This document shows, piece by piece, positions 1 to 64,000 of a DNA stretch of 64,000 nt. A model generated the notes under the pieces. That model was not told the origin of the DNA. It saw nothing but the letters and a program-made list of their open reading frames with translations, and ran no database searches. Within the stretch, counting starts at the first letter, position 1. Each line of letters starts with the position of its first letter. The position numbers and the translations under genes are program-made. This DNA is from Bifidobacterium sp. ESL0732 (lineage in GTDB: Bacteria > Actinomycetota > Actinomycetes > Actinomycetales > Bifidobacteriaceae): positions 1 through 64,000 of the forward strand of contig NZ_CP113920.1 in assembly GCF_029395535.1 (NCBI RefSeq). The letters run 5' to 3'.

Positions 1-4
1 CACC

Positions 5-1924
5 ATGGCAGATGAGTCGAACGACCCTATAACCCAAGCCATACGGATTTGGGATGACGCCCTTGCGGTCTTGCGTCAGGATACTTCGATCACCCCACGC
101 AGCAAAGGCTGGCTTGAAGGGGTCAAGCCTGAAGGCGTGTTCGGCCCGACCATTGTGCTCTGCGTGGCCAATACCGAAACCCAACAAGCCCTGCAAGGCG
201 AACTCAACCATGCGCTGCTTGGCGCGCTGAAGCTCGCGACCGGCCATGACATGTTCCCCGCCTTTAAGATCGCGGAACCCGGGGCTGAAACCAACGGCCC
301 TCAAAACGTGCAGGAAAACGTTCCTGAAAACAGCACTGCAAATAACAATACCGATTTTGCAGCACCAGAACAAAATACGACTTATCCGACATCGCAAAAC
401 TTCGGAAACAGGCCGACGAACCCCAGCCAGGTAGCGGGAAACAACGGCTTTGGCGCCGCTAATACGTCGAACGGAACCGGCGGGCAGAACGAACAGACCG
501 GCCAAACCGGTTCCTACCAGCAGTACCAGCGCGAGACCAACGCCCCACATGCATCGCAGCTTTCCTTTGACGAACCGGATTTTGCAGGAAATCAGACTTC
601 CGCAGCCAACAATGGCAACGATGCCAACTCCTTGGTCAATTCGAACGGGCAATCCCAGAACGTAGCGAACAATACGAATTTCGCGGGCGACCTTGGCAAT
701 CCCAACAACCCTGCGAACCAAGCACGCACATCGACATCGGCCCCGCAGCAATCGTCGTTCCCGGTATCGCATCCGTCGGGTTCACGGTCTACTGGCGGCG
801 CAACCCAGTCGCTTCCGCAACCCGTTTCCCAACCCGTCCCGCAGTTTGAGGTGGACGACCAGAAAACCACGCGCGACCCGGAAACGCACCTGAACAAGAA
901 CGCGACCTTCGACACCTTCGTGCCCGGCGATTCCAACCGGTTCGCCCGCACGGTGGCGCTGGCAGTTGCCGAGGGCAGCGGCAAGGACTTCAACCCGCTG
1001 TGTATCTACGGCGGTTCGGGGCTGGGTAAGACGCACCTTTTGAACGCCATCGGCAACTACGCGCTGGTCAAGGACGCCGGCCTCAAGGTCCGTTACGTCA
1101 CCAGCGAGGAATTCACCAACGAGTTCATCGAGGCGCTGCAGACCCCGAACCAGAGCCAGGGCCAGATCGCCGCATTCAACCGGCGCTACCGCGAGGTCGA
1201 CGTGCTCCTGATCGACGACATCCAGTTCCTGGGCGGCAAGGAAGCCACGCTCGAGCAGTTCTTCCACACCTTCAACGCGCTCTATCAGGCCGGCAAGCGC
1301 ATCGTCATCGCCTCCGATGTGGCGCCCAAGAACCTCAAGGGCTTCGAGGCCCGCCTGATCTCGCGCTTCGAATCAGGCCTGACCGTCGACGTCAAGCCGC
1401 CGGACCTCGAGACCCGCATCGCCATCCTGCGCATGATGGCTTCGATGAACCATTCCAACATCCCCAACGACGTACTTGACCTCATCGCCGAACGCTTCAC
1501 GGAGAACATCCGCGAGCTGGAAGGGGCGCTGACCCGCGTCACCGCCGTGGCAAGCTTGAGCAACCAGCCGGTTTCGCGCGCTCTGGCCGAGCAAACCCTG
1601 CAGGACTTCTTCACCACCGACGTCGAAATCAAGCCGACCGACATCATCGGACAGGTGGCCAAATACTTCCACCTCACTTTCGACGACCTCGTCGGTCGCG
1701 CACGCACCAAGAACGTCGCGCTGGCACGGCAGATTGCCATGTATCTGGCCCGCGAGATGACCAGCATGAGCCTGGTCGACATCGGCGAGGTCTTCGGCGG
1801 CCGTGACCACACCACCGTGATGCACGCCTATACCCGCATCTCCAACGAGATGCAGGAAAAGCAGGAGATCTACAACTACGTCATGGAGCTGACCGTCCGC
1901 TTGAAGCAACACCCGGAAGGCTGA
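5..1924 (+). CDS. dnaA: Chromosomal replication initiator protein DnaA
   Basis: DnaA binds DnaA boxes at oriC, melts the origin and loads the replicative helicase. Domain I is residues 1-85. A very long Asn/Gln/Ser-rich linker (domain II) spans about 95-295. The AAA+ ATPase follows, with Walker A GGSGLGKT at 336-343 and Walker [10 protein letters not shown] at 401-409. The C-terminal DNA-binding domain carries the signature [12 protein letters not shown]. At 639 residues it is longer than the usual 450-520, and the excess is all in the linker. The ATG lies only four bases inside the window, so its ribosome binding site is not visible and an upstream start cannot be excluded. The next gene, a sensor kinase, starts six bases after the stop, and oriC and dnaN are about 15 kb away instead of adjacent. 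Confidence 0.97.
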
Positions 1925-1930
1925 GCGGTC

Positions 1931-4060
1931 ATGAAGCCGGTAGGGCATGTCATCAAAGGCGAACGCCCCACTGTGGTCGTATCGCTCATCACCGTCGCGA
2001 TCGTCCTGATCATCAGCCTGTTCACTGGTCTGCTGACGCCCCCTGCCGCTGAAGGAATCACCGCCCTCATGCTGTCCGTGATTATGCTTTTCGGGCTGTT
2101 TTTCCCCTTGGCCGCACCCATGACGGCCATGGTCGCGGCAATGGGGGCGACACTGGCGGCAAGCGCCTCCCAGATACACAACGGTTATACGATCTCGACT
2201 TCTTTGCTGACGATTATCATAATCACGCTGATCGGCTCAGGCCTTATGTTGGGGTGTGAAAAACGGCGAAAAAAACTGGCTTCCATGTTGCCCCTAGCAT
2301 TTACGGTCGCCGGAATGGGCAACATCTTCTACGACAATATCGTCGTCCAAGATGCCAACAGCCCCATGGCAACAGGGCTTTTCGGCATAGTCCTCCTGTT
2401 CCTCTCCCCCTGGCTGCTGGGCCGCCTCGCCATGCAACAGCAAGATATCCGCAAGGCGGCCCAGGCTGCAGATCAATTGCAACAAACCACGATGCAACTC
2501 GAGCAGGTGGAGCGCGGCCGCGAGATGACCAGAGCAATCCAGAATTCCGTTTCCAAAGAACTGAAGTCCATTATCCAACTGACGAGGATGCCCCAAGATC
2601 CAGCAGATACTGCCCGCGTGCAGATTTCCGAAGAATCGAAAAAAGCACTCAACGCAATACACAAAGTCATCAATCTCTTGGACAGCCAACAAGGCAGCGA
2701 GACGTCAAATCACTGCAGCAATACAATCAAGGGCCAAAGCCATGCAGCAAACACCGATACGCAGGTGGCGACGGCACGGCCGGTATCGTATAGACCAGCC
2801 GCAATCGTCCGCCGAATCCACGGATGGCACAAAAGGCAAAGAATGGCGCAATCCACCATCCGCATCAGCTCACAGCATGCAAACCGAGACATCACAAACG
2901 TATCGTCCACCGCCACCAACCGCATCCGGAGCGACAAATTGTCGACGACGGTCATAGCAATCGGCGTCGCACTGGTCACGGTGTCGGGAATCGCGGGCGA
3001 CCCAGGAACCGTGCTTTCAACAACGGTGGGGCAAACCATCGTATCGGATTTGCTGCTACTTTCCGCAATGTTTCTGCCGACCGGCGGAGCCATCGCGGCT
3101 TTTGTCGCCAGCGGAATCTGCATCCTCATACCCGGAACCGCAAGAGCAGCGGTGTTCATATTGGCCATCGCCAGCGGGATATTGCTGGGATATTTACGAC
3201 GCAACGAGACATGGGGCGTCGCGGTGTGCGCGGCGACGAGCATAGCACTTTATTACGGCTTTGCCATGATGGGCCGCGGCGGTATCGGCACCATATTGAT
3301 GCTGGTGTTGATGTACATCAACCCTGTATTGATAGGACGCTTCTTCAGGATCCAGGAAAACCTGAACCAGACGATGCGCAACAATGAGAAACTGGAGACG
3401 AAAACCGCTCAGCTCGACAACGCACGTTACAACAGCATGCTTGCCGAAGCCATCCATGATTCCATCACCAACGAGCTCTCCTCGATCATTCTGCTCACCG
3501 ACGATGTCGCCAAACCCTGGACCGCCCAGACTCTGCACACGGTGAATCGTAAGGCATCTGGCGCACTTGGCAACATCAATGAAGTGGTCAAGCTGCTCAA
3601 CGGCGAGAAGAAGCAAACCGTGACGTCCGAGGCGAAGAGCCGCGACATACGCGAATGGTTGGTCAACCGCTGCGCCCAAGAGGATTCGTCGCTTCATGCG
3701 CTTGGATACTCCGGCATTTCAACAGTGCGCGGCGACTTGGTTGAGGGACGTAAAATCAACGCAAAGGCAGTGGAAACCGTCAATCGTTTGCTGTCCGAAA
3801 TCTACACGAATATCATTCGCCACGCACGCTCCGGCATCGACGGTTATGTGGTTGTCGTCGAGCTCGGCGAAGGGCAGGTGCGCATCACTGAAACCAATGA
3901 TTACAGTGATCCTGTTGCGGGTTTTACGCAGATCGCTCACGGCAAAGGTCTGGAACTGCATCAACAGTCTATCGAGGCTTTGGGCGGCACGATGGAGACC
4001 GTCGACGAAGACGGTTCATGGATCGTCAATTGCACTATTCCGCTTGTATTGACACAATAG
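1931..4060 (+). CDS. Sensor histidine kinase with duplicated membrane/dimerisation modules (K1)
   Basis: This 709-residue protein is a membrane sensor kinase of the NarL-partner type (HisKA_3-like). It contains two copies of one module. Module 1 has hydrophobic segments at about 14-165, a coiled coil at 170-200 and a dimerisation-like helix at 200-250. Module 2 has hydrophobic segments at about 337-470 and a dimerisation helix with phosphoacceptor His509 in AIHDSITNELSS. A HATPase domain follows, with N-box EIYTNIIRHA and a G2-like HGKGLEL. Module 1 has Gln204 where the histidine would be and no ATPase, so it is probably a sensory or structural half. The ATG follows dnaA by six bases with GGAAGG overlapping the dnaA end, so it is probably co-transcribed with dnaA. 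It is paralogous to the kinase at 11647. The likely partner is the response regulator at 10934; the signal is unknown. Confidence 0.8.
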   Translation: MKPVGHVIKGERPTVVVSLITVAIVLIISLFTGLLTPPAAEGITALMLSVIMLFGLFFPLAAPMTAMVAAMGATLAASASQIHNGYTISTSLLTIIIITLIGSGLMLGCEKRRKKLASMLPLAFTVAGMGNIFYDNIVVQDANSPMATGLFGIVLLFLSPWLLGRLAMQQQDIRKAAQAADQLQQTTMQLEQVERGREMTRAIQNSVSKELKSIIQLTRMPQDPADTARVQISEESKKALNAIHKVINLLDSQQGSETSNHCSNTIKGQSHAANTDTQVATARPVSYRPAAIVRRIHGWHKRQRMAQSTIRISSQHANRDITNVSSTATNRIRSDKLSTTVIAIGVALVTVSGIAGDPGTVLSTTVGQTIVSDLLLLSAMFLPTGGAIAAFVASGICILIPGTARAAVFILAIASGILLGYLRRNETWGVAVCAATSIALYYGFAMMGRGGIGTILMLVLMYINPVLIGRFFRIQENLNQTMRNNEKLETKTAQLDNARYNSMLAEAIHDSITNELSSIILLTDDVAKPWTAQTLHTVNRKASGALGNINEVVKLLNGEKKQTVTSEAKSRDIREWLVNRCAQEDSSLHALGYSGISTVRGDLVEGRKINAKAVETVNRLLSEIYTNIIRHARSGIDGYVVVVELGEGQVRITETNDYSDPVAGFTQIAHGKGLELHQQSIEALGGTMETVDEDGSWIVNCTIPLVLTQ

Positions 4061-4398
4061 CAACGGCATCTCTTACTTAAATTGTGATTTTTCTGTAAAA
4101 TTTTTTCCAAACGACGAAAATTCAGGGGCGATTACAGCTATTAGCCATTTGTCACACAATTAGACAATTGTCCACTTGCCAAAAATAAAAATAGCGCTTT
4201 GTCTATCTTGATATTTTTTTTACGCTTTTAAACTATTCATCGGCTTAATTTATATCTATTTTCACATTGAATCCCGATAAACGTGAGGCAGATAATCTTA
4301 CATATCGTAACGTTTTTTGTTTTACAAATGACCTGTCTCGCGCGCGAGAGAAAGGTTCCACGTCTCTGAAAATGACGCGGAATCAAGGAAGGAAGAAA
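4061..4398 (+). promoter_or_regulatory. AT-rich leader of BspA-1 with repeated TAGNNNNNNGTCTA-like sites
   Basis: This 338-base gap has no credible gene. It is far more AT-rich than its flanks. Three related 14-bp sites are visible: TAGCCATTTGTCAC at 4142-4155 (weak), TAGACAATTGTCCA at 4161-4174, and TAGCGCTTTGTCTA at 4192-4205. The last two start 31 bp apart. The same arrangement occurs before BspA-2, where the last site also ends about 195 bases before the start codon. A TTGATA at 4208-4213 could be part of a promoter, but no good -10 was seen. Binding by the response regulator at 10934 is inferred from site sharing, not shown. Confidence 0.55.
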
Positions 4399-7300
4399 AT
4401 GAGAAAATCATGGAAAGCCGCGGTCGGTATACTGGCCGCGATCGCCACGTTGGGGGCACCGGCGATAGCCGATGCCAACAACATCCAGGGCTCTGACCCG
4501 GGGCAGTCACAAAGCCAGGCGACAAACACTGTAGGGACGCAAGCGGCCATACCTTGCGCAGGTACGAAGAGCAGACCAGCGGACGGCGGTTATGCTGGAT
4601 GGCAGAAGACCGACGGCGCGGACGGCTGCACGATGACCTTCACGGCCGAAGGCGCAAACAATAAGATCAGATTCGATGCCGGCACCGAGAAGAGTGAAGT
4701 GACCGACGATGTACAACACGTCACCTTCTCGGGAACTACACCGACCAAACTCGACAACGTCTCAGCCACACAAGCCTTCAAGTTGAAACCTAATCTGCTG
4801 TCGTTCCGGAGCAACGGACTTGTGGATACATCTGACGTCACTAACATGTCATGGATGTTCTACGCCGACACCGCAATGACAAACATCGACCTCAGCGGCT
4901 TCAACACATCAAAAGTCACCAACATGGACACCATGTTCGGTATGGACGGCAAGCTGACAGATATCGACCTCAGCGGCTTCAACACATCAAAAGTCACCAA
5001 CATGGACAGCATGTTCTCAGCCACTTACCATCTTCACAACATCACAGGGTTGGATAAGTTCGACACTTCCCGTGTAACTGACATGAGCCACATGTTCGTA
5101 GGTATAAATAGCTACAATCAGCAACCAGCAGATCTGGACTTGTCGCAGTTTAATACCGCGAATGTTGAAGACATGACCAGCATGTTCGAATCCAGCAAGG
5201 TGAAATACATCAAGGGTCTGGAAAATCTCAACACTTCCAAGGTGAAATTGATGACCGGCATGTTCACAGCAAACGTAGTGCTGAACAAGCTGGATCTTTC
5301 GAAGTGGAACATGATCCATGTCAGTTCTCCGATTAGCCTTCCCGATAACCTTAAGCAAATCACCACTGGCCCGGAAACGAGTCTGAAGGCCTTAAGCTTC
5401 AAAGATTCTTCCAGCAAGTGGGCACAGGCATTGCCTGGTTCAGCCGACCATGACACCTTCTACAGCCCTGATGCATTGGCGTCACGAGTTGATAGCCACA
5501 ATTCCGGTACTTTTGGTACGTACGTCATTAAGCAGCAACATACTCTCACCCTGCAAAGCGACAAACAAGACGGATACACACTGGCTGGCTCGATGGCTCC
5601 GATACAGAGCGACGGTTATGACGGAGACACCACACCAGACGGCTCGACCTATGGCCCGCGCTACCAGACTGTCAATATCCCCAAAAACGAATTCTCCGTC
5701 CAGTACACAGACCATGTCGACACTAAAGACTTCACGTTCAGCGGGTGGTCCGACGGCAACGGCAAGACTTACAACGTCGGTGAAGCAGTCGACATGAACT
5801 CCGGCGACAAGACCCTTAAGGCACAATGGACCAAGAACCGTGATTCCCGCGGCCTGCATAATGACTACAACGAGGATAAATCCCTCACTCAGGGGGCATA
5901 CACCGAGAAAACCTGGCAAGAATTCCAGAATGCTCTGAACGCGGCCAAGAATGTGCTCAGCGACGGCAGCAAGAATCAGAATGCCGTTGACACGGCTCGA
6001 ACTAACCTTAAGAACGCGAAGGACAAGCTGCAGCTGAAAGCCGGCAAAGAGGGACTTCGGGTGCTCATAAACCAAGCAAACCAGCTGAAAGAGAGTGACT
6101 ACACCAAGGACACTTGGAAAAAATTGCCTGGTGCCAAAGATACAGCACAAACGGTTCTGGACGATGTAAACGCTACGGATCAACAAGTCAGCAATGCATT
6201 CGATACGCTGAACAATGCCATTACTGGTCTGAAGAAGAAAGCTAATTTCACCGCTCTCAACAATGCCATCACCGAAGCGAACAAGTACAAGCAGGACGAC
6301 TACACGCCTAATTCGTGGACACCGCTTGAAACAGCTCTCGGAAACGCAAAGGATGCCGTTGCCAACAAACAGGAAACCGCTTCGCAAGACGATGTCGATG
6401 CCCTCACGGCAGCGTTGAACAAGGCGATGAACAAGCTACAGGAGCGCGCAGATAAAACTGATCTGCAAAACTTGCTCAGCGAAATCGCCGGAATGGACTC
6501 AAAGAAGTTCACGCCGGGCCCTTGGAAAGCCCTCCAGGACGAGGTGACCAAGGCCAAGGCCGTCAATGACAACCTGAACGCCACTGACGCGCAAGTCGCT
6601 GCGGAAACCACAAAGCTCTCCGCGCTCAAAGACAAGCTGGTGAACAAGCCCGACAGGACTGAACTCAACAACCTGATTAACGAAGCCCAGCAAAACTATC
6701 CTTCGAGCGACCAAAAGAATTGGTCGAAAGATACTTGGACTCCGTTGCAAGATGCGCTTAACAACGCCATAACCGCCAACAAGGGCGAAGGCGAGAACGC
6801 CAACCTCACGCAGGACCAGATCAACGCCAAGAGTTACGCTCTGAGACTTGCGATGGGCGCTATGAAGCCCAGTGCTTGGAAGATCGCGCTGGATCGTCTC
6901 AATGGCTTGCTGGCCAAGGTTCCTGCAAGCAAGGACCCCTACACACCGAGTTCATGGGGTGGAATGACCGACGCCAAAGAAAAGGCCCAGAAGGTGCTTG
7001 CCGACCAGAAGGATCTTTCGAATCCCACGGACGCAAATGTAGTTGACCTGAACGCGGCATACAACTTGTTGGAATTCAAGCTCAATGCGTTGAAGGCCAA
7101 AGCCAACAACGATGCGTTGAAGCAACTGCTGAACGACGCCCGAACCCAATTCCCCGCCGCAGACAAGGACAAGTACACGCCCAGCTCCTGGAAGGGACTG
7201 TGGGGTGATGGAACAGCAGCCGACAGGGGCCCGATTTACAATGGTTCGCTCACTGCCATTGACGATGAGGCCACGGACGCACAAATCCAGAAAGCCATCA

Positions 7301-10300
7301 CAGACCTGAACAAGGCCGTGCTGGGCATGAAGGAGCGCGCCGACAAGTCGCTGCTGCAGTCCGCCATCAACAGCACCTCCGGGCTCAACAAGCTCGATTA
7401 CACCAATGACACTTGGCAGGCCTTGCAGGACGCGCTCACCGCGGCCGACAAGACCAACAAGGATCCTGAAGCCAGCCAGACGAAAGTCAACAGCGACACC
7501 GCCAATGTCAATAAGGCACTGCAGGGACTCAAGCACAGCGACCGCTGGGAACTGATCAACAAGATCGAGCAAAGCATTGCCGCCGCTCCGAAGTCAGATA
7601 ACATCTACACGCCGAATTCCTGGAAGGATATGACGGACGCTATCGCCGCCGCAGAGGGCAAGGTCGAACAGACCGAACCCGATGTCGCTTCCAACAAGGA
7701 CCTGCAGGCTGCACTGACCGCGCTGAACAAGGCCAAAGACAATCTGAAGCCCAGGGTGGATCGCAGCAACCTAACCGCTTTGATCAACAGAGCCCAAACC
7801 AAGTATCCTTCTGGTGATAACTACACCAATGATTCCTGGGCTGCTCTACAAGATGCGATCAACAAGGCCAAGGACATTAATGACAACTCTTCTGCAGCCG
7901 ATATCAACAAGGCACAGAACGATTTGCTCAACGCCATGGACGGTATGAAGGAGAAGGGCGACAAGGGCGCTCTCAATACTGCCATCAGCAATGTGCCCGC
8001 GGACAAGGACAAGGACAAATACACCAAGCCTACCTGGGATGCTTTGCAAGAAGCCATCAACCACGCCAAGGAAATCGCCGGCAAGCCTGATCCCTCCAAG
8101 GATGAGGTGAACGGAGCCATCGACGGCATCAGCAACGCCATCAACAAGCTCAAGCCAAGCAAGACTGCTCTTGAAGAAGCCATCAACAAGGCCAAACAGG
8201 AGACGCAGCCCGGCTATACCGATGATTCCTGGCAAGCTCTACAAAGCGCACTTGCTAACGCCACAGCCGTGGACAAGGACGATACCGCTTCTGCATCCAT
8301 CATCGGCTCGGCACTCGATGCCCTGAATGATGCGATGAGCAAGCTCAAGGTCGACAAGTCCAAGTTGGAAGCAGACATCGCCTTGGTCAAAGGTAAGGAT
8401 AAGAACGGCTTCACCGCTGACTCCTTGCAAGCACTGAAAGATGCGCTGGACAAGGCAGCCGCCGTGGTTGCCAATCCTGAAGCCAGCAAGTCCGACGTCT
8501 TAACTGCCGAGAATGATCTGAACAACGCGCTCGCCGGCCTCGTGGCTGACAAGTCCGCACTACAAACTGCCGTGAACCAGGCTGAGGATAAGCTCAACAA
8601 GGACAAGACGGACGGCAAGTACACCCCAACGAGCAAGGACAAGGTACAGCAGGCCATCAATGCAGCCAAGGTGGTTCTTGAGGACAACAATCCTACCAAA
8701 GACCAAGTCAACAAGGCCAAGCAGGATCTGCAAAACGCCTTGGACAACCTCGTTGAAAAAGGCAACAAGAAGCCGCTGCAGGACCTGTACGACAAGAACA
8801 AGGACAAGAATAAGGCCGACTTCGACCCGACGGATACGAGTCTGTGGCCCGCGTTCCAGAACGCATTGACACATGCCGAAGAAGTTCTCGGCAATCCGGA
8901 TGCAACCGAATCGGACGTGAACGCCGCTTTGGCTGACCTTGCGACTGCCATCAACAACCTTGTGCCCAACGGCCGTGGAGACCTCGTTGACGATGTCAAC
9001 GCTACCAACATGGACGAGAACAAGAACAAGTACACCGCCGACTCTTGGAAGCCCGTGCAGGCCGCCATCGACCACGCCAAAGACGTGATCGACAAGACAC
9101 CCGCACCCTCCAAGGCGGACGTCGACCAGGCCAAGCAACAGCTCGACCAGGCCAAGCTCGGCCTCGTCGCCAAGGGCGATCACAACGCCCTAGATGAGTT
9201 GATTAGCCAAGCCAAGGACGAGCTCGACAAGGGCAAGGACAAGTACACTCCGAACAGCAAGGACAAAGTCCAGGATGCCATCACCGCAGCTACCAAGCTA
9301 CCTGCTGATGCCACTCAGGATCAAATCGACAAGGCCAAGCAAGATCTGCAGAACGCCTTGAACGGTCTGACCGAGATTCCTGACAAGAGCACGCTGCAGG
9401 ACCTGTACAACAAGAACCAGGCGAAGCAAGAAGCTGACTTCGATCCCGCTAACTGGCCAGCGTTTACCGCCGCAATGCAGCAAGCTAACAAGGTGCTTAA
9501 CGACAAGAACGCGACCCAGAAAGACGTGAACAAGGCGCTTTCCGACCTTATCACCGCCGTCAGCAACCTCACACCCAACGGTCGCCAAGACCTCGCCAAC
9601 GAGATCGACGCAATCAGTAAGGACAAGGGCAAGTACACCGACGAGTCATGGAAGCCCGTGCAGGCCGCCATCGACCACGCCAAAGACGTGATCGGCAAGA
9701 CGCCCGCACCCTCCAAGGCAGAGGTCGACCAAGCCAAGCACCAACTCGATGACGCCAAAGGCAACCTCGTCGCCAAGGGCGATAAGACGGTTCTGGACGA
9801 AATCATTAAGCAAGCCAACAAGCAGATTCCAAACCAATCGAAGTACACGGAAGATTCTTGGAAGCATTTCGCCCAAGCACTTGCAGATGCGAAGAAGGTG
9901 CAGAGTGACCCGAACGCCGTTCAGGCTGTCATTGACCAAGCCTGGAAGAACCTGATCGACGCTGTGACCAACCTTCAGCCAACGAATGCTGGTTCCAACA
10001 CCGGTAACGGTGGTTCCGGCAATGGCGGTTCCGGCAACGGCGGTTCCAGCAACGGCGGTTCCAGCAACGGCGGTAACGGCGGTTCCGGTTCCAACGGTGG
10101 CAACGCTGGCAACGGCGGCAACGGCGGAAACGGCGGTAACGGCGGAAACTGGTCCGGTAACGGTGGTTCCGGTAACGGCGCAGGCAACGGCGGACAAGGT
10201 GTTTTGGTTGCAGGTCGCTCCCCGATTTATCTCTATCGTGGACTGCCATACGGGACTTTTGGCATGAACGGTGCCAATGGCGTGAATCCGAATGCAACCG

Positions 10301-10662
10301 ACGGTTCGAACACGAACTCCTCCGACGGATCCAACGGTTCCAGCAATCGTGATTCCATGAAGGACTCCAATAGCGGCAGCAAGTCCAAGCGAGGCGGCTC
10401 CAAGGTCTGTGTGAACAGCGATGGCGACATCGTCGAGATGTCTGCATGGACAACCTCGGATGGCAGCGTCGATATGGCAAAGATCCCTCGTTGCGAAACA
10501 GCAGTCGCCACCCCTGCTACGAAGACCTCACATGGGTTCAACTGGCTGTGGCTCCTGTTGCTGGTACTCATCGTCGCGGCGGTTTGCTTCGGCGTTTGGT
10601 ATGCACGCAACCGTGAGTCCGAGAACGGAGAACCCACTGCCCAGCATCGTACGGAAGTCTGA
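4399..10662 (+). CDS. Giant BspA-family LRR surface protein with 20 FIVAR-like repeats (BspA-1)
   Basis: A secreted, membrane-anchored adhesin-like protein of 2087 residues. The ATG at 4399 is preferred because AAGGAAGGAAG lies just upstream and a signal peptide starts there (cleavage likely after Ala26, IADA|NN). An in-frame TTG at 4267 would add 44 residues. The order of parts is: BspA-type (DUF285) leucine-rich repeats at about 140-315 with recurring NTSKVTNMDxMF; an InlB-type beta-repeat at about 375-480 ending in FSGWSDGNGKTY and LKAQW; twenty FIVAR-like helical repeats of 65-75 residues at about 480-1862; a Gly/Ser/Asn-rich stretch at about 1863-1933; two Cys near the C-terminus; one membrane helix at about 2046-2070; and a short basic tail. 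There is no LPXTG motif, so membrane rather than wall anchoring is likely. Binding to host or matrix is inferred from the family. Confidence 0.88.
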   Translation: MRKSWKAAVGILAAIATLGAPAIADANNIQGSDPGQSQSQATNTVGTQAAIPCAGTKSRPADGGYAGWQKTDGADGCTMTFTAEGANNKIRFDAGTEKSEVTDDVQHVTFSGTTPTKLDNVSATQAFKLKPNLLSFRSNGLVDTSDVTNMSWMFYADTAMTNIDLSGFNTSKVTNMDTMFGMDGKLTDIDLSGFNTSKVTNMDSMFSATYHLHNITGLDKFDTSRVTDMSHMFVGINSYNQQPADLDLSQFNTANVEDMTSMFESSKVKYIKGLENLNTSKVKLMTGMFTANVVLNKLDLSKWNMIHVSSPISLPDNLKQITTGPETSLKALSFKDSSSKWAQALPGSADHDTFYSPDALASRVDSHNSGTFGTYVIKQQHTLTLQSDKQDGYTLAGSMAPIQSDGYDGDTTPDGSTYGPRYQTVNIPKNEFSVQYTDHVDTKDFTFSGWSDGNGKTYNVGEAVDMNSGDKTLKAQWTKNRDSRGLHNDYNEDKSLTQGAYTEKTWQEFQNALNAAKNVLSDGSKNQNAVDTARTNLKNAKDKLQLKAGKEGLRVLINQANQLKESDYTKDTWKKLPGAKDTAQTVLDDVNATDQQVSNAFDTLNNAITGLKKKANFTALNNAITEANKYKQDDYTPNSWTPLETALGNAKDAVANKQETASQDDVDALTAALNKAMNKLQERADKTDLQNLLSEIAGMDSKKFTPGPWKALQDEVTKAKAVNDNLNATDAQVAAETTKLSALKDKLVNKPDRTELNNLINEAQQNYPSSDQKNWSKDTWTPLQDALNNAITANKGEGENANLTQDQINAKSYALRLAMGAMKPSAWKIALDRLNGLLAKVPASKDPYTPSSWGGMTDAKEKAQKVLADQKDLSNPTDANVVDLNAAYNLLEFKLNALKAKANNDALKQLLNDARTQFPAADKDKYTPSSWKGLWGDGTAADRGPIYNGSLTAIDDEATDAQIQKAITDLNKAVLGMKERADKSLLQSAINSTSGLNKLDYTNDTWQALQDALTAADKTNKDPEASQTKVNSDTANVNKALQGLKHSDRWELINKIEQSIAAAPKSDNIYTPNSWKDMTDAIAAAEGKVEQTEPDVASNKDLQAALTALNKAKDNLKPRVDRSNLTALINRAQTKYPSGDNYTNDSWAALQDAINKAKDINDNSSAADINKAQNDLLNAMDGMKEKGDKGALNTAISNVPADKDKDKYTKPTWDALQEAINHAKEIAGKPDPSKDEVNGAIDGISNAINKLKPSKTALEEAINKAKQETQPGYTDDSWQALQSALANATAVDKDDTASASIIGSALDALNDAMSKLKVDKSKLEADIALVKGKDKNGFTADSLQALKDALDKAAAVVANPEASKSDVLTAENDLNNALAGLVADKSALQTAVNQAEDKLNKDKTDGKYTPTSKDKVQQAINAAKVVLEDNNPTKDQVNKAKQDLQNALDNLVEKGNKKPLQDLYDKNKDKNKADFDPTDTSLWPAFQNALTHAEEVLGNPDATESDVNAALADLATAINNLVPNGRGDLVDDVNATNMDENKNKYTADSWKPVQAAIDHAKDVIDKTPAPSKADVDQAKQQLDQAKLGLVAKGDHNALDELISQAKDELDKGKDKYTPNSKDKVQDAITAATKLPADATQDQIDKAKQDLQNALNGLTEIPDKSTLQDLYNKNQAKQEADFDPANWPAFTAAMQQANKVLNDKNATQKDVNKALSDLITAVSNLTPNGRQDLANEIDAISKDKGKYTDESWKPVQAAIDHAKDVIGKTPAPSKAEVDQAKHQLDDAKGNLVAKGDKTVLDEIIKQANKQIPNQSKYTEDSWKHFAQALADAKKVQSDPNAVQAVIDQAWKNLIDAVTNLQPTNAGSNTGNGGSGNGGSGNGGSSNGGSSNGGNGGSGSNGGNAGNGGNGGNGGNGGNWSGNGGSGNGAGNGGQGVLVAGRSPIYLYRGLPYGTFGMNGANGVNPNATDGSNTNSSDGSNGSSNRDSMKDSNSGSKSKRGGSKVCVNSDGDIVEMSAWTTSDGSVDMAKIPRCETAVATPATKTSHGFNWLWLLLLVLIVAAVCFGVWYARNRESENGEPTAQHRTEV
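5836..9984 (+). repeat. Array of 20 FIVAR-like coding repeats
   Basis: Within BspA-1, twenty imperfect repeats of about 65-75 codons recur. Each has the pattern YTxxSWxxLQxAlxxAkxVL, an Asp/Asn spacer, and an AxxxLxxAxxxL helix. Units 14-16 and 17-19 form a higher-order triplet duplication with a period of 201 codons (603 bp) measured between 9046 and 9649. DNA identity is high there, for example the shared block starting TGGAAGCCCGTGCAGGCCGC. The array invites recombination and length variation. Confidence 0.85.
9988..10198 (+). repeat. Gly/Asn/Ser-codon tandem repeat
   Basis: Short repeats such as GGTTCCGGCAACGGC and GGCAACGGC encode a flexible Gly/Asn/Ser-rich linker in BspA-1 between the FIVAR stalk and the membrane anchor. 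The low-complexity DNA is a plausible site for slippage in steps of three. Confidence 0.8.
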
Positions 10663-10712
10663 TGCCAGCAACCTGGTGACGGTCTGCGTGTCCCCAGATA
10701 CGTCACCCGTGT

Positions 10713-10753
10713 GAATTCGTCCCATCGAACCAACCATTCGGTGGGACGAATTC
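10713..10753 (+). terminator. Strong hairpin after BspA-1
   Basis: Arms 10713-10729 and 10737-10753 form a 17-bp stem with one G-T pair, closing a 7-base loop CCAACCA. It begins 50 bases after the BspA-1 stop. It lacks a good T run, but the position and stem strength suggest termination or 3'-end protection. Confidence 0.65.
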
Positions 10754-10767
10754 GTATTTCAAAAACA

Positions 10768-10803
10768 ACGACAAAATGGCTTAAAACCGACTATAATAGT
10801 CTA
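10768..10803 (+). promoter_or_regulatory. Likely promoter of the response regulator, -10 inside a palindrome
   Basis: TATAAT at 10792-10797 lies 18 bases after ACGACA at 10768-10773 (four of six matches to TTGACA). The -10 is centred in the perfect 13-bp palindrome GACTATAATAGTC (10789-10801), and GTCTA (10799-10803) matches the right half of the sites found before the BspA genes. This would give a leader of about 130 bases. Autoregulation is inferred only. Confidence 0.45.
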
Positions 10804-10933
10804 TTGGAATAAGGGAAATCGGTTTAAAAGGATTGACGATTCTGTTTATCGTTTTCCGTTTTACATTTCTATAAACACTGTATAAGCATGCCATACTTAC
10901 ACAACGGAACAGAGAACACAAAGGAAGTGCACG

Positions 10934-11668
10934 ATGTATAGCAGTACAGGGGATACCTCCGTCCGACAAGATGACGTCCTCGCGTCCCAGAATGTGCACA
11001 ACAAGGCCGGCAGGACGCGACCATTACGTATCGCCGTCACCGACAATGACAACTTCGCCCTGATGACGCTCGCAAATCTTCTGCCGCATACCGTGCCCGA
11101 CTCCATCGTGATATGGAGCTCCACATCGGCCACCGACACCATTGCCAAAGCAACGGAACCCGCCTCGATGCCCGACATACTCATTCTCGACATGTCGCTG
11201 AGTTCGACCTATACCGGCCCTGAAGTCTGCCACGCCATTCGCAAGGTAACACCGAAGGTGAAAGTGCTGGGCATCACCTCTTACTCATTGGAACATTACG
11301 CGGCGGATCTGGCCGATGCGGGCGCACAAGGTCTGGTCTCCAAATCGGATATTCCCCAACTCCAGACGGCATTGCAGGCCATCTCGCAGGGCAACATCTA
11401 TTCGGTATTCAACGACGTTCATTTTTCGAGCGCCCAAGAGGCATACAACCGCATAAGCCGGGAACCTTCAAACGACAAGGTCCAACTGACGGAACATGAG
11501 AAGAAAATCATGGATCTGTTGGCACAGGGCAAACGATACAAGCAGATCGCTGACGAAATGGAAATCAGCGAATCGTCCATACGCACCGGCGCACATCGCG
11601 CGATCAAAAAGCTAGGTGCTTCCACGTTGAGCCAGGGCGTAGGTGTATGGATGTTGGAACACAAGTGA
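10934..11668 (+). CDS. LuxR/NarL-type response regulator
   Basis: A 244-residue DNA-binding response regulator. The receiver domain (about 31-155) has the acidic pair Asp37/Asp39 in TDNDN, the phosphoacceptor Asp86 in ILDMSLSS, Thr115 in GITSYS and Lys137 in VSKSD. The C-terminal LuxR-type helix-turn-helix (about 185-240) starts LTEHEKKIMDLLAQG. A good ribosome binding site AAGGAAG lies seven bases before the ATG. It lies between two surface-protein/kinase pairs and overlaps the following kinase gene, so it is the only regulator available to both kinases here. Its likely targets are the BspA genes with shared upstream sites. Confidence 0.88.
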   Translation: MYSSTGDTSVRQDDVLASQNVHNKAGRTRPLRIAVTDNDNFALMTLANLLPHTVPDSIVIWSSTSATDTIAKATEPASMPDILILDMSLSSTYTGPEVCHAIRKVTPKVKVLGITSYSLEHYAADLADAGAQGLVSKSDIPQLQTALQAISQGNIYSVFNDVHFSSAQEAYNRISREPSNDKVQLTEHEKKIMDLLAQGKRYKQIADEMEISESSIRTGAHRAIKKLGASTLSQGVGVWMLEHK

Positions 11669-13962
11669 ACAAAGCAGGCGACACCTCGATGGATGGCCGC
11701 TCGTCAGCGGCTTTCACCATCAAGGATGCTCTGCGGTTCATAAGTGAGAAACTCAGGCACGGCATCAAGGCCGAGCCACCCGTCATCGCAGTAACGGTCT
11801 GCGGCACCATTGTTCTTTTGGCTGTAAGCATATTCGGCGACCTATTCGCTTCCGCCGAATCTGCCGGAATTGTCGTTATCATACTCATAGCGGCATTGCT
11901 CAGCAGCCTGTTCGTGCCGACAATCGGTGCTATAGCTTCGTTTCTGGCAGCACTTTTCAGCATATATGTTTCGTATGGACTCCAGCAACAAGGTAATGAC
12001 ACCATTGCGAATTTTGTGCTGACCGATGTACTGGTGATGCTGATCGCTTCCGAGCTGATGTTGGGGTATCTCAAACGCTGGAAAAAACTGGCGTGTCTGA
12101 TGCCGATTTCGTTGGCAATCGCCATCATCATCACGCTCGTCAGCGATAATGCGGCACCCGGAAAACCAAGATATGCGATGGACAGCGGGCTGCTCGGCGT
12201 GATGTTGGTAATCATTTTCCCCTGGATTCTGGGCATGATTGCCAGACAGCAGAGCGATATGCGCGGCACCATGCGCAAGGAGGACGAACTGCGTCGGGCC
12301 ACCATACGGCTCGAGGCGACGCGTCAGAACCGCCGAATGGCGGCAACTCTGCACAACAAGGTCATGGAAGAGCTGAAATCCATCAACGTGTTTGCCGGCC
12401 AAGCCGAAGCACTGACCGCCGACGGGCGCCAACGCATCGCAGGAGAAGCGAAAAAGGCACTGAACGAGATGCATCAGGTCATCAATCTCTTCGATGAGAT
12501 TTCCGACGCCGGTGAGCCGATTGGCAACGGGACAGCGACATACGGCAAGGTGGCGCGAATAGTGCATCTCCTGCGCATGCCAAGAATCAAGGAAAAACGC
12601 GAAAATCCGGCGCGACAAGGGGTGCCGACGACATCGCGAACGGCAACGCATACCGTCTTGCAACACAGGCCCATATCCAATAGGTGCAAGGCCTCAGCCG
12701 ACATTCATGACGCCGTCGCGCCGGCCACGGAAACCACCCACGGACCACGCACCGAAACAAACCGCAAAATAACCGCTAAAACAAACGGCAAAGTCAGTCA
12801 CAGCCTTCGTCTTGACCGGTTTACGGCACCCACCATCGCCATCAGCCTGACGGCAATAATCGTCTCGACATTCATACCCTCCCCCTATGCTCCGTCGCTC
12901 TCGCTGCCGATGACCGCGCTCATGGCGTTGCTATCGCTGCTCATGGTGTTCCTGCCGACCGCAGGCGCGGCAATCGCGTTCATCGTGGCCGTAAGCCTCA
13001 TCATGATACCGGGAATCCCTCATGTGGCCGCCTACATCATGACCGTCTGCAGCGGCATCCTGCTGGGCTATTCGCGGCGCGGCCGGCATTGGAGCCTCTG
13101 GTTGTGCGTGGCCATGACCGTGGTGTTTCTTGGCGATCTCATCCTGGTCGAACACGACATATTGGCCCGCATACTGACCATGGCACTCCTTACTCTTGCC
13201 CCATGGAAAATCGGACGGTATGCCAGACGTCAACAGGGGCTGAACCATGCGGCATGGATCAACAGCCAGTTGTTGACGAAAACGACCCAGCTCAACAAGG
13301 AACACTACGATGGCATACTTGCCGAGGCCATCCACGACTCCATCACCAACGAGCTTTCCACCATCATTTTGCTCACCGACGACCCAAACAGGAAATGGAC
13401 GAACCAAACCTTGCAACTGGTGGGTCGCGCGGCTCAGGATGCGTTCGACAACATCGGAGAGGTCATCGATCTGCTCAACGGCACCGGCAACACACCCAAC
13501 GAGTTCAATGACGCCACCCGCGATGTTCACGGATGGCTGGTCGCACGGCTCGCCCACGAGGATTCGTCGCTTCACGCCCTCGGCTATACCGGGATATCGC
13601 AGGTGCGCGGCGGCCTGGGTAAAGGCGAAAAGGCGAATATGGAGTCCATAGGGATGGCGAACCACCTGCTTACCGAGATCTATACCAACATTGTTCGGCA
13701 CGCAAGCCCTGGTATCGACGGTTATGCGCTTGTCGCCGAACTCGAAAACGGATGGCTGCGCATCACGGAAACAAACGATTGCAGCGGTTCGGGCCTCGAA
13801 CTCAAGGGAGTGGAACACGGCAAAGGACTTGGGTTGCATAAGGATTCGGTGGAAGCCATGGGTGGCACGTTCGAGACGGCGGCCGAAGACGATTCGTGGA
13901 TTGTCAATTGCACCATTCCGCTTGCAACCAAGCAAAAAGACCATTCAAAGGTTGGACAATAG
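11647..13962 (+). CDS. Sensor histidine kinase with duplicated membrane/dimerisation modules (K2)
   Basis: A 771-residue paralogue of the kinase at 1931 with the same double-module layout. Module 1 has membrane segments at about 46-200 and a dimerisation helix with His236 in TLHNKVMEELKS. Module 2 has membrane segments at about 392-520, phosphoacceptor His563 in AIHDSITNELST, and a HATPase domain with N-box EIYTNIVRHA and HGKGLGLH. Unlike K1, the first module keeps a histidine, though it has no ATPase domain of its own. The start is uncertain. ATG 11647 overlaps the regulator gene by 22 bases, GTG 11665 overlaps its stop codon, and ATG 11689 lies just beyond. None has a strong ribosome binding site, which suits translational coupling. 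It probably phosphorylates the regulator encoded just upstream. Confidence 0.8.
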   Translation: MDVGTQVNKAGDTSMDGRSSAAFTIKDALRFISEKLRHGIKAEPPVIAVTVCGTIVLLAVSIFGDLFASAESAGIVVIILIAALLSSLFVPTIGAIASFLAALFSIYVSYGLQQQGNDTIANFVLTDVLVMLIASELMLGYLKRWKKLACLMPISLAIAIIITLVSDNAAPGKPRYAMDSGLLGVMLVIIFPWILGMIARQQSDMRGTMRKEDELRRATIRLEATRQNRRMAATLHNKVMEELKSINVFAGQAEALTADGRQRIAGEAKKALNEMHQVINLFDEISDAGEPIGNGTATYGKVARIVHLLRMPRIKEKRENPARQGVPTTSRTATHTVLQHRPISNRCKASADIHDAVAPATETTHGPRTETNRKITAKTNGKVSHSLRLDRFTAPTIAISLTAIIVSTFIPSPYAPSLSLPMTALMALLSLLMVFLPTAGAAIAFIVAVSLIMIPGIPHVAAYIMTVCSGILLGYSRRGRHWSLWLCVAMTVVFLGDLILVEHDILARILTMALLTLAPWKIGRYARRQQGLNHAAWINSQLLTKTTQLNKEHYDGILAEAIHDSITNELSTIILLTDDPNRKWTNQTLQLVGRAAQDAFDNIGEVIDLLNGTGNTPNEFNDATRDVHGWLVARLAHEDSSLHALGYTGISQVRGGLGKGEKANMESIGMANHLLTEIYTNIVRHASPGIDGYALVAELENGWLRITETNDCSGSGLELKGVEHGKGLGLHKDSVEAMGGTFETAAEDDSWIVNCTIPLATKQKDHSKVGQ

Positions 13963-14300
13963 TAAAGATATGGTGAATTTTAATTTCTCAACATTGAGAA
14001 CGTATCGCAGTGCGGATTTTCTCCGTTTTCTTGATAAATAGACAAACGTCTACCGGATATAGATATTTGTCTACAAATTGAAAACAAAAAGTAGCGAACT
14101 GTCTATTACCTCGTTGCAAAACGTCATAAAAAGCCCGGAATCCCCCTAAAAACATCACTCTGCCGGCACATTACACTATGCATCAGAAGCTCGAGGATCT
14201 AAGGCAATACAATATAATATTTATTTGTAATACTCACAGGTCGTAACAGGTGAAATCAAAGATGTCATGCGCCAAGTGGGAAGAACGACGAAGGAAGTTC
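13963..14300 (+). promoter_or_regulatory. AT-rich leader of BspA-2 with three TAGNNNNNNGTCTA sites
   Basis: A 338-base gap without a gene. Three 14-bp sites fit one pattern: TAGACAAACGTCTA at 14039-14052 (perfect 5-bp arms), TAGATATTTGTCTA at 14060-14073, and TAGCGAACTGTCTA at 14092-14105. Starts are 21 and 32 bp apart, close to two and three helical turns. The last site lies 195 bases before the BspA-2 start, as for BspA-1 (193). No confident -35/-10 pair was found. These are candidate binding sites of the LuxR-type regulator at 10934. Confidence 0.6.
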
Positions 14301-17015
14301 ATGAAGAACAATTGGAAAGCCGCGATCGGCGCGCTGGCGGCAATCGCCTCACTGACGGCACCTGTGCTGGCCAACGCCGACGGAATCGACACAGGTTCCG
14401 GCGAGACGCATTCCCAAGTCCACGTTCAGGACACTCTCCAACCAATACCTTGTGTCGCACCATTCTCCGCCCCGGCTACTGACGGGCATGCCGGATGGCG
14501 AAAATCCGACACTTTTGAAGGCTGCACCCTGACCGTCAAAGCCGAGGGCACCAACAACGCGATGCCCAATGCCGTGAGCAACGAGGTGCAGCATGTCACC
14601 TTCGCAGGCCCCTCCAAGACCGTATTCAGCGATACTACTAGCCTCAATCTCAGCTCCAAACCCAACCTGGTGACATTCACGAGCGCGAGTCTGGTGGACT
14701 CCTCGCAGCTGACCGACATGGCCTTCCTCTTTATGGGCGATACAGCGCTTCAACGCATCGACCTCGCCGGCTTCAACACCAGCAACGTGACCAACATGAA
14801 CAGCATGTTCGCCAGCGATATCGCCCTTCAATACCTTAATATCAGCAACTTCAGCACCACAAGCGTCACCGATATGGGAAACATGTTCTACGGCAATGTA
14901 TCCATGCGAGATCTTGACCTGAGAATGTTCATTACTCTCGGCGTCACCAACATGCAGAACATGTTTTACGGCGACCATCTCCTCAATCAACTGAACCTCA
15001 GCAGCTTCGATACCAGCAGCGTCAAAAATATGCAGGGCATGTTCGCCGGACTCAACAGCGGAAACAACACGCCCATGGATCTCAACCTGTCCACTTTTGA
15101 CACCGAAAACGTGGAAAACATGGACAGCATGTTCGCGAACGCCAACGTAAGCAACATCGAGGGCCTCAGCGCGTTCAGGACCGGCAAGGTGAAGTACATG
15201 CACAACATGTTCGCGACGAGCCCTCTGACCACACTGGACCTGACCACCTGGGACATGACCAAAACCGAGATTTCTCCAGGATCTCCATTGCCACCGGGCC
15301 AGGCCGCCCCCACCCCGATTACACTTCCTGCCAACCTCACCCAACTGACCGTCAGTTTGACAACTCGTTTGGGCAGTGACAGTTTTCCTGTCGCCGCGAC
15401 CGGATTCACCTGGACACAGGTGACCAGCCCATATGTCAGCTTCGACCACGATGCGTCATACACCACCTCCCAGCTAATCGACCACGTCAATGCGGCCTCT
15501 ACCGATGTGAAGGGCACTTACCTCCGGCAAATAAAGCGCGTTGCGCTGCTGGACAACGAGGCACCAGAAGATGGATATTCGTCGACCACCGCACCATCGA
15601 CTGCGCCAAATCCGCTGGTCGCCCTCGGATATAATGCTGACGCTAACCTGCCCGACGGGGACGGGGGAACAGCGTATGTCGCCAATCGTGAAATGAAAGT
15701 CACGCTTCCCGGCAACACCATCACCTACTCCAACGGAGGCCACGAGACCAAAGACTTCACCTTCGTAGGCTGGAAGGACGCGGTGGCCAACAGGATCTAC
15801 CCCGCAGGCGATACCGTCACCCTTACCGCGGATAGCGTGACACTGAAAGCCAACTGGAACAGGAACAGGGATTCCAGAAGTCTCAACGACGAATACATTG
15901 TCGATTCCGGCATAACGAATGACCATTATTACACCAATGCCACGTGGAACGCGTTCCAGACGGCCCTGAACGCCGCGGGGAACGTGCTCGCCGACGGCAG
16001 CAAGGGGCAAACCAACGTCGACACGACTCTCGCCAACCTCTGCGATGCACGATCAAAACTTGACAAGTCCCCTTTGCAGATACTGGTCGACCAAGCCGGC
16101 AGACTCACTCAAAACGACTACACCAGCGACTCATGGAATAGCCTGCAGCACGCCCTGACAGCCGCAAAAAACGTACTCGACAACCACAACTCGACTCAAG
16201 ATGAAATATCCGCAGCCGTCAGGAACCTGACACAAGCCATGAAAAGTCTGGTACGCCAAAACCACAACGGCCATGACAAAACCGTATTAAGCGATACCAT
16301 CAAAGAGGCTGAGAACAAGAAACGAACAGGCAATAAAGACGGTAGATACGATGAAACGGCCTGGAGAAATTTCCTTGGCGCCCTGGATCTCGCGGAAGAT
16401 ACGCAGAACGACTCGAACACCACCCAAGACATCATCGACAACGCCTGGCAGCATCTGATCGACACTATCGCCGGCCTTGAGCCAACGCCGTCTGGCAGTG
16501 ACTCGGGCATCACCAGCGATAGTGAACATAGCAACACCGAAGGCAAAAAAGAGGAAAACAGCAGCCATAACGGCAAGGATGATACAGTCAAAAACGCAAA
16601 AGATAAAGGCAATGGATCTTCGGCCGACAGCGACAAGAAGTCAGACGGCTCATCGAACGGCAACAACCAAGATTCACCATCGTCGTTACAACGCCGACAG
16701 GTGCCGTCGCCGTCCGGCAAGAAGCAATCGACAAATGTCGACGAATCCAATGACTTCAACGGTGCAATCCTCAACGCACGCAGCAATGATACGCAGCCTT
16801 CTCTGCACGGCTCCCAAAATGGCAATCAAAACAGTGATGCGCACCATCGTCAAAGGGACAAGACCACAGCCGGCGCAAGGAGCGCCTCATCAAGGCATCC
16901 CGCTGCTTGGTCATGGATGATTGGGCTTGTGCTTATCATCACGATTGCATGCCTTATAGCAGGGTACCTTTACACCTGCAAGAGGAAAAACAACGCAACA
17001 AGCAGTGACGAGTAA
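14301..17015 (+). CDS. BspA-family LRR surface protein with 3 FIVAR-like repeats (BspA-2)
   Basis: A 904-residue secreted, membrane-anchored protein and a shorter relative of BspA-1. The ATG at 14301 is chosen for the AAGGAAG just upstream and the signal peptide (cleavage likely after Ala26, VLANA|DG); an in-frame start at 14250 lacks these. BspA-type LRRs span about 138-322 (FNTSNVTNMNSMF and variants). An InlB-type repeat spans about 411-520 (FTFVGWKD, LKANW). Three FIVAR-like repeats occupy about 520-730. A long Ser/Asp/Lys/Asn-rich region follows, then one membrane helix at about 868-890 and a basic tail. The three FIVAR units match units 1, 2 and 20 of BspA-1. There is no sortase motif. 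It follows K2 and shares upstream sites with BspA-1. Confidence 0.85.
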   Translation: MKNNWKAAIGALAAIASLTAPVLANADGIDTGSGETHSQVHVQDTLQPIPCVAPFSAPATDGHAGWRKSDTFEGCTLTVKAEGTNNAMPNAVSNEVQHVTFAGPSKTVFSDTTSLNLSSKPNLVTFTSASLVDSSQLTDMAFLFMGDTALQRIDLAGFNTSNVTNMNSMFASDIALQYLNISNFSTTSVTDMGNMFYGNVSMRDLDLRMFITLGVTNMQNMFYGDHLLNQLNLSSFDTSSVKNMQGMFAGLNSGNNTPMDLNLSTFDTENVENMDSMFANANVSNIEGLSAFRTGKVKYMHNMFATSPLTTLDLTTWDMTKTEISPGSPLPPGQAAPTPITLPANLTQLTVSLTTRLGSDSFPVAATGFTWTQVTSPYVSFDHDASYTTSQLIDHVNAASTDVKGTYLRQIKRVALLDNEAPEDGYSSTTAPSTAPNPLVALGYNADANLPDGDGGTAYVANREMKVTLPGNTITYSNGGHETKDFTFVGWKDAVANRIYPAGDTVTLTADSVTLKANWNRNRDSRSLNDEYIVDSGITNDHYYTNATWNAFQTALNAAGNVLADGSKGQTNVDTTLANLCDARSKLDKSPLQILVDQAGRLTQNDYTSDSWNSLQHALTAAKNVLDNHNSTQDEISAAVRNLTQAMKSLVRQNHNGHDKTVLSDTIKEAENKKRTGNKDGRYDETAWRNFLGALDLAEDTQNDSNTTQDIIDNAWQHLIDTIAGLEPTPSGSDSGITSDSEHSNTEGKKEENSSHNGKDDTVKNAKDKGNGSSADSDKKSDGSSNGNNQDSPSSLQRRQVPSPSGKKQSTNVDESNDFNGAILNARSNDTQPSLHGSQNGNQNSDAHHRQRDKTTAGARSASSRHPAAWSWMIGLVLIITIACLIAGYLYTCKRKNNATSSDE

Positions 17016-17599
17016 TCGGCACACGAATATACAAGAAACATGCGATTTTGCGCAAAAAAATAGTTTACACTGTTTAACGTTTTTCGCTCAGTCGTCATTC
17101 TTTCGTTTTCGTGCACGCGTTCAAAAAAGAGCATCTGAGAGAAGGCCGTAGAGACCGAAATTGACACTGTTTTTACCTTATCCACTGAGCGACACACCGA
17201 CTGTGGAAAGAAATTCAGGAAAATTTATCCACATAGTTATTCACAAATGGGGGTAAACTCGGCGGATAAGTCGTGGATACCACCGATAAACCCTGTGGAA
17301 AAGTCGTGGACGACTCTTCAAAAAGTGTGGACAGAAAAAGCGCGAAACCTCTGCGGTGGATAACTTAACGTTTTATCCACAATTCCTCTCTTAGTTATCC
17401 ACATGCTCTCATGCTGTGGATAACGCTGTTCGTAAGTGGTTTAAGAGGTTATCCACATATTCACCGTGCTTATTATCCTGATTACTAGAACAAACTTACG
17501 TTTCATCATTGTCAGCGACGCGAACAAGTTGAATCTGTATCTCACGATAAAAAGAAGCAACTAGAATAGAAACCAGTTATCACCCAAAGTAGGAGCATT
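17016..17599. other. Chromosomal replication origin oriC (DnaA-box cluster)
   Basis: This gene-free 584-base stretch before dnaN holds a dense cluster of DnaA boxes. Perfect TTATCCACA copies lie at 17225-17233, 17373-17381, 17395-17403 and 17449-17457 on the plus strand and at 17415-17423 on the minus strand. TTATTCACA lies at 17237-17245. One-mismatch copies lie at 17178-17186, 17294-17302 (minus) and 17355-17363 (minus). AT-rich flanks at about 17030-17130 or 17460-17580 could be the unwinding element. In relatives this cluster lies between dnaA and dnaN. Here it abuts dnaN only. Confidence 0.92.
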
Positions 17600-18721
17600 A
17601 TGAAAGTCGAAATCAACTCCACCGCACTTGCGGACGCGGTTGCATGGACTACCCGTGTCATCGACGCACGACCTGCCAACCCGATTCTTGCCGGCATCAA
17701 GCTCGAAGCCGCAGACGGAACTTTGCAACTTTCCGCCTTCAACTATGAGATTTCCGCCCGCCACCACATCGAAGCGGGCGTCGACGAAGCCGGAAAAGTG
17801 CTGGTTCAAGGCAAACTGCTCGCCGATATCACCAAGTCGCTGCCGCAGGAAAAAGCCTATCTTTCCACCACCGAGACGACACTAACCATTACCTCGGGCA
17901 AGTCGACATTCAACCTGCAGCTCATGCCGGAATCCGAATACCCGGATCTCCCCGAAGCCCCGGCCATGCTCGGCCAGGTTGATGCGCCGACTTTTGTTCA
18001 GGCGGTTTCACAGGCTTCGGTCGCAGTCTCCCACGAGGAAAATCGTCCGGTTTTGACCGGTGTTCGTATCCAGTTCAACGGCGAGAAAGTCGTGATGACC
18101 TCGACGGATCGCTTCCGTCTCTCCCGTTCCAGCTTCACCTGGACCCCGCAGGACAACGATTTGGAAACCGAAACGCTCGTTCGCGGCTCGCTGTTGCGCG
18201 ATGTGGCTCGAGCAGTTGACGAACACCAAAATGTCGTTATCGATTTCAACCCGGAAAGCCCGTCATTGCTTGGTTTTGAGAATGCCGGACGCGTTTCGAC
18301 CTCGCAGCTCATCGACGGTGAATTCCCCGCGGTCGATAGGCTGTTCTCCGATGAATACCCGATTGAGGCTGTTATTTCCAAGGAAGCGCTGCTCGGCGCT
18401 ATCAAACGTGTGGCACTAGTCGCGGAACGTAATGCACCGATTCGTATGGTATTTGAAGGCCAGACCTTGACGCTTTCCGCGGGAACCGCCGACGAATCCC
18501 AGGCCAAGGAAGTGCTCGACATCGACATGGACGGCGAAAATATCACTGTCGCTTTCAACCCTTCATACCTGATTGAAGGCTTGAGCGCGATTACCGAGCC
18601 GTTCGTGCGGATGAAGATGACCACCGCCGTCAAGCCGGTCGAGTTCAACGGGCAACAAGAAGCAGATTCCGATGAATCGATGGATTATCGCTATCTGCTC
18701 GTGCCGATGCGGTTCAACTGA
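17600..18721 (+). CDS. dnaN: DNA polymerase III beta sliding clamp
   Basis: A 373-residue sliding clamp that encircles DNA and tethers polymerase III. It begins MKVEINSTALADAV and ends with the family's typical YLLVPMRFN. Length and the three-domain repeat fit the family. TAGGAG lies about six bases before the ATG. It follows oriC and is separated from recF by a strong terminator, so recF probably also has its own promoter. Confidence 0.97.
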   Translation: MKVEINSTALADAVAWTTRVIDARPANPILAGIKLEAADGTLQLSAFNYEISARHHIEAGVDEAGKVLVQGKLLADITKSLPQEKAYLSTTETTLTITSGKSTFNLQLMPESEYPDLPEAPAMLGQVDAPTFVQAVSQASVAVSHEENRPVLTGVRIQFNGEKVVMTSTDRFRLSRSSFTWTPQDNDLETETLVRGSLLRDVARAVDEHQNVVIDFNPESPSLLGFENAGRVSTSQLIDGEFPAVDRLFSDEYPIEAVISKEALLGAIKRVALVAERNAPIRMVFEGQTLTLSAGTADESQAKEVLDIDMDGENITVAFNPSYLIEGLSAITEPFVRMKMTTAVKPVEFNGQQEADSDESMDYRYLLVPMRFN

Positions 18722-18740
18722 TTTCTTGAAGTATGAAATT

Positions 18741-18792
18741 TATCTTACGATGTTCACTAATTTAGTTGCACATCGTAAGATATTTTTCTTTT
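18741..18792 (+). terminator. Rho-independent terminator after dnaN
   Basis: A 12-bp perfect stem (18741-18752 with 18771-18782, TATCTTACGATG and its complement) is followed by TTTTTCTTTT. It starts 20 bases after the dnaN stop. Confidence 0.85.
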
Positions 18793-18833
18793 AAGGTTTA
18801 TTGTTATCCAAAAAGACAAGGTAAGGGGTTCGG

Positions 18834-20165
18834 GTGTATATCTCGCGGCTGGCGCTTGACCATTTCCGTTCATGGTCGCACCTTGTCGTCGATTTCACGT
18901 CCGGGGTGACCATCCTCAAAGGCGCGAACGGACTGGGCAAGACCAACATCGTGGAAGCCGTCGAAGTGCTTTCCACCGGTTCCAGCCACCGCGTCTCCAG
19001 TTCGTTGCCGCTAATCGAACGAGGCGAAACCAAGGCGACCATTCGTGCCAATGTTGATGAAGATGATGAGACTGAGCCGGTTTTTGTCGAAGTCGAAAGT
19101 GATGTTCATCAAGCTGCCGAGAATGAGGGAGCCAATAAAACCGGCGAGAACGCTGGAAATCAGAACCCTGTCGCCGAGAATACGACTCGTGAAACCACTT
19201 ATGAGGTGACCATTGCTGCGCGGGGAGCCAATCGAGGGCGCATCAACGGCGGGAATTCGCTCTATATGCGCGATATCGTCGGCAAGGTGCCCAGCGTCTC
19301 GTTTACGCCTGACGACCAACGATTGGTGGCGGGCGATCCGGCCGGAAGACGCGGATTTCTTGACCAAGCAGGATCGTTGTTGATTCCCGGTTATGCCGCC
19401 AATCTTTCCAATGCCAACAAAATCGCCAAGCAGCGGGCTACGCTTTTGAAGCAACTTGGACAACGCGGCGAACCTGCCGATGCGCAGAATGCCGCACTTA
19501 ACGGGCTGGAAATATGGACTGGGCAGTTCATTGGTGTTGGGGTTACTCTGACCCGTGCCCGCGCCGGATTGATTGAACATTTGGCTGGGCCTTTTTCACG
19601 CATTTATGACGAACTTGCCGGCAAACCGCAGCACGCAGGGTTGGAGTACGCACCTTCATTCGAGGAAGTGCTCGATTTCGAGCAGCCGGAACCGGAGATC
19701 AGCAAGCATTACCAACGGTTGTATGCCGGCGAAATCGCACGTGGGCGCAACCTTATCGGTCCGCACCGCGACGATATGACCTTGACACTTGACGGCATGC
19801 CCGCCCGCGAATTCGCCTCCAACGGCGAGATGTGGACCATGGCGCTGGCTTTGAAAATGGCGTTGTTCAACGAAATCGTTGAAGTACAACAGGTCAAACC
19901 CATTGTCATTTTGGATGATGTCTTTGCACAGCTTGACGAAACCCGGCGGCGGCAGATCCTCGACTTTGCATTACAACAGGATCAGGTGCTGATTACCGTA
20001 GCTGCGGCTGGCGATATCCCGCTGAACGTCGCGGAATCCGGTAAGGCGACCATTGTAGACGTGGCCGATCTTAAGGCTGGTGCGGAAGACGAGAACGCGA
20101 ATCTGGTGGCGCAACTGCAGGCCGCGCGGGAAAACAGTAAAGACAACGACGGAGCGGAATCATGA
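18834..20165 (+). CDS. recF: DNA replication and repair protein RecF
   Basis: A 443-residue SMC-like ATPase that helps load RecA at gapped DNA. Walker A is GANGLGKTN at 30-38. The signature region reads NGEMWTMALALKMALF and Walker B is PIVILDDVFAQLDETRR. It is longer than the usual 360-400 residues because of an acidic, Asn-rich insertion at about residues 75-120. The start is GTG at 18834, preceded by AAGGGG. Its TGA overlaps the ATG of the DUF721 gene by four bases, so the two are translationally coupled. Confidence 0.95.
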   Translation: MYISRLALDHFRSWSHLVVDFTSGVTILKGANGLGKTNIVEAVEVLSTGSSHRVSSSLPLIERGETKATIRANVDEDDETEPVFVEVESDVHQAAENEGANKTGENAGNQNPVAENTTRETTYEVTIAARGANRGRINGGNSLYMRDIVGKVPSVSFTPDDQRLVAGDPAGRRGFLDQAGSLLIPGYAANLSNANKIAKQRATLLKQLGQRGEPADAQNAALNGLEIWTGQFIGVGVTLTRARAGLIEHLAGPFSRIYDELAGKPQHAGLEYAPSFEEVLDFEQPEPEISKHYQRLYAGEIARGRNLIGPHRDDMTLTLDGMPAREFASNGEMWTMALALKMALFNEIVEVQQVKPIVILDDVFAQLDETRRRQILDFALQQDQVLITVAAAGDIPLNVAESGKATIVDVADLKAGAEDENANLVAQLQAARENSKDNDGAES

Positions 20166-20659
20166 AACCGCCGATTGCCGAACAACTGCATCTCGACCAA
20201 CGTAAGCTGCCTGCGGAAGTCTTCAATCGGCTCTCTTCCCGCGCCGGCGCACGCAAGGAGTGGAAGTCGCGCGAAGAGAACGCGTGGAACAACTTCGGCA
20301 AACCCGGACGCGACCCGGGCAAGCTTGGCGGGGTCCTGTCCGTTATCGCCACCGACGGCGACTGGACCCCACACCTGAAGCTCGCGCAACTGCGCAATCA
20401 CTGGGATCAGGTGGTCGGGCCGGCCATTGCCGGCCATTCCGTGGTCACCGATTTCCGCGACGGCGTACTCACCATCAACACCGAATCCAACGCTTGGGCC
20501 ACACAGCTGACCTATCTCATTCCTCAGCTCACCACAACCATCCGTCAGCGGCTCAAGGGTCTGGAAATCCGCGAAATCCGCGTCACCGGTCCACAATCGC
20601 ACAACTTCAGGCATGGGGCCGGTGGCCGGCGTTATCCGAATCGCTATATGCGTCGCTGA
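20162..20659 (+). CDS. DUF721 / DciA-like protein
   Basis: A 165-residue member of the DUF721 family, whose characterised members (DciA) support loading of the replicative helicase. The domain is in the second half (about 75-155), with WDQVVGPAIAGHSVV and LTINTESNAWATQLTYL. The N-terminal part is basic and charged. It lies in the conserved actinobacterial position between recF and gyrB and overlaps recF by ATGA. The helicase-loading role is inferred from the family. Confidence 0.85.
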   Translation: MKPPIAEQLHLDQRKLPAEVFNRLSSRAGARKEWKSREENAWNNFGKPGRDPGKLGGVLSVIATDGDWTPHLKLAQLRNHWDQVVGPAIAGHSVVTDFRDGVLTINTESNAWATQLTYLIPQLTTTIRQRLKGLEIREIRVTGPQSHNFRHGAGGRRYPNRYMRR

Positions 20660-20957
20660 TCAGTGGCGATTGGCAACAGTCGGGCAATGAAGTCACATAT
20701 TCAAACAACACATATTTACAACAGAAAATGTAACTGATATTGATTCGTTCCGTGGAATCTGCCTGCTATTATCTAGTGTAATAAAATTCAATCTTTCGAA
20801 ATTTCATCTTTTGGGGGTAATGCCTTGAAAGTCCCCATATCCGAGTAAAATGACCATTATATGGTTAAACCTCTAGAAGACCCCATTATTTGCTTTCTAG
20901 AGTGTATCGCCCCCGCGGGAAGCCTTTCGTGCGAGGGAAAATGCAGGAAGGAACCTT
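20660..20957 (+). promoter_or_regulatory. gyrB upstream region with an inverted repeat
   Basis: 298 bases without a gene. TTGAAA (20825-20830) and TAAAAT (20846-20851), with a 15-base spacer, could be a weak promoter. An 8-bp perfect inverted repeat, CTCTAGAA at 20871-20878 and TTCTAGAG at 20895-20902, lies just downstream, where it could act in the transcript or as an operator. AGGAAGG precedes the gyrB GTG. Confidence 0.4.
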
Positions 20958-23078
<2,121 letters not shown>

Positions 23079-23083
23079 TGGGC

Positions 23084-23136
23084 ATATCGAATGTGGCTAT
23101 TGATATCAAAGAATGAATCATAGTCCCATTCGATAT
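23084..23136 (+). other. Inverted repeat between gyrB and gyrA
   Basis: ATATCGAATG (23084-23093) pairs with CATTCGATAT (23127-23136) around a 33-base loop. There is no T run, so a modest processing or attenuation element is possible, or chance. Confidence 0.3.
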
Positions 23137-23190
23137 CCCCGTATAAACGGCACAACAGACTTAGTGAATCAATAAACATAAGGATTTACA

Positions 23191-25923
<2,733 letters not shown>

Positions 25924-25961
25924 CGCAAGGTAGTTGAGGCGTAACCCGAACTCAAGATGAT

Positions 25962-26006
25962 AACGTTGCGGCTGCTGGTACCAAAGGTATTGGCGGCCGC
26001 AACGTT
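25962..26006 (+). terminator. Hairpin after gyrA
   Basis: AACGTTGCGGC (from 25962) pairs with GCCGCAACGTT (ending 26006), extended by two more pairs after one mismatch. It begins 39 bases past the gyrA stop. It lacks a T run, so termination is likely but not certain. Confidence 0.55.
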
Positions 26007-26142
26007 TAGCGTCATATCTGCATACGAATACACAAGTCTTGCAGGCTATTTTCGTCCCAGAAGACTGATAGCCTCGTAGCAGGTTGTTTTGCGCGGAAAT
26101 ATGCGATTTTATGCGGTCCGTGTGGTGGCTCAAGGAGTAATG

Positions 26143-26700
26143 ATGAACGAAAACGTTGACGAGAATCAGTCGCGCCAGGCAAAAAACGCAAGTGACAGCG
26201 CTTCTGCTTCCGAACGCTCACCCCGTGTGGCTCGTTCCGTTCTAGGAGAAGGGTCAGCTCCCAAGTCGGAGTCCGCTGCGTGGCCGTTGAATGGCAATGC
26301 AGCCGGTAAAAGCTCGCGTCAGCGCAAGCGCACCCCGCGTGCACGCCGCATGAGTCTTTCGCTCACCAGAGTCGACGCCTGGTCCGTGGCGAAAGTAACG
26401 CTTCTGCTTTCAGTTGCGTTCGGCATCATCCAGATTGTCGCAGTGGCGCTTATCTGGGCGCTTTTGAACGTGGTCGGCGTTTTCGATCAGGTCACGCAGA
26501 TTGTCTCCTCCACTGGTCTTGACACAGGCGGTTTCAACCTTGCGAGCGTTTTCTCGCTGGGTACCGTACTCAGTGCCGTCACGATTCTATCCATCGTGGA
26601 AGTTGTTGTAGCGACGTTGTTCGCGGTCATCATCGCGGCTCTTTATAATGTAATCAGCCAGCTCGTAGGGGGCGTGCACGTCACCCTCGGCGATGACTGA
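26143..26700 (+). CDS. DUF3566 family membrane protein
   Basis: A 185-residue protein of the DUF3566 family, found right after gyrA in many actinobacteria; function unknown. The N-terminal 70 residues are polar and probably disordered. The conserved part starts near RRMSLSLTRVDAWSVAKVT. Two membrane helices are visible (LLLSVAFGIIQIVAVALIWALL and VLSAVTILSIVEVVVATLF parts). The ATG at 26143 is chosen because AAGGAG lies five bases upstream; the adjacent ATG at 26140 is too close, and a longer TTG start at 26089 has no such site. Confidence 0.85.
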   Translation: MNENVDENQSRQAKNASDSASASERSPRVARSVLGEGSAPKSESAAWPLNGNAAGKSSRQRKRTPRARRMSLSLTRVDAWSVAKVTLLLSVAFGIIQIVAVALIWALLNVVGVFDQVTQIVSSTGLDTGGFNLASVFSLGTVLSAVTILSIVEVVVATLFAVIIAALYNVISQLVGGVHVTLGDD

Positions 26701-26734
26701 TAGTGGGTAATCGGCGATTATGGGACGAAAATAA

Positions 26735-27457
26735 ATGGAAAATAAACGGTCGAAGAGCAGATCAAAGCGACATGTTTTAGACAATGAGTCTTCCAGAAAA
26801 AAGAAGAAAAACGGCCCCGCCCACGCGAAAGATACAACAGGGCAAATGAGGGTTTTGGACATCATTTCTGTCCTTATTTATTGCCTTATCGCGGTCATCA
26901 TCGCAAGTCTCTTGCGTATATTCGTCATCGGACTCTACGTCGTTCCTTCCGGATCCATGGAAACGACGCTTAATATCGGCGACCACATCGTCACCAACCG
27001 CCTAGCCAAACCGGTCCTGAAACTGCGGCGCGGCGATGTCGTGGTATTCAAGGATCCGGCGAATTGGTTGCAGTCCGAAAACATTTTTGCCTCCAACGAT
27101 TTGGTCAAAAGGTTGATCGGTCTGCCCGGCGATGTGGTGGCCTGCAAGGGTTACGGTGAGCCTGTGACGGTCAATGGCGTGGCGATAGACGAGTCCTCGT
27201 ACCTGAAAGCCGGGGTAAAACCAAGCAAGTTCGCCTTTAAAATGAAGGTTACACCGGGCAATGTGTTCGTGCTTGGCGATAATCGCGCCAATTCCGCCGA
27301 TTCCCGTTATCACCCCGATGACGGCAACCATGGTCTCGTCCCGCTTGACCGCATCAAGGGCGTCGCTATGCTCACTTACATGCCCACCAGCAGGTTTGGC
27401 GTGGTCCATGCCCACCACGATGTGTTCGCAAAAGTCGGCGGCATCGCGCATTCGTAA
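26735..27457 (+). CDS. lepB: Signal peptidase I
   Basis: A 240-residue type I signal peptidase that cleaves Sec signal peptides outside the membrane. After a very basic N-terminus, one membrane helix spans about 42-65. The catalytic serine is Ser74 in VPSGSMETTL and the general-base lysine is Lys125 in DLVKRLIGLPGD. The conserved box GDNRANSADSRYH follows. It would process the many secreted surface proteins in this window. The start ATG has only a weak purine-rich stretch upstream. Confidence 0.93.
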   Translation: MENKRSKSRSKRHVLDNESSRKKKKNGPAHAKDTTGQMRVLDIISVLIYCLIAVIIASLLRIFVIGLYVVPSGSMETTLNIGDHIVTNRLAKPVLKLRRGDVVVFKDPANWLQSENIFASNDLVKRLIGLPGDVVACKGYGEPVTVNGVAIDESSYLKAGVKPSKFAFKMKVTPGNVFVLGDNRANSADSRYHPDDGNHGLVPLDRIKGVAMLTYMPTSRFGVVHAHHDVFAKVGGIAHS

Positions 27458-27510
27458 GCACGAGTCTGCATAGAACGAGCTTGTTAATTCTCGTGCCGTT
27501 TTCTTTTTGT
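27458..27510 (+). terminator. Terminator after the signal peptidase gene
   Basis: GCACGAG (27458-27464) pairs with CTCGTGC (27490-27496), and an alternative shorter stem ACGAG/CTCGT lies inside. The T-rich tail TTTTCTTTTTG follows. Confidence 0.6.
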
Positions 27511-27873
27511 TTCTTCTTTTGTCCCGTTTTACCTTTCTTGATTTAATGGATATCTGCGTATATGTTGCCGACGTTGGCAGTGTGATTCTTTTTATTTCAG
27601 GGTCATCGTTATCCATCTCGAGTCATTGTTGGCTTGCTATGAATATGGTTTTATACACTCAGACAACGGGGCAATGGTAAACCGGTTGAGATTACTGGTA
27701 CGGAATGGTTCAATGGCGTAAATACAGTGTTTATTTATAACTCCAAATTAAAGTATTGTCTAAATATTAAAAAAGTTTTACATTATTTGTCTATGCATCG
27801 TATTACTACAAATCCTGGGGGTACTGGATCGGGTGTAAGTCCGATCAAGTAGAAGTTTCAGAAAGGATTAATA
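27511..27873 (+). promoter_or_regulatory. Leader of BspA-3 with two GTCTA sites and a hairpin near the start
   Basis: An AT-rich stretch without a gene. TAAAGTATTGTCTA (27749-27762) and ACATTATTTGTCTA (27780-27793) match the right half of the sites before BspA-1 and BspA-2, and their ends are again 31 bp apart. The left halves are weaker. Closer to the gene, GATCGG (27827-27832) and CCGATC (27841-27846) form a hairpin 28 bases before the start, which could affect translation. AAAGGA precedes the ATG. Confidence 0.5.
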
Positions 27874-30800
27874 ATGCGTTTTAATGGGGGAAAACTCATT
27901 GGCATTGTGGCCACCGCAGCATTGATGTGCGGCGTCGTGGCCACGGCAAGTGCCCAACCAGCGCAACCAGTGGATGCAACCGCCAATTCGGCTGCAAGCC
28001 AGCAAGTTTCCACTGCTTCGACACAGGATGCCGCGAAGTCGGATATCGGCAAGAATCTCAATAACGATGAAAATAATGTCATCGGACAGGCGCCAAAGGA
28101 CGAAGCGCCTCAAGATACGACAAAATCGGAACAGAAGGCGCCGACTCCAAATTCTTCTGCGAAAGACGACAATACGGCGAATACAAGATCGTCGGCCGCT
28201 CCTACGCCGTCAACGCAGAGCAACCAGAACGCGACGGTTGGGCCTCAGGAAGTGCTTCCGACCACAGCGGATTGCAAGCCTTACAAAGGTGGGAACGCTG
28301 CCGAATCTTCCGCCAATGGCTCTTGGACGTTGGGTATGAAAGACGGACAGTGCACGCTTGAAGTCACTGCCACTGATCCGGTCAACGAGTATCAGTTTAC
28401 GGTGATCCCCAGCACTTTGGACGATAGCGAACCAAGCGTCGCATATCAGCGTGCGTTTATTGAGCATGTGATTTTTAATGGTGTCGGCAAAGTTAAGCTT
28501 CCCGCTAGCGCCCATGGCTATTTTGACCATATGATGAAATTGAGTTCAATTGATGGTCTTGACCATTTGGACACGAGTGCAGTAACGGACATGAGCAGCA
28601 TGTTCGAAGCGACCCGGATTCCATCGTTGGATTTGTCGAGTTTTGATACCAGCAGCGTCACAAACATGTCTGATATGTTCTACGGGGCATCAGCTGCTTC
28701 TATACAATTCGGACCACGTTTCGTCACCAACAAGGTGACGGACATGTCGAGCATGTTTGCGAGAGATCAAGCTTTGACGTCTTTGGATCTCTCTGGTTTT
28801 GACACCAGTAACGTAGAATATATGTATTACATGTTCCATATGGCCGAAGGTTTGACGACATTGAAGTTTGGAGCAAACTTCAAGACTTCCAAAGTCAAGA
28901 ATATGACTGCCATGTTCATGTTTTGTAGCAAATTGAAGTCTTTGGATGTTTCTCATTTTGATACGCATAACGTGACTGACATGGCGGGAATGTTTGAATA
29001 TTGCTATAACCTGACGTCTTTGGATGTCTCTCATTTTGATACGCATAACGTGACTGACATGGCGGGAATGTTCAAGAATTGCAGTAGTTTGACCTCTTTG
29101 GATATCACGAACTTCGATACGAGCCAAGTTGGAAGAGATTCATATGGGGTTGATGCAGGGACCCCACGTGATATGAATGGCATGTTCCAGGACTGTGTAA
29201 ATTTGCAGTCGTTGAAGCTTGGACAAAAGTTCCAGACTGGCAATGTCAAAGATATGGGGTCAATGTTTAGTGGTTGCGAGAAACTGACGTCTTTGGATGT
29301 TTCTGGTTTTGATACACACAAGGTTATCAACATGAGTGGTATGTTTGCGGTTTGCGAGGACCTGACGTCTTTGGATGTTTCTCATTTCAATACGCGTAAC
29401 GTTACCGATATGACTGATATGTTCATGAGTGACGGCGCTTTGACGTCATTGGATCTGCGAAACTTTAATATGCGAGGTGTCTCCAAAGTAAGGCATATGC
29501 TTTCAATTGCTAACAGTGACCCAGACCAATTTGATCTTCGTGAGCTGAAGCTTGGCGACAACGTCGTACTTCCGACCCCTGCCAGTACCGGGACATGGTG
29601 GGGCGATATATGGCTTGAGGATCCTTTGATGAGTGATGCGACATGGGTTCGCGTGGCCGATGTCAACGGTGCAGCGGTTCCTGAGGCGAATCTTTCCAAG
29701 CAATATTCTTCGCTTGATGTAGAGCACCGGACCCAGGGTTCTGACCCCTCACGTTCGGGCACGTATGTAAGAAGCGACTCCACAAAGCTTTCGGTCGATA
29801 TGAATGCCGTAGGTGACAAGAAGTGGGGCACGGTCTCCGACCCGCAAAAGGCTGTCGGACACTTCAAATACGTTCAGAATGCCCAAGGGCAGGACGTGTG
29901 GCAGATGCAATTCGGCACGCTTAAGGCTCCTGATAAGACTGCTCTGCATGTCAATATGAGTGTCGACAACGCGGCCAACAGCCCGAAGTATTTCAAGTTC
30001 ACTGGTTGGAATACGAGCAAGGACGGTACTGGTACGAGCTACGCACCTGGTCAGGATGTGCCGATGAATAATGACGTTACCCTGTATGCCCAGTGGAAGC
30101 GCATTGGCACCCCTGGTGTTTCGATGGATCTTCATGCGAAATACGTGCTGGACTTCAAGATGAATCCGCCTGCGGGTTCCGGTGTGACTGAGCCTGCTGC
30201 GCCTGATAAGGCCACTTCGGTGTTCCAGCTTGATTCTCCTGCCGATATCACCAAGCCGCACGCTATCAAGATCGATCATCAGGCGTATCCGGCCATTGAT
30301 GGCTACCGTTTCGACGGTTGGACGCTCAATGGCAGCACGACGGTTTACAAGCCTGGAGATCAGGTTTCGGTTGTTCCTGGTGTCACCGAGCTTAAGGGAC
30401 ATTGGACCAAGCTTTATACCTATTCTCTGAAGTTCAATGCGAACGCCTCCAAGGGTGTAACTGGTTCCATGCCGCAGGTCGGTTCCGTCGGCCCGACGGC
30501 TGATACGAGCCACACGTTCACGATTCCTGCCAATGGGTTCGTTCGTGCAGGATGGCACTTCAACGGCTGGAACACCAAGGCCGACGGTACTGGTCAAAGC
30601 CCGGTGTCGGCGAGTGGTGTTGATACGTTGACGCTGAATTCGAACAATCCGGCTGCGACGCTTTACGCACAGTGGGTTCCTGAATATGTGTATTCGCTCT
30701 CCTTCGTGTCCGGTCTGCCGGAAGGAACCGCCTCCAAGGCGTTTGATCCGGTGAAGGGCAAGGCCACCACGGCCAAGTCCGCTTCATTGAAGGTTCCTGC

Positions 30801-31731
30801 GGGCAACAAGTATTACCGCGAGGATCAGCAGCGCTGGCAGTTTACCGGTTGGAGCGATGGCATGGGCCATACTTATCAGGCTGGCGATACCGTCAACTTG
30901 ACTGATGCCAACCCGCATGTCGTGCTGACTGGTCAGTGGGCCCGCGTTTACAACTACAACCTGCGTTTCCAGCCTACGTCCAAGAACGACAAGGCCAAGG
31001 TCTCGCGTAGCTTTGCCGCGGTCTCCGGAGGAAGCACCACCGACGAAACGATGGTGATGACCATTCCGAGCAAGTACAGCTTGAATCTCGACGAGACCGG
31101 ACACTATATGTTCACCGGTTGGAAGGATCAAGACGGAACTCTCTACAAGCCTGGCGACCACGTCATGCTGAAGAGTGACAATTCGGATGTGACGCTTTAC
31201 GGTGTTTGGAAGTTAGAGCCTGTTACGAATCCTGCTGGACCGACCTCTCCGAGTGAGACCACGAATCCTGCGACGCTTCCGGCTGCCACGAATCCAAACA
31301 GTTCGGTACAAGTGGCTGCTCCGGCATTGCCTGTTGCCGCCGCTGTGTCTCCTCAGTCGGCTTTGACTGTGGCTCCTCGTGGTGTTGCTGGTGCTGCTCC
31401 TCAGGCGATGACCACTGCACCGCAGATCGGTCATGATAGGACTCCGTCCGTGCCGAAGACTCCTGCTCCAAAGGATTGGCGCCGTGCCGAATGCAAGACT
31501 TCCGGTGCTGCCTATGTAGTTAATGTCGCTGGCTATCGCGTGATGGCAAGCGGTAATGTATGTGAAACTCCGAAGACTGCTGCTTCAGCGGCTTTGACGC
31601 AACATGCAAATGCGCCTGTCTGGCTCTGGTGGATTATTGTTGCTGTAGCGATTGCGCTTGTTTATGGGATTTATGTCAAGCGCAATAGCTCCCTTGAAGC
31701 GCAACATCGTGCCAACGAGCGCCAAGACTGA
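27874..31731 (+). CDS. BspA-family LRR surface protein with InlB-type repeats (BspA-3)
   Basis: A 1285-residue secreted, membrane-anchored protein. The signal peptide is cleaved probably after Ala27 (ATASA|QP). A Gln/Asn/Ala-rich spacer follows to about 130. Twelve BspA-type LRRs span about 222-546 with repeats like SLDVSHFDTHNVTDMAGMF. Two of these are near-identical in DNA with a 78-bp period (28938 and 29016 onward). Five InlB-type beta-repeats span about 632-1115, each with FTGW-like and LYAQW-like motifs. A Pro/Ala-rich linker, two Cys, a membrane helix at about 1247-1268 and a basic tail containing EAQHR complete it. The tail resembles that of BspA-1. No sortase motif is present. The LRR part is more AT-rich than the rest. 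Confidence 0.87.
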   Translation: MRFNGGKLIGIVATAALMCGVVATASAQPAQPVDATANSAASQQVSTASTQDAAKSDIGKNLNNDENNVIGQAPKDEAPQDTTKSEQKAPTPNSSAKDDNTANTRSSAAPTPSTQSNQNATVGPQEVLPTTADCKPYKGGNAAESSANGSWTLGMKDGQCTLEVTATDPVNEYQFTVIPSTLDDSEPSVAYQRAFIEHVIFNGVGKVKLPASAHGYFDHMMKLSSIDGLDHLDTSAVTDMSSMFEATRIPSLDLSSFDTSSVTNMSDMFYGASAASIQFGPRFVTNKVTDMSSMFARDQALTSLDLSGFDTSNVEYMYYMFHMAEGLTTLKFGANFKTSKVKNMTAMFMFCSKLKSLDVSHFDTHNVTDMAGMFEYCYNLTSLDVSHFDTHNVTDMAGMFKNCSSLTSLDITNFDTSQVGRDSYGVDAGTPRDMNGMFQDCVNLQSLKLGQKFQTGNVKDMGSMFSGCEKLTSLDVSGFDTHKVINMSGMFAVCEDLTSLDVSHFNTRNVTDMTDMFMSDGALTSLDLRNFNMRGVSKVRHMLSIANSDPDQFDLRELKLGDNVVLPTPASTGTWWGDIWLEDPLMSDATWVRVADVNGAAVPEANLSKQYSSLDVEHRTQGSDPSRSGTYVRSDSTKLSVDMNAVGDKKWGTVSDPQKAVGHFKYVQNAQGQDVWQMQFGTLKAPDKTALHVNMSVDNAANSPKYFKFTGWNTSKDGTGTSYAPGQDVPMNNDVTLYAQWKRIGTPGVSMDLHAKYVLDFKMNPPAGSGVTEPAAPDKATSVFQLDSPADITKPHAIKIDHQAYPAIDGYRFDGWTLNGSTTVYKPGDQVSVVPGVTELKGHWTKLYTYSLKFNANASKGVTGSMPQVGSVGPTADTSHTFTIPANGFVRAGWHFNGWNTKADGTGQSPVSASGVDTLTLNSNNPAATLYAQWVPEYVYSLSFVSGLPEGTASKAFDPVKGKATTAKSASLKVPAGNKYYREDQQRWQFTGWSDGMGHTYQAGDTVNLTDANPHVVLTGQWARVYNYNLRFQPTSKNDKAKVSRSFAAVSGGSTTDETMVMTIPSKYSLNLDETGHYMFTGWKDQDGTLYKPGDHVMLKSDNSDVTLYGVWKLEPVTNPAGPTSPSETTNPATLPAATNPNSSVQVAAPALPVAAAVSPQSALTVAPRGVAGAAPQAMTTAPQIGHDRTPSVPKTPAPKDWRRAECKTSGAAYVVNVAGYRVMASGNVCETPKTAASAALTQHANAPVWLWWIIVAVAIALVYGIYVKRNSSLEAQHRANERQD

Positions 31732-31753
31732 TTGCATGATTCTTTGATTCGGC

Positions 31754-31891
31754 TTGGTTCAGACTCAGCGATTGTCGGCTACTAGTTGAAGGTCATGTTG
31801 CTGAATCAGCTCTGAACCAAACCGGAACATGAATCTGACTGCTTAGTGCTGGATTCCATTTAAACATGGAATCCAGCACTTTTGTTTTCTC
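31754..31891 (+). terminator. Two hairpins after BspA-3, the second a strong terminator
   Basis: The gap 31732-32085 has no gene. A first inverted repeat pairs TTGGTTCAGA (31754-31763) with TCTGAACCAA (31811-31820). The second is a perfect 13-bp stem (31846-31858 with 31867-31879) followed by TTTTGTTTTCT, a classic Rho-independent terminator. The remaining 190 bases before the VanZ gene are AT-rich near 32025-32050, where its promoter probably lies. Confidence 0.85.
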
Positions 31892-32085
31892 TGGTTTTGC
31901 ACTCCATCTTGGGCCAGCTATTCGTATCAGCCGATATCCTCGGTATCGTGTGCAGGATTTGGTTCGGTAATCGTTGCAATATCAGTTGTCGTGAACGTCG
32001 TTTCGGTTCCATCGTTGGAATTCTGCTCATATTTATTTTTTATATTCACAGAATTTCGTAAACTGCGTCCGCTAAAGTAGCCGTT

Positions 32086-33225
32086 GTGATTGCCTACTTC
32101 AGGAATTTCAGCACCTCGTTCATCCTCGCGATGGCGATTTGGCCGTTCCTCTCGGCCGTGCTGACCCTGCCGATCCTGGCGGGAATGTACCACCGCTACC
32201 ACCGGCTGCGTTCTAGCGCGGTGCTCGCGGCGTATCTGTGCGTGCTTTACGCGCTCGGGCTGGTCACGTTCACGCTCTACCCGATGCCTGACGACCCGGC
32301 TACATACTGCCTGACACACACTCACCGTCCGCAGCTTAATGTAATGCGATTTATGAGCGATCTGGCGTACGGCGGCAAATCTGCGGCTCTCCAGCTGTTG
32401 CTCAACATCGCCTTCTTCGTCCCACTCGGGTTTGCCCTCTCTCGCTGGGCCCGCTGGAAGTTCTATGCGGTGATTCCGGCCGGATTTTTGGTATCCCTCT
32501 TTATTGAAACCTCCCAGCTTACGGGCGTCTGGCATATCTATCCGTGCTCGTACCGCCAGTTCGACGTAGATGATCTGCTGACCAATACGCTGGGTGCGGT
32601 CATCGGCTGTTTCATCGCGTGGATATATGGTGCCTTAGTGCCGGTGCGCAAAGTTGAGGACCGCAACGAGGTCATCGAAAAGCCAGGTCTACTGCATCGG
32701 GCCGTCGCGCTGATGATCGATCTGGTATTCATCGCAGTCGTGGACGGATCGCTGACACTCGGCTCGATCTACCTCTTCCAGAAATCCTCCAGATACCTCC
32801 CCAACGGCACATATATGTTCCTCGGACACGCCTTCGGCACAGGCATATCGGACGGTCTGGCGCGGTTCTTCACGGTGCTTTCGTTCGTTATCTTCGAGGT
32901 GCTTATCCCCGTCACCCACCGCGGGCAGACGCTCGGCGGCATGTTCACGCACATGAGCTGCGAGACCAAGGAACGGCACGGCGGCATGCGCGTCGCGTTC
33001 TATGCGGTGCGGCTGATAGTACTGTTCGCGGCGTTGCAACTTTTCGGGGCCAGCGGCGGCAGTACAGGCGGTTCCAACGGCATCGGCTTGTTCGGCACGT
33101 CCTCAATCAAGATTGGGATGGTGACTATTTTCGTGCTCGTCGTCTTCTGGCTTTTCGCCCACCAGATGCCCTACGACCTGATCCCCGGCCGTGATTGGGA
33201 TGCCGGTGGTTACGACGACGAATAA
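32086..33225 (+). CDS. VanZ-RDD fusion membrane protein
   Basis: A 379-residue integral membrane protein. Residues 1-185 form a VanZ-like domain with several helices, including LLLNIAFFVPLGFAL and the conserved FIETSQL and FDVDDLLTNTLGA motifs. Residues 200-340 form an RDD domain, beginning RAVALMIDLVFIAVVDG and continuing with ITHRGQTLGG-like VTHRGQTLGG. VanZ proteins are linked to glycopeptide tolerance in some firmicutes; RDD proteins include ion antiporters. The actual role here is unknown. The GTG start has only a weak ribosome binding site. It is flanked by terminators, so it is probably a single-gene unit. Confidence 0.83.
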   Translation: MIAYFRNFSTSFILAMAIWPFLSAVLTLPILAGMYHRYHRLRSSAVLAAYLCVLYALGLVTFTLYPMPDDPATYCLTHTHRPQLNVMRFMSDLAYGGKSAALQLLLNIAFFVPLGFALSRWARWKFYAVIPAGFLVSLFIETSQLTGVWHIYPCSYRQFDVDDLLTNTLGAVIGCFIAWIYGALVPVRKVEDRNEVIEKPGLLHRAVALMIDLVFIAVVDGSLTLGSIYLFQKSSRYLPNGTYMFLGHAFGTGISDGLARFFTVLSFVIFEVLIPVTHRGQTLGGMFTHMSCETKERHGGMRVAFYAVRLIVLFAALQLFGASGGSTGGSNGIGLFGTSSIKIGMVTIFVLVVFWLFAHQMPYDLIPGRDWDAGGYDDE

Positions 33226-33235
33226 TTCTGGCTTC

Positions 33236-33388
33236 CGTCAGAAATGTGCACTTTACAGCGATTAATCTGCATATTTTTGACGGTAGCGTCGGAAATCTGC
33301 ACTTTGTTGCGGTTTAAGTGCACTTTTTTGACGGTAGCGTCGAAAACATGCACATTACAGTAGTCTAAGTGCACTTTTTTGACGGCAG
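33236..33388. repeat. Three tandem 51-bp repeats
   Basis: Imperfect copies lie at 33236-33286, 33287-33337 and 33338-33388, each beginning CGTCRGAAA-like and ending TTTTTGACGGTAG. Junctions read GACGGTAGCGTC, a small dyad, and each copy contains two TGCA blocks. The array lies between two convergent genes and does not encode anything evident. Confidence 0.85.
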
Positions 33389-33395
33389 AGATACG

Positions 33396-33430
33396 AAACC
33401 CGCCGACTGATATATACCAGCGGCGGGTTT
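33396..33430. terminator. Bidirectional terminator between VanZ-RDD and gdhA
   Basis: AAACCCGCCG (33396-33405) pairs perfectly with CGGCGGGTTT (33421-33430) around a 15-base loop. It lies between convergent genes and has T-rich sequence at either side. Confidence 0.8.
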
Positions 33431-33447
33431 TGCTTATGAGACTAGAC

Positions 33448-34794
33448 TCAGCAAACGCCCTGGGCGACCATGGCGTTGGCGACCTTCACGAAGCCGGCGG
33501 CGTTGGCGCCGAGCATCAGATCGCCTTCGTGGCCGTATTCCTTGGCGGCGGCGAGCGAGGTGGCGACGATGTTCTCCATGATGTCCTTGAGCTTGCTATC
33601 GACCTCTTCGAAGGTCCAGCTCAAACGATACGAGTTCTGGCTCATCTCGAGACCGGAGACGGCGACGCCGCCGGCGTTCGAGGCCTTCGCGGGTCCGTAG
33701 AGCAGGCCGGCCTTCTGATAGGTCGAAATCGCTTCAGGTGTGGACGGCATGTTCGCGCCTTCGCACACGACCTTACAGCCGTTCTTGACCAGCGCGGCTG
33801 CGGATTCGCCGTCGACCTCGTTCTGGGTGGCGCACGGCAGCGCGATGTCGCACGGCACCGTCCAGACGCCCTTGCTGCCTTCGTGGTATTCGGCGCCCGG
33901 CACCTGGTCGGCGTATTCCTTGATGCGGCCACGATGGCCGAGCTTGATGTCCTTGACCACGTCGAGCTTGATGCCGTCCGGATCGTAGACATAGCCGTTG
34001 GAATCGGAGCAGGTGACGACCTTCGCGCCCATCTCCTGCGCCTTTTCGATGGCGAAGATGGCGACGTTGCCGGAGCCAGAGATAACGACGGTCTTGCCTT
34101 CGAACGAGTCGTTCTTGAGCGTGCGCAGTGCGGCCTGCGTGTAATAGCAGAGGCCGTAACCGGTGGCTTCGGTGCGGGCCAGCGAGCCGCCGAACTCAAG
34201 GCCCTTGCCGGTCAGAACGCCGGAATACTCGTTGCGGATGCGCTTGTATTGGCCGAACATATAGCCGATTTCGCGTGCGCCAACGTTGATGTCGCCGGCG
34301 GGGACGTCGGTGAACTGGCCGATGTGGCGCTGCAGCTCGGTCATGAAGGCCTGGCAGAAGCGCATGACTTCGCCGTCCGAACGTCCGCGTGGGTCGAAGT
34401 CGGAGCCGCCCTTGGCGCCGCCCATGGGCAGGCCGGTCAGGGAGTTCTTCAGCACCTGCTCGAATCCGAGGAACTTGATGACGGATTCGGTGACGGTAGG
34501 GTGCAGGCGAAGGCCGCCCTTATAAGGTCCGATGGCGGAGTTGAACTGGATGCGATAGCCGCGGTTGACCTGCACCTTGCCTTCGTCGTCGACCCAGGCG
34601 ACGCGGAATTTGATGGCACGCTCCGGCTCGACCAGCCGCTCAAGGATACCGTTCTTCTCATATTCCGGATGCTTGGCTACAACCGGTTCCAAAGTCTCGA
34701 AGACCTCGCGGACGGCCTGCAGGAATTCCGGCTGGTCGCCGTCGCGTTTCTCAACCTGCGCATAGACGCGCTTGACATACTCGTTGGTCAGCAT
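33448..34794 (-). CDS. gdhA: NADP-type glutamate dehydrogenase
   Basis: A 448-residue hexameric-type glutamate dehydrogenase that makes glutamate from 2-oxoglutarate and ammonia. The active-site segment is PMGGAKGGSDFDPRGRSD, with the substrate lysines in KGGLR and GGAKGG. The Rossmann motif VVISGSGNVAIFA binds the cofactor; GSGNVA rather than GxGxxG is typical of this family. Length fits the small bacterial NADP enzymes. GGAG lies about six bases before the ATG at 34794. A long open frame on the opposite strand here is only a codon-bias shadow. Confidence 0.96.
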   Translation of the reverse strand: MLTNEYVKRVYAQVEKRDGDQPEFLQAVREVFETLEPVVAKHPEYEKNGILERLVEPERAIKFRVAWVDDEGKVQVNRGYRIQFNSAIGPYKGGLRLHPTVTESVIKFLGFEQVLKNSLTGLPMGGAKGGSDFDPRGRSDGEVMRFCQAFMTELQRHIGQFTDVPAGDINVGAREIGYMFGQYKRIRNEYSGVLTGKGLEFGGSLARTEATGYGLCYYTQAALRTLKNDSFEGKTVVISGSGNVAIFAIEKAQEMGAKVVTCSDSNGYVYDPDGIKLDVVKDIKLGHRGRIKEYADQVPGAEYHEGSKGVWTVPCDIALPCATQNEVDGESAAALVKNGCKVVCEGANMPSTPEAISTYQKAGLLYGPAKASNAGGVAVSGLEMSQNSYRLSWTFEEVDSKLKDIMENIVATSLAAAKEYGHEGDLMLGANAAGFVKVANAMVAQGVC

Positions 34795-35123
34795 TGATAC
34801 TCCATCGTTGAGTGGTTATTACCGGTTTTTATTGTAAGAATCTCACGAGTCCGGCGAAAGGCCGAGTTCAAAAAAAGCGGATATTTTTTCGTGATGTTAA
34901 CGAAACGGAAACATAGATAATGGGGTGCGTTGGTCAATGTCGGTCGGTTTGATAATCGAGTGACGGACATGTGATGGCCGGATCGTTGGATGGCAGGTTG
35001 ATAAGCATGGTCAGAACGCGAAGAAATATGTCCCGGATTGGGCGAAACAGATCGGTTTGTGTATGGCGTCACGTTCTGAAAACGGTAGAATAGAAGTAAT
35101 ACGATACCGAGAAGGGATGTACC
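34795..35123. other. Divergent intergenic region gdhA/mscL
   Basis: 329 bases between divergent genes and so holding both promoters. TAGAAT at 35086-35091 is a plausible -10 for mscL without a clear -35. A purine-rich GAGAAGGG precedes the mscL ATG. No gene or strong repeat was seen. Confidence 0.4.
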
Positions 35124-35582
35124 ATGTTCAAGGGATTCAAGAAATTCATTTCGCGCGGCAACATGATCGACATGGCCGTCGGTGTCGTTATGGGCGCCGC
35201 AGTGACCTCCGTGGTCAATTCGCTGGTCAAAAACCTCATCAATCCTCTGATTGCCGCAATCTTCGGCAAGCCCGACCTCGATAACGTCCTGACGTTTACC
35301 TTGAATCACAATGCCGTCATATCGATCGGCGCGATTCTCGGGGCGCTGCTTAACTTCCTTCTGGTCGCCATCGCCGTCTACTTCTGCATTCTCGTGCCGA
35401 TCAACAAATTCCGCGACATGTCCGAAAAGCTCTTCAAAAAAGAGGACGAACAGGATGAGAAGAAGGAAATCAGTACCGACCAACAGACCGTCGACCTGTT
35501 GAAAGAGATTTCCGCCGAGCTCAAGGATCTCAAGACCCAGACGCCTCAAGGCGACAATTCTGGGAACAAACTCGTCAGGTAA
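35124..35582 (+). CDS. mscL: Large-conductance mechanosensitive channel MscL
   Basis: A 152-residue channel that opens under membrane tension and releases solutes during osmotic downshock. It starts MFKGFKKFISRGNMIDMAVG, the characteristic amphipathic helix leading into the pore-lining helix. The second membrane helix is ALLNFLLVAIAVYFCILV. A charged C-terminal helix rich in Lys and Glu follows. Confidence 0.95.
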   Translation: MFKGFKKFISRGNMIDMAVGVVMGAAVTSVVNSLVKNLINPLIAAIFGKPDLDNVLTFTLNHNAVISIGAILGALLNFLLVAIAVYFCILVPINKFRDMSEKLFKKEDEQDEKKEISTDQQTVDLLKEISAELKDLKTQTPQGDNSGNKLVR

Positions 35583-35842
35583 TGCACTAAAGGAGGACGA
35601 ATCAATCGTTTTGTAATAAAATTAGGCTGTTAAGACTGGTTGTTTTATAACACATATTGGAAGCGAACCAAGCCGGCACCGACCTGAGGGCAGACCGGGA
35701 AACAGGCCAGAAGCGGCGATTCCAGCATAGAGGTCTTATCGTTGCGTGGGCAATAGATGAGAATTGTTTCTCATTGGTGGCGTTGGATAGTATGCTAGGT
35801 TACAGACACTTGTTTGGCAATGAGAGGCGGTAAGGTCAGGCT
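35583..35842 (+). promoter_or_regulatory. Upstream region of the AraC-type regulator with an inverted repeat
   Basis: 260 bases without a gene. TCTCATTG (35769-35776) and CAATGAGA (35818-35825) form an 8-bp inverted repeat 41 bases apart, bracketing a TATGCT (35791-35796) that could be a -10. This could be an autoregulatory site for the following AraC-type protein. A perfect-looking AAAGGAGG at 35590 is not followed by a reading frame. Confidence 0.35.
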
Positions 35843-36838
35843 ATGTTCGACCGTAACAATTTGCTGAGGAACGGCAAACTGAGGAATGTGCGTCTTGCGA
35901 AGCAGGGCAATGACTCGGTGCGGACGAACGATATAAACGCTACGGACTATTCTCACAATGTTCATGACCCTAACCAAAATTATGATTCTGATTCCGTGGG
36001 CAATACGCACTTCCACACCCTTCCGGGAAACAAGAAGATGACCTCCCGTTCCGCGATTTTTCCCGAAGTGAGTTTTTCGCATATCAATTTGCCGGCGACG
36101 GTGCTGGAGTGGAATCGCGAGAAGTCCACTGCCGAAATGGCCACGATGACCTTTGTGATTCACGGACATGTGGAAATCAGCACGCCAGATAACAAGATCC
36201 TCAAACGTCATCCGGGCGTGTACCTTATTCCTCCGGAAACCGGCGATGTCGTTTTCAAAACCACCGCGCCCGCCAATGAGCTGATCGGGGTGAGTCTTTC
36301 CTCGCGTCTGTTCGCCACGATTCTGCCTGATTACAAGACCTTTTTGATGATGGGCCAGAATTCGAAACTCGATGTTGTTTCGTTGCAGCCGTTGCTCGCC
36401 TTCGTGGTCAGCGCCTGCAATCTCAACAACCCGCATTCGCAGATGGTCGATACGCTGGAAAACGTGGCCAACGATGTCGCGCGTTCGCTGCTGATTGCGT
36501 GTTTCGGGCAGGGAATGACCGTGATGCCGCTGATCGAGCGGGTGCGTAAATATATTTCTCAAAACTATACGGATCCGACGTTGAGTGTCACCAAAACGGC
36601 CGAACACGAGAATGTTTCCGTGCGTACCGTCCAGCTGGCGCTGCAGGAGGCGGATACCAATTTCACCGCGCTTGTGCGTCGTGCCCGCACCGATGCGGCA
36701 CTTGAGCTGCGCAAGAGCCAGCCGTCGTTGACATTGGTGGAGATTGGGGACCGTTGTGGGTTCGGTTCGGTTTCCTCGCTGCGCCGCGCGCTGAAGCTGT
36801 ACGAACAAATGGAAAACCGCGGGGTGGATTCAGAGTAA
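35843..36838 (+). CDS. AraC-family transcriptional regulator
   Basis: A 331-residue regulator. The N-terminal part (about 45-215) resembles a cupin-type sensing domain, with LIPPETGDVV. The C-terminal part (about 230-330) is an AraC double helix-turn-helix with VRKYISQNYTDPTLSVTK, SVRTVQLALQ and the second-helix signature IGDRCGFGSVSSLRRAL. It lies directly upstream of three adhesin genes in the same direction, so it may control them, but that is inference from position. The ligand is unknown. Confidence 0.85.
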   Translation: MFDRNNLLRNGKLRNVRLAKQGNDSVRTNDINATDYSHNVHDPNQNYDSDSVGNTHFHTLPGNKKMTSRSAIFPEVSFSHINLPATVLEWNREKSTAEMATMTFVIHGHVEISTPDNKILKRHPGVYLIPPETGDVVFKTTAPANELIGVSLSSRLFATILPDYKTFLMMGQNSKLDVVSLQPLLAFVVSACNLNNPHSQMVDTLENVANDVARSLLIACFGQGMTVMPLIERVRKYISQNYTDPTLSVTKTAEHENVSVRTVQLALQEADTNFTALVRRARTDAALELRKSQPSLTLVEIGDRCGFGSVSSLRRALKLYEQMENRGVDSE

Positions 36839-37154
36839 TCGTTTGAATCTACTCGGGGAGCGGTTTATTGGTTTTCCTAATCGCCCGTGTTGTGTTGGCA
36901 CTCTGTCATTGCTGACGGCGTGTCGTCTTGAAATGTAATTTAGTTCATATTTACCAACTGTCTGCTGTATTGCGCAATACGATTCTTTAACGATGATTTG
37001 TTGTACATTGAATGTATAAATGACTTCACCTTAAGCATAATATTCATTTTCTGAATCACTGAACGGTTTCTCGTGACAATGTTAAAAATGGCTGAAAATA
37101 CTTGAAACAGCTAGCTTTACACGAGGTTCGTAGAAAGCGACGGGAGACGAAGAA
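36839..37154 (+). promoter_or_regulatory. Upstream region of the first CshA-like adhesin
   Basis: 316 AT-rich bases with no gene. TATAAA at 37015-37020 could be a -10, without a convincing -35. The final 20 bases, GACGGGAGACGAAGAAGTG and neighbours, are almost the same as those before the third adhesin gene at 46028. Confidence 0.4.
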
Positions 37155-40100
37155 GTGACTAAGTACTTAAATTCTCATAGAATATACAATAAATTATTCA
37201 CTGAAATCACGGCGATTGTCGGTACGGTTGCCATGCTTCTGACGGGATTCGTGGCGTTCGGGGGTACCGCCAACGCCATTTCTGCAACTGGTGGGAACGG
37301 CCGTATGGCGCCAAGCATTAACTGGGTTGAATGGGGAGCGGAAGGATCCGCCATCTCTGGTTCAAAGGTGACGTGGACCAAGCCGGCGCAGGCAGGCCCG
37401 AGCAAGTGGATGTCGACCAGATGCTCGCTCGAACCAGCTGCAGGTGCCGGCGATGCGCTTTCGTCATCCAGAACCGTCAAAGTTTACAGGCCGGGTAGCT
37501 ACGGCGGCGACGGCTTGGGGCAGATGTACTTTGATGGCGGTCCCGGATACGGCAACAATATGAAGATCGGTTTGGCGACCGCTGATGACGCAGAAAAGGT
37601 GACATTTGATTTCAGCTGCTCCGCATATCTGATCGATTCGTCCACGGATCCAAGCGCCAATCTCAACGGTTCCACCGATACCAACGCCAGCAGCTTCTTC
37701 AATATCCCATTGCAGGGCCTGGTCTTCGCCGATGCCGAATCCAACAACTGGACGTATTACCAAAGCGAATACATCAAGGCGACTCCAAAAAACGGTACCA
37801 GTCCCGTCTGGCGTTTGCTTGACAGCTACCGTACTCCCGGCTGCTCCACCAATTCGGTCGCAGAGCTCAAGGGCAACACGATGCGCTTCCGTTCCGACGG
37901 CGGCCAGTGTGCCAACTCCGGGGGTACCGGCCCGTCCTCGACGATGTTCCTGCAAGGTTCCACCGAAGCGACGGTAACGCTCAAAGGCGGCGGCAAGACG
38001 GCTGTGGCCCTGGGCAGCATCGTCTCTTCGGATTTCGGTGATGCTCCGTCCAGCTTCGGCGTGGCCGGTTCCATGTTCCAGCCGCAATGGCAGGGCGGAG
38101 AACTTGGCAACGGCGATATTCCGAGCAACGATTACACCTCCAAGGATCAGTACGATCCCGATTCCAGCATGGTCGGCGGAAAGCGTTTCAACCTTTCCGC
38201 GGCTAAAGACGGTGCGGCGACCGACTCGCGTCTGATCGCTCAAAACGAGGAACCCAGCCCTAGACTCGGGGCCAATGAGGACGGTGAGGTCGGGCCTCAT
38301 TTCGACGCTGACGCCGATTGGGATGACGCCAACAGCGATTCCGCATTCGCGGTGGCCCCTGGCGATGTGATCAACGACGAGGATGGCATCGACATCCCGG
38401 CAACGACCCATGCCATCAACGTGATGCCCAACGCGGCCGGCACATTCGACCAGAAAGTCCGTTGTTACGGCTCTGGCGATGTCCGAGGTTGGATCGATTG
38501 GAACCATGACGGGACGTTCGAGGCCGCTCAGGCGACTGCAGCCAACGAAAGGGAAGCCGAGGCAAGCAATCAGGTGGCTTGCACCCCGGATTCCAGCTCC
38601 TCCACCGGCTATTCGGCGACATTGAGCTGGTACTTGCCTGGTGACGCGAAACGTCAGATTTCAGGCGATGGCACGCCTTCCTACATGCGCCTTCGCATCA
38701 CCAACCAGAAGGCTTCCGGAAGCAACAGCATTATGGATATGCAGCCAACCGGCTTGACCAGCGGTGGCGGCGAGGTCGAGGATTATAAGGCCGACGTCCA
38801 TATTCCGACGCTGAGTGTCCGCACCAAGATCGCAGGCGACCGCAAGAGCCCGGATGACCAATTGCGTATGGCCATCAATGTTGGCAACGGCGGCAGTGAA
38901 ATCAGCAGTGCGGCCACCAGCGGCAACATCAGTGGTCTGCAGCCTGCCGCGATTGCGCCCCGCAGTGTGAGGCCGAACTACGGCTATACTGTCTCTGCGC
39001 CCGTTACGTATGGTTCCGGTAGCGGAGCAGAGTATTACAATAAGACTGTCAAGTGTGTCGATCTATCCAACGGGAATGCCGATGTCCCGATAGATTCTAG
39101 CGGGAACCTGACCATGCCCGGCGGCTTTGATGCCAACGTTCAATGTACCTATCAGCTGACGCGTAATACTGATCCTTCGTTGACCATGACCACGGTCGTG
39201 CAGAACAGCCACGGCGGCACGAAGAACGGTAACGATTTCGGTTTTGGCGTTGTCGGCGACCGCACGCCAGGCACAACCAATGATTTCCATAGCACCGATG
39301 GCACCGGCAGCGTCTCCCATTCGTTGGGCGATGATAACTATCTGATCACCCCCACGGCACTTCCCGGAGGATACGAGCAGGTCGGCAATATCGTCTATAC
39401 CGATGATTCCAACGGAAGTGTGATAAATCCTGATTCGAATGGGAAAATCGCACTTGCGCCCGGCCAGCATGTAACCGGTAAGCGGATAGTGCGCGATATA
39501 CCGGGCAAGCTGAAACTGGTTACGCAGGTCGACAACACCAATGGTGGCACCGCCACCTCCAATGATTTCCAATTCGGCGTAACACCTGACGGGGGCAATG
39601 AAACCGATACGGTTGTCTACAATGAAGGCGATCAAAAAGAGGTTTCTGCTGCCAAGTACACGGTTGTCGGCTCCGCGGTTCCCGGTTACGTTCAGGTAGG
39701 CGATATTACATACACTGATGACGTCAGCCATCTGCCCCTGACTCCGAGCGCTGCGCAGATCGCCATCGCCAACGGCCAGTCGGTCACCGGCGTACGCAAA
39801 GTGGCCAGCAAGCCTGCAAAGCTCACGATCACGACAGTGGTTCGTGGCGGAAGCGCGGTTCCCGGGGACTTCCCCGTGACCGCGACCCCTACCGGCGGCG
39901 CCACGGTTTCAATGCCCGATGGAGTACCCCATAACTTCCCTGGCAATAGTTACACGGTCGCCACGGACATGAGCGGTCGGCCAGGTTATGCCATCAGCAG
40001 CGAGCTGAGCTGTGTGCTGAACGACTCCGTGCCGTTGCCTCTGGTGAGCGGCAAGGTCCCGCTCAGCTACGGACAGAATGTTGCCTGCACGCAGGAGGTG

Positions 40101-41249
40101 ACGCCGGGCCGAGCACGCCTGACCCTTTCGACGGTTGTTCAGGGCGAAGGCACCGCTACCCCCAACGATTTTGATTTCTCGGTCACCCCGGTCGGTGGCA
40201 GTGCTCAGAACTATAAGGAAGGCGTCTCACACGATGCACCCAGCGGCAACTTCACGGTGGTCGGCAGCGACAAGCCCGATTACGAGCAGGTCGGCGACAT
40301 CGTCTACCACAAGGACAGCGATCCCAGCGTCACGTTGACCCTGGGAGAGGCTCAGGCCGCCATTGCCAACGGCGAGAGCGTCTCCGGCGTGCGTACCGTG
40401 AAAAGCCACCAACCGGTTTTGACCGTCAAGCTTGAGCGCGATTACCGTTATGGCGGCACCGCTGCGGGTGACGGCTCCAAAATCAGTCTTGTTGCGCCAA
40501 ACGGATCCGCGCAGGACGTCATACTCGACTCGGCCAAGCACGTCGCTTCAGGGACGTACTCAGTCAAGCAGCTTCTGAACGCTGGTTACAAACAAGAATC
40601 CGTCGACGTCAAACTTGACAACGGCACGCCCGTTACGGTCAATGCCGACGGTTCGTTTGCGGTTCCCCGTGATATGAATGTCATCGTCACTTTGAAGAAT
40701 GTGGATGAACCAGGAACGTTGGAATGGTCCCGTTTTGACGAAGACGGCAAGACGTTGCTGCCTGGTTCGGTCTGGCATCTGGACGGCCCGAACGGTGCGA
40801 GCATCGACGTCACCGATTGCACGGCTGCGGTTTGCACTGGCGTCGATCAGGATCCGACGCCCGGCAAATTCAAGGTTCCGAACCTGCCGTGGGGGCAATG
40901 GACGATTAGCGAAATCACCCCTCCGGCCGGCCATGAGCTTACGAAACCCGTACGTTTGCCTTTAAATCCCACCGATGGACTGCTGCAGCATGCGGAGTTC
41001 CAGGACGGCAAGAAACCGGTTGTCATCACACCGGGCAACGGTGGCCAGCAACCTTCGTCTCGGCCGCAGGTTTCGGGGCAGAAGCAACCCAACCCAGCCG
41101 AAGCACCGAAGCTCTCGACGACCGGCTCGGCAGTCACAGCGATTGCGGTCATTGCGTTGGTCGCTTTGATACTGGCGCTCGGTATTCGGGGGGTCAGAGC
41201 ATCGCGCAAGGCGCGCCACGCAAGTCACGAATGGGGCGAGCGCTGGTGA
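37155..41249 (+). CDS. CshA/GEVED fibrillar adhesin with SpaA domain, LSTTG anchor (adhesin 1)
   Basis: A 1364-residue surface protein. The signal peptide is cleaved probably after Ala41 (TANA|IS). The CshA-type N-terminal domain is at about 45-290. A GEVED domain spans about 294-545, beginning FGDAPSSFG and ending GEVEDYKAD, with DVRGWIDWNHDGTF. About six beta-sandwich repeats span 550-1185, each beginning LTxxTVV-like and containing YTDD or a related strand. A SpaA-like domain is at about 1189-1274 (LEWSRFDEDGKTLLPGS ... AGHEL). A Pro-rich stretch leads to LSTTG at 1320, a membrane helix and a basic tail. It is likely sortase-anchored and probably binds host or co-resident cells, by family. 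The GTG start has GGGAGACGAAGAA upstream. Confidence 0.87.
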   Translation: MTKYLNSHRIYNKLFTEITAIVGTVAMLLTGFVAFGGTANAISATGGNGRMAPSINWVEWGAEGSAISGSKVTWTKPAQAGPSKWMSTRCSLEPAAGAGDALSSSRTVKVYRPGSYGGDGLGQMYFDGGPGYGNNMKIGLATADDAEKVTFDFSCSAYLIDSSTDPSANLNGSTDTNASSFFNIPLQGLVFADAESNNWTYYQSEYIKATPKNGTSPVWRLLDSYRTPGCSTNSVAELKGNTMRFRSDGGQCANSGGTGPSSTMFLQGSTEATVTLKGGGKTAVALGSIVSSDFGDAPSSFGVAGSMFQPQWQGGELGNGDIPSNDYTSKDQYDPDSSMVGGKRFNLSAAKDGAATDSRLIAQNEEPSPRLGANEDGEVGPHFDADADWDDANSDSAFAVAPGDVINDEDGIDIPATTHAINVMPNAAGTFDQKVRCYGSGDVRGWIDWNHDGTFEAAQATAANEREAEASNQVACTPDSSSSTGYSATLSWYLPGDAKRQISGDGTPSYMRLRITNQKASGSNSIMDMQPTGLTSGGGEVEDYKADVHIPTLSVRTKIAGDRKSPDDQLRMAINVGNGGSEISSAATSGNISGLQPAAIAPRSVRPNYGYTVSAPVTYGSGSGAEYYNKTVKCVDLSNGNADVPIDSSGNLTMPGGFDANVQCTYQLTRNTDPSLTMTTVVQNSHGGTKNGNDFGFGVVGDRTPGTTNDFHSTDGTGSVSHSLGDDNYLITPTALPGGYEQVGNIVYTDDSNGSVINPDSNGKIALAPGQHVTGKRIVRDIPGKLKLVTQVDNTNGGTATSNDFQFGVTPDGGNETDTVVYNEGDQKEVSAAKYTVVGSAVPGYVQVGDITYTDDVSHLPLTPSAAQIAIANGQSVTGVRKVASKPAKLTITTVVRGGSAVPGDFPVTATPTGGATVSMPDGVPHNFPGNSYTVATDMSGRPGYAISSELSCVLNDSVPLPLVSGKVPLSYGQNVACTQEVTPGRARLTLSTVVQGEGTATPNDFDFSVTPVGGSAQNYKEGVSHDAPSGNFTVVGSDKPDYEQVGDIVYHKDSDPSVTLTLGEAQAAIANGESVSGVRTVKSHQPVLTVKLERDYRYGGTAAGDGSKISLVAPNGSAQDVILDSAKHVASGTYSVKQLLNAGYKQESVDVKLDNGTPVTVNADGSFAVPRDMNVIVTLKNVDEPGTLEWSRFDEDGKTLLPGSVWHLDGPNGASIDVTDCTAAVCTGVDQDPTPGKFKVPNLPWGQWTISEITPPAGHELTKPVRLPLNPTDGLLQHAEFQDGKKPVVITPGNGGQQPSSRPQVSGQKQPNPAEAPKLSTTGSAVTAIAVIALVALILALGIRGVRASRKARHASHEWGERW

Positions 41250-41296
41250 GCTGAAATTTCGCAAGCGGGCTTTAATACAAAGTTGACTTGCGATTC

Positions 41297-41342
41297 AGGT
41301 GGGGCAACGGAAGGCACTTTCCGTTGCCCCACCTTATTTTTG
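41297..41342 (+). terminator. Terminator after adhesin 1
   Basis: A perfect 16-bp stem (41297-41312 with 41319-41334), 6-base loop GGCACT, then TATTTTTG. This is the strongest Rho-independent terminator in the window. Confidence 0.92.
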
Positions 41343-41794
41343 CGCGGCCGATGGGAAACATTTGTGTCGATTCGTTTCGTGTCTGAATTGATATACGCCA
41401 GTCCTTGAAACGTCTAGGATTATATGCTGGTAACGAAAACCTTGAGAAATTCCGAAAGTTTTCTGTCTGGTTGACCTTGTCGAATTTACTGCGGATACCG
41501 ACGAGGTATGAATAAATGTATAGATAATTTTGATTATATGTTTCGTTTGCCTTTTGAACGACAAATATGGAGAATTCCAATTTTTTCATAATATATAACG
41601 TTTAACGGCCATTTTCCTTCGTTGTGTTTTGCAGTTTGCATTACTTTCGAGGAACGCATGAAAAGCGCCATTTTGTGCATAAACGTCGGTTTTTGGTATT
41701 TTTATGAAAATATTACAATGTAAGTATCTCGAAGGTGAGAGGTTGTTCGCGTCAAGATTTGCCTTTGATTAAGTCTCATTGAGAGGAGACGATA
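41343..41794 (+). promoter_or_regulatory. Upstream region of adhesin 2
   Basis: About 450 AT-rich bases without a credible gene. The AT content rises from about 41500 on, as expected for a promoter region. A GTCTA at 41412 lacks the left half of the BspA-type sites. GAGAGGAGACGATA precedes the ATG and supplies the ribosome binding site. Confidence 0.4.
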
Positions 41795-44700
41795 ATGGTG
41801 AAGCACAAAGGATTAGCGAGGCTGGCCGGTGTGGTCGGCACCATCGCTATGGGATTGACAGGCATGTTGGTGACCGGCACCGCAAACGCTGCGTCACCCG
41901 CCAGCCATCCCGCAATAGGCCCGCAGATCTCCGCCACCAGCGGTGACGGGCGATTCAGCGAAGCTATCAACTGGGTGCAGTGGGATCAAAATAGCGATGT
42001 TAACATCTCCGGTAAGAAAGTCCATTGGGGTAAGGCGACGAATGCAGGTGATGGTCATTGGCTGATTACTCGTTGTGAAATTGATCCTACTGGCGATAGC
42101 AACACGTTATCGTCAGACAACATGATGACTACCTATAAGCCAGGAGAATGGTATGGCGATGGTCTTATCAATCTTTACAACCGTAAGAACTCAAATGATG
42201 AAAATACGTTGACCATTGGCTTGGCAAACGAGGAAGATGGCGCAAGAGTCAGTTTCGATTACTCCTGCACGGCTTTCCTCATTACTTCCCAGAACCGTCC
42301 TGAATATGGCGAAAGTTATGAGAGACCTGCAGCTGGTACTTACCAAGAAGTCGGGCTCGAAGGCATGGTATTCGCCGATGCCGAATCAAATAACTGGACA
42401 GGAAGTGCCGGTCAGCAGGAATACATTAAAGTTACTCCAACTGCTGAAGACCAGAAAACGCCTGATTGGAGATTGATTGACAGCTATCGAACTACTGGTT
42501 GCACTACGAATTCAGTAGCTGAACTGAAGGCTGATCAGACCATGCGTTTTCGTTCCGACGGAGAGCAATGCGCTGACAGCAATTACTCGTTTAGTGGACC
42601 ATCATCAGTGATGTTCCTGCAGAACTCTGAGAAGGCCAGAGTGGAAATAAAGGGTGGCGGCAAGACAGCCATCGCACTTGGTGTTGTAGCGGCCACCGAT
42701 TTCGGTGACGCCCCCGGACGCGTACCAGGATCCCAACCTGGAGATGCGGGATACGATGCTGACCACAATTACCAGGTTGCCAGCTCCCTCGTACAACCCC
42801 AGTGGAAAGGCGGCGAACTGGGTACTGATATTGTAAGCGCCGGTGCTTCCACTGAACCTGATGATCCTGACCCAAGTATGGCTGGTGCTCAGGTATTCAA
42901 TTTGACTCAAGCTCGTACAGACAAAAAATTCGCTGATATGGATGAGCCTTTACCAAGACTTGGCGTGCATGAGGATCCAGAATCACGAAGTCACCTTTCG
43001 CCAAACGCCGACTGGGATGATTTGAATGGTGACAAAGATGGTGGCACAATGCTCAACGACGAGGATGGTCTGGCTGAGGCACCGAAAAACGAAACAACTG
43101 GTAATGTGAAGATTCTGCCTGATCCAAGTGGCGATTTTACACAGATTGTCAGTTGTGCGGCAGATGGTGATGCTGAAGTCAGAGGCTGGATTGATTGGAA
43201 CCATAACGGTGTCTTTGACGAGAATACGGAAGCCAGTAACCAAGTGAAATGCCTTGATTCTGGTCCCAACGGTTCAGGCGGCATCAAACAAGGTACTGCG
43301 ACATTGAAGTGGACTATACCGGATGATGCTAAACGAGGTGTGGCTGTCAGTACTACGAGCAGAGCAAATCAATCATTTGAGCGCTTACGTATCACCGGGG
43401 AGAAGAGTCCTCTCGACAATGAGAATCATGGGATTATCGAACTCAAGGCAACCGGAATTACAACTACGGATGGCGAGGTTGAGGATTACCCTGTCGATGT
43501 CTATATTCCTACCATTCACGTGTTGATGAATTTGCCTGAAGGACGTAGAGATTCCACTGATCAGTTTGATATGACCATCAAGGATGCGAATGGCAATCAG
43601 GTGGACAGCGCAACAACCTCTGGTACGAATGATGGTATACAGACGAATCAGATTGGTCCTCGCAGCGTGGGACCGAACCATGAATACACATTATCGGCTT
43701 CGTTGGCAAACGGTTCAGCAAGTCAAGAAAGTGGTTATAAGACTGAACTGCAGTGTTTAGACTTGTCTAAAACCCCGAATGCTGCTGTACCTGTAGAAAA
43801 TGGCAAAATCAAGATGCCTGGTGCGTATGACGCAGATGTGCAATGCACCTACGTGAAGACAAAGCTAGCCAATCCGACGCTGAAGATCACCACGCACGTC
43901 AATGGTGGCACGGCTACCCCTGCGAACTTCCCAGTGACAGCGACACCGATCACAGGTGGAAATGAAACCAGTATGGGTGATGGAGATGCAGTTTCTCTCA
44001 ATGAGGGCTCCTACAAGATTGCCACCGACATGTCTGGCCAGACTGGTTATGAAGTCACTAGCCCGTTGAGTTGTGTCGTTCCTGGGACCCCTAGCACCCC
44101 GGTTTCCGTCGATGACGCAACCGTGGCCTTGGCCAACGGGCAGAACGTCGAATGTGAGCAGACCGTGACCCCTAAGGCCGCGAAGATGAAGCTGGAAACG
44201 GTGGTGAAGAACGGCAATGCCAAGCCAGAAGATTTTGACTTCACTGTGGCTCCGACGAGCGGCTCCAACGAGACAGTCTCCCAAGGTGGCATTGTGACTA
44301 CCCCTACCGGCGGTATCGCTTCGGTGACCGGTTCTGACAAGGCCAACTATACGCAGGTCAGCTTCGACTACTATAACGACGATACTGATCCTGGTCATAC
44401 CAATCCACTGACGTTGGCTCAAGCCCAAGCTGCCATGGCCAACGGTCACAATGTGACTGGTGTGCGCGTTGTTCAAGGTGCCCCGGCCAAGCTGACGCTT
44501 AAGACCGAGATGCAGGACGGCAGTGCTGTGCCGAACGGTATGGACTTCACTGTCAAACCTGCGAATGGCACTGGCATTCCCGTTACCAACGGTGGCAACA
44601 CCGGCGACATTCCAGGCGGCGCCAAGTACACGGTTACCGGTGCGGCACTTCCGGACGGTTATGAGGACGTCGGCGAGATCGTCTACACCGATGACGCCAC

Positions 44701-45550
44701 AGGCAATAGGTTGACCCCGGAGCAGGCGCAGATTGCGCTCGACGCTGGACAGCATGTCACCGGTGTGCGCACCATCGCCCAGAAGCCTACGCTCACGGTT
44801 CATCTCGACACCGACTACAAGTACGGCGGCACGGCTGCCGGCTCCAGCTCGAAGATTACCATTAAGCCGGTTGGCGGTTCGTCGCAGGACGTGACGCTTG
44901 ACCAGAGCAAGCAGGTCTCTTCGGGCAGGTACTCCGTCGAAGAGGCGCTCAACGCGGGCTACAAGCTCGAAAGCATCAAGGTCTACACCACCGATGCCGA
45001 CGGCAGCAACCCGCAGCCGGTTACGCTCAACCCAGACGGCACTTTCTACGTTGCCCCAGGCTCGCACGTGCGTGTCGATCTGAAGAACGTGGACGTGCCG
45101 GGCACGCTGGAATGGTCGCGCTACGACGGGGACGGCAAGACGCTGCTGAGCGGTTCTGAGTGGGAGCTGACCGGTCCGAACGGCGAAAAGATTGAGGTTC
45201 AGGATTGCACGGCGCTTGAATGCACCGGTGCCGACAAGGATCCGACGCCTGGCAAGTTCAAGGTCACGGGCCTCAAGTGGGGCAAGTGGACGGTTGCCGA
45301 GACGAAGGCCCCGGCTGGCCACGAGCTCACCAAACCGGTGACGCTGACGATTGATCCGTCTGCAAACAACGGTGACGGCTCTGGTCTGGTAAGGTCCAAT
45401 GTGTTCCAGAACGGTAAGACCGCAAGTGGCCCAGAGCTTTCGGCCACGGGTGCCGACGTTATCGCTGTGGTGGCGGTTGCGCTCATCACGCTGATGGCTG
45501 GTATGGCGCTCGCTACCGGAACACGCAAGGCGCTGCATCGCTACGAGTGA
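41795..45550 (+). CDS. CshA/GEVED fibrillar adhesin with SpaA domain, LSATG anchor (adhesin 2)
   Basis: A 1251-residue paralogue of adhesin 1. The signal peptide is cleaved probably after Ala32 (TANA|AS). The CshA-type N-terminal domain runs to about 300. The GEVED domain runs from FGDAPGRVPG (about 305) to GEVEDYPVD (about 565). About five beta-sandwich repeats follow. A SpaA-like domain begins LEWSRYDGDGKTLLSGS. LSATG at residue 1215 precedes a membrane helix and a basic tail. DNA from about 42000 to 43850 is visibly more AT-rich and uses different codons than the second half, which is close to adhesin 1, so the gene looks mosaic. It is likely wall-anchored by a sortase encoded elsewhere. 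Confidence 0.87.
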   Translation: MVKHKGLARLAGVVGTIAMGLTGMLVTGTANAASPASHPAIGPQISATSGDGRFSEAINWVQWDQNSDVNISGKKVHWGKATNAGDGHWLITRCEIDPTGDSNTLSSDNMMTTYKPGEWYGDGLINLYNRKNSNDENTLTIGLANEEDGARVSFDYSCTAFLITSQNRPEYGESYERPAAGTYQEVGLEGMVFADAESNNWTGSAGQQEYIKVTPTAEDQKTPDWRLIDSYRTTGCTTNSVAELKADQTMRFRSDGEQCADSNYSFSGPSSVMFLQNSEKARVEIKGGGKTAIALGVVAATDFGDAPGRVPGSQPGDAGYDADHNYQVASSLVQPQWKGGELGTDIVSAGASTEPDDPDPSMAGAQVFNLTQARTDKKFADMDEPLPRLGVHEDPESRSHLSPNADWDDLNGDKDGGTMLNDEDGLAEAPKNETTGNVKILPDPSGDFTQIVSCAADGDAEVRGWIDWNHNGVFDENTEASNQVKCLDSGPNGSGGIKQGTATLKWTIPDDAKRGVAVSTTSRANQSFERLRITGEKSPLDNENHGIIELKATGITTTDGEVEDYPVDVYIPTIHVLMNLPEGRRDSTDQFDMTIKDANGNQVDSATTSGTNDGIQTNQIGPRSVGPNHEYTLSASLANGSASQESGYKTELQCLDLSKTPNAAVPVENGKIKMPGAYDADVQCTYVKTKLANPTLKITTHVNGGTATPANFPVTATPITGGNETSMGDGDAVSLNEGSYKIATDMSGQTGYEVTSPLSCVVPGTPSTPVSVDDATVALANGQNVECEQTVTPKAAKMKLETVVKNGNAKPEDFDFTVAPTSGSNETVSQGGIVTTPTGGIASVTGSDKANYTQVSFDYYNDDTDPGHTNPLTLAQAQAAMANGHNVTGVRVVQGAPAKLTLKTEMQDGSAVPNGMDFTVKPANGTGIPVTNGGNTGDIPGGAKYTVTGAALPDGYEDVGEIVYTDDATGNRLTPEQAQIALDAGQHVTGVRTIAQKPTLTVHLDTDYKYGGTAAGSSSKITIKPVGGSSQDVTLDQSKQVSSGRYSVEEALNAGYKLESIKVYTTDADGSNPQPVTLNPDGTFYVAPGSHVRVDLKNVDVPGTLEWSRYDGDGKTLLSGSEWELTGPNGEKIEVQDCTALECTGADKDPTPGKFKVTGLKWGKWTVAETKAPAGHELTKPVTLTIDPSANNGDGSGLVRSNVFQNGKTASGPELSATGADVIAVVAVALITLMAGMALATGTRKALHRYE

Positions 45551-45569
45551 ATGAAGTGAATAAATAAAC

Positions 45570-45657
45570 AATCTGATGAGTCTGTAGATGTCGGTTCATC
45601 AGATTGGCCTGACGGCGGGTAGCAAGGGATTTGATTTCCTGCTACCCGCCGTCTTTT
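45570..45657 (+). terminator. Two successive hairpins after adhesin 2
   Basis: The first pairs AATCTGATGA (45570-45579) with TCATCAGATT (45596-45605). The second pairs GACGGCGGGTAGCA (45611-45624) with TGCTACCCGCCGTC (45640-45653) and is followed by TTTTGTC. The second is a strong terminator. Confidence 0.85.
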
Positions 45658-46027
45658 GTCTGTCCGAAGTCAATGAAAGAGCGGCCGTGAGTTAAAACGG
45701 CGGCTTTATAGCGGGTTCAATGGAGAATCCCTGTTGCCGGGTATGGTCGATTCGGCGGTTGAAGCAGTAATGATTTGGTTACTTGCATAGGATATGTATA
45801 TTTACAAAGATGCGAATATTATTTCGACAAAAACACCTATCAATCCCCATTATTATGCAATACGTATGAATAAACGTATTTCTTATACAAAAGATAACCG
45901 TATGGCTTCTCCCCTCGCTTAAATGAAAAATCGCTGTATTTCTTGTGAGAAGGTAGTTGAGAATGAGGAAAAATATTATCAGATAGCACTTTCTTTTTCA
46001 TGCACATCTGAGACGGGGGACGAAGAA
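45658..46027 (+). promoter_or_regulatory. Upstream region of adhesin 3 with leader shared with adhesin 1
   Basis: 370 bases, AT-rich from about 45780, without a credible gene. An in-frame ATG at 45923 extends the next gene, but the leader AGACGGGGGACGAAGAAGTG ending at 46030 matches 18 of 20 bases with the start region of adhesin 1, so the GTG at 46028 is taken as the true start. Confidence 0.5.
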
Positions 46028-49000
46028 GTGTCGAAATATCAACAAGAGTGTGACGTGACACGCAGGAAAGCAAAACAGCCGCATGGCATATTCCGTAAGA
46101 TTTCGGCGATTGCCGCTACGGCAGCCATGGCGCTCACGGGACTCGTGGTGGCGGCCCAACCGGCGAACGCGGTTTCGGCGACCGGAGGCAACGGACGTAT
46201 GCTCTCCAATATCAACTGGGTCGAGTGGGGCAACGCCGGCGAGCGGATCACCGGCAAGAAGGTCACGTGGACCACGCCGATCGAAATAGGGGGTGGCCAC
46301 TGGCTTTCGACCCGTTGCTCGTTGGAGCCATCAAGCGGCGTCGACACCGCCCTTTCGGACAAGTTGCCGATTCAGGCCTACAGGACGGGCGTATATGGTG
46401 GTGACGCCTTGGCTCAAATGTATTACAAAGGCGGTTCGGGCAACGAGAACCAGCTCACTGCGGGCCTCGCCAACGTCAACAATCGCGAGACGGTGACCTT
46501 CGATTTTGGTTGCGCCGCTTACCTTATTCCTTCGTCCGTCGATCCGTCGGCCACGCTCAACGACGGCACCAATACCGGCAGCTTCGTTCCGGTGCCTCTG
46601 CAAGGTCTGGTGTTCGCGGACGCGGAATCCAACAACTGGACGCGACACCAGCAGGAATACATCAAGGCCACGCCTCAAGGCGGCAATCCGACCTGGCGTC
46701 TGCTTGATAGCTACCGCACGCCCGGATGCCGCACGAACTCCATCGCCGAGCTCAAGGATCGCACGCTGCGCTTCCGCTCCGACGGCCCGCAATGCTCCAA
46801 TCACGGCGGTACCGGTCCGTCGTCGGCCATGTTCCTGCAAGGTTCCACCGGTGCTCAGGTGACGTTCAGGGGCGGCGGTGAGACTGCTGTGGCGCTGGGT
46901 ACTATTGTCGCCTCTGATTTCGGCGATGCTCCGCAAAGCTATGGGGCCGCAGGCTCGCTCTTCCAGCCGCAATGGCACGGTGGCGCTCTTGGTTCCGATA
47001 TTACCGGCACGACGTATAGTGAAAAGGACCCCATCGATCCCGATTCCTCCATGGTGGGCGCACAGTCCTTCAATCTTTCCCAGGCGCGTGACGTTGCCGC
47101 AGCATCTGCCAGCTCGGATACCGTTGCGAATTTCGCGCAACCCGAGCCGCGATTGGGTGACCGTGAGGATTCCGAGGCCGAGCCGCACTTCAGTTCTGGA
47201 GCCAATTGGGATGATGCCCATGGCGATGTCGGCGCTGATGGCAAAGTCATCAACGATGAGGACGGTGTGGATATTCCCGCCGATACCAAGGCCATCAACG
47301 TGACCCCCGATTCGTCCGGCAGCTATTCGTTGCCTGTCCGGTGCAGTGGTACCGGCGACGTGCGCGGATGGATCGACTGGAACCACAACGGCAAGTTCGA
47401 CGAGGCTCAGGCTAGTTCTGGCAGGGACAGGAACGCCGAGGCGAGCGATCAGGTGGCCTGCACCGCCGGTTCTGCGACCCTTCACTGGCAGGTCCCCGAC
47501 GATGCCCAGAATCAGATTTCTGCTAGTGGCAATCCTTCGTATCTGCGCCTTCGCATCACCAGTAATACGGGTTCGCCGATGGCTCCGACCGGTTTGGCCA
47601 GTGGTTCCGGCGAAGTCGAGGATTATCGGGCCGACGTTCACGTGCCGACCCTCACCGTGCTTACCAACATCGTCGGCGGTCGCAAGAACGCAGGTGACCA
47701 ATTCACGATGAACGCCCAAGCCGTCTCGCCCAGCACGCAGGATTTGAGCGTGACCACCAGCGGGTCGGAAAACGGCATTCAGGCTGCGAAGATCGGTCCA
47801 CGCAGCGTCGCGCCGCGTAGCGAATACCGGATAGCATCCACGCTTGTTCCCGCACCGTCTACACAGCCAAATGACTACACTCAAACTGTCAAATGCGTCG
47901 ATGTGAACAATAACAACAATGCGTCTGTGGCCTTGGACTCCAGCGGCAAGCTGCAGATACCCAATAATTATGACGCCAACGTGCAGTGCGTCTATAGTGA
48001 GAAAGCGTTTCCCGACCCTGCGCTGACACTGGTCACCGTGGTCCATAACCGCCACGGCGGCACCAAGACGCCAGGTGACTTCACGTTCACCGCCACCGAT
48101 AACAATTCTGCCGCGAGTACCTACCGTTACCAGAACACGGCAGGTGGGGATTCGTACCGGGTCGCCGAGGGCGATTACACCATCACCGGCTCCCCGGTTC
48201 CCGATGGGTATCGCGAGGTCGGGCCGATCACCTACGTCAACGACGCCACCGGAACGCCTGCAGATCTGGTTGATGGCAAGCCGGTGCTGCGTGTGCACGA
48301 GCACATTGTCGGTACGCGCGTGGTGGAGGATCTGCCGGGCAACCTGACGCTCAAGACCGTGGTTGACCCGAGCAACGGCGGCAGCGCCAAACCCAGCGAT
48401 TTCAGCTTCTCCGTGACTGCGCAAGGCGGCGACCGCTCGGATACCACGCCGTTTACCGAAGGCGAGAGCCGGGACGTCAATGCGGGCACATATACCATTC
48501 GGGGTTCCAATTTGCCGGCTGGTTACGAACAGATCGGGGATATCGCATACACGGATACCACCGCCAACAGGCCGTTGACACCCGCCAATGCGCAAATCGC
48601 CATTGCCAACGGGCATGCGGTCGTCGGCGTGCGCACCGTGCGTTCCTTGCTTGCAAAGATCAAGGTGATTACGCACGTTGAAGGCAACGACAACGGGTCT
48701 GGCAACAGCAACGTGACCCCCGCCGACTTCCCAGTTGATCTCGTTCCATCGACCGCCGGGTCAACCGGTGGTTCGGACATCGCTCTGCCTGACAACGCCG
48801 AGCGCAGCGTGCTCGCCGACAACTATAAGATCGTAACCGACATGTCGCGCGAGCCGGATTACCACGTCACGAAAGCCATGAGCTGCGTCATCAACAACTC
48901 CGAAGACGTTTCGCTCGACGAGGGCAAACTCGATCTTCCCAACGACCAAAGCGTGGTTTGTGAGCAGACGGTGGCTCCGCGTCCGAAGCCGGTTGAGCCG

Positions 49001-49189
49001 ACTGGGCCGACAGGGCCAAGCGGACCTGCGCAGCCTTCGCAGCCCGCGGGGCCGAATGCAAATTCGCAACCCAAGCGTGCCATACCTGCGACCGGTTCCG
49101 ACGTCGCCGGTATTGCCGCACTTGCAATCGTCACGCTGCTAGCCGGTCTCGCACTGTCCGCTGCGATCAAGCGGTATGGTCGCCGGTAG
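46028..49189 (+). CDS. CshA/GEVED fibrillar adhesin, IPATG anchor (adhesin 3)
   Basis: A 1053-residue paralogue of adhesins 1 and 2. The signal peptide is cleaved probably after Ala48 (PANA|VS). The CshA-type N-terminal domain, starting SATGGNGRMLSNINWVEWG, runs to about 290. A GEVED domain follows with FGDAPQSYG, DVRGWIDWNHNGKF and GEVEDYRAD. About four beta-sandwich repeats come next. It lacks the SpaA-like domain of the other two and goes straight to a Pro/Gly-rich stretch, IPATG at residue 1019, a membrane helix and a basic tail. The start at GTG 46028 is supported by the leader shared with adhesin 1; starting at 45923 would add 35 residues unlike a signal peptide. Confidence 0.86.
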   Translation: MSKYQQECDVTRRKAKQPHGIFRKISAIAATAAMALTGLVVAAQPANAVSATGGNGRMLSNINWVEWGNAGERITGKKVTWTTPIEIGGGHWLSTRCSLEPSSGVDTALSDKLPIQAYRTGVYGGDALAQMYYKGGSGNENQLTAGLANVNNRETVTFDFGCAAYLIPSSVDPSATLNDGTNTGSFVPVPLQGLVFADAESNNWTRHQQEYIKATPQGGNPTWRLLDSYRTPGCRTNSIAELKDRTLRFRSDGPQCSNHGGTGPSSAMFLQGSTGAQVTFRGGGETAVALGTIVASDFGDAPQSYGAAGSLFQPQWHGGALGSDITGTTYSEKDPIDPDSSMVGAQSFNLSQARDVAAASASSDTVANFAQPEPRLGDREDSEAEPHFSSGANWDDAHGDVGADGKVINDEDGVDIPADTKAINVTPDSSGSYSLPVRCSGTGDVRGWIDWNHNGKFDEAQASSGRDRNAEASDQVACTAGSATLHWQVPDDAQNQISASGNPSYLRLRITSNTGSPMAPTGLASGSGEVEDYRADVHVPTLTVLTNIVGGRKNAGDQFTMNAQAVSPSTQDLSVTTSGSENGIQAAKIGPRSVAPRSEYRIASTLVPAPSTQPNDYTQTVKCVDVNNNNNASVALDSSGKLQIPNNYDANVQCVYSEKAFPDPALTLVTVVHNRHGGTKTPGDFTFTATDNNSAASTYRYQNTAGGDSYRVAEGDYTITGSPVPDGYREVGPITYVNDATGTPADLVDGKPVLRVHEHIVGTRVVEDLPGNLTLKTVVDPSNGGSAKPSDFSFSVTAQGGDRSDTTPFTEGESRDVNAGTYTIRGSNLPAGYEQIGDIAYTDTTANRPLTPANAQIAIANGHAVVGVRTVRSLLAKIKVITHVEGNDNGSGNSNVTPADFPVDLVPSTAGSTGGSDIALPDNAERSVLADNYKIVTDMSREPDYHVTKAMSCVINNSEDVSLDEGKLDLPNDQSVVCEQTVAPRPKPVEPTGPTGPSGPAQPSQPAGPNANSQPKRAIPATGSDVAGIAALAIVTLLAGLALSAAIKRYGRR

Positions 49190-49320
49190 GCTGATAGGGT
49201 TGGTAAAAATTGGTAGAGAGGATTACCGGGGAGGCGGCATGATGGCTTTCCCGGAGTTGCTCAGGGTCCTTACGTAGGTGCTATTGAGCCTTTTTGGCAA
49301 GCATTATCCGCATTTTTGGC

Positions 49321-49857
49321 CTATATCCCAGTGCGCAGCTTCGCCTTGAGACGGCCGAAGAGGGATTGGCGTCGGCGGATGGCGGCGGGGAGAATCGGGC
49401 AGCCGGCGCAGATCAGGCTGTCCGGGTCAGGATCGCAGCCTTCGCCGGTGGTGGAGTTGCAGGATCGCAGGTCGTAGATATTGAGGCGGCCGGCTCGGCG
49501 CTCGCGTTCGATGACCAGATTCACGAAGTCAAGCGGAAGGCCCAACCTGTCCGCCACCATACGCGGTGTCTGGCCGTGGGTGAGTTCGTTGATGATGGTG
49601 GCCGCGATGGGTGCCGCCGATTTTCTGCTTGCTGTCGTGGTTTCATTATGGCGAGATGATGATGTTCGACCATTGCGGTGTGATACCGGCCGATCAGCAC
49701 GATCTGGCTTTGCATTGCAGCTGGAGGCTGTTACCCAATTACGATGATTATGTGATGATTTGCCTGCTTGTGTAGCACGGAATCCCTCAGACGGATGTTC
49801 CCTGTGTTCAGTGCTATCGAAGCTAGTAATAGAGAGATCGGAGATCGTTGGTATCAT
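49321..49857 (-). CDS. FeoC-like winged-helix Cys-motif protein
   Basis: A 178-residue protein downstream of feoB on the same strand. The second half looks genuine: a winged-helix-like segment, IAATIINELTHGQTPRMVAD, followed by four cysteines Cys133, Cys141, Cys150 and Cys153 (C-x7-C-x8-C-x2-C). This is reminiscent of the iron-sulfur motif of FeoC proteins. The first 80 residues are low-complexity and may not be translated; no better in-frame ATG exists before residue 100. A role in controlling FeoB is inferred from position and motif. Confidence 0.55.
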   Translation of the reverse strand: MIPTISDLSITSFDSTEHREHPSEGFRATQAGKSSHNHRNWVTASSCNAKPDRADRPVSHRNGRTSSSRHNETTTASRKSAAPIAATIINELTHGQTPRMVADRLGLPLDFVNLVIERERRAGRLNIYDLRSCNSTTGEGCDPDPDSLICAGCPILPAAIRRRQSLFGRLKAKLRTGI

Positions 49858-50047
49858 GCGGATCTCGATTTTTTGAATAGTATATTCTTCTTATGCTTGT
49901 AGCACGGAAACGATAAAACCTGCCTTAACGTTTTTCGGTGCTGTGACGTGAATACCACAGCGTTGAAATTCACGGATATAGCATCCGACGTAGCGACCAC
50001 ATGAGACCGAAGGAACCCGCAGAGCAATACGGCTGGGCTGATATATG

Positions 50048-52771
50048 TCATAATAATCGCCCGACTTGGAAGACGATAATGGCAAGGATATAGGCCACCA
50101 TCAGCCCTGTTGCCACCGATTGCAACGCGGTTTTCATGCCGTATTGTCGTTTCATCTCGGCCACCGTGGCCAGACACGGCGTGTAGGCGAGGATGAAGAT
50201 CATAAAGGCTGCGGCAGCGGCGTTAGGGTGTCCGTCGCTGGACTTCTCAAAGCTGCGATGCACGGCCTGACCGAGGCTCCCCTGGCCCTGCGCCTGCTCG
50301 GATTGGTCGCCAGAATTGTTGATGGCGTAACTCTGCGAAAGTGAGCCGACGACGACCTCCTTGGCCACAAATCCGGTGACCAACGCCGAGGCCGCATGCC
50401 AGTCGTCAAAACCGGCCGGTTTGAAAACGGGCGCTATGGCCGATGAAGCCGCGCCGAATACGGAATTTTCGACTTTGTCGACGTGTCCGAAGGAATTGGG
50501 GTTGGCCGCGCCCGCTGCACCAGCGGAAATCGGAATAGCGGAAAGCACCCATACGACGATGAGCATCGAGACGATGACGGAGCTCGCGCCGGTGATGAAC
50601 GACCAGAGGCGCTGCAAGACGGACTTCAGCAGTTGCAGGAGCCGCGGCATCTGATAGGGCGGTAGTTCCATGGCGAACGGCTGGGTTTTGAGGTCTTTGA
50701 ACTGCGTCTTGCGAAGTGCGAAGCCGACTGCCAGGATGATGGCGATGGAGCTGACGTACATCAGGAAGATAGCCAGCCCAGCAAACTTGCCGAAGAACGC
50801 GTAGGCGAGCACCACGTAGACGCTCAGGCGCGCGGAACAGGACGTGAAGGGGATCAGGAGACCGGTCAGGAGACGTTGCCGCGAGTCCGGCAGCGTGCGC
50901 GTGGAGGCCAACGCGGGCAGGTTGCAGCCGAAGCCGACTACCAACGGCAGGAATGCGCGTCCGTCGAGGCCGACCATACGCATCGCACGATCCATCACGA
51001 ACGCCGCGCGGGCCAGGTAGCCCGAGTCCTCAAGCAACGAAAGGATGATGAACATGATGCCCATCGGCGGAATAAACGTGCACACCGTGATCGCGCCGTT
51101 CAGGAACCCGTCGACCACCAGCGAATAGAGCCAGCCGTCGAGCGCGCCTTTGCCTGCGATGGTGGTGAAGATCCAGGCGATGCCGTCGGTGCACCAGCCG
51201 CGCAGCGTGACGTCGAACCAGTCCTGCAGCGGGCCGGCCAGCGTCGTGGTCGCCTCGAAAACGAGGAACATGGTCACTAGGAAGACCACCAGACCAATCG
51301 CAGGATGCAGCAGTACGCGGTCGAGCTTGTCGGAGAACGTCTCGTGGTTCGCCGTGGCCGCCGCGCCCTGTGGCAGGTCTTTGTTGATTTCCCGAAGTTT
51401 TTCGGCAATCCACTCAAAACGTTCATCAGACGTTTTACGCACCCACTGCGAGACTTCCTCCTGCGTAGCGCTCGCGGGTGGCGCGGGAATGCTCGTGACG
51501 GGGGTCGGCGTCAGTTGCACATGAATCTCGCGCGAAACATCCGCTCCACCATCATCCAAAATAGGTGTCGCATTTTCCGCCTTTTCCAGCGTGGCCTCTA
51601 CGACTTCCGAGGCCTTATGTGCAGCCTCGGTCACCACTTGTTTGGCGGTTTCCTGTCGTGTCTGCGTGGTGGTCTGACCGGTAGCCTGACCTGTATTTGT
51701 AAGCGTGTCTGGTTTTTGGGTAGTGTGGTTTTGCTTAGTGTCGTGTCCTTGTTTATCCTCATCGTCGCCATTATCGGAATGTTCCCGAACGAGAAGTGAC
51801 TGGGAACCTTCTGTTTCCAACGAACCCTGCGATGGATTTTCGTCCTCGACCGTATCCGGCAGAGTTATGAGACTCGGTGACGAATCCGTTTGTTCGAGTT
51901 TACGCTCGGTCCGCTGTGCCTTGATTTCGGTCAAGGTCGCCGATATGGTGTCTAATAATTCGGTTTTGCCTTCGCCGATGCGGCCGTCGACACGGACCAT
52001 CGGGATGCCTGGAAGCGTGCGCTTAAGCCGTTGCAGGGTGACTGGCGAATCCTGCTTTTCCGCCAGATCGAGCATGGTTACCGCGACGATGATAGGGAAT
52101 CCGAGATCCATCAACTGGCTCAGAAGGTAATACGATTTCGAGGGTGAGGTTGCGTTGAATGTAAAGACGATGACGTCGGGCTTCGCATAGCCGCGACGGC
52201 CCATCGCCGCCTCTCCCGCAACCTGTTCGTCTGGGCTGTAGGCATCGAGCGAGGCCGTGCCGGGGGTGTCGATAAAGTCCCAGCGTTCGTGCTTGTTGGT
52301 GGCGGCATCGATGCGTTCCAAACTGCCGGATTCCACCAAAACGGTGGTGCCTGGCGCATTCATTACGGTCGCGCTGGCGCCGAGCACCGCGTTGAACAGC
52401 GTGGATTTGCCGACGTTGGGATTGCCGACGAAGACGATGCGCGGATTCGCGGGCTTCGGCTTGCCGGCTTTGCTGCCCATCGATTCCATGCCGGCCATAT
52501 CGTGGGTTTCATCGCCGTGATGCTGGTGGCCGTGGTGTTGGGGAAGCAACACTGCAAGCCCGCGCCGATGGTGGTGTCCGCTGTGACCGGTGTGTCCTGC
52601 GTGCCCCGCGTCACTGGCAGCGTTATCAGCACCATGCCCGCCTTCAGGACCGCTGACAGATCCACCTGAACCGCAGCAATCCGCTGGTTCCGGCATCAGA
52701 TCAGGATCGTTCAAATTGTTGTTGCTTTTGAATGTTTTTGCGGGTGATGTGGCCGTAGTCGTCTTGTCCAT
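50048..52771 (-). CDS. feoB: Ferrous iron transporter FeoB
   Basis: A 907-residue Fe(II) transporter with an N-terminal GTPase domain and a membrane core. A His-rich extension (about 57-90, with GHHH and HHGHQHH) precedes the G domain. G1 is GNPNVGKS at 116-123 and G3 is DTPG at 168-171. G4 reads VTMLDLAEKQ, with Thr232 where the family usually has Asn. A long low-complexity insertion at about 290-430 separates the G domain from the membrane part. The membrane Gate motifs include PLVVGFGCNLPALASTRTL and IPFTSCSARLSVYVVLAYAF. It is longer than the usual 650-780 residues. feoA lies 39 bases upstream. Confidence 0.93.
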   Translation of the reverse strand: MDKTTTATSPAKTFKSNNNLNDPDLMPEPADCCGSGGSVSGPEGGHGADNAASDAGHAGHTGHSGHHHRRGLAVLLPQHHGHQHHGDETHDMAGMESMGSKAGKPKPANPRIVFVGNPNVGKSTLFNAVLGASATVMNAPGTTVLVESGSLERIDAATNKHERWDFIDTPGTASLDAYSPDEQVAGEAAMGRRGYAKPDVIVFTFNATSPSKSYYLLSQLMDLGFPIIVAVTMLDLAEKQDSPVTLQRLKRTLPGIPMVRVDGRIGEGKTELLDTISATLTEIKAQRTERKLEQTDSSPSLITLPDTVEDENPSQGSLETEGSQSLLVREHSDNGDDEDKQGHDTKQNHTTQKPDTLTNTGQATGQTTTQTRQETAKQVVTEAAHKASEVVEATLEKAENATPILDDGGADVSREIHVQLTPTPVTSIPAPPASATQEEVSQWVRKTSDERFEWIAEKLREINKDLPQGAAATANHETFSDKLDRVLLHPAIGLVVFLVTMFLVFEATTTLAGPLQDWFDVTLRGWCTDGIAWIFTTIAGKGALDGWLYSLVVDGFLNGAITVCTFIPPMGIMFIILSLLEDSGYLARAAFVMDRAMRMVGLDGRAFLPLVVGFGCNLPALASTRTLPDSRQRLLTGLLIPFTSCSARLSVYVVLAYAFFGKFAGLAIFLMYVSSIAIILAVGFALRKTQFKDLKTQPFAMELPPYQMPRLLQLLKSVLQRLWSFITGASSVIVSMLIVVWVLSAIPISAGAAGAANPNSFGHVDKVENSVFGAASSAIAPVFKPAGFDDWHAASALVTGFVAKEVVVGSLSQSYAINNSGDQSEQAQGQGSLGQAVHRSFEKSSDGHPNAAAAAFMIFILAYTPCLATVAEMKRQYGMKTALQSVATGLMVAYILAIIVFQVGRLL

Positions 52772-52810
52772 ATTCGCCCGCCAAGTTTCGCTAATAATTA
52801 CTACTTGATA

Positions 52811-53050
52811 CTATAAACGTTGCGTTCGAGGTGACACGAAAATATGACGTGCGGTGGCGCCGTCGATGGCGATACGTTCGCCGCCGTGCGCAACCACGCA
52901 CCCTCCGAACATCGCTTTCTGGATCACGCGAATCGGCTCGTGCAAGCGGAATCCGAGTTCGTTGAGTCTAAAGCGGCTGCGGGCCTCGAAATCCATCCTG
53001 CATATCTCCACTTCAACCCCGAGCGGGCAGGTTCGCAACGATTCGGTCAT
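52811..53050 (-). CDS. feoA: FeoA family protein
   Basis: A 79-residue SH3-like FeoA protein that assists FeoB. The fold motif is visible as FRLNELGFRLHEPIRVIQKA and GGERIAIDGATARHIFV. It is just upstream of feoB and probably co-transcribed. No good ribosome binding site precedes the ATG at 53050, so the start is not certain. Confidence 0.85.
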   Translation of the reverse strand: MTESLRTCPLGVEVEICRMDFEARSRFRLNELGFRLHEPIRVIQKAMFGGCVVAHGGERIAIDGATARHIFVSPRTQRL

Positions 53051-53175
53051 ACTTCGGACTTTAGTTCATTGCGAGTGCTGAGTAAAGGGATTTGGCTGAA
53101 AATCTCAATTTATTATATCGGGGAGAGGGAGCTGAGAATCATTGGTAGGAGCCATATTTTTGTTGCTCAGTAGAT

Positions 53176-53216
53176 TTATTCCAAAATAGCCTTTGATTTG
53201 GCATAGTATGGAATAA
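53176..53216. other. Inverted repeat between feoA and tRNA-Ala
   Basis: TTATTCCA (53176-53183) pairs with TGGAATAA (53209-53216), and inner GCC/GGC extends the stem. It may end the tRNA transcript or be an operator of the feo genes. The sequence does not match a familiar Fur or DtxR box that I can recognise. Confidence 0.35.
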
Positions 53217-53263
53217 TCAAGGATAAAAAGACAGAAACGGCTGCTCACAGGGCATTTTGAAAG

Positions 53264-53336
53264 TGGAGCTAGCCGGGTTCGAACCGGCGACCCTCTGCTT
53301 GCAAAGCAGATGCGCTACCAGCTGCGCCATAGCCCC
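53264..53336 (-). tRNA. tRNA-Ala(TGC)
   Basis: A 73-base cloverleaf on the minus strand beginning GGGGCTATGGCGC. The anticodon TGC lies in loop TTTGCAA (plus-strand 53301-53303), and the T-loop region is GGTTCGAACC. The acceptor stem has the G3-U70 pair that marks tRNA-Ala. CCA is not encoded. Confidence 0.96.
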
Positions 53337-53394
53337 AGAAACACAACGATTCTCGCTGTTAATCTTGTTTGGATTGAAAAGCAGGAATCTTGCG

Positions 53395-53468
53395 TGGGCC
53401 CGGGAGGACTTGAACCTCCGACCTCATCCTTATCAGGGATGCGCTCTAACCAGCTGAGCTACGGGCCC
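53395..53468 (-). tRNA. tRNA-Ile(GAT)
   Basis: A 74-base cloverleaf on the minus strand beginning GGGCCCGTAGCTCAG. The anticodon GAT lies in loop CTGATAA (plus-strand 53432-53434), and GGTTCAAGTCC is the T arm. It lies just upstream of tRNA-Ala in transcription order, the usual pair of rRNA spacers, but no rRNA gene is in the window. Confidence 0.96.
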
Positions 53469-53649
53469 AATCAGCACGCTTTAAGGCGTACAAAGGGATA
53501 GTTTACCATCTGAACGACGTTAGTCAACCCGATAGTCTTGCGTGTCGTGAACGTTTGTTGAAGATATTGGGCGATGAAAATATAACGAGTACCGCGATGT
53601 GTGCCTTTGCCAAGCGATTCTGGTCAATCGCACGCGAGACAATGCGGAT

Positions 53650-54246
53650 ATGCCTTATCGTCGCCGTTCGAAAGCCAGAACCGTTTCACGCACTGTGCTG
53701 CGCGTCGACGATCTGGACGTCAACGTGACTCGTAAGACTATGCGCAATATGTACCTGCGTATCAAGCCTCCGGCCGGCAAGATCGAAGTGAGCGCGCCGG
53801 CGAGAATGAACGATGAGAAAATCGCGGCATTCGTGCGAGAACGCCGGACTTGGATTGAGCGGCAAAAGAAATTGATAGCGGAGAAGGGCGTTTCCCCTTC
53901 TTTCGAATGGACGGATGAACGCAAGCGCTTGGCCGAAACCAATATCAATGCTCAACTGCCGGCCCTGCTTCAACGTTGGGAACCGCTTATCGGCCGCACA
54001 CCGACCCATATCACCTTGCGCCTGATGACTTCGCGTTGGGGTTCCTGCACACCCCCGACGGGACGGATTCGCCTGAACCTACAGCTTGGGCTGATGGATC
54101 CGTGCTTTCTGGAATATGTTTTGGTTCACGAATTGACGCATCTGTGGGCAAGCGGTCACGGTGCCGAATTTCAGCGGCGCATGGACCGATATTTGCCGAA
54201 CTGGCGGGTGCTGCGGCGCGATTTGAACCGTGAAATGGTGTGGTAG
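53650..54246 (+). CDS. YgjP/M48-type metallopeptidase
   Basis: A 198-residue protein of the YgjP-like (DUF45) family. The zinc motif is LVHELTHLWASGHGAEF, with the HExxH-type core HELTH and a third ligand in SGHG. The upstream conserved segments are NMYLRIKPPAGKIEVSAP and SRWGSCTP. ATG 53650 is chosen because the family begins near MPYRRR; an in-frame ATG at 53599 would add 17 residues. Neither has a clear ribosome binding site. The substrate is unknown. Confidence 0.8.
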   Translation: MPYRRRSKARTVSRTVLRVDDLDVNVTRKTMRNMYLRIKPPAGKIEVSAPARMNDEKIAAFVRERRTWIERQKKLIAEKGVSPSFEWTDERKRLAETNINAQLPALLQRWEPLIGRTPTHITLRLMTSRWGSCTPPTGRIRLNLQLGLMDPCFLEYVLVHELTHLWASGHGAEFQRRMDRYLPNWRVLRRDLNREMVW

Positions 54247-54493
54247 CGAAAAGTCGGCTCACCCTAACCCATGGTCACCAAAAGTAACCGCTTGGAATTC
54301 GTACAGTATCTTTTGATAACCGTGGATTGGGGGCGAGCCTCCTGGCAGGATACCCGTGATATTTGTGCATTTTTATGAGCGTTGTTCAGGGATAAACGAC
54401 GTATTTTGCGGTAGCGTTATTGTTGAAGTATTGCTACCTCGGTGACGCGGCGGCAGGGTATATAACGCGCTGGAAATCGGCGAGGAGGTTTCG

Positions 54494-55321
54494 ATGGTGG
54501 GAACGTTGGCTGGCAACACAGCGGAAAATGAAGGAAAATCCGAGATTCGACTCGGGAACACGATTACATCGAAGCGTGCAGTGGTTACGGGCGCTTCCAG
54601 CGGAATCGGACGTGCGACCGCGCTGCAACTGGCTTCAGCTGGTTGGAAGGTCGTGGCGCTCGCGCGTAGGCGTGACAAGCTCATCGAGCTTTCCGACCAA
54701 CTTGGCGACGCCTGCGAATACGTGGTGTGTGACGTGACCAATGAAGTTTCGACGCAAGCCGCGGTCACGAGGATTTTGCGCGGCGGGCCGGTCAAGGCGC
54801 TGGTCAACTGCGCTGGCGGTGCCATCGGACAGGATCCGATTGAAGAATGCAATGTCGACGATTGGCGCAAAATGTATGACGTCAATGTGCTCGGTACGTT
54901 GCGCGTCACCCAGAAGTTGCTTCCGGCGCTCAAGTCTGCTCCGGGTGGCGGCACGGTCGTCGTCGTTTCCTCGACGGCAGGCATTGAACCCTACGAAGGT
55001 GGCGGTGGGTATTGCGGCGTGAAGTCGGCTGAGCGCGTTTTGGCGCAGACACTGCGTTTTGAGCAGGTCGGCCAGCCGCTGCGTGTCATCGACGTCTCCC
55101 CTGGCATGGTTGAGACCAAGGAGTTCTCGCTCAACCGCTTCCACGGCGATCAGGCCAAGGCCGACGCGGTGTACGCCGGCGTGCCGAGCCCACTGACCGG
55201 CGACGACATCGCCGAGTGCATCGAGTGGGCGCTTGACTTGCCCGACAGCGTGGATATCGATTCGATCGTGGTTCGCCCGCGTGCCCAAGCTTCCGCTCAG
55301 CGGGTCTATCGGGAGAGCTGA
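54494..55321 (+). CDS. SDR-family oxidoreductase
   Basis: A 275-residue short-chain dehydrogenase. The cofactor motif is TGASSGIG at 32-39, followed by ALARRR, which suggests NADP preference. The NNAG equivalent is NCAGG at 105-109. Catalytic residues are Asn131, Ser160, Tyr173 and Lys177 (YCGVK). It resembles the YdfG-type 3-hydroxy acid dehydrogenases, but the substrate is not clear. GAGGAGGT precedes the ATG. The 247 bases before it hold no gene. Confidence 0.88.
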   Translation: MVGTLAGNTAENEGKSEIRLGNTITSKRAVVTGASSGIGRATALQLASAGWKVVALARRRDKLIELSDQLGDACEYVVCDVTNEVSTQAAVTRILRGGPVKALVNCAGGAIGQDPIEECNVDDWRKMYDVNVLGTLRVTQKLLPALKSAPGGGTVVVVSSTAGIEPYEGGGGYCGVKSAERVLAQTLRFEQVGQPLRVIDVSPGMVETKEFSLNRFHGDQAKADAVYAGVPSPLTGDDIAECIEWALDLPDSVDIDSIVVRPRAQASAQRVYRES

Positions 55322-55346
55322 AATCCGGTAAAACTTTGCAAATATA

Positions 55347-55386
55347 CATTGTGCCTTCATCCGGATTGATGGCTGAAGGCACAATG
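55347..55386 (+). terminator. Hairpin after the SDR gene
   Basis: CATTGTGCCTTCA (55347-55359) pairs perfectly with TGAAGGCACAATG (55374-55386) around a 14-base loop. There is no T run; termination is likely from its position 26 bases after the stop. Confidence 0.6.
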
Positions 55387-55690
55387 TCTGCTGCCCTATC
55401 TGCTGCGAAATACGGCGTTTTTTCGGTTCTTCCCCACATCAAATGCAGCGTCTACTCATTGTAAGGATGAGCGCAACTACCGATCTGTTCTACCGCTTTG
55501 TGTTGGGTTTCGTTTGTTTTCCTATTAGACAGAGGCTTTCTGGTGGAAGGCATGAAGGCCGCTGTCCGAGGGAATGTTGGAATTTCAGCGTTTAGTCGTG
55601 TTTGTGGCGATTACCTACTGTGCGAAGACAAATGGAAACCTGTAAAAGCATGGAAGTGCGAACGCGAGGTTGTTAAGAAAGGGGATTTTG
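55387..55690 (+). promoter_or_regulatory. Upstream region of the sugar porter
   Basis: About 300 bases with no credible gene. A short open frame at 55498-55701 has no ribosome binding site or recognisable content. GAAAGGGG just before ATG 55691 is the ribosome binding site. No confident promoter elements were seen. Confidence 0.35.
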
Positions 55691-57274
55691 ATGCTATCTG
55701 AACAGATTCGATGGCCAAGTGCGGCTGATTCAGTGAGCTCGGTAGATTCCGCGGGTTCAGTAGATTCCATAGATTCCGCGGGTTCGGCCAGGCCTGCTGG
55801 TGTAACCCAACCTGTGGAGGTGGCCGGGTCTGCTGATTCTGTCGAGCTCCCATCGGTGGTATCGCCTCCCTCTTCGCACCGGCACTATATGGCCGTGCTT
55901 GTTGCGTTGGGCATTTGCGGCGGCGGACTGTATGGCTATACGCTGACCTTCCTTTCCGGTGCGCTGGTCTCCATGAACTTCGACGGTTCCAACCGTCCGC
56001 TGAGTGCCTGGGATCAGAGCGTGCTGACGGCTGTGATGCTGTTGGGCAGTGCTATCGGGTCATATGTCGGCGGGGAGCTTGCGGACCGTTTCGGTCGTAA
56101 ACGGCTCATTATCGCCGGGGGCATCACCGCGGTGGTCGGTGCGTTGCTGTGTGCGCTCGCGACCAGTTTCGGAGGATTTCTGGCGGGCCGCTTTATCGTC
56201 GGATTCGCTATCGGTATTACCGAATGCGTCATTCCCATTTACCTCGGTGAGATGGCTCCCGCCAATCGTCGTGGTTTCATTGTTTCGGTCAATTCCGTCA
56301 TGATTAATGTCGCGCAATTGGCGGCCTCGCTGGTCAACGCGGTTTTGGTGTCCGTCGCCGACTGGCACGCGATGGTGTGGGCGGCCGTGGTGCCTACGGT
56401 TCTGCTGACGGTCGTTGCGCTGGTCATCAAGGAGGCTCCGACTTTCAGCGGTCGGCAGAGCGATGTGTCAAATAAACGTGACGTGACTACGGTTTCGTCC
56501 CCCAAACAAGACTCTTCGTCGCAAGCGGATTCTGATACAAATGTTGTTCTGGAGCAGGCTACATCGCCGCGCTCGGCGAATCAGGCAAACAGGAGCGCGG
56601 CAAAAGCTCCGACGTTCCGTGCCCCCTGGTTGCGTCGCGTGTTGTTTGTAGGCATCGGCGTCGCGATGATTAATCAGCTCATCGGGTGTAATGCAATCAA
56701 CTATTTTGCTCCCACCATGTTTTCTAGCACACTCGGTATCGACCCCCACAACTCCGTCGTAGCAATGGTGCCGGTCATGGCCGCTTCCGCAGTCGCGGCC
56801 ATAATCGGCGGGCTCATTTTCATCGACAGAATCAACCGTCGCACGTTCCTGATCGTCGGTTTGTGCGGTTCCTCGTTCTTCTTGGCCGCAGTTGGTCTGT
56901 GCTATCTTTTCATTGATTCGAAACATCCGAATCCCGCGCTATCGTGGGTGTTGATTGGCCTCGTGATGTGCTACCTCGCTTTTGCGCAGGGGATGGTCTC
57001 GCCCGTTACCTGGCTGCTGATAACCGAGATATTCCCGAGTTTTGTGCGTGGCAAGGGTGTCGGTTACGCGAATGTCGTCATCAATATTACGAATTTCGTC
57101 ATTTCTTTGGTGTTCCTGCCGTTGCTCAACACGGTCGGCTCGGCGGGGACGTTCTTCATATTCGCGCTCATCAATGTTGGTTCCGCATGCTTCAGCAAGG
57201 TGTACGTGCCTGAGACCCGCGGCAAAACCCTGGATCAGATCGAGCATGAGGCGCGGGCACGCGTTTCCGCCTGA
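55691..57274 (+). CDS. MFS sugar porter family transporter
   Basis: A 527-residue transporter with twelve predicted membrane segments. Family signatures are GGELADRFGRKRL after segment 2, PVTWLLITEIFPSFVRGKG before segment 11 and PETRGKTLDQIE at the C-terminus. These fit the sugar:proton symporter group. The central loop at about 255-310 is long and polar. The N-terminus has a repetitive SVDSAGSVDSIDSAGSA stretch encoded by short tandem DNA repeats. ATG 55691 is chosen for the AAAGGGG seven bases upstream. The sugar cannot be told from sequence. Confidence 0.88.
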   Translation: MLSEQIRWPSAADSVSSVDSAGSVDSIDSAGSARPAGVTQPVEVAGSADSVELPSVVSPPSSHRHYMAVLVALGICGGGLYGYTLTFLSGALVSMNFDGSNRPLSAWDQSVLTAVMLLGSAIGSYVGGELADRFGRKRLIIAGGITAVVGALLCALATSFGGFLAGRFIVGFAIGITECVIPIYLGEMAPANRRGFIVSVNSVMINVAQLAASLVNAVLVSVADWHAMVWAAVVPTVLLTVVALVIKEAPTFSGRQSDVSNKRDVTTVSSPKQDSSSQADSDTNVVLEQATSPRSANQANRSAAKAPTFRAPWLRRVLFVGIGVAMINQLIGCNAINYFAPTMFSSTLGIDPHNSVVAMVPVMAASAVAAIIGGLIFIDRINRRTFLIVGLCGSSFFLAAVGLCYLFIDSKHPNPALSWVLIGLVMCYLAFAQGMVSPVTWLLITEIFPSFVRGKGVGYANVVINITNFVISLVFLPLLNTVGSAGTFFIFALINVGSACFSKVYVPETRGKTLDQIEHEARARVSA

Positions 57275-57482
57275 CGCATGCTTGGAGTGGGTGATTGCGT
57301 CTTCGGTTTCGTTCGCTGGGCAGATTGAATCGCTGCTCTACCGATGGGCCTCATTCGAGACCGTTGGAATTCCACCGTGTCCTAGGAATCGCAAAATCGA
57401 AGTTCCACGGGGCCTGTCGCCTGATTCGCAATGAAGTAGTTGCGTAATAAGATGCGGTGAGACGGAACAAGAGCCAATAAAA

Positions 57483-57519
57483 ACTCGCCGTCACCCATAT
57501 TGGAAAGGGTGCGGCGAGT
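57483..57519 (-). terminator. Terminator of dps (convergent intergenic region)
   Basis: The 334-base gap 57275-57608 has no gene. ACTCGCCG plus CACCC (57483-57496) pairs with GGGTG plus CGGCGAGT (57507-57519), with one bulged base. On the minus strand the stem is followed by TTTTT, so it terminates dps and may also serve the convergent transporter gene. Confidence 0.75.
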
Positions 57520-57608
57520 GTATCGCTTATCCGATTATCGGTATCCGCTAAGATTCGTGCGAATGTGATTATTTGACATTACTTCACGGAACCAAAAGGC
57601 CCTAAAGC

Positions 57609-58106
57609 TCAGGCGTGCGGAGTCTCTTCGATCAGGTGGCTGTTCATGAACCAGTTGAAGTGCTCGAGTTCCTGCACGTGGTCCTGCATGATGTTGGAGC
57701 TGATGACGTCGATCGGATCGAGCTCCTCATAGGCCTTGCGCTCGGCGACGATGAAGTCGGCGTAGTAGTCGACCAGAGCCTTCAGATAATCCTGGGTGTT
57801 CTGGCGGCCCATGAGCTTGAACTCGCTCCAGGTGCGGTTGCTGATGATGGACTCCGGGGTGCCTTCGGCGCTGCCGCCGAGGGTCGCGATGCGTTCTGCG
57901 GTCTCGTCGGCCATGTTGCGCACGGCGTCGACCTCAGGGTCGATCATTTCGTGCACGCCGATGAAGCTCGGACCGGAGACGTTCCAGTGAGCATGCTTGA
58001 GAATCAGTGAAGCCTCTTCCTCCTGCGCCAAACGGTTCTGCAGAATCGAGACGATCTTATCGGATGCTGCCTGATCAATGCCAGGGCTCAAAAATTCATC
58101 TGCCAT
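57609..58106 (-). CDS. dps: Dps-family ferritin-like protein
   Basis: A 165-residue Dps protein that oxidises and stores iron and protects DNA during stress. The ferroxidase motif starts HAHWNVSGPSF; His40, His52, Asp56, Asp67 and Glu71 match the spacing of the Listeria Dps site. ATG 58106 is chosen because AAAGGAAA lies just upstream; an in-frame start at 58154 lacks this. There are no neighbours on the same strand close by, so it is probably transcribed alone. Confidence 0.93.
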   Translation of the reverse strand: MADEFLSPGIDQAASDKIVSILQNRLAQEEEASLILKHAHWNVSGPSFIGVHEMIDPEVDAVRNMADETAERIATLGGSAEGTPESIISNRTWSEFKLMGRQNTQDYLKALVDYYADFIVAERKAYEELDPIDVISSNIMQDHVQELEHFNWFMNSHLIEETPHA

Positions 58107-58519
58107 AATTGTTTCCTTTCGTTGAGGATAATTGCTGGTTTCCATTCTAGTCATTTATGATATTGGACACAGAAATTCATCAGTAGCCCAATATCGCTGA
58201 AAGGGTTGAAATGTCGGGGTTTTTGCGCTATGTGTGAGATAAGTCTCATCGTCGTATATCGGCAATATTTGCGTTACTTGCAACGTTTGAATCATGCGCT
58301 TGTGCAACGTTACTTTCGGTGTCGAGTTCTTAGATGAGACGGACGGTCGGATGGACTGCGGGTGTCCTTCCGTCTTGCCGCGGTTGGCCGGCTTGCGTCG
58401 CGATGGCCGTACACGCAGGCTGGTGTTGGTGTGCAGACATGCATATAGGTTGTGAAACCGCTTAGACGCGTGCTGTGTAATGCGGATTCTACACGTTCCG
58501 CGGCATCGAGCAGGGCGTC
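58107..58519. other. Intergenic region dps/padR-like gene
   Basis: 413 bases without a gene. It contains the dps promoter region near 58140-58180 (TAGAAT on the minus strand) and two direct copies of TGCAACGTT at about 58280-58312. No clear terminator for the padR-like gene was found. Confidence 0.35.
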
Positions 58520-60073
58520 TTAGTCTATTGCGACACTGCCGGAATGCAGGTCCAACGTCACCGCCGGCGTCCCAGGCCTGACGAGAGTGGATTGACCGCT
58601 GATGATTGGTCGGCCGGCGACCGTGAACGAGCCGTTGTGGATGTTCGCACGATAGCCGAAGTCTTGTGGCAGGCCGCTGATGCGGGCACTGCCGCTATGG
58701 CAGGTCAGGTCCATGCGCTCGCGGACGATGCCTTCCCACTTCATGCTGCTGCTGTAAAGATCGACGGTGGCCAGGTCCGTGGATATGCCGCTGATCTTGG
58801 CGGAACTGCTATGAAGCCCTAAGTCGAGCGAGTCGGTGCCGAGACCGGCGACAAGCAGTCCGCAGCTGTGCAGTTCGATGGAGCTTTGGCTCAGAGACTG
58901 GCCGGCCGGGATGATGACCTCGACATAGGCGTTCCATTGCGCTGGATTAAAGATTTCGGTCAGCGACAAATGGTCCCAGGGCGTGCCGGTATTGGCGATG
59001 TGTAGCGTCCCTGCGGTGTTGGCGATTTGGAAATCGGAAGCATGGCAGTGATGGAAGTGGATCTCGAAATCGTCGGCTGCGGCGATTGTATTCGACCGAG
59101 TGGTGATGTGGCCTGCCATGGAGTGCAGGTGGAAATCCAGTTTCGTAATCGGCAACGAGCCGGTGAACCGTTGATTCTTCACTATGACGGTTGGGCTGTT
59201 GTGTGTGCCATCTTGGTTCGTGTCGGCGTTCGCCTTTGGTTGGCTCTGATGCGGAGTCTGGCTGAAAGCCATCGAGCTGTTTGAGATGGCGTTTGTTTTA
59301 GTGGCGTTCTCGTTTGGCTCTTGGTCAGAAGATTTTGGTGTATTTGGTGTGCTCGTTGCGTGATCGACTTTGCTGCGAGTGTCGCTGAACTCTTGCCTAA
59401 AAGACGTTGCGGAGTTTGTTGTGTCGCTTCGGGTTTGCTGCGAATCGACGATGACGAAATCGGTGGAGTTGCTTAAATGATTCGCGCTTTCCGTATCGTT
59501 GGCGTCGCCGTTATCGGAATCAGCGTGTTCACCGGAATCAGCGGATGCCGAGTCAGAGTAAAAGTGTTCCTGAAAGTGGTGCGCCCAGCGCGCGATGAGG
59601 GCGTAGGTATCAGCGCAAAGCAGTACCGTCTCGCTCGCCTCGCTGAACGGCATGCCGTCCACTGAGTGCCGGAGCCATTGTGAAACGCTGCGGTGGTTGG
59701 TTTCGAGCGTGGTGAGCAGCCTGCGGCCGGTGGCCTCGTCGGTTTGATACAGATTTGCTACCATCGCTACGAAGTCGAAGGCGATGTGCGGCGGTGCCGA
59801 GGCTATTTCGTCCATAAGGTCGTTGAAATGTCGTTTGCCTTTTGGCGTTATGGAATAGACGCGTTTTTGCGAGGAAGCTGCGGAATCATCTGTGTCAATT
59901 GCAGTGTAGCCGTCGTCGCAGAGTTTGATGGCGATGCGATAGACGGATTGCTCGCTGACCTGAACCCAGTTGCTGACACCGCGTGAGGCAAGGAATTTGT
60001 TGATGTCATAGGCGCTCATCGGATGGTCTTTCAACGCCCCGAGTGTCATGAGTTCAATGGAAGGCAGTGCCAT
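58520..60073 (-). CDS. PadR-type regulator fused to a DUF4097-like domain
   Basis: A 517-residue protein. Residues 1-185 are a PadR-type winged helix plus helical dimerisation region (LTLGALKDHPMSAYDINKFL-like start, YSITPKGKRHFNDLM). Residues 185-300 are Ser/Asp/Asn-rich linker. Residues 305-517 are a repetitive beta-rich domain of the DUF4097 type, with HSCGLLVAGL, HSSSAKISG, YSSSMKWEG, HSGSARISG and HSGSVAID at even intervals. No membrane segment or signal peptide is visible, so the whole protein is probably cytoplasmic. In many firmicutes PadR and DUF4097 are separate neighbouring genes; here they are one. Function of the fused domain is unknown. Confidence 0.8.
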   Translation of the reverse strand: MALPSIELMTLGALKDHPMSAYDINKFLASRGVSNWVQVSEQSVYRIAIKLCDDGYTAIDTDDSAASSQKRVYSITPKGKRHFNDLMDEIASAPPHIAFDFVAMVANLYQTDEATGRRLLTTLETNHRSVSQWLRHSVDGMPFSEASETVLLCADTYALIARWAHHFQEHFYSDSASADSGEHADSDNGDANDTESANHLSNSTDFVIVDSQQTRSDTTNSATSFRQEFSDTRSKVDHATSTPNTPKSSDQEPNENATKTNAISNSSMAFSQTPHQSQPKANADTNQDGTHNSPTVIVKNQRFTGSLPITKLDFHLHSMAGHITTRSNTIAAADDFEIHFHHCHASDFQIANTAGTLHIANTGTPWDHLSLTEIFNPAQWNAYVEVIIPAGQSLSQSSIELHSCGLLVAGLGTDSLDLGLHSSSAKISGISTDLATVDLYSSSMKWEGIVRERMDLTCHSGSARISGLPQDFGYRANIHNGSFTVAGRPIISGQSTLVRPGTPAVTLDLHSGSVAID

Positions 60074-60083
60074 AGACTATCCT

Positions 60084-60144
60084 TACTCTAACTATTAGTA
60101 CTCTTATTGAGAGTAAATGGTACCGCATTGCCGTGGCATGTCAA
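60084..60144 (-). promoter_or_regulatory. Promoter and likely operator of the padR-like gene
   Basis: On the minus strand TTGACA (60144-60139) and TACCAT (60122-60117) are 16 bases apart. Between the -10 and the start codon lie TACTCTTATTGAGAGTA (60099-60115, perfect 6-bp arms) and the looser TACTCTAACTATTAGTA (60084-60100). They are good candidates for self-binding by the PadR domain. Confidence 0.65.
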
Positions 60145-60148
60145 AATC

Positions 60149-60160
60149 GGGGGGGGGGGG
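60149..60160. repeat. Run of 12 G
   Basis: A homopolymer of 12 G on the plus strand (C on the minus strand) ends four bases before the -35 of the padR-like gene. Such runs often vary in length during replication. It is not inside a convincing gene. Confidence 0.9.
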
Positions 60161-60434
60161 TGCTGGCCTTTGCGATTCAGCGAGCTGGCATCGGACTTGT
60201 ATCATCTCAGTGACTGTTCGTTGGCAGGATCCGGACGGTTGTGCAGGTAAAAGGCCGTTGACGAACTGTCAGTGGCACTTCATTGGCAATGTTGTTCAGT
60301 TCGTGCCAGCAAACGACTGCTGAGGGGTCGATGTTTCAGATATTGGTATTTGCACGTTTTTTGAGATTAGCCTGGTTTCGGCCGTGTTTTATTAATCGGC
60401 AATTTACAAACTTTGACGTCAGTCATTTGCTTTT

Positions 60435-60499
60435 TTGAACATTGGCCGTTTGCAAACTTGAACATTGGGCGTTTGTTTTTTGAACATTATTGCCGGTTT
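60435..60499. repeat. Three tandem 22-23-bp repeats
   Basis: TTGAACATTGGCCGTTTG (60435), TTGAACATTGGGCGTTTG (60458) and a diverged TTGAACATTATTGCCGGTTT (60480) recur at 22-23 bp. The rest of the 545-base gap 60074-60618 has no credible gene. The repeats are downstream of the fic gene and also contain short CAAAC/GTTTG dyads. Confidence 0.75.
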
Positions 60500-60618
60500 C
60501 CTGTTATTCCGCCATTTTATTGGTAGTGTAACTAAGTCTCACTGTTGCTGGGCAAAACGTTACGAAGGCTCTTTCTGGTTGCCGCACGATATCTTCGATC
60601 GGGCTGAATCTAATGCAT

Positions 60619-61695
60619 TTATTGGCGATGCAGGCTCACGTATCTGGTGGTGCGGCCTGCGCCGAGTTTCTGGATTTGATTGTCGTCGAGCAGGGTTTTC
60701 AGCGTGCGTTCGATGGTCGAAGTGCTGATATCGGGAAGGGTCTGCTGGATATCGGCCTTGGAAAGTGGGCTGAGACTTTGGGCGAGAACGTCGGCGATGC
60801 GCTGCTTTTTGGTTGTCGGATGGTGCAAAGAAACCGGAACGTTTGCGCTTACGATTGCGGCCCGTTCGTCGAACTGACGGTAGGCCGTCAGAACGGTGCC
60901 GAGCAGATAGTTGACGAATGGCGCGTAATCATTGGTGTTTTCGTTCCAGCCGATGGTGCTTGCTGCCAGCGCTTCGTAATAAGTGGCCCGGCTTTGCTCG
61001 ATGAGGTGTTCGATGCTGATGTATTTTCCGATTTCGTAACCAGAACGGTAGAGCAGAAGCAGTGTCAGCAGCCGGCTCATACGACCGTTGCCGTCATTAA
61101 ACGGGTGGATGCAGGTGAAGTCGAAAACGAACATGCAGGTTAGCAATAAGGAATCGATGTTGCCAGATTCGTTGGCTTTGTTGTAATCGTTGCAGGCTTC
61201 CGCCATGAGTTCCGGAGTTTGGAGCGCAGACGGCGGTGTGAACCTGACTTTTGCATGGCCTGTCCCGTCGGACTCAACAATCATGTTGTCGGTGTCTTTC
61301 CAATGGCCGGCGAAAGCAAGTGGCGTATGGCGAAAGAGATCGTGGTGCAGTTGCAGGATGACGTTCGGTTTCAGCGGTATATAAGCATAGTTTTCGTGGA
61401 TGGTATTGAGCACATCGCGATAGCCTGCGATTTCTTCCTCGTCGTGGTTCCGAGGTATCACTTTTTCACTGACGATGCCTGCCAGGCGCTTGTCGGTGGT
61501 TGAGATTCCTTCGATGCGATTCGACGCGTCTGTGCTTTGGATGCGTGCAACGTTGACGAGTGGTTTGGCGAGATCCGGGCTGATTTGTAGCTGGGTATTC
61601 TGGCGTCCTTTAGCTTCGTGAATTGCATTGAGCAAGTTCACGGTCTGCGGGGTCAACAGTTTGCGCCCGGACCGCTCGTAGTCAAAAGTATGCAT
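60619..61695 (-). CDS. Fic-family protein with N-terminal inhibitory motif
   Basis: A 358-residue Fic protein. The catalytic motif is HPFNDGNGRMSR at 197-208, complete for AMP-transfer. The inhibitory motif SNRIEG at 58-63 (SxxxEG) marks a class II protein, which restrains itself through an N-terminal helix. A C-terminal winged helix (about 290-355) suggests DNA binding. No separate antitoxin gene is adjacent. The target protein is unknown. Repeated TTTTCTGCATCA sites lie just upstream, in keeping with self-regulation. Confidence 0.9.
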   Translation of the reverse strand: MHTFDYERSGRKLLTPQTVNLLNAIHEAKGRQNTQLQISPDLAKPLVNVARIQSTDASNRIEGISTTDKRLAGIVSEKVIPRNHDEEEIAGYRDVLNTIHENYAYIPLKPNVILQLHHDLFRHTPLAFAGHWKDTDNMIVESDGTGHAKVRFTPPSALQTPELMAEACNDYNKANESGNIDSLLLTCMFVFDFTCIHPFNDGNGRMSRLLTLLLLYRSGYEIGKYISIEHLIEQSRATYYEALAASTIGWNENTNDYAPFVNYLLGTVLTAYRQFDERAAIVSANVPVSLHHPTTKKQRIADVLAQSLSPLSKADIQQTLPDISTSTIERTLKTLLDDNQIQKLGAGRTTRYVSLHRQ

Positions 61696-61708
61696 ATTAT
61701 CTGCACCA

Positions 61709-61765
61709 TTTTCTGCATCATTAATTACTTTTCTGCATCATATTATACCAAACTGATGCAGAAAA
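61709..61765 (-). promoter_or_regulatory. Likely fic operator: three copies of TTTTCTGCATCA
   Basis: Perfect copies lie at 61709-61720 and 61729-61740 (same direction, 20 bp apart) and at 61754-61765 (inverted). A minus-strand TATAAT (61747-61742) sits between the second and third copies. Partial copies are seen at about 61697-61706 and 61774-61783. The arrangement around the -10 suits repression by the winged-helix domain of the Fic protein. Confidence 0.7.
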
Positions 61766-61866
61766 AAGCTAATCGAGGCAGAAAAGATACGGAGATATAT
61801 TCTTTGCCGCATGTACTGCATTTTTTGAACTGTTGAACAGTGTGCCGCTATACGAATCAGCTTTTA

Positions 61867-63219
61867 CTATTTGCTCTCTTCGCTTGAGTCTGCGTCGTCG
61901 AGACCGCTTTTGCGTACTTCTAGCGTCTCGATGCGGCGGCCGTCGACTTTCGTGACGATCATGTCGTAGCCGTCGTCGGAGTGGAGGGTTTCGCCGACTT
62001 CGCCCATGCGGCCGGTGTGCGCGAGGAAGTAGCCGGCGACCGTCTCGTAGGGGCCGTCTTCCAACTCGATGCCGGTGAGATCGGCGAAGTCCTCGATGGT
62101 CATGCCGCCATCGACCGTGGCCACGCCGTCCACGAATGCAGATTTGCCGTTGTGCCCGTCGCCGATGCCGTTGGTTGCACCGCTGCCGTTCCCGTCGTCA
62201 GGCAAATCGTATTCGTCGCGGATGTCGCCGACCAGTTCTTCCGTCATGTCTTCAAGGGTGACGATGCCGTCGGTGCCGCCGTATTCGTCGATGACGACGG
62301 CCAGATGAATCCCGCGTTTGCGCAGCAGGGCAAGGCTCGGCAGGATTTTCGAAGTACCGGGCAAAGAAATACCTTCGCGGGTCACGTCGGCGACGGTCTT
62401 GGCGTTCGGGTCACGCACGTCGAGCAGATCACGAACGTGGACGAAGCCGATGACGTCATCGAAGTCGCGGCCGGTGACGGGGTAGCGCGAATAAGGCATC
62501 TCGCGCACGTATTTTGCCGCGTCTTCGATTGACTGCGAGCCCTCCAGAAAGACCACATCGGCGCGCGGCCGCATCACTTCGGCCACAATGGTTTCCGAGG
62601 CGTCGAACACGTCGTCAAGGATGGTGCGCTCGTCCTTGCTGAGGTTGGTGTTGGAATTGACCAATACGCGCAGTTCCTTGTCGCTGACCTCGCTTTCGGT
62701 CTGGCTCGGGTCGAAGCCAAGCAGCCGCACCAAACCGTTGGTGCTTTTGCCGATGGCCCAGATGATAGGCTTGCAAATTTTGGCGAAGACGTCAATGGCC
62801 GGCACCGCGGCACGCGCGATCTGTTCTGTGCGCTGCATGGCGATGCGCTTTGGCACCATTTCGGCGATGATGATGTCGCAGAAGGAAATGACCAGTGTCA
62901 GCACGATGGTCGTGCCGGGTGCCGCGATATGGTGCGGGACTCCCCAGTTTTCCACGACCGGCACAACCCAGGGTGCGATGGCGGACTCGCCGAACGATGC
63001 CGAGAAGAAGCCGGAAAGTGTTACGCCGATTTGCACGGTGGAAAGGAACGTGTTCGGGTCCCGGGCGATTTTGGCGACTTTCGCTCCGCGCGCGTCGCCT
63101 TGTTCCATTTCGTCAAGCTGTGAGCCGCGCAAACTCACCAGCGCGAGTTCGGTGCATGAAAACACGCCGCCTATCAGGAAGAAGATGAAAACGAAGACGA
63201 TATCCAAGGCCAAAGACAT
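61867..63219 (-). CDS. CNNM/CorC-type hemolysin family transporter with CBS pair
   Basis: A 450-residue membrane protein. The DUF21 (CNNM) membrane domain occupies about 1-190, with GVFSCTELALVSLRGSQLD and TLSGFFSASFGE. Two CBS domains span about 205-335 (VMRPRADVVFLEG, AVVIDEYGGTDGIVTLEDMTEELVGDI). The CorC_HlyC domain is C-terminal, interrupted by a Gly/Asn-rich loop at about 345-365. Related proteins are linked to magnesium or cobalt efflux. The old name hemolysin is not evidence of toxicity. Confidence 0.9.
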   Translation of the reverse strand: MSLALDIVFVFIFFLIGGVFSCTELALVSLRGSQLDEMEQGDARGAKVAKIARDPNTFLSTVQIGVTLSGFFSASFGESAIAPWVVPVVENWGVPHHIAAPGTTIVLTLVISFCDIIIAEMVPKRIAMQRTEQIARAAVPAIDVFAKICKPIIWAIGKSTNGLVRLLGFDPSQTESEVSDKELRVLVNSNTNLSKDERTILDDVFDASETIVAEVMRPRADVVFLEGSQSIEDAAKYVREMPYSRYPVTGRDFDDVIGFVHVRDLLDVRDPNAKTVADVTREGISLPGTSKILPSLALLRKRGIHLAVVIDEYGGTDGIVTLEDMTEELVGDIRDEYDLPDDGNGSGATNGIGDGHNGKSAFVDGVATVDGGMTIEDFADLTGIELEDGPYETVAGYFLAHTGRMGEVGETLHSDDGYDMIVTKVDGRRIETLEVRKSGLDDADSSEESK

Positions 63220-63267
63220 GGTTCAAGTCTAGATGAGGCGCGGGATAGTGCTATAGAAATGGCGGTG

Positions 63268-63347
63268 AGCACAAAGGTTGCTGGTTACTGAAAGTGATTA
63301 TGCGGTATTTCCGTTGGTTGCTTTTGGCAACCAACAAACTTTGTGCT
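63268..63347. other. Nested inverted repeats after the carbonic anhydrase gene
   Basis: An outer 9-bp pair (AGCACAAAG 63268-63276 with CTTTGTGCT 63339-63347) encloses an inner 9-bp hairpin (GTTGGTTGC 63313-63321 with GCAACCAAC 63327-63335). The stop codon of the carbonic anhydrase gene follows directly on the plus-strand map. No T run is present on the minus strand; it may still end that transcript. Confidence 0.5.
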
Positions 63348-63348
63348 G

Positions 63349-64000
63349 CTAGAACGAAAGCACCTCGACCTTGCCGGTGTCCAGCTGGTAGCGTGCGCCC
63401 ACGATGGAGAGTCGCTGTGCCGCCAACGCTCGTTGTATTACGTCTGAGCGATCGACTAAAGCTTCGATGGTGCGGGCGATATGGACGCGTTCGAAATCGT
63501 CGGTATCGCTGAGTGCAGCCTCCTGCGCGGCCAGGACGGAGGCGCCGACCGAGCGGACGAGTACGGATTCGGAGGCTGCGATAAGTTCTTCCATCTTGTC
63601 GAAGACGTCGTCGGAGTCGATACCCGTGCGTGCTTGGGAAACTTCTGTATCGTTTGCCGCAGGGTCGATCATTTCGGAATCCGTCACTTCTGCGGCGAAA
63701 GCCGCGCCAAGGTCGATGCCGGCTCCGGAAGCGATGGTATCAAGTTCCGCGACGGCGCTCGCCACGGCCCCGCAATGCTGGTGTCCGAGCACGACGAGAA
63801 CGCTCACACCCAGATGCGTCACGGCGTATTCCAACGAGGCAATGACCGCATCATCCAGCGTCTGCCCGGCTGTGCGCACGGTGAACATGTCACCCAAACC
63901 CTGGTCGAAAATGATTTCCGGCGGCACGCGCGAGTCCGAGCAGGAGAGTATGGCCGCGTCCGGATGCTGTCCGTCGATCAGTGATTTACGCGTCTCAAGA
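63349..64000 (-). CDS. Beta-carbonic anhydrase (partial, cut by window end)
   Basis: A beta-class carbonic anhydrase, which interconverts CO2 and bicarbonate with zinc. The frame stays open to the window end, so the N-terminus is missing; 216 codons are visible. The zinc-ligand motifs are SCSDSRVPPE and VLGHQHCGAV, giving the Cys-Asp-Arg and His/Cys set of the family. The loop between about residues 80 and 140 of the visible part is acidic and longer than usual. An apparent GTG start at 63927 falls after the conserved CSDSR and is not the true start. Confidence 0.92.
   Translation of the reverse strand, partial: LETRKSLIDGQHPDAAILSCSDSRVPPEIIFDQGLGDMFTVRTAGQTLDDAVIASLEYAVTHLGVSVLVVLGHQHCGAVASAVAELDTIASGAGIDLGAAFAAEVTDSEMIDPAANDTEVSQARTGIDSDDVFDKMEELIAASESVLVRSVGASVLAAQEAALSDTDDFERVHIARTIEALVDRSDVIQRALAAQRLSIVGARYQLDTGKVEVLSF

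Follow-up and report, generated by a model that had tools for sequence, protein, structure and literature searches.

Probable length change in the middle of the stalk in a pair of predicted fibrillar adhesins encoded between dnaA and dnaN of a bifidobacterium

Introduction

The interval between dnaA and dnaN of Bifidobacterium sp. ESL0732 encodes two neighbouring surface proteins, BspA-1 and BspA-2, with heads of the same architecture and stalks of 20 and three FIVAR units, respectively. How did two paralogues come to carry stalks of such different length? A preliminary description of this DNA read the 17 middle units of BspA-1 as one internal expansion beneath tip domains that had stayed the same. 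Here, the question is addressed in a 64,000-nt stretch of the genome (contig NZ_CP113920.1, positions 1 to 64,000, denoted the window), and by comparison with 112 genomes of the genus.

Results

The window opens with dnaA (5–1924), and the 15.7 kb separating it from dnaN (17600–18721) form an island (1925–17599) that holds, in this order and all on the + strand, membrane sensor-kinase-like protein 1 (1931–4060), BspA-1 (4399–10662), a response regulator with a LuxR-type DNA-binding domain (10934–11668), membrane sensor-kinase-like protein 2 (11647–13962), and BspA-2 (14301–17015). The response regulator sits between both adhesin genes. The two kinase-like proteins are paralogues; the first gave no Pfam match and is called kinase-like from the appearance of its sequence and its position beside a response regulator. 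The gene order between dnaA and dnaN is the same in one other species (genome G093), where the gap measures 11.8 kb. It is 3.9 kb in G087, with a response regulator and kinase only, and approximately 0.5–0.7 kb in G085, G086 and G089. Adhesins are absent from this site in species nearer to the window by dnaN (95–99%) and present in the remoter G093 (90%), which implies loss or transfer. The presence of the island as a whole is patchy, suggestive of mobility.

The BspA-1 reading frame spans 4267–10662 with TTG 4267 as its listed start; ATG 4399 opens the signal peptide, which is conserved in G093. In the head (4477–5838), a beta domain similar to the InlB B-repeat comes after DUF285/Liste_lipo_26 repeats; a predicted head model of moderate confidence (pLDDT 78) partly recovers this resemblance. 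The 20-unit stalk is followed by the C-terminal part (9988–10659) with a Gly/Asn/Ser-rich linker, a juxtamembrane Cys-pair module (KVCVNSDGDIVEMSAW...IPRC), and a transmembrane helix; an LPXTG motif was not seen in this part. BspA-2 (reading frame 14250–17015) combines the same head architecture with three FIVAR units, a charged linker, and a transmembrane helix. The Cys-pair module (CVNSDGDIVEMSAW...RC) is common to BspA-1 and the three-FIVAR sister proteins introduced below, and is missing from BspA-2. The adhesin head matches PF03382 and TIGR02167 repeats, as PARCEL/DUF285 surface proteins do. The tip domains, described earlier as unchanged, retained their architecture but not their sequence, as the two heads are about 43% identical and that of BspA-2 has one extra 26-residue repeat and loop insertions. 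Among the head repeats of BspA-1, two neighbouring 62-nt copies (4877–5016) stand out at 95% identity, well above the similarity of the remaining repeats. Tandem-domain stalk, head and surface anchor occur together as in fibrillar adhesins, and from this architecture an adhesive role can be inferred; BspA-1 and BspA-2 are accordingly described here as putative paralogous membrane-anchored fibrillar adhesins.

The stalk of BspA-1 is tiled by 20 FIVAR-spaced units (U1–U20) of 65–79 residues each at 5839–9987, three bases off the 20-unit span first described (5836–9984), which is thereby confirmed. Pfam FIVAR (PF07554) matches BspA-1 with an E-value of 7.7e-128 and 417.7 bits (cut-off 29.2) in 17 significant stretches, and about 17 of the 20 units pass the per-domain thresholds. 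As U6 and U7 (6877–7344) gave no match in the genome scan, the count of 20 includes degenerate units. In BspA-2, three units tile 15867–16490 (V1, 15867–16064; V2, 16065–16277; V3, 16278–16490; E-value 3.4e-20, three significant stretches). Most pairs of BspA-1 units are 30–45% identical in amino acid sequence, and the best pair, U16/U19 (73% at the amino acid and 83% at the nucleotide level), is not adjacent. FIVAR proteins are widespread in the genus (98/112 genomes), and another member, G103, has an array of 19 or more units within a single reading frame, so that 20 units are not exceptional. Among related FIVAR models, most belong to enzymes of bifidobacteria.

Stalk structure was modelled in non-overlapping five-unit windows. 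The U11–U15 model (mean pLDDT 93) is predicted to form three-helix bundles throughout, the fold expected of FIVAR, and the best solved match found by Foldseek was EbhA (2DGJ), with Embp structures (6GV8, 4KJM) also recovered. Bending of the chain between units kept whole-chain TM-scores low. In Embp, one F-repeat comprises two bundles and is about 70 Å long, and four repeats span 21.2 nm in solution as a rod by SAXS (PMC7587433). Applying the approximately 2.7–3.5 nm per unit of these F-repeats, we estimate stalk lengths of approximately 53–70 nm for 20 units, 29–39 nm for 11 units, and 8–10 nm for three. As Embp F-repeats themselves bind fibronectin (PMC7587433), the BspA “stalk” may bind a ligand too.

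The three BspA-2 units are the reciprocal best matches of BspA-1 units 1, 2 and 20, the correspondence already named in the preliminary description. V1 scored 158.5 with the head-proximal, orthologous U1 (5839–6048; next unit 76, z 6.6 over the 20 units), and V3 scored 140 with the membrane-proximal, orthologous U20 (9784–9987; next unit 78, z 5.1). The pairing of V2 with U2 (6049–6246) is the weakest of the three (114.5; next unit 102, z 2.0). None of 500 residue shuffles reached any of the three scores, and identical ranks were returned for the G093 orthologue of BspA-2. The repeat phylogeny proposed earlier as a check agrees at both ends of the stalk: when 50 units were placed in a maximum-likelihood tree, the last units grouped together across both paralogues and both species (100/100), as did the first units (89/87, and 100/99 with the set reduced to 28 units). 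For the second units, the grouping reached 43/77 in the reduced set, and a single group was not rejected (AU p 0.33); with only about 67 aligned columns per unit, deep branching lacks resolution. No middle unit falls within the groups of first and last units, so none appears to derive from U1 or U20 after the paralogues split. Neither an origin of all middle units in unit 2 (AU p 0.32) nor a single clade of middle units (AU p 0.23) was rejected.

Orthologues of both heads were found in only one other species among the 112 genus genomes, G093, with 53% (BspA-1) and 62% (BspA-2) head identity. A family-level sample of 151 genomes yielded no additional head orthologue, and searches of genome-contig and viral-contig collections for close relatives returned only distant DUF285 proteins. 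In G093, BspA-1 has 11 units and BspA-2 three; as one genome per species was compared, 20 versus 11 units is a between-species difference. In the head tree, the two BspA-1 (83/78) and the two BspA-2 (100/100) form one clade (100/98), whose sister group comprises four proteins of other species with three FIVAR units each (joint support 99/98). In this tree, long stalks are limited to the two BspA-1 orthologues, and growth on the BspA-1 branch from a short ancestor is more parsimonious because the BspA-2 orthologues and the sister group all have three units. The count in the sister group may have arisen independently, as the unit tree joins the second and third units of these proteins (88/84). 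We regard the converse, a long ancestor with BspA-2 shortened by internal deletion, as rather unlikely: unit identity is as low within the BspA-1 array as between the paralogues, so a long array could date back to the duplication itself, and the AU test leaves descent from unit 2 standing, but separate shortening to three units would be required in BspA-2 and in the sister group.

The window encodes a third DUF285 surface protein (27874–31731), which has Listeria-Bacteroides repeats and a transmembrane end and is devoid of a FIVAR stalk. By its head, it clusters with a protein of G088 whose gene lies about 14 kb from the beginning of the contig. At 37155–49189, three tandem paralogues combine a CshA_NR2 head with GEVED and SpaA-type domains. 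At locus L105 (G000:C1:1716000-1733000), two similar adjoining surface proteins each carry numerous repeats of the Listeria-Bacteroides type and a pair of FIVAR units.

The 11 units of G093 BspA-1 (W1–W11) correspond one to one and in order to U1, U2 and U12–U20, with U12–U13 (8161–8550) orthologous to W3–W4. Only W10 scores marginally higher with U16 (224) than with U19 (221), both copies of a duplicated unit. Indeed, U14–U16 (8551–9180) and U17–U19 (9181–9783) represent the two copies of a three-unit segmental duplication with 54–73% amino acid identity and a strong +3 offset signal, not significant outside U14–U19 (p 0.08 in U2–U13). As U17 groups with W8 (98/97), the duplication probably predates the split from G093. 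Within G093, W6 groups with W9 (93/92) and W7 with W10 (90/80). Identical runs of 42 nt (W6/W9), 53 nt (W7/W10) and 46 nt (U16/U19) are found, the pattern expected for gene conversion. None of the alternatives in the AU tests on duplication and homogenisation was rejected. U16 (8974–9180) and U19 (9583–9783) moreover have GC3 values of 0.84 and 0.82, raised against about 0.7, and their fourfold sites agree unusually often with those of W7/W10 (17–21 of 23–27 sites), which hints at gene conversion or at exchange between lineages.

The nine-unit block U3–U11 (6247–8160), which includes the degenerate U6 and U7, has no counterpart in G093 and was found in one species only. These units are far more diverged than the orthologous ones, with nearest-unit path lengths of 0.99–1.95 versus 0.27–1.0 (Mann–Whitney p 1e-4), a mean tip length of 1.08 versus 0.27, and best identities of 32–48% within their own array. 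Loss of the block in G093 is therefore more likely than its recent gain in the window's lineage, with the caveat that faster evolution of U3–U11 would mimic age. The expansion reading of the preliminary description implies such a gain after the G093 split, by tandem duplication and subsequent fast divergence. The block is indeed missing from the sole orthologue, and several shared units have longer tips in the window than in G093 (e.g. U12 0.46 versus W3 0.18), so that the array may evolve faster here. Still, this scenario appears improbable, as U3–U11 would have had to evolve about four times as fast as their neighbours and have neither a close parent in the array nor a +9 offset signal. Import by recombination from another FIVAR protein outside the sampled genomes is less likely again, since the abundance of FIVAR proteins in the genus and the apparent mobility of the island are met by the lack of any closer donor in the 112 genomes (best 31–41% identity) and by G+C and GC3 values equal to those of U12–U20 (0.548/0.715 versus 0.555/0.722).

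Two more specific candidates were rejected. A nine-unit tandem duplication relating U3–U11 to U12–U20 was dismissed as the +9 offset signal is absent beyond U3–U12, and W3 as a clean U3/U12 chimera marking the deletion point was dismissed as the alignment has no clean switch and W3 follows U12 overall.

In summary, growth on the BspA-1 branch is the part of the expansion reading that holds. A single 17-unit expansion from three retained units is not supported, because the groups of first and last units exclude the middle units, U12–U19 are shared with G093, and U3–U11 are absent there and too diverged for a recent origin.

Discussion

The best explanation for the combined data, and a reasonably probable one, is a pair of paralogous adhesins with length change in the middle of the stalk on the BspA-1 branch, U3–U11 having most likely been lost in G093. 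In both proteins, a rod of FIVAR bundles, each of three helices, would keep a leucine-rich PARCEL/DUF285 head with a beta domain at a distance from the cell. The end units would be fixed, unit 1 joining the head and the last unit the linker, while the BspA-1 array would have grown in the middle before the two bifidobacterial lineages parted. The three-unit block would have been duplicated and later partly homogenised, and the nine-unit block U3–U11 then lost, most likely, in G093. As a result, the two heads would be displayed at different heights, and the two-component genes of the island may regulate the adhesins.

More tentatively, the stalk may have fixed ends and a variable middle: position-specific caps conserved across paralogues and species, between which diverged three- and nine-unit blocks are gained, lost, and partly homogenised. 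The stalk-length evolution of BspA-1 and BspA-2 is a tidy, largely ordinary example, in which length apparently can change in arrays of already strongly diverged units. It also provides a natural homologous series of 3, 11 and 20 units with mapped correspondence, which can be used to examine the effect of stalk length on the reach of an adhesin.

Among known systems, PARCEL/DUF285 (TIGR02167) proteins are likewise predicted to lie at the surface and have a domain of tandem PARCEL repeats (PMC2996958); that paper describes the repeat motif, and Bifidobacterium is unmentioned in its text. Fibrillar adhesin-like proteins share the combination of stalk, N-terminal head and surface anchor (PMC8286594, PMC9210967), although FIVAR and DUF285 are unnamed in the main text of both papers. 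Embp of S. epidermidis and Ebh of S. aureus likewise array tandem diverged FIVAR three-helix bundles in an elongated rod (PMC7587433). They differ in their much greater length (10 F and 40 FG repeats in Embp) and in having no PARCEL/DUF285 head, and no neighbouring short paralogue is described in PMC7587433.

Periscope proteins (Sgo0707, Rib, SasG; PMC8201768, PMC9704523) also present a functional head at the N-terminus of a rod of tandem domains, with repeat numbers that differ between relatives, and FIVAR is among the stalk folds listed in PMC9704523. Their definition requires repeats of high identity (in the survey, at least 80% over 50 residues) together with variation between strains (PMC8201768), whereas most BspA-1 units share the 30–45% identity given above and the variation is seen between species. 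Judged from its sequence, BspA-1 is not a Periscope protein as defined and would work like a fibrillar adhesin. If its stalk does have fixed ends, length change would proceed here in the absence of near-identical repeats, which Periscope proteins require.

Follow-up and report, generated by a model that had tools for sequence, protein, structure and literature searches.

A site pair upstream of the surface-protein gene BspA-3 as the candidate operator of a NarL-type two-component system in Bifidobacterium

In a Bifidobacterium genome, the gene for the large surface protein BspA-3 is preceded by two forward-strand copies of the heptamer TTGTCTA (27756–27762 and 27787–27793), positioned 31 bp apart (start-to-start). 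Each copy is the right half of a 14-bp site. We consider it likely that the pair, at 27749–27793, is the operator of a phosphorylated NarL-type response regulator (10934–11668), which would activate BspA-3 together with two other surface-protein genes, BspA-1 and BspA-2, through helically phased dyads. The computed basis of this reading is a motif common to the three genes, with its spacing, rarity and conservation, and the link of this motif to a family of regulators. If the reading is right, it provides a testable operator and a defined set of targets for a large, uncharacterised NarL-type two-component family in the genus. It would also mean coordinated switching of several very large adhesin-like proteins, but not of the other 17 DUF285 proteins of the genome. 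Positions refer to the window, i.e., the whole 64,000-nt stretch analysed, which comprises bases 1–64000 of a single-contig 2.39-Mb genome; features are on the forward strand unless stated otherwise.

The regulator, its kinases and the surface proteins

The genes dnaA, dnaN, recF, dciA, gyrB and gyrA occur in this order, which looks typical of bifidobacteria, with five further genes between dnaA and dnaN: HK1, BspA-1, the response regulator, HK2 and BspA-2. Together, these five form a regulator/kinase/adhesin block of ~15 kb (1931–17015) at the presumed replication origin. The regulator (10934–11668), of the NarL/DevR type, has an N-terminal receiver domain (Response_reg, PF00072, E 3.8e-11, above the cut-off) and a C-terminal GerE/LuxR helix-turn-helix (PF00196, E 1.1e-10) that aligns with the DevR, VraR and NarL chains; its recognition helix is SSIRTGAHRAIKKLGA. 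HK2 (11647–13962) resembles a membrane sensor kinase, with two membrane blocks and two kinase-like halves, the second of which contains, by eye, an H-box (AIHDSITNEL) and an N-box (TEIYTNIVRHA). HK1 (1931–4060), a kinase-like paralogue of HK2, follows dnaA and has no adjacent regulator of its own; the H-box of its first half lacks the His (by eye). A Pfam search returned no match for either protein. Both look internally duplicated (self-matches with E 3e-14 and 3e-11), with a degenerate first half.

BspA-1 (4399–10662; start likely at 4399 rather than 4267) and BspA-2 (14301–17015; start likely at 14301 rather than 14250) both contain DUF285 and FIVAR sequences, the latter as repeats in BspA-1. 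BspA-3 (27874–31731) is located beyond gyrA and encodes a protein of 1285 aa, which Pfam matches and hydropathy mark as a secreted surface protein. It has an N-terminal signal-like stretch, a C-terminal membrane-spanning stretch, a DUF285 match (4.2e-58) and a Listeria-Bacteroides repeat match (5.3e-14); the match to the BspA-type LRR_5 family reaches 7e-7, with no single stretch passing alone. These matches place BspA-3 with the BspA family/DUF285 surface proteins. As the preliminary description stated, no kinase gene lies beside it; its neighbors encode a signal peptidase and a VanZ-like protein. An Rfam search found two tRNAs and nothing else. Farther downstream (35843–49189), a gene for an HTH_18 (AraC-type) regulator is followed by three tandem genes for large surface proteins with CshA/SpaA/GEVED domains.

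Architecture of the sites and the proposed mechanism

The distal BspA-3 site, TAAAGTATTGTCTA (27749–27762), and the proximal site, ACATTATTTGTCTA (27780–27793), start 31 bp apart, in agreement with the half-site pair originally reported. The proximal site ends 80 nt ahead of the BspA-3 ATG. In both sites the right half is exact, and the left halves proved as degenerate as first described: only four of seven dyad positions pair in the distal site and one of seven in the proximal site, which by its symmetry is hardly a dyad. In G087, one of two other genomes with a close orthologue of the regulator, the counterparts are TAGCGTATTGTCTA and ACATTATTTGTCTG, with a spacing of 32 bp and a distance of 79 nt to the ATG.

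Upstream of BspA-1, the distal dyad TAGACAATTGTCCA (4161–4174; six of seven positions paired) is followed at 31 bp by the proximal site TAGCGCTTTGTCTA (4192–4205), 193 nt 5' of the ATG at 4399. BspA-2 has three sites: TAGACAAACGTCTA (14039–14052), TAGATATTTGTCTA 21 bp further on (14060–14073), and TAGCGAACTGTCTA another 32 bp downstream (14092–14105), 195 nt 5' of the ATG at 14301. The steps between these 14-bp sites (31, 21 and 32 bp) are near whole turns of DNA. The preliminary description spoke of the same 31-bp spacing ahead of BspA-3; this value is exact for BspA-1 and BspA-3, but BspA-2 has 32 bp (14060 to 14092) and an extra dyad 21 bp upstream. The distance from proximal site to ATG is similar for BspA-1, BspA-2 and the BspA-1 of G093, the second genome with a close orthologue (193, 195 and 197 nt).

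In the mechanism we propose, HK2, and perhaps also HK1, would sense a signal at the membrane and phosphorylate the regulator, which would then dimerise. The dimers would fill two degenerate 14-bp dyads with the consensus TAGACAnnTGTCTA, 31–32 bp apart; this distance corresponds to three helical turns and would place both dyads on one face of the DNA. From there, the bound dimers would bring RNA polymerase to the promoter of BspA-3, immediately downstream. The same regulator would act at BspA-1 (31 bp) and at BspA-2 (21 + 32 bp), such that one two-component system would co-express three surface proteins. We infer binding, phosphorylation, and activation rather than repression. Mechanistically, this would be ordinary two-component regulation.

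The promoters bear on the direction of control. A conserved TTAAACTATTCAT lies ~23 nt beyond the proximal BspA-1 site in two genomes; if this element, assigned by eye, is the promoter, the proximal dyad would be set near −42, the usual spot for an activator that contacts polymerase. At BspA-3, by contrast, a putative promoter-like TTTACA-N18-TATTAC (by eye) brackets the proximal site. Such an arrangement would suit a regulator that binds but represses, with the proximal site overlapping the −35/−10 of BspA-3 and the gene remaining off until the regulator is dephosphorylated. We regard repression as unlikely, given the activator-like position that TTAAACTATTCAT implies at BspA-1. No clear −35/−10 shared by the BspA-1, BspA-2 and BspA-3 promoters could be set, and because the promoter is assigned by eye and the three agree poorly, activation is a judgement rather than a result. 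The BspA-3 leader also contains a hairpin (27826–27847) whose stem is still paired in G087, where two pairs have become G-U. With modest folding z-scores of −1.6 and −1.1, it probably has no special status.

The regulator resembles several characterised systems. Its best sequence match among solved structures is 3c3w (DevR/DosR of Mycobacterium tuberculosis, E 6.5e-15), and DevR/DosR likewise uses paired, helix-phased palindromic boxes upstream of its targets. The DosR box is GC-rich, however, whereas the box here is TAGACAnnTGTCTA; the kinase here is a multi-pass, duplicated membrane protein, and the targets are surface proteins. VraR/LiaR shares the NarL-type fold (match to 5hev, E 5.8e-10) and has multiple sites upstream of its targets, but the motif here is different and the targets are large DUF285 proteins; no LiaF-like gene was seen in the regulator/kinase/adhesin block. 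NarL/NarX of Escherichia coli has the same Response_reg and GerE domains (match to 1a04, E 7.8e-9) and dyads of the 14-bp class, but the system described here has no known link to nitrate and its kinase has no Pfam match. In the parts of the literature accessible to our search on Bifidobacterium BspA/DUF285 proteins and NarL-type regulators, we found nothing on this system and no description of two-component co-regulation of BspA/DUF285 proteins in bifidobacteria. One species-marker table lists a BspA family protein for B. tsurumiense (PMC7493681).

Rarity, ranking and conservation of the site pair

The exact TTGTCTA pair occurs once in the 2.39-Mb genome, upstream of BspA-3, and has no second instance across 112 genomes of the genus. 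The BspA-1 pair is the only match in the 2.39-Mb genome with one mismatch. When two mismatches are allowed, the window contains three matches, compared to 0.16 expected, and none of 100 shuffles reached three; one of the three (14039, reverse strand) is out of register and lies within the BspA-2 site cluster. Genome-wide, on both strands, the pair is not enriched at this threshold (11 matches versus 15 for a control read backward). With no genome-wide excess at two mismatches, it is the near-perfect matches and their locations that carry the evidence. Among 3000 shuffles of the BspA-3 upstream region, none produced TTGTCT[AG] twice at a spacing of 31/32 bp.

To rank the sites, a matrix was trained on the five BspA-1 and BspA-2 sites, with BspA-3 left out, and applied to site pairs spaced by 31 or 32 bp within the 400 bp upstream plus the first 60 bp of each gene. 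The scoring covered 60 DUF285 genes: 20 from the window's genome (G000), nine from G087 and 31 from G093; the upstream regions of the DUF285 genes listed for G012 lay outside it. Dinucleotide shuffles of each region, 3000 apiece, served as the control. After the training regions BspA-2 and BspA-1 came G093 BspA-1 (29.9), the window's BspA-3 in fourth place (19.0) and G087 BspA-3 in fifth (17.9), with the next gene at 13.7. These scores were matched in 0 of 3000 shuffles for G093 BspA-1 and in 4 of 3000 for each BspA-3 region. The ranking supports the view that the BspA-3 sites have the same motif as those of BspA-1 and BspA-2. By symmetry and score, the BspA-3 pair is nonetheless the weakest of the three (19.0 versus 36.8 and 38.6 for the training regions), as had been anticipated.

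These features bear on whether BspA-3 owes its pair to chance, given an AT-rich promoter region, with BspA-1 and BspA-2 the only true targets. The degenerate left halves and the low matrix score fit such a match; the four shuffles in 3000, the lack of another exact pair in 112 genomes, and the retention of the pair in G087, a genome left with BspA-3 alone of the three genes, make it improbable. The preferred reading, a shared operator, is also consistent with the distribution of regulator and sites. In the 112-genome search, close orthologues of the regulator (69–78% identity) were found only in G087 and G093; the next best match is at 45–46%. The recognition helix SSIRTGAHRAI(K/R)KLGA differs among the three orthologues by a single K/R exchange. 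As regards the conserved Asp that would be phosphorylated, all three contain an L(I/L)LDMS segment. G087 has the regulator and kinase alone between dnaA and dnaN, with no BspA-1 or BspA-2 beside them, and keeps BspA-3 (92%) with its site pair. In G093, BspA-1 and BspA-2 flank the regulator and kinase between dnaA and dnaN with dyads kept, and BspA-3 is absent. Sites are thus present at whichever of the three genes each genome has, which supports the notion that the motif travels with the regulator. Since the sequences upstream of BspA-3 in G000 and G087 are largely alike, conservation of the pair there is weak evidence by itself.

The motif is not a general feature of the protein family. Exact TTGTCTA is absent upstream of the other 17 of the 20 DUF285 genes in the window's genome, which rules out sites common to all DUF285 genes; in the relatives G087 and G093, a single, unpartnered copy is found upstream of four other DUF285 genes. 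The preliminary description proposed that the regulator controls a regulon rather than only its own block. The shared motif and its association with the regulator favor this proposal, but not its extension to BspA genes in general; the regulon is probably small and selective. The two-site arrangement is not strict: G093 BspA-2 has one good dyad, TAGACAAATGTCCG, with no in-register partner, and 745 of 3000 shuffles equal its pair score, which speaks against a strict two-site rule. Autoregulation was rejected, as there is no site at the regulator's own promoter in the window (10663–10950), G087 or G093; some distant relatives differ in this regard.

The dyad across the wider regulator family

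We scanned 400 bp upstream of regulator homologues at 30 loci: that of the window, plus those of 29 genomes out of the 87 others that gave matches. TAGACAnnTGTCTA with up to one mismatch lies upstream of two homologues (G012 with none, G018 with one), compared to 0.01 expected from shuffles; with up to two mismatches it lies upstream of five, compared to 0.18 expected, although two of these five (L039 and L040) have an identical site in related genomes and are not independent. The three closest regulators, including that of the window, have no TAGACAnnTGTCTA site in this 400-bp region, and the G054 regulator (46%) has no dyad upstream. Exact matches to TAGACAWWYGTCTA occur at 13 positions in the 112 genomes; the contexts of 10 were read, with G105 (two) and G106 (one) outside the count. 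Six of these 10 adjoin regulator/kinase genes of this type: window BspA-2, G093 BspA-1, two in G031, and one each in G037 and G111, with the last four loci resembling one another. The regulators there are 32–33% identical (G031 and G037), and the adjacent one in G111 is 31% identical. Those in G001, G102, G058 and G104 have no such genes adjoining. Judging from these neighborhoods, no other kind of regulator found is as closely tied to the dyad as the NarL-type.

A broader proposal, which we make tentatively and rate somewhat below an even chance, is that the two-component system, inserted into the dnaA–dnaN interval at the origin, acts through phased dyads on a few scattered surface-protein genes. 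In this proposal, TAGACAnnTGTCTA would be the operator inherited from the ancestor of a NarL-type regulator family that spans the genus and elsewhere adjoins lipoprotein/ABC and double-glycine-peptide loci. If true, the sequence alone would reveal the operators of dozens of otherwise uncharacterised systems. Short ORFs that resemble double-glycine-leader peptides by eye come after a regulator/kinase pair in G012 (L077:9000–10400), and in G054 a Peptidase_C39 ABC exporter (L079:5559–7814) is encoded close to the regulator. These two loci hint that the family also serves bacteriocin-like peptide loci.

The same neighborhoods bear on whether a different transcription factor, e.g., a LytTR regulator, binds the sites and acts on the same genes. 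LytTR genes are present in all three genomes (four, three and two matches), and a 19-bp sequence containing the half-site, TAGACAATTATTTAGACAT, is found in exact form 5' of both a G087 LytTR gene (L131:3106) and the surface-protein gene at G000:368432. On the other hand, none of the four LytTR matches of the window's genome lies within the window, and no LytTR regulator is adjacent to the targets; the LytTR genes of this genome lie close to different BspA genes, ones without the motif, and the dyad adjoins NarL-type regulator genes at other loci. NarL-type sites are 14-bp dyads, and LytTR sites are direct repeats. Control by another factor of this kind therefore seems to us quite improbable, and we retain the NarL-type regulator as the preferred candidate. 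LytTR genes are found within a few kilobases of other DUF285 genes (G000:1935185–1936745 and 2195362; G087:187502; G093:C2:171707), and those DUF285 proteins may be under separate, LytTR-based control.

Several further dyads were considered as targets and set aside. The dyad at 368355 (up to two mismatches), 5' of the surface-protein gene, was rejected as a regulon member because the site extends into the LytTR-linked 19-mer; since this 19-mer recurs 5' of the LytTR gene in G087, the dyad may belong to another regulator. The gene in question (G000:368432–371557; L130:433–3558) encodes a surface protein of 1041 aa whose repeats, judged by eye, are InlB-like, and TAAATAATTGTCTA lies ~64 bp upstream. 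Its only other relative in the search is in G090 (35%). When G000 368150 was aligned with G087 186900, the two regions as given proved not to be homologous. Two one-mismatch dyads in the relatives were rejected by eye: G087 1074371 precedes a permease-like gene, and G093 C2:421769 lies inside a coding frame. In the window's genome, the dyads with up to two mismatches at 813841 and 2146037 were also unconvincing by eye, preceding an unrelated gene and an acyltransferase-like gene, respectively. A perfect inverted repeat, TTGTCTA-N8-TAGACAA (G000:2146022–2146050; L097), is present 5' of the acyltransferase-like gene, and could be either a site or a stem.
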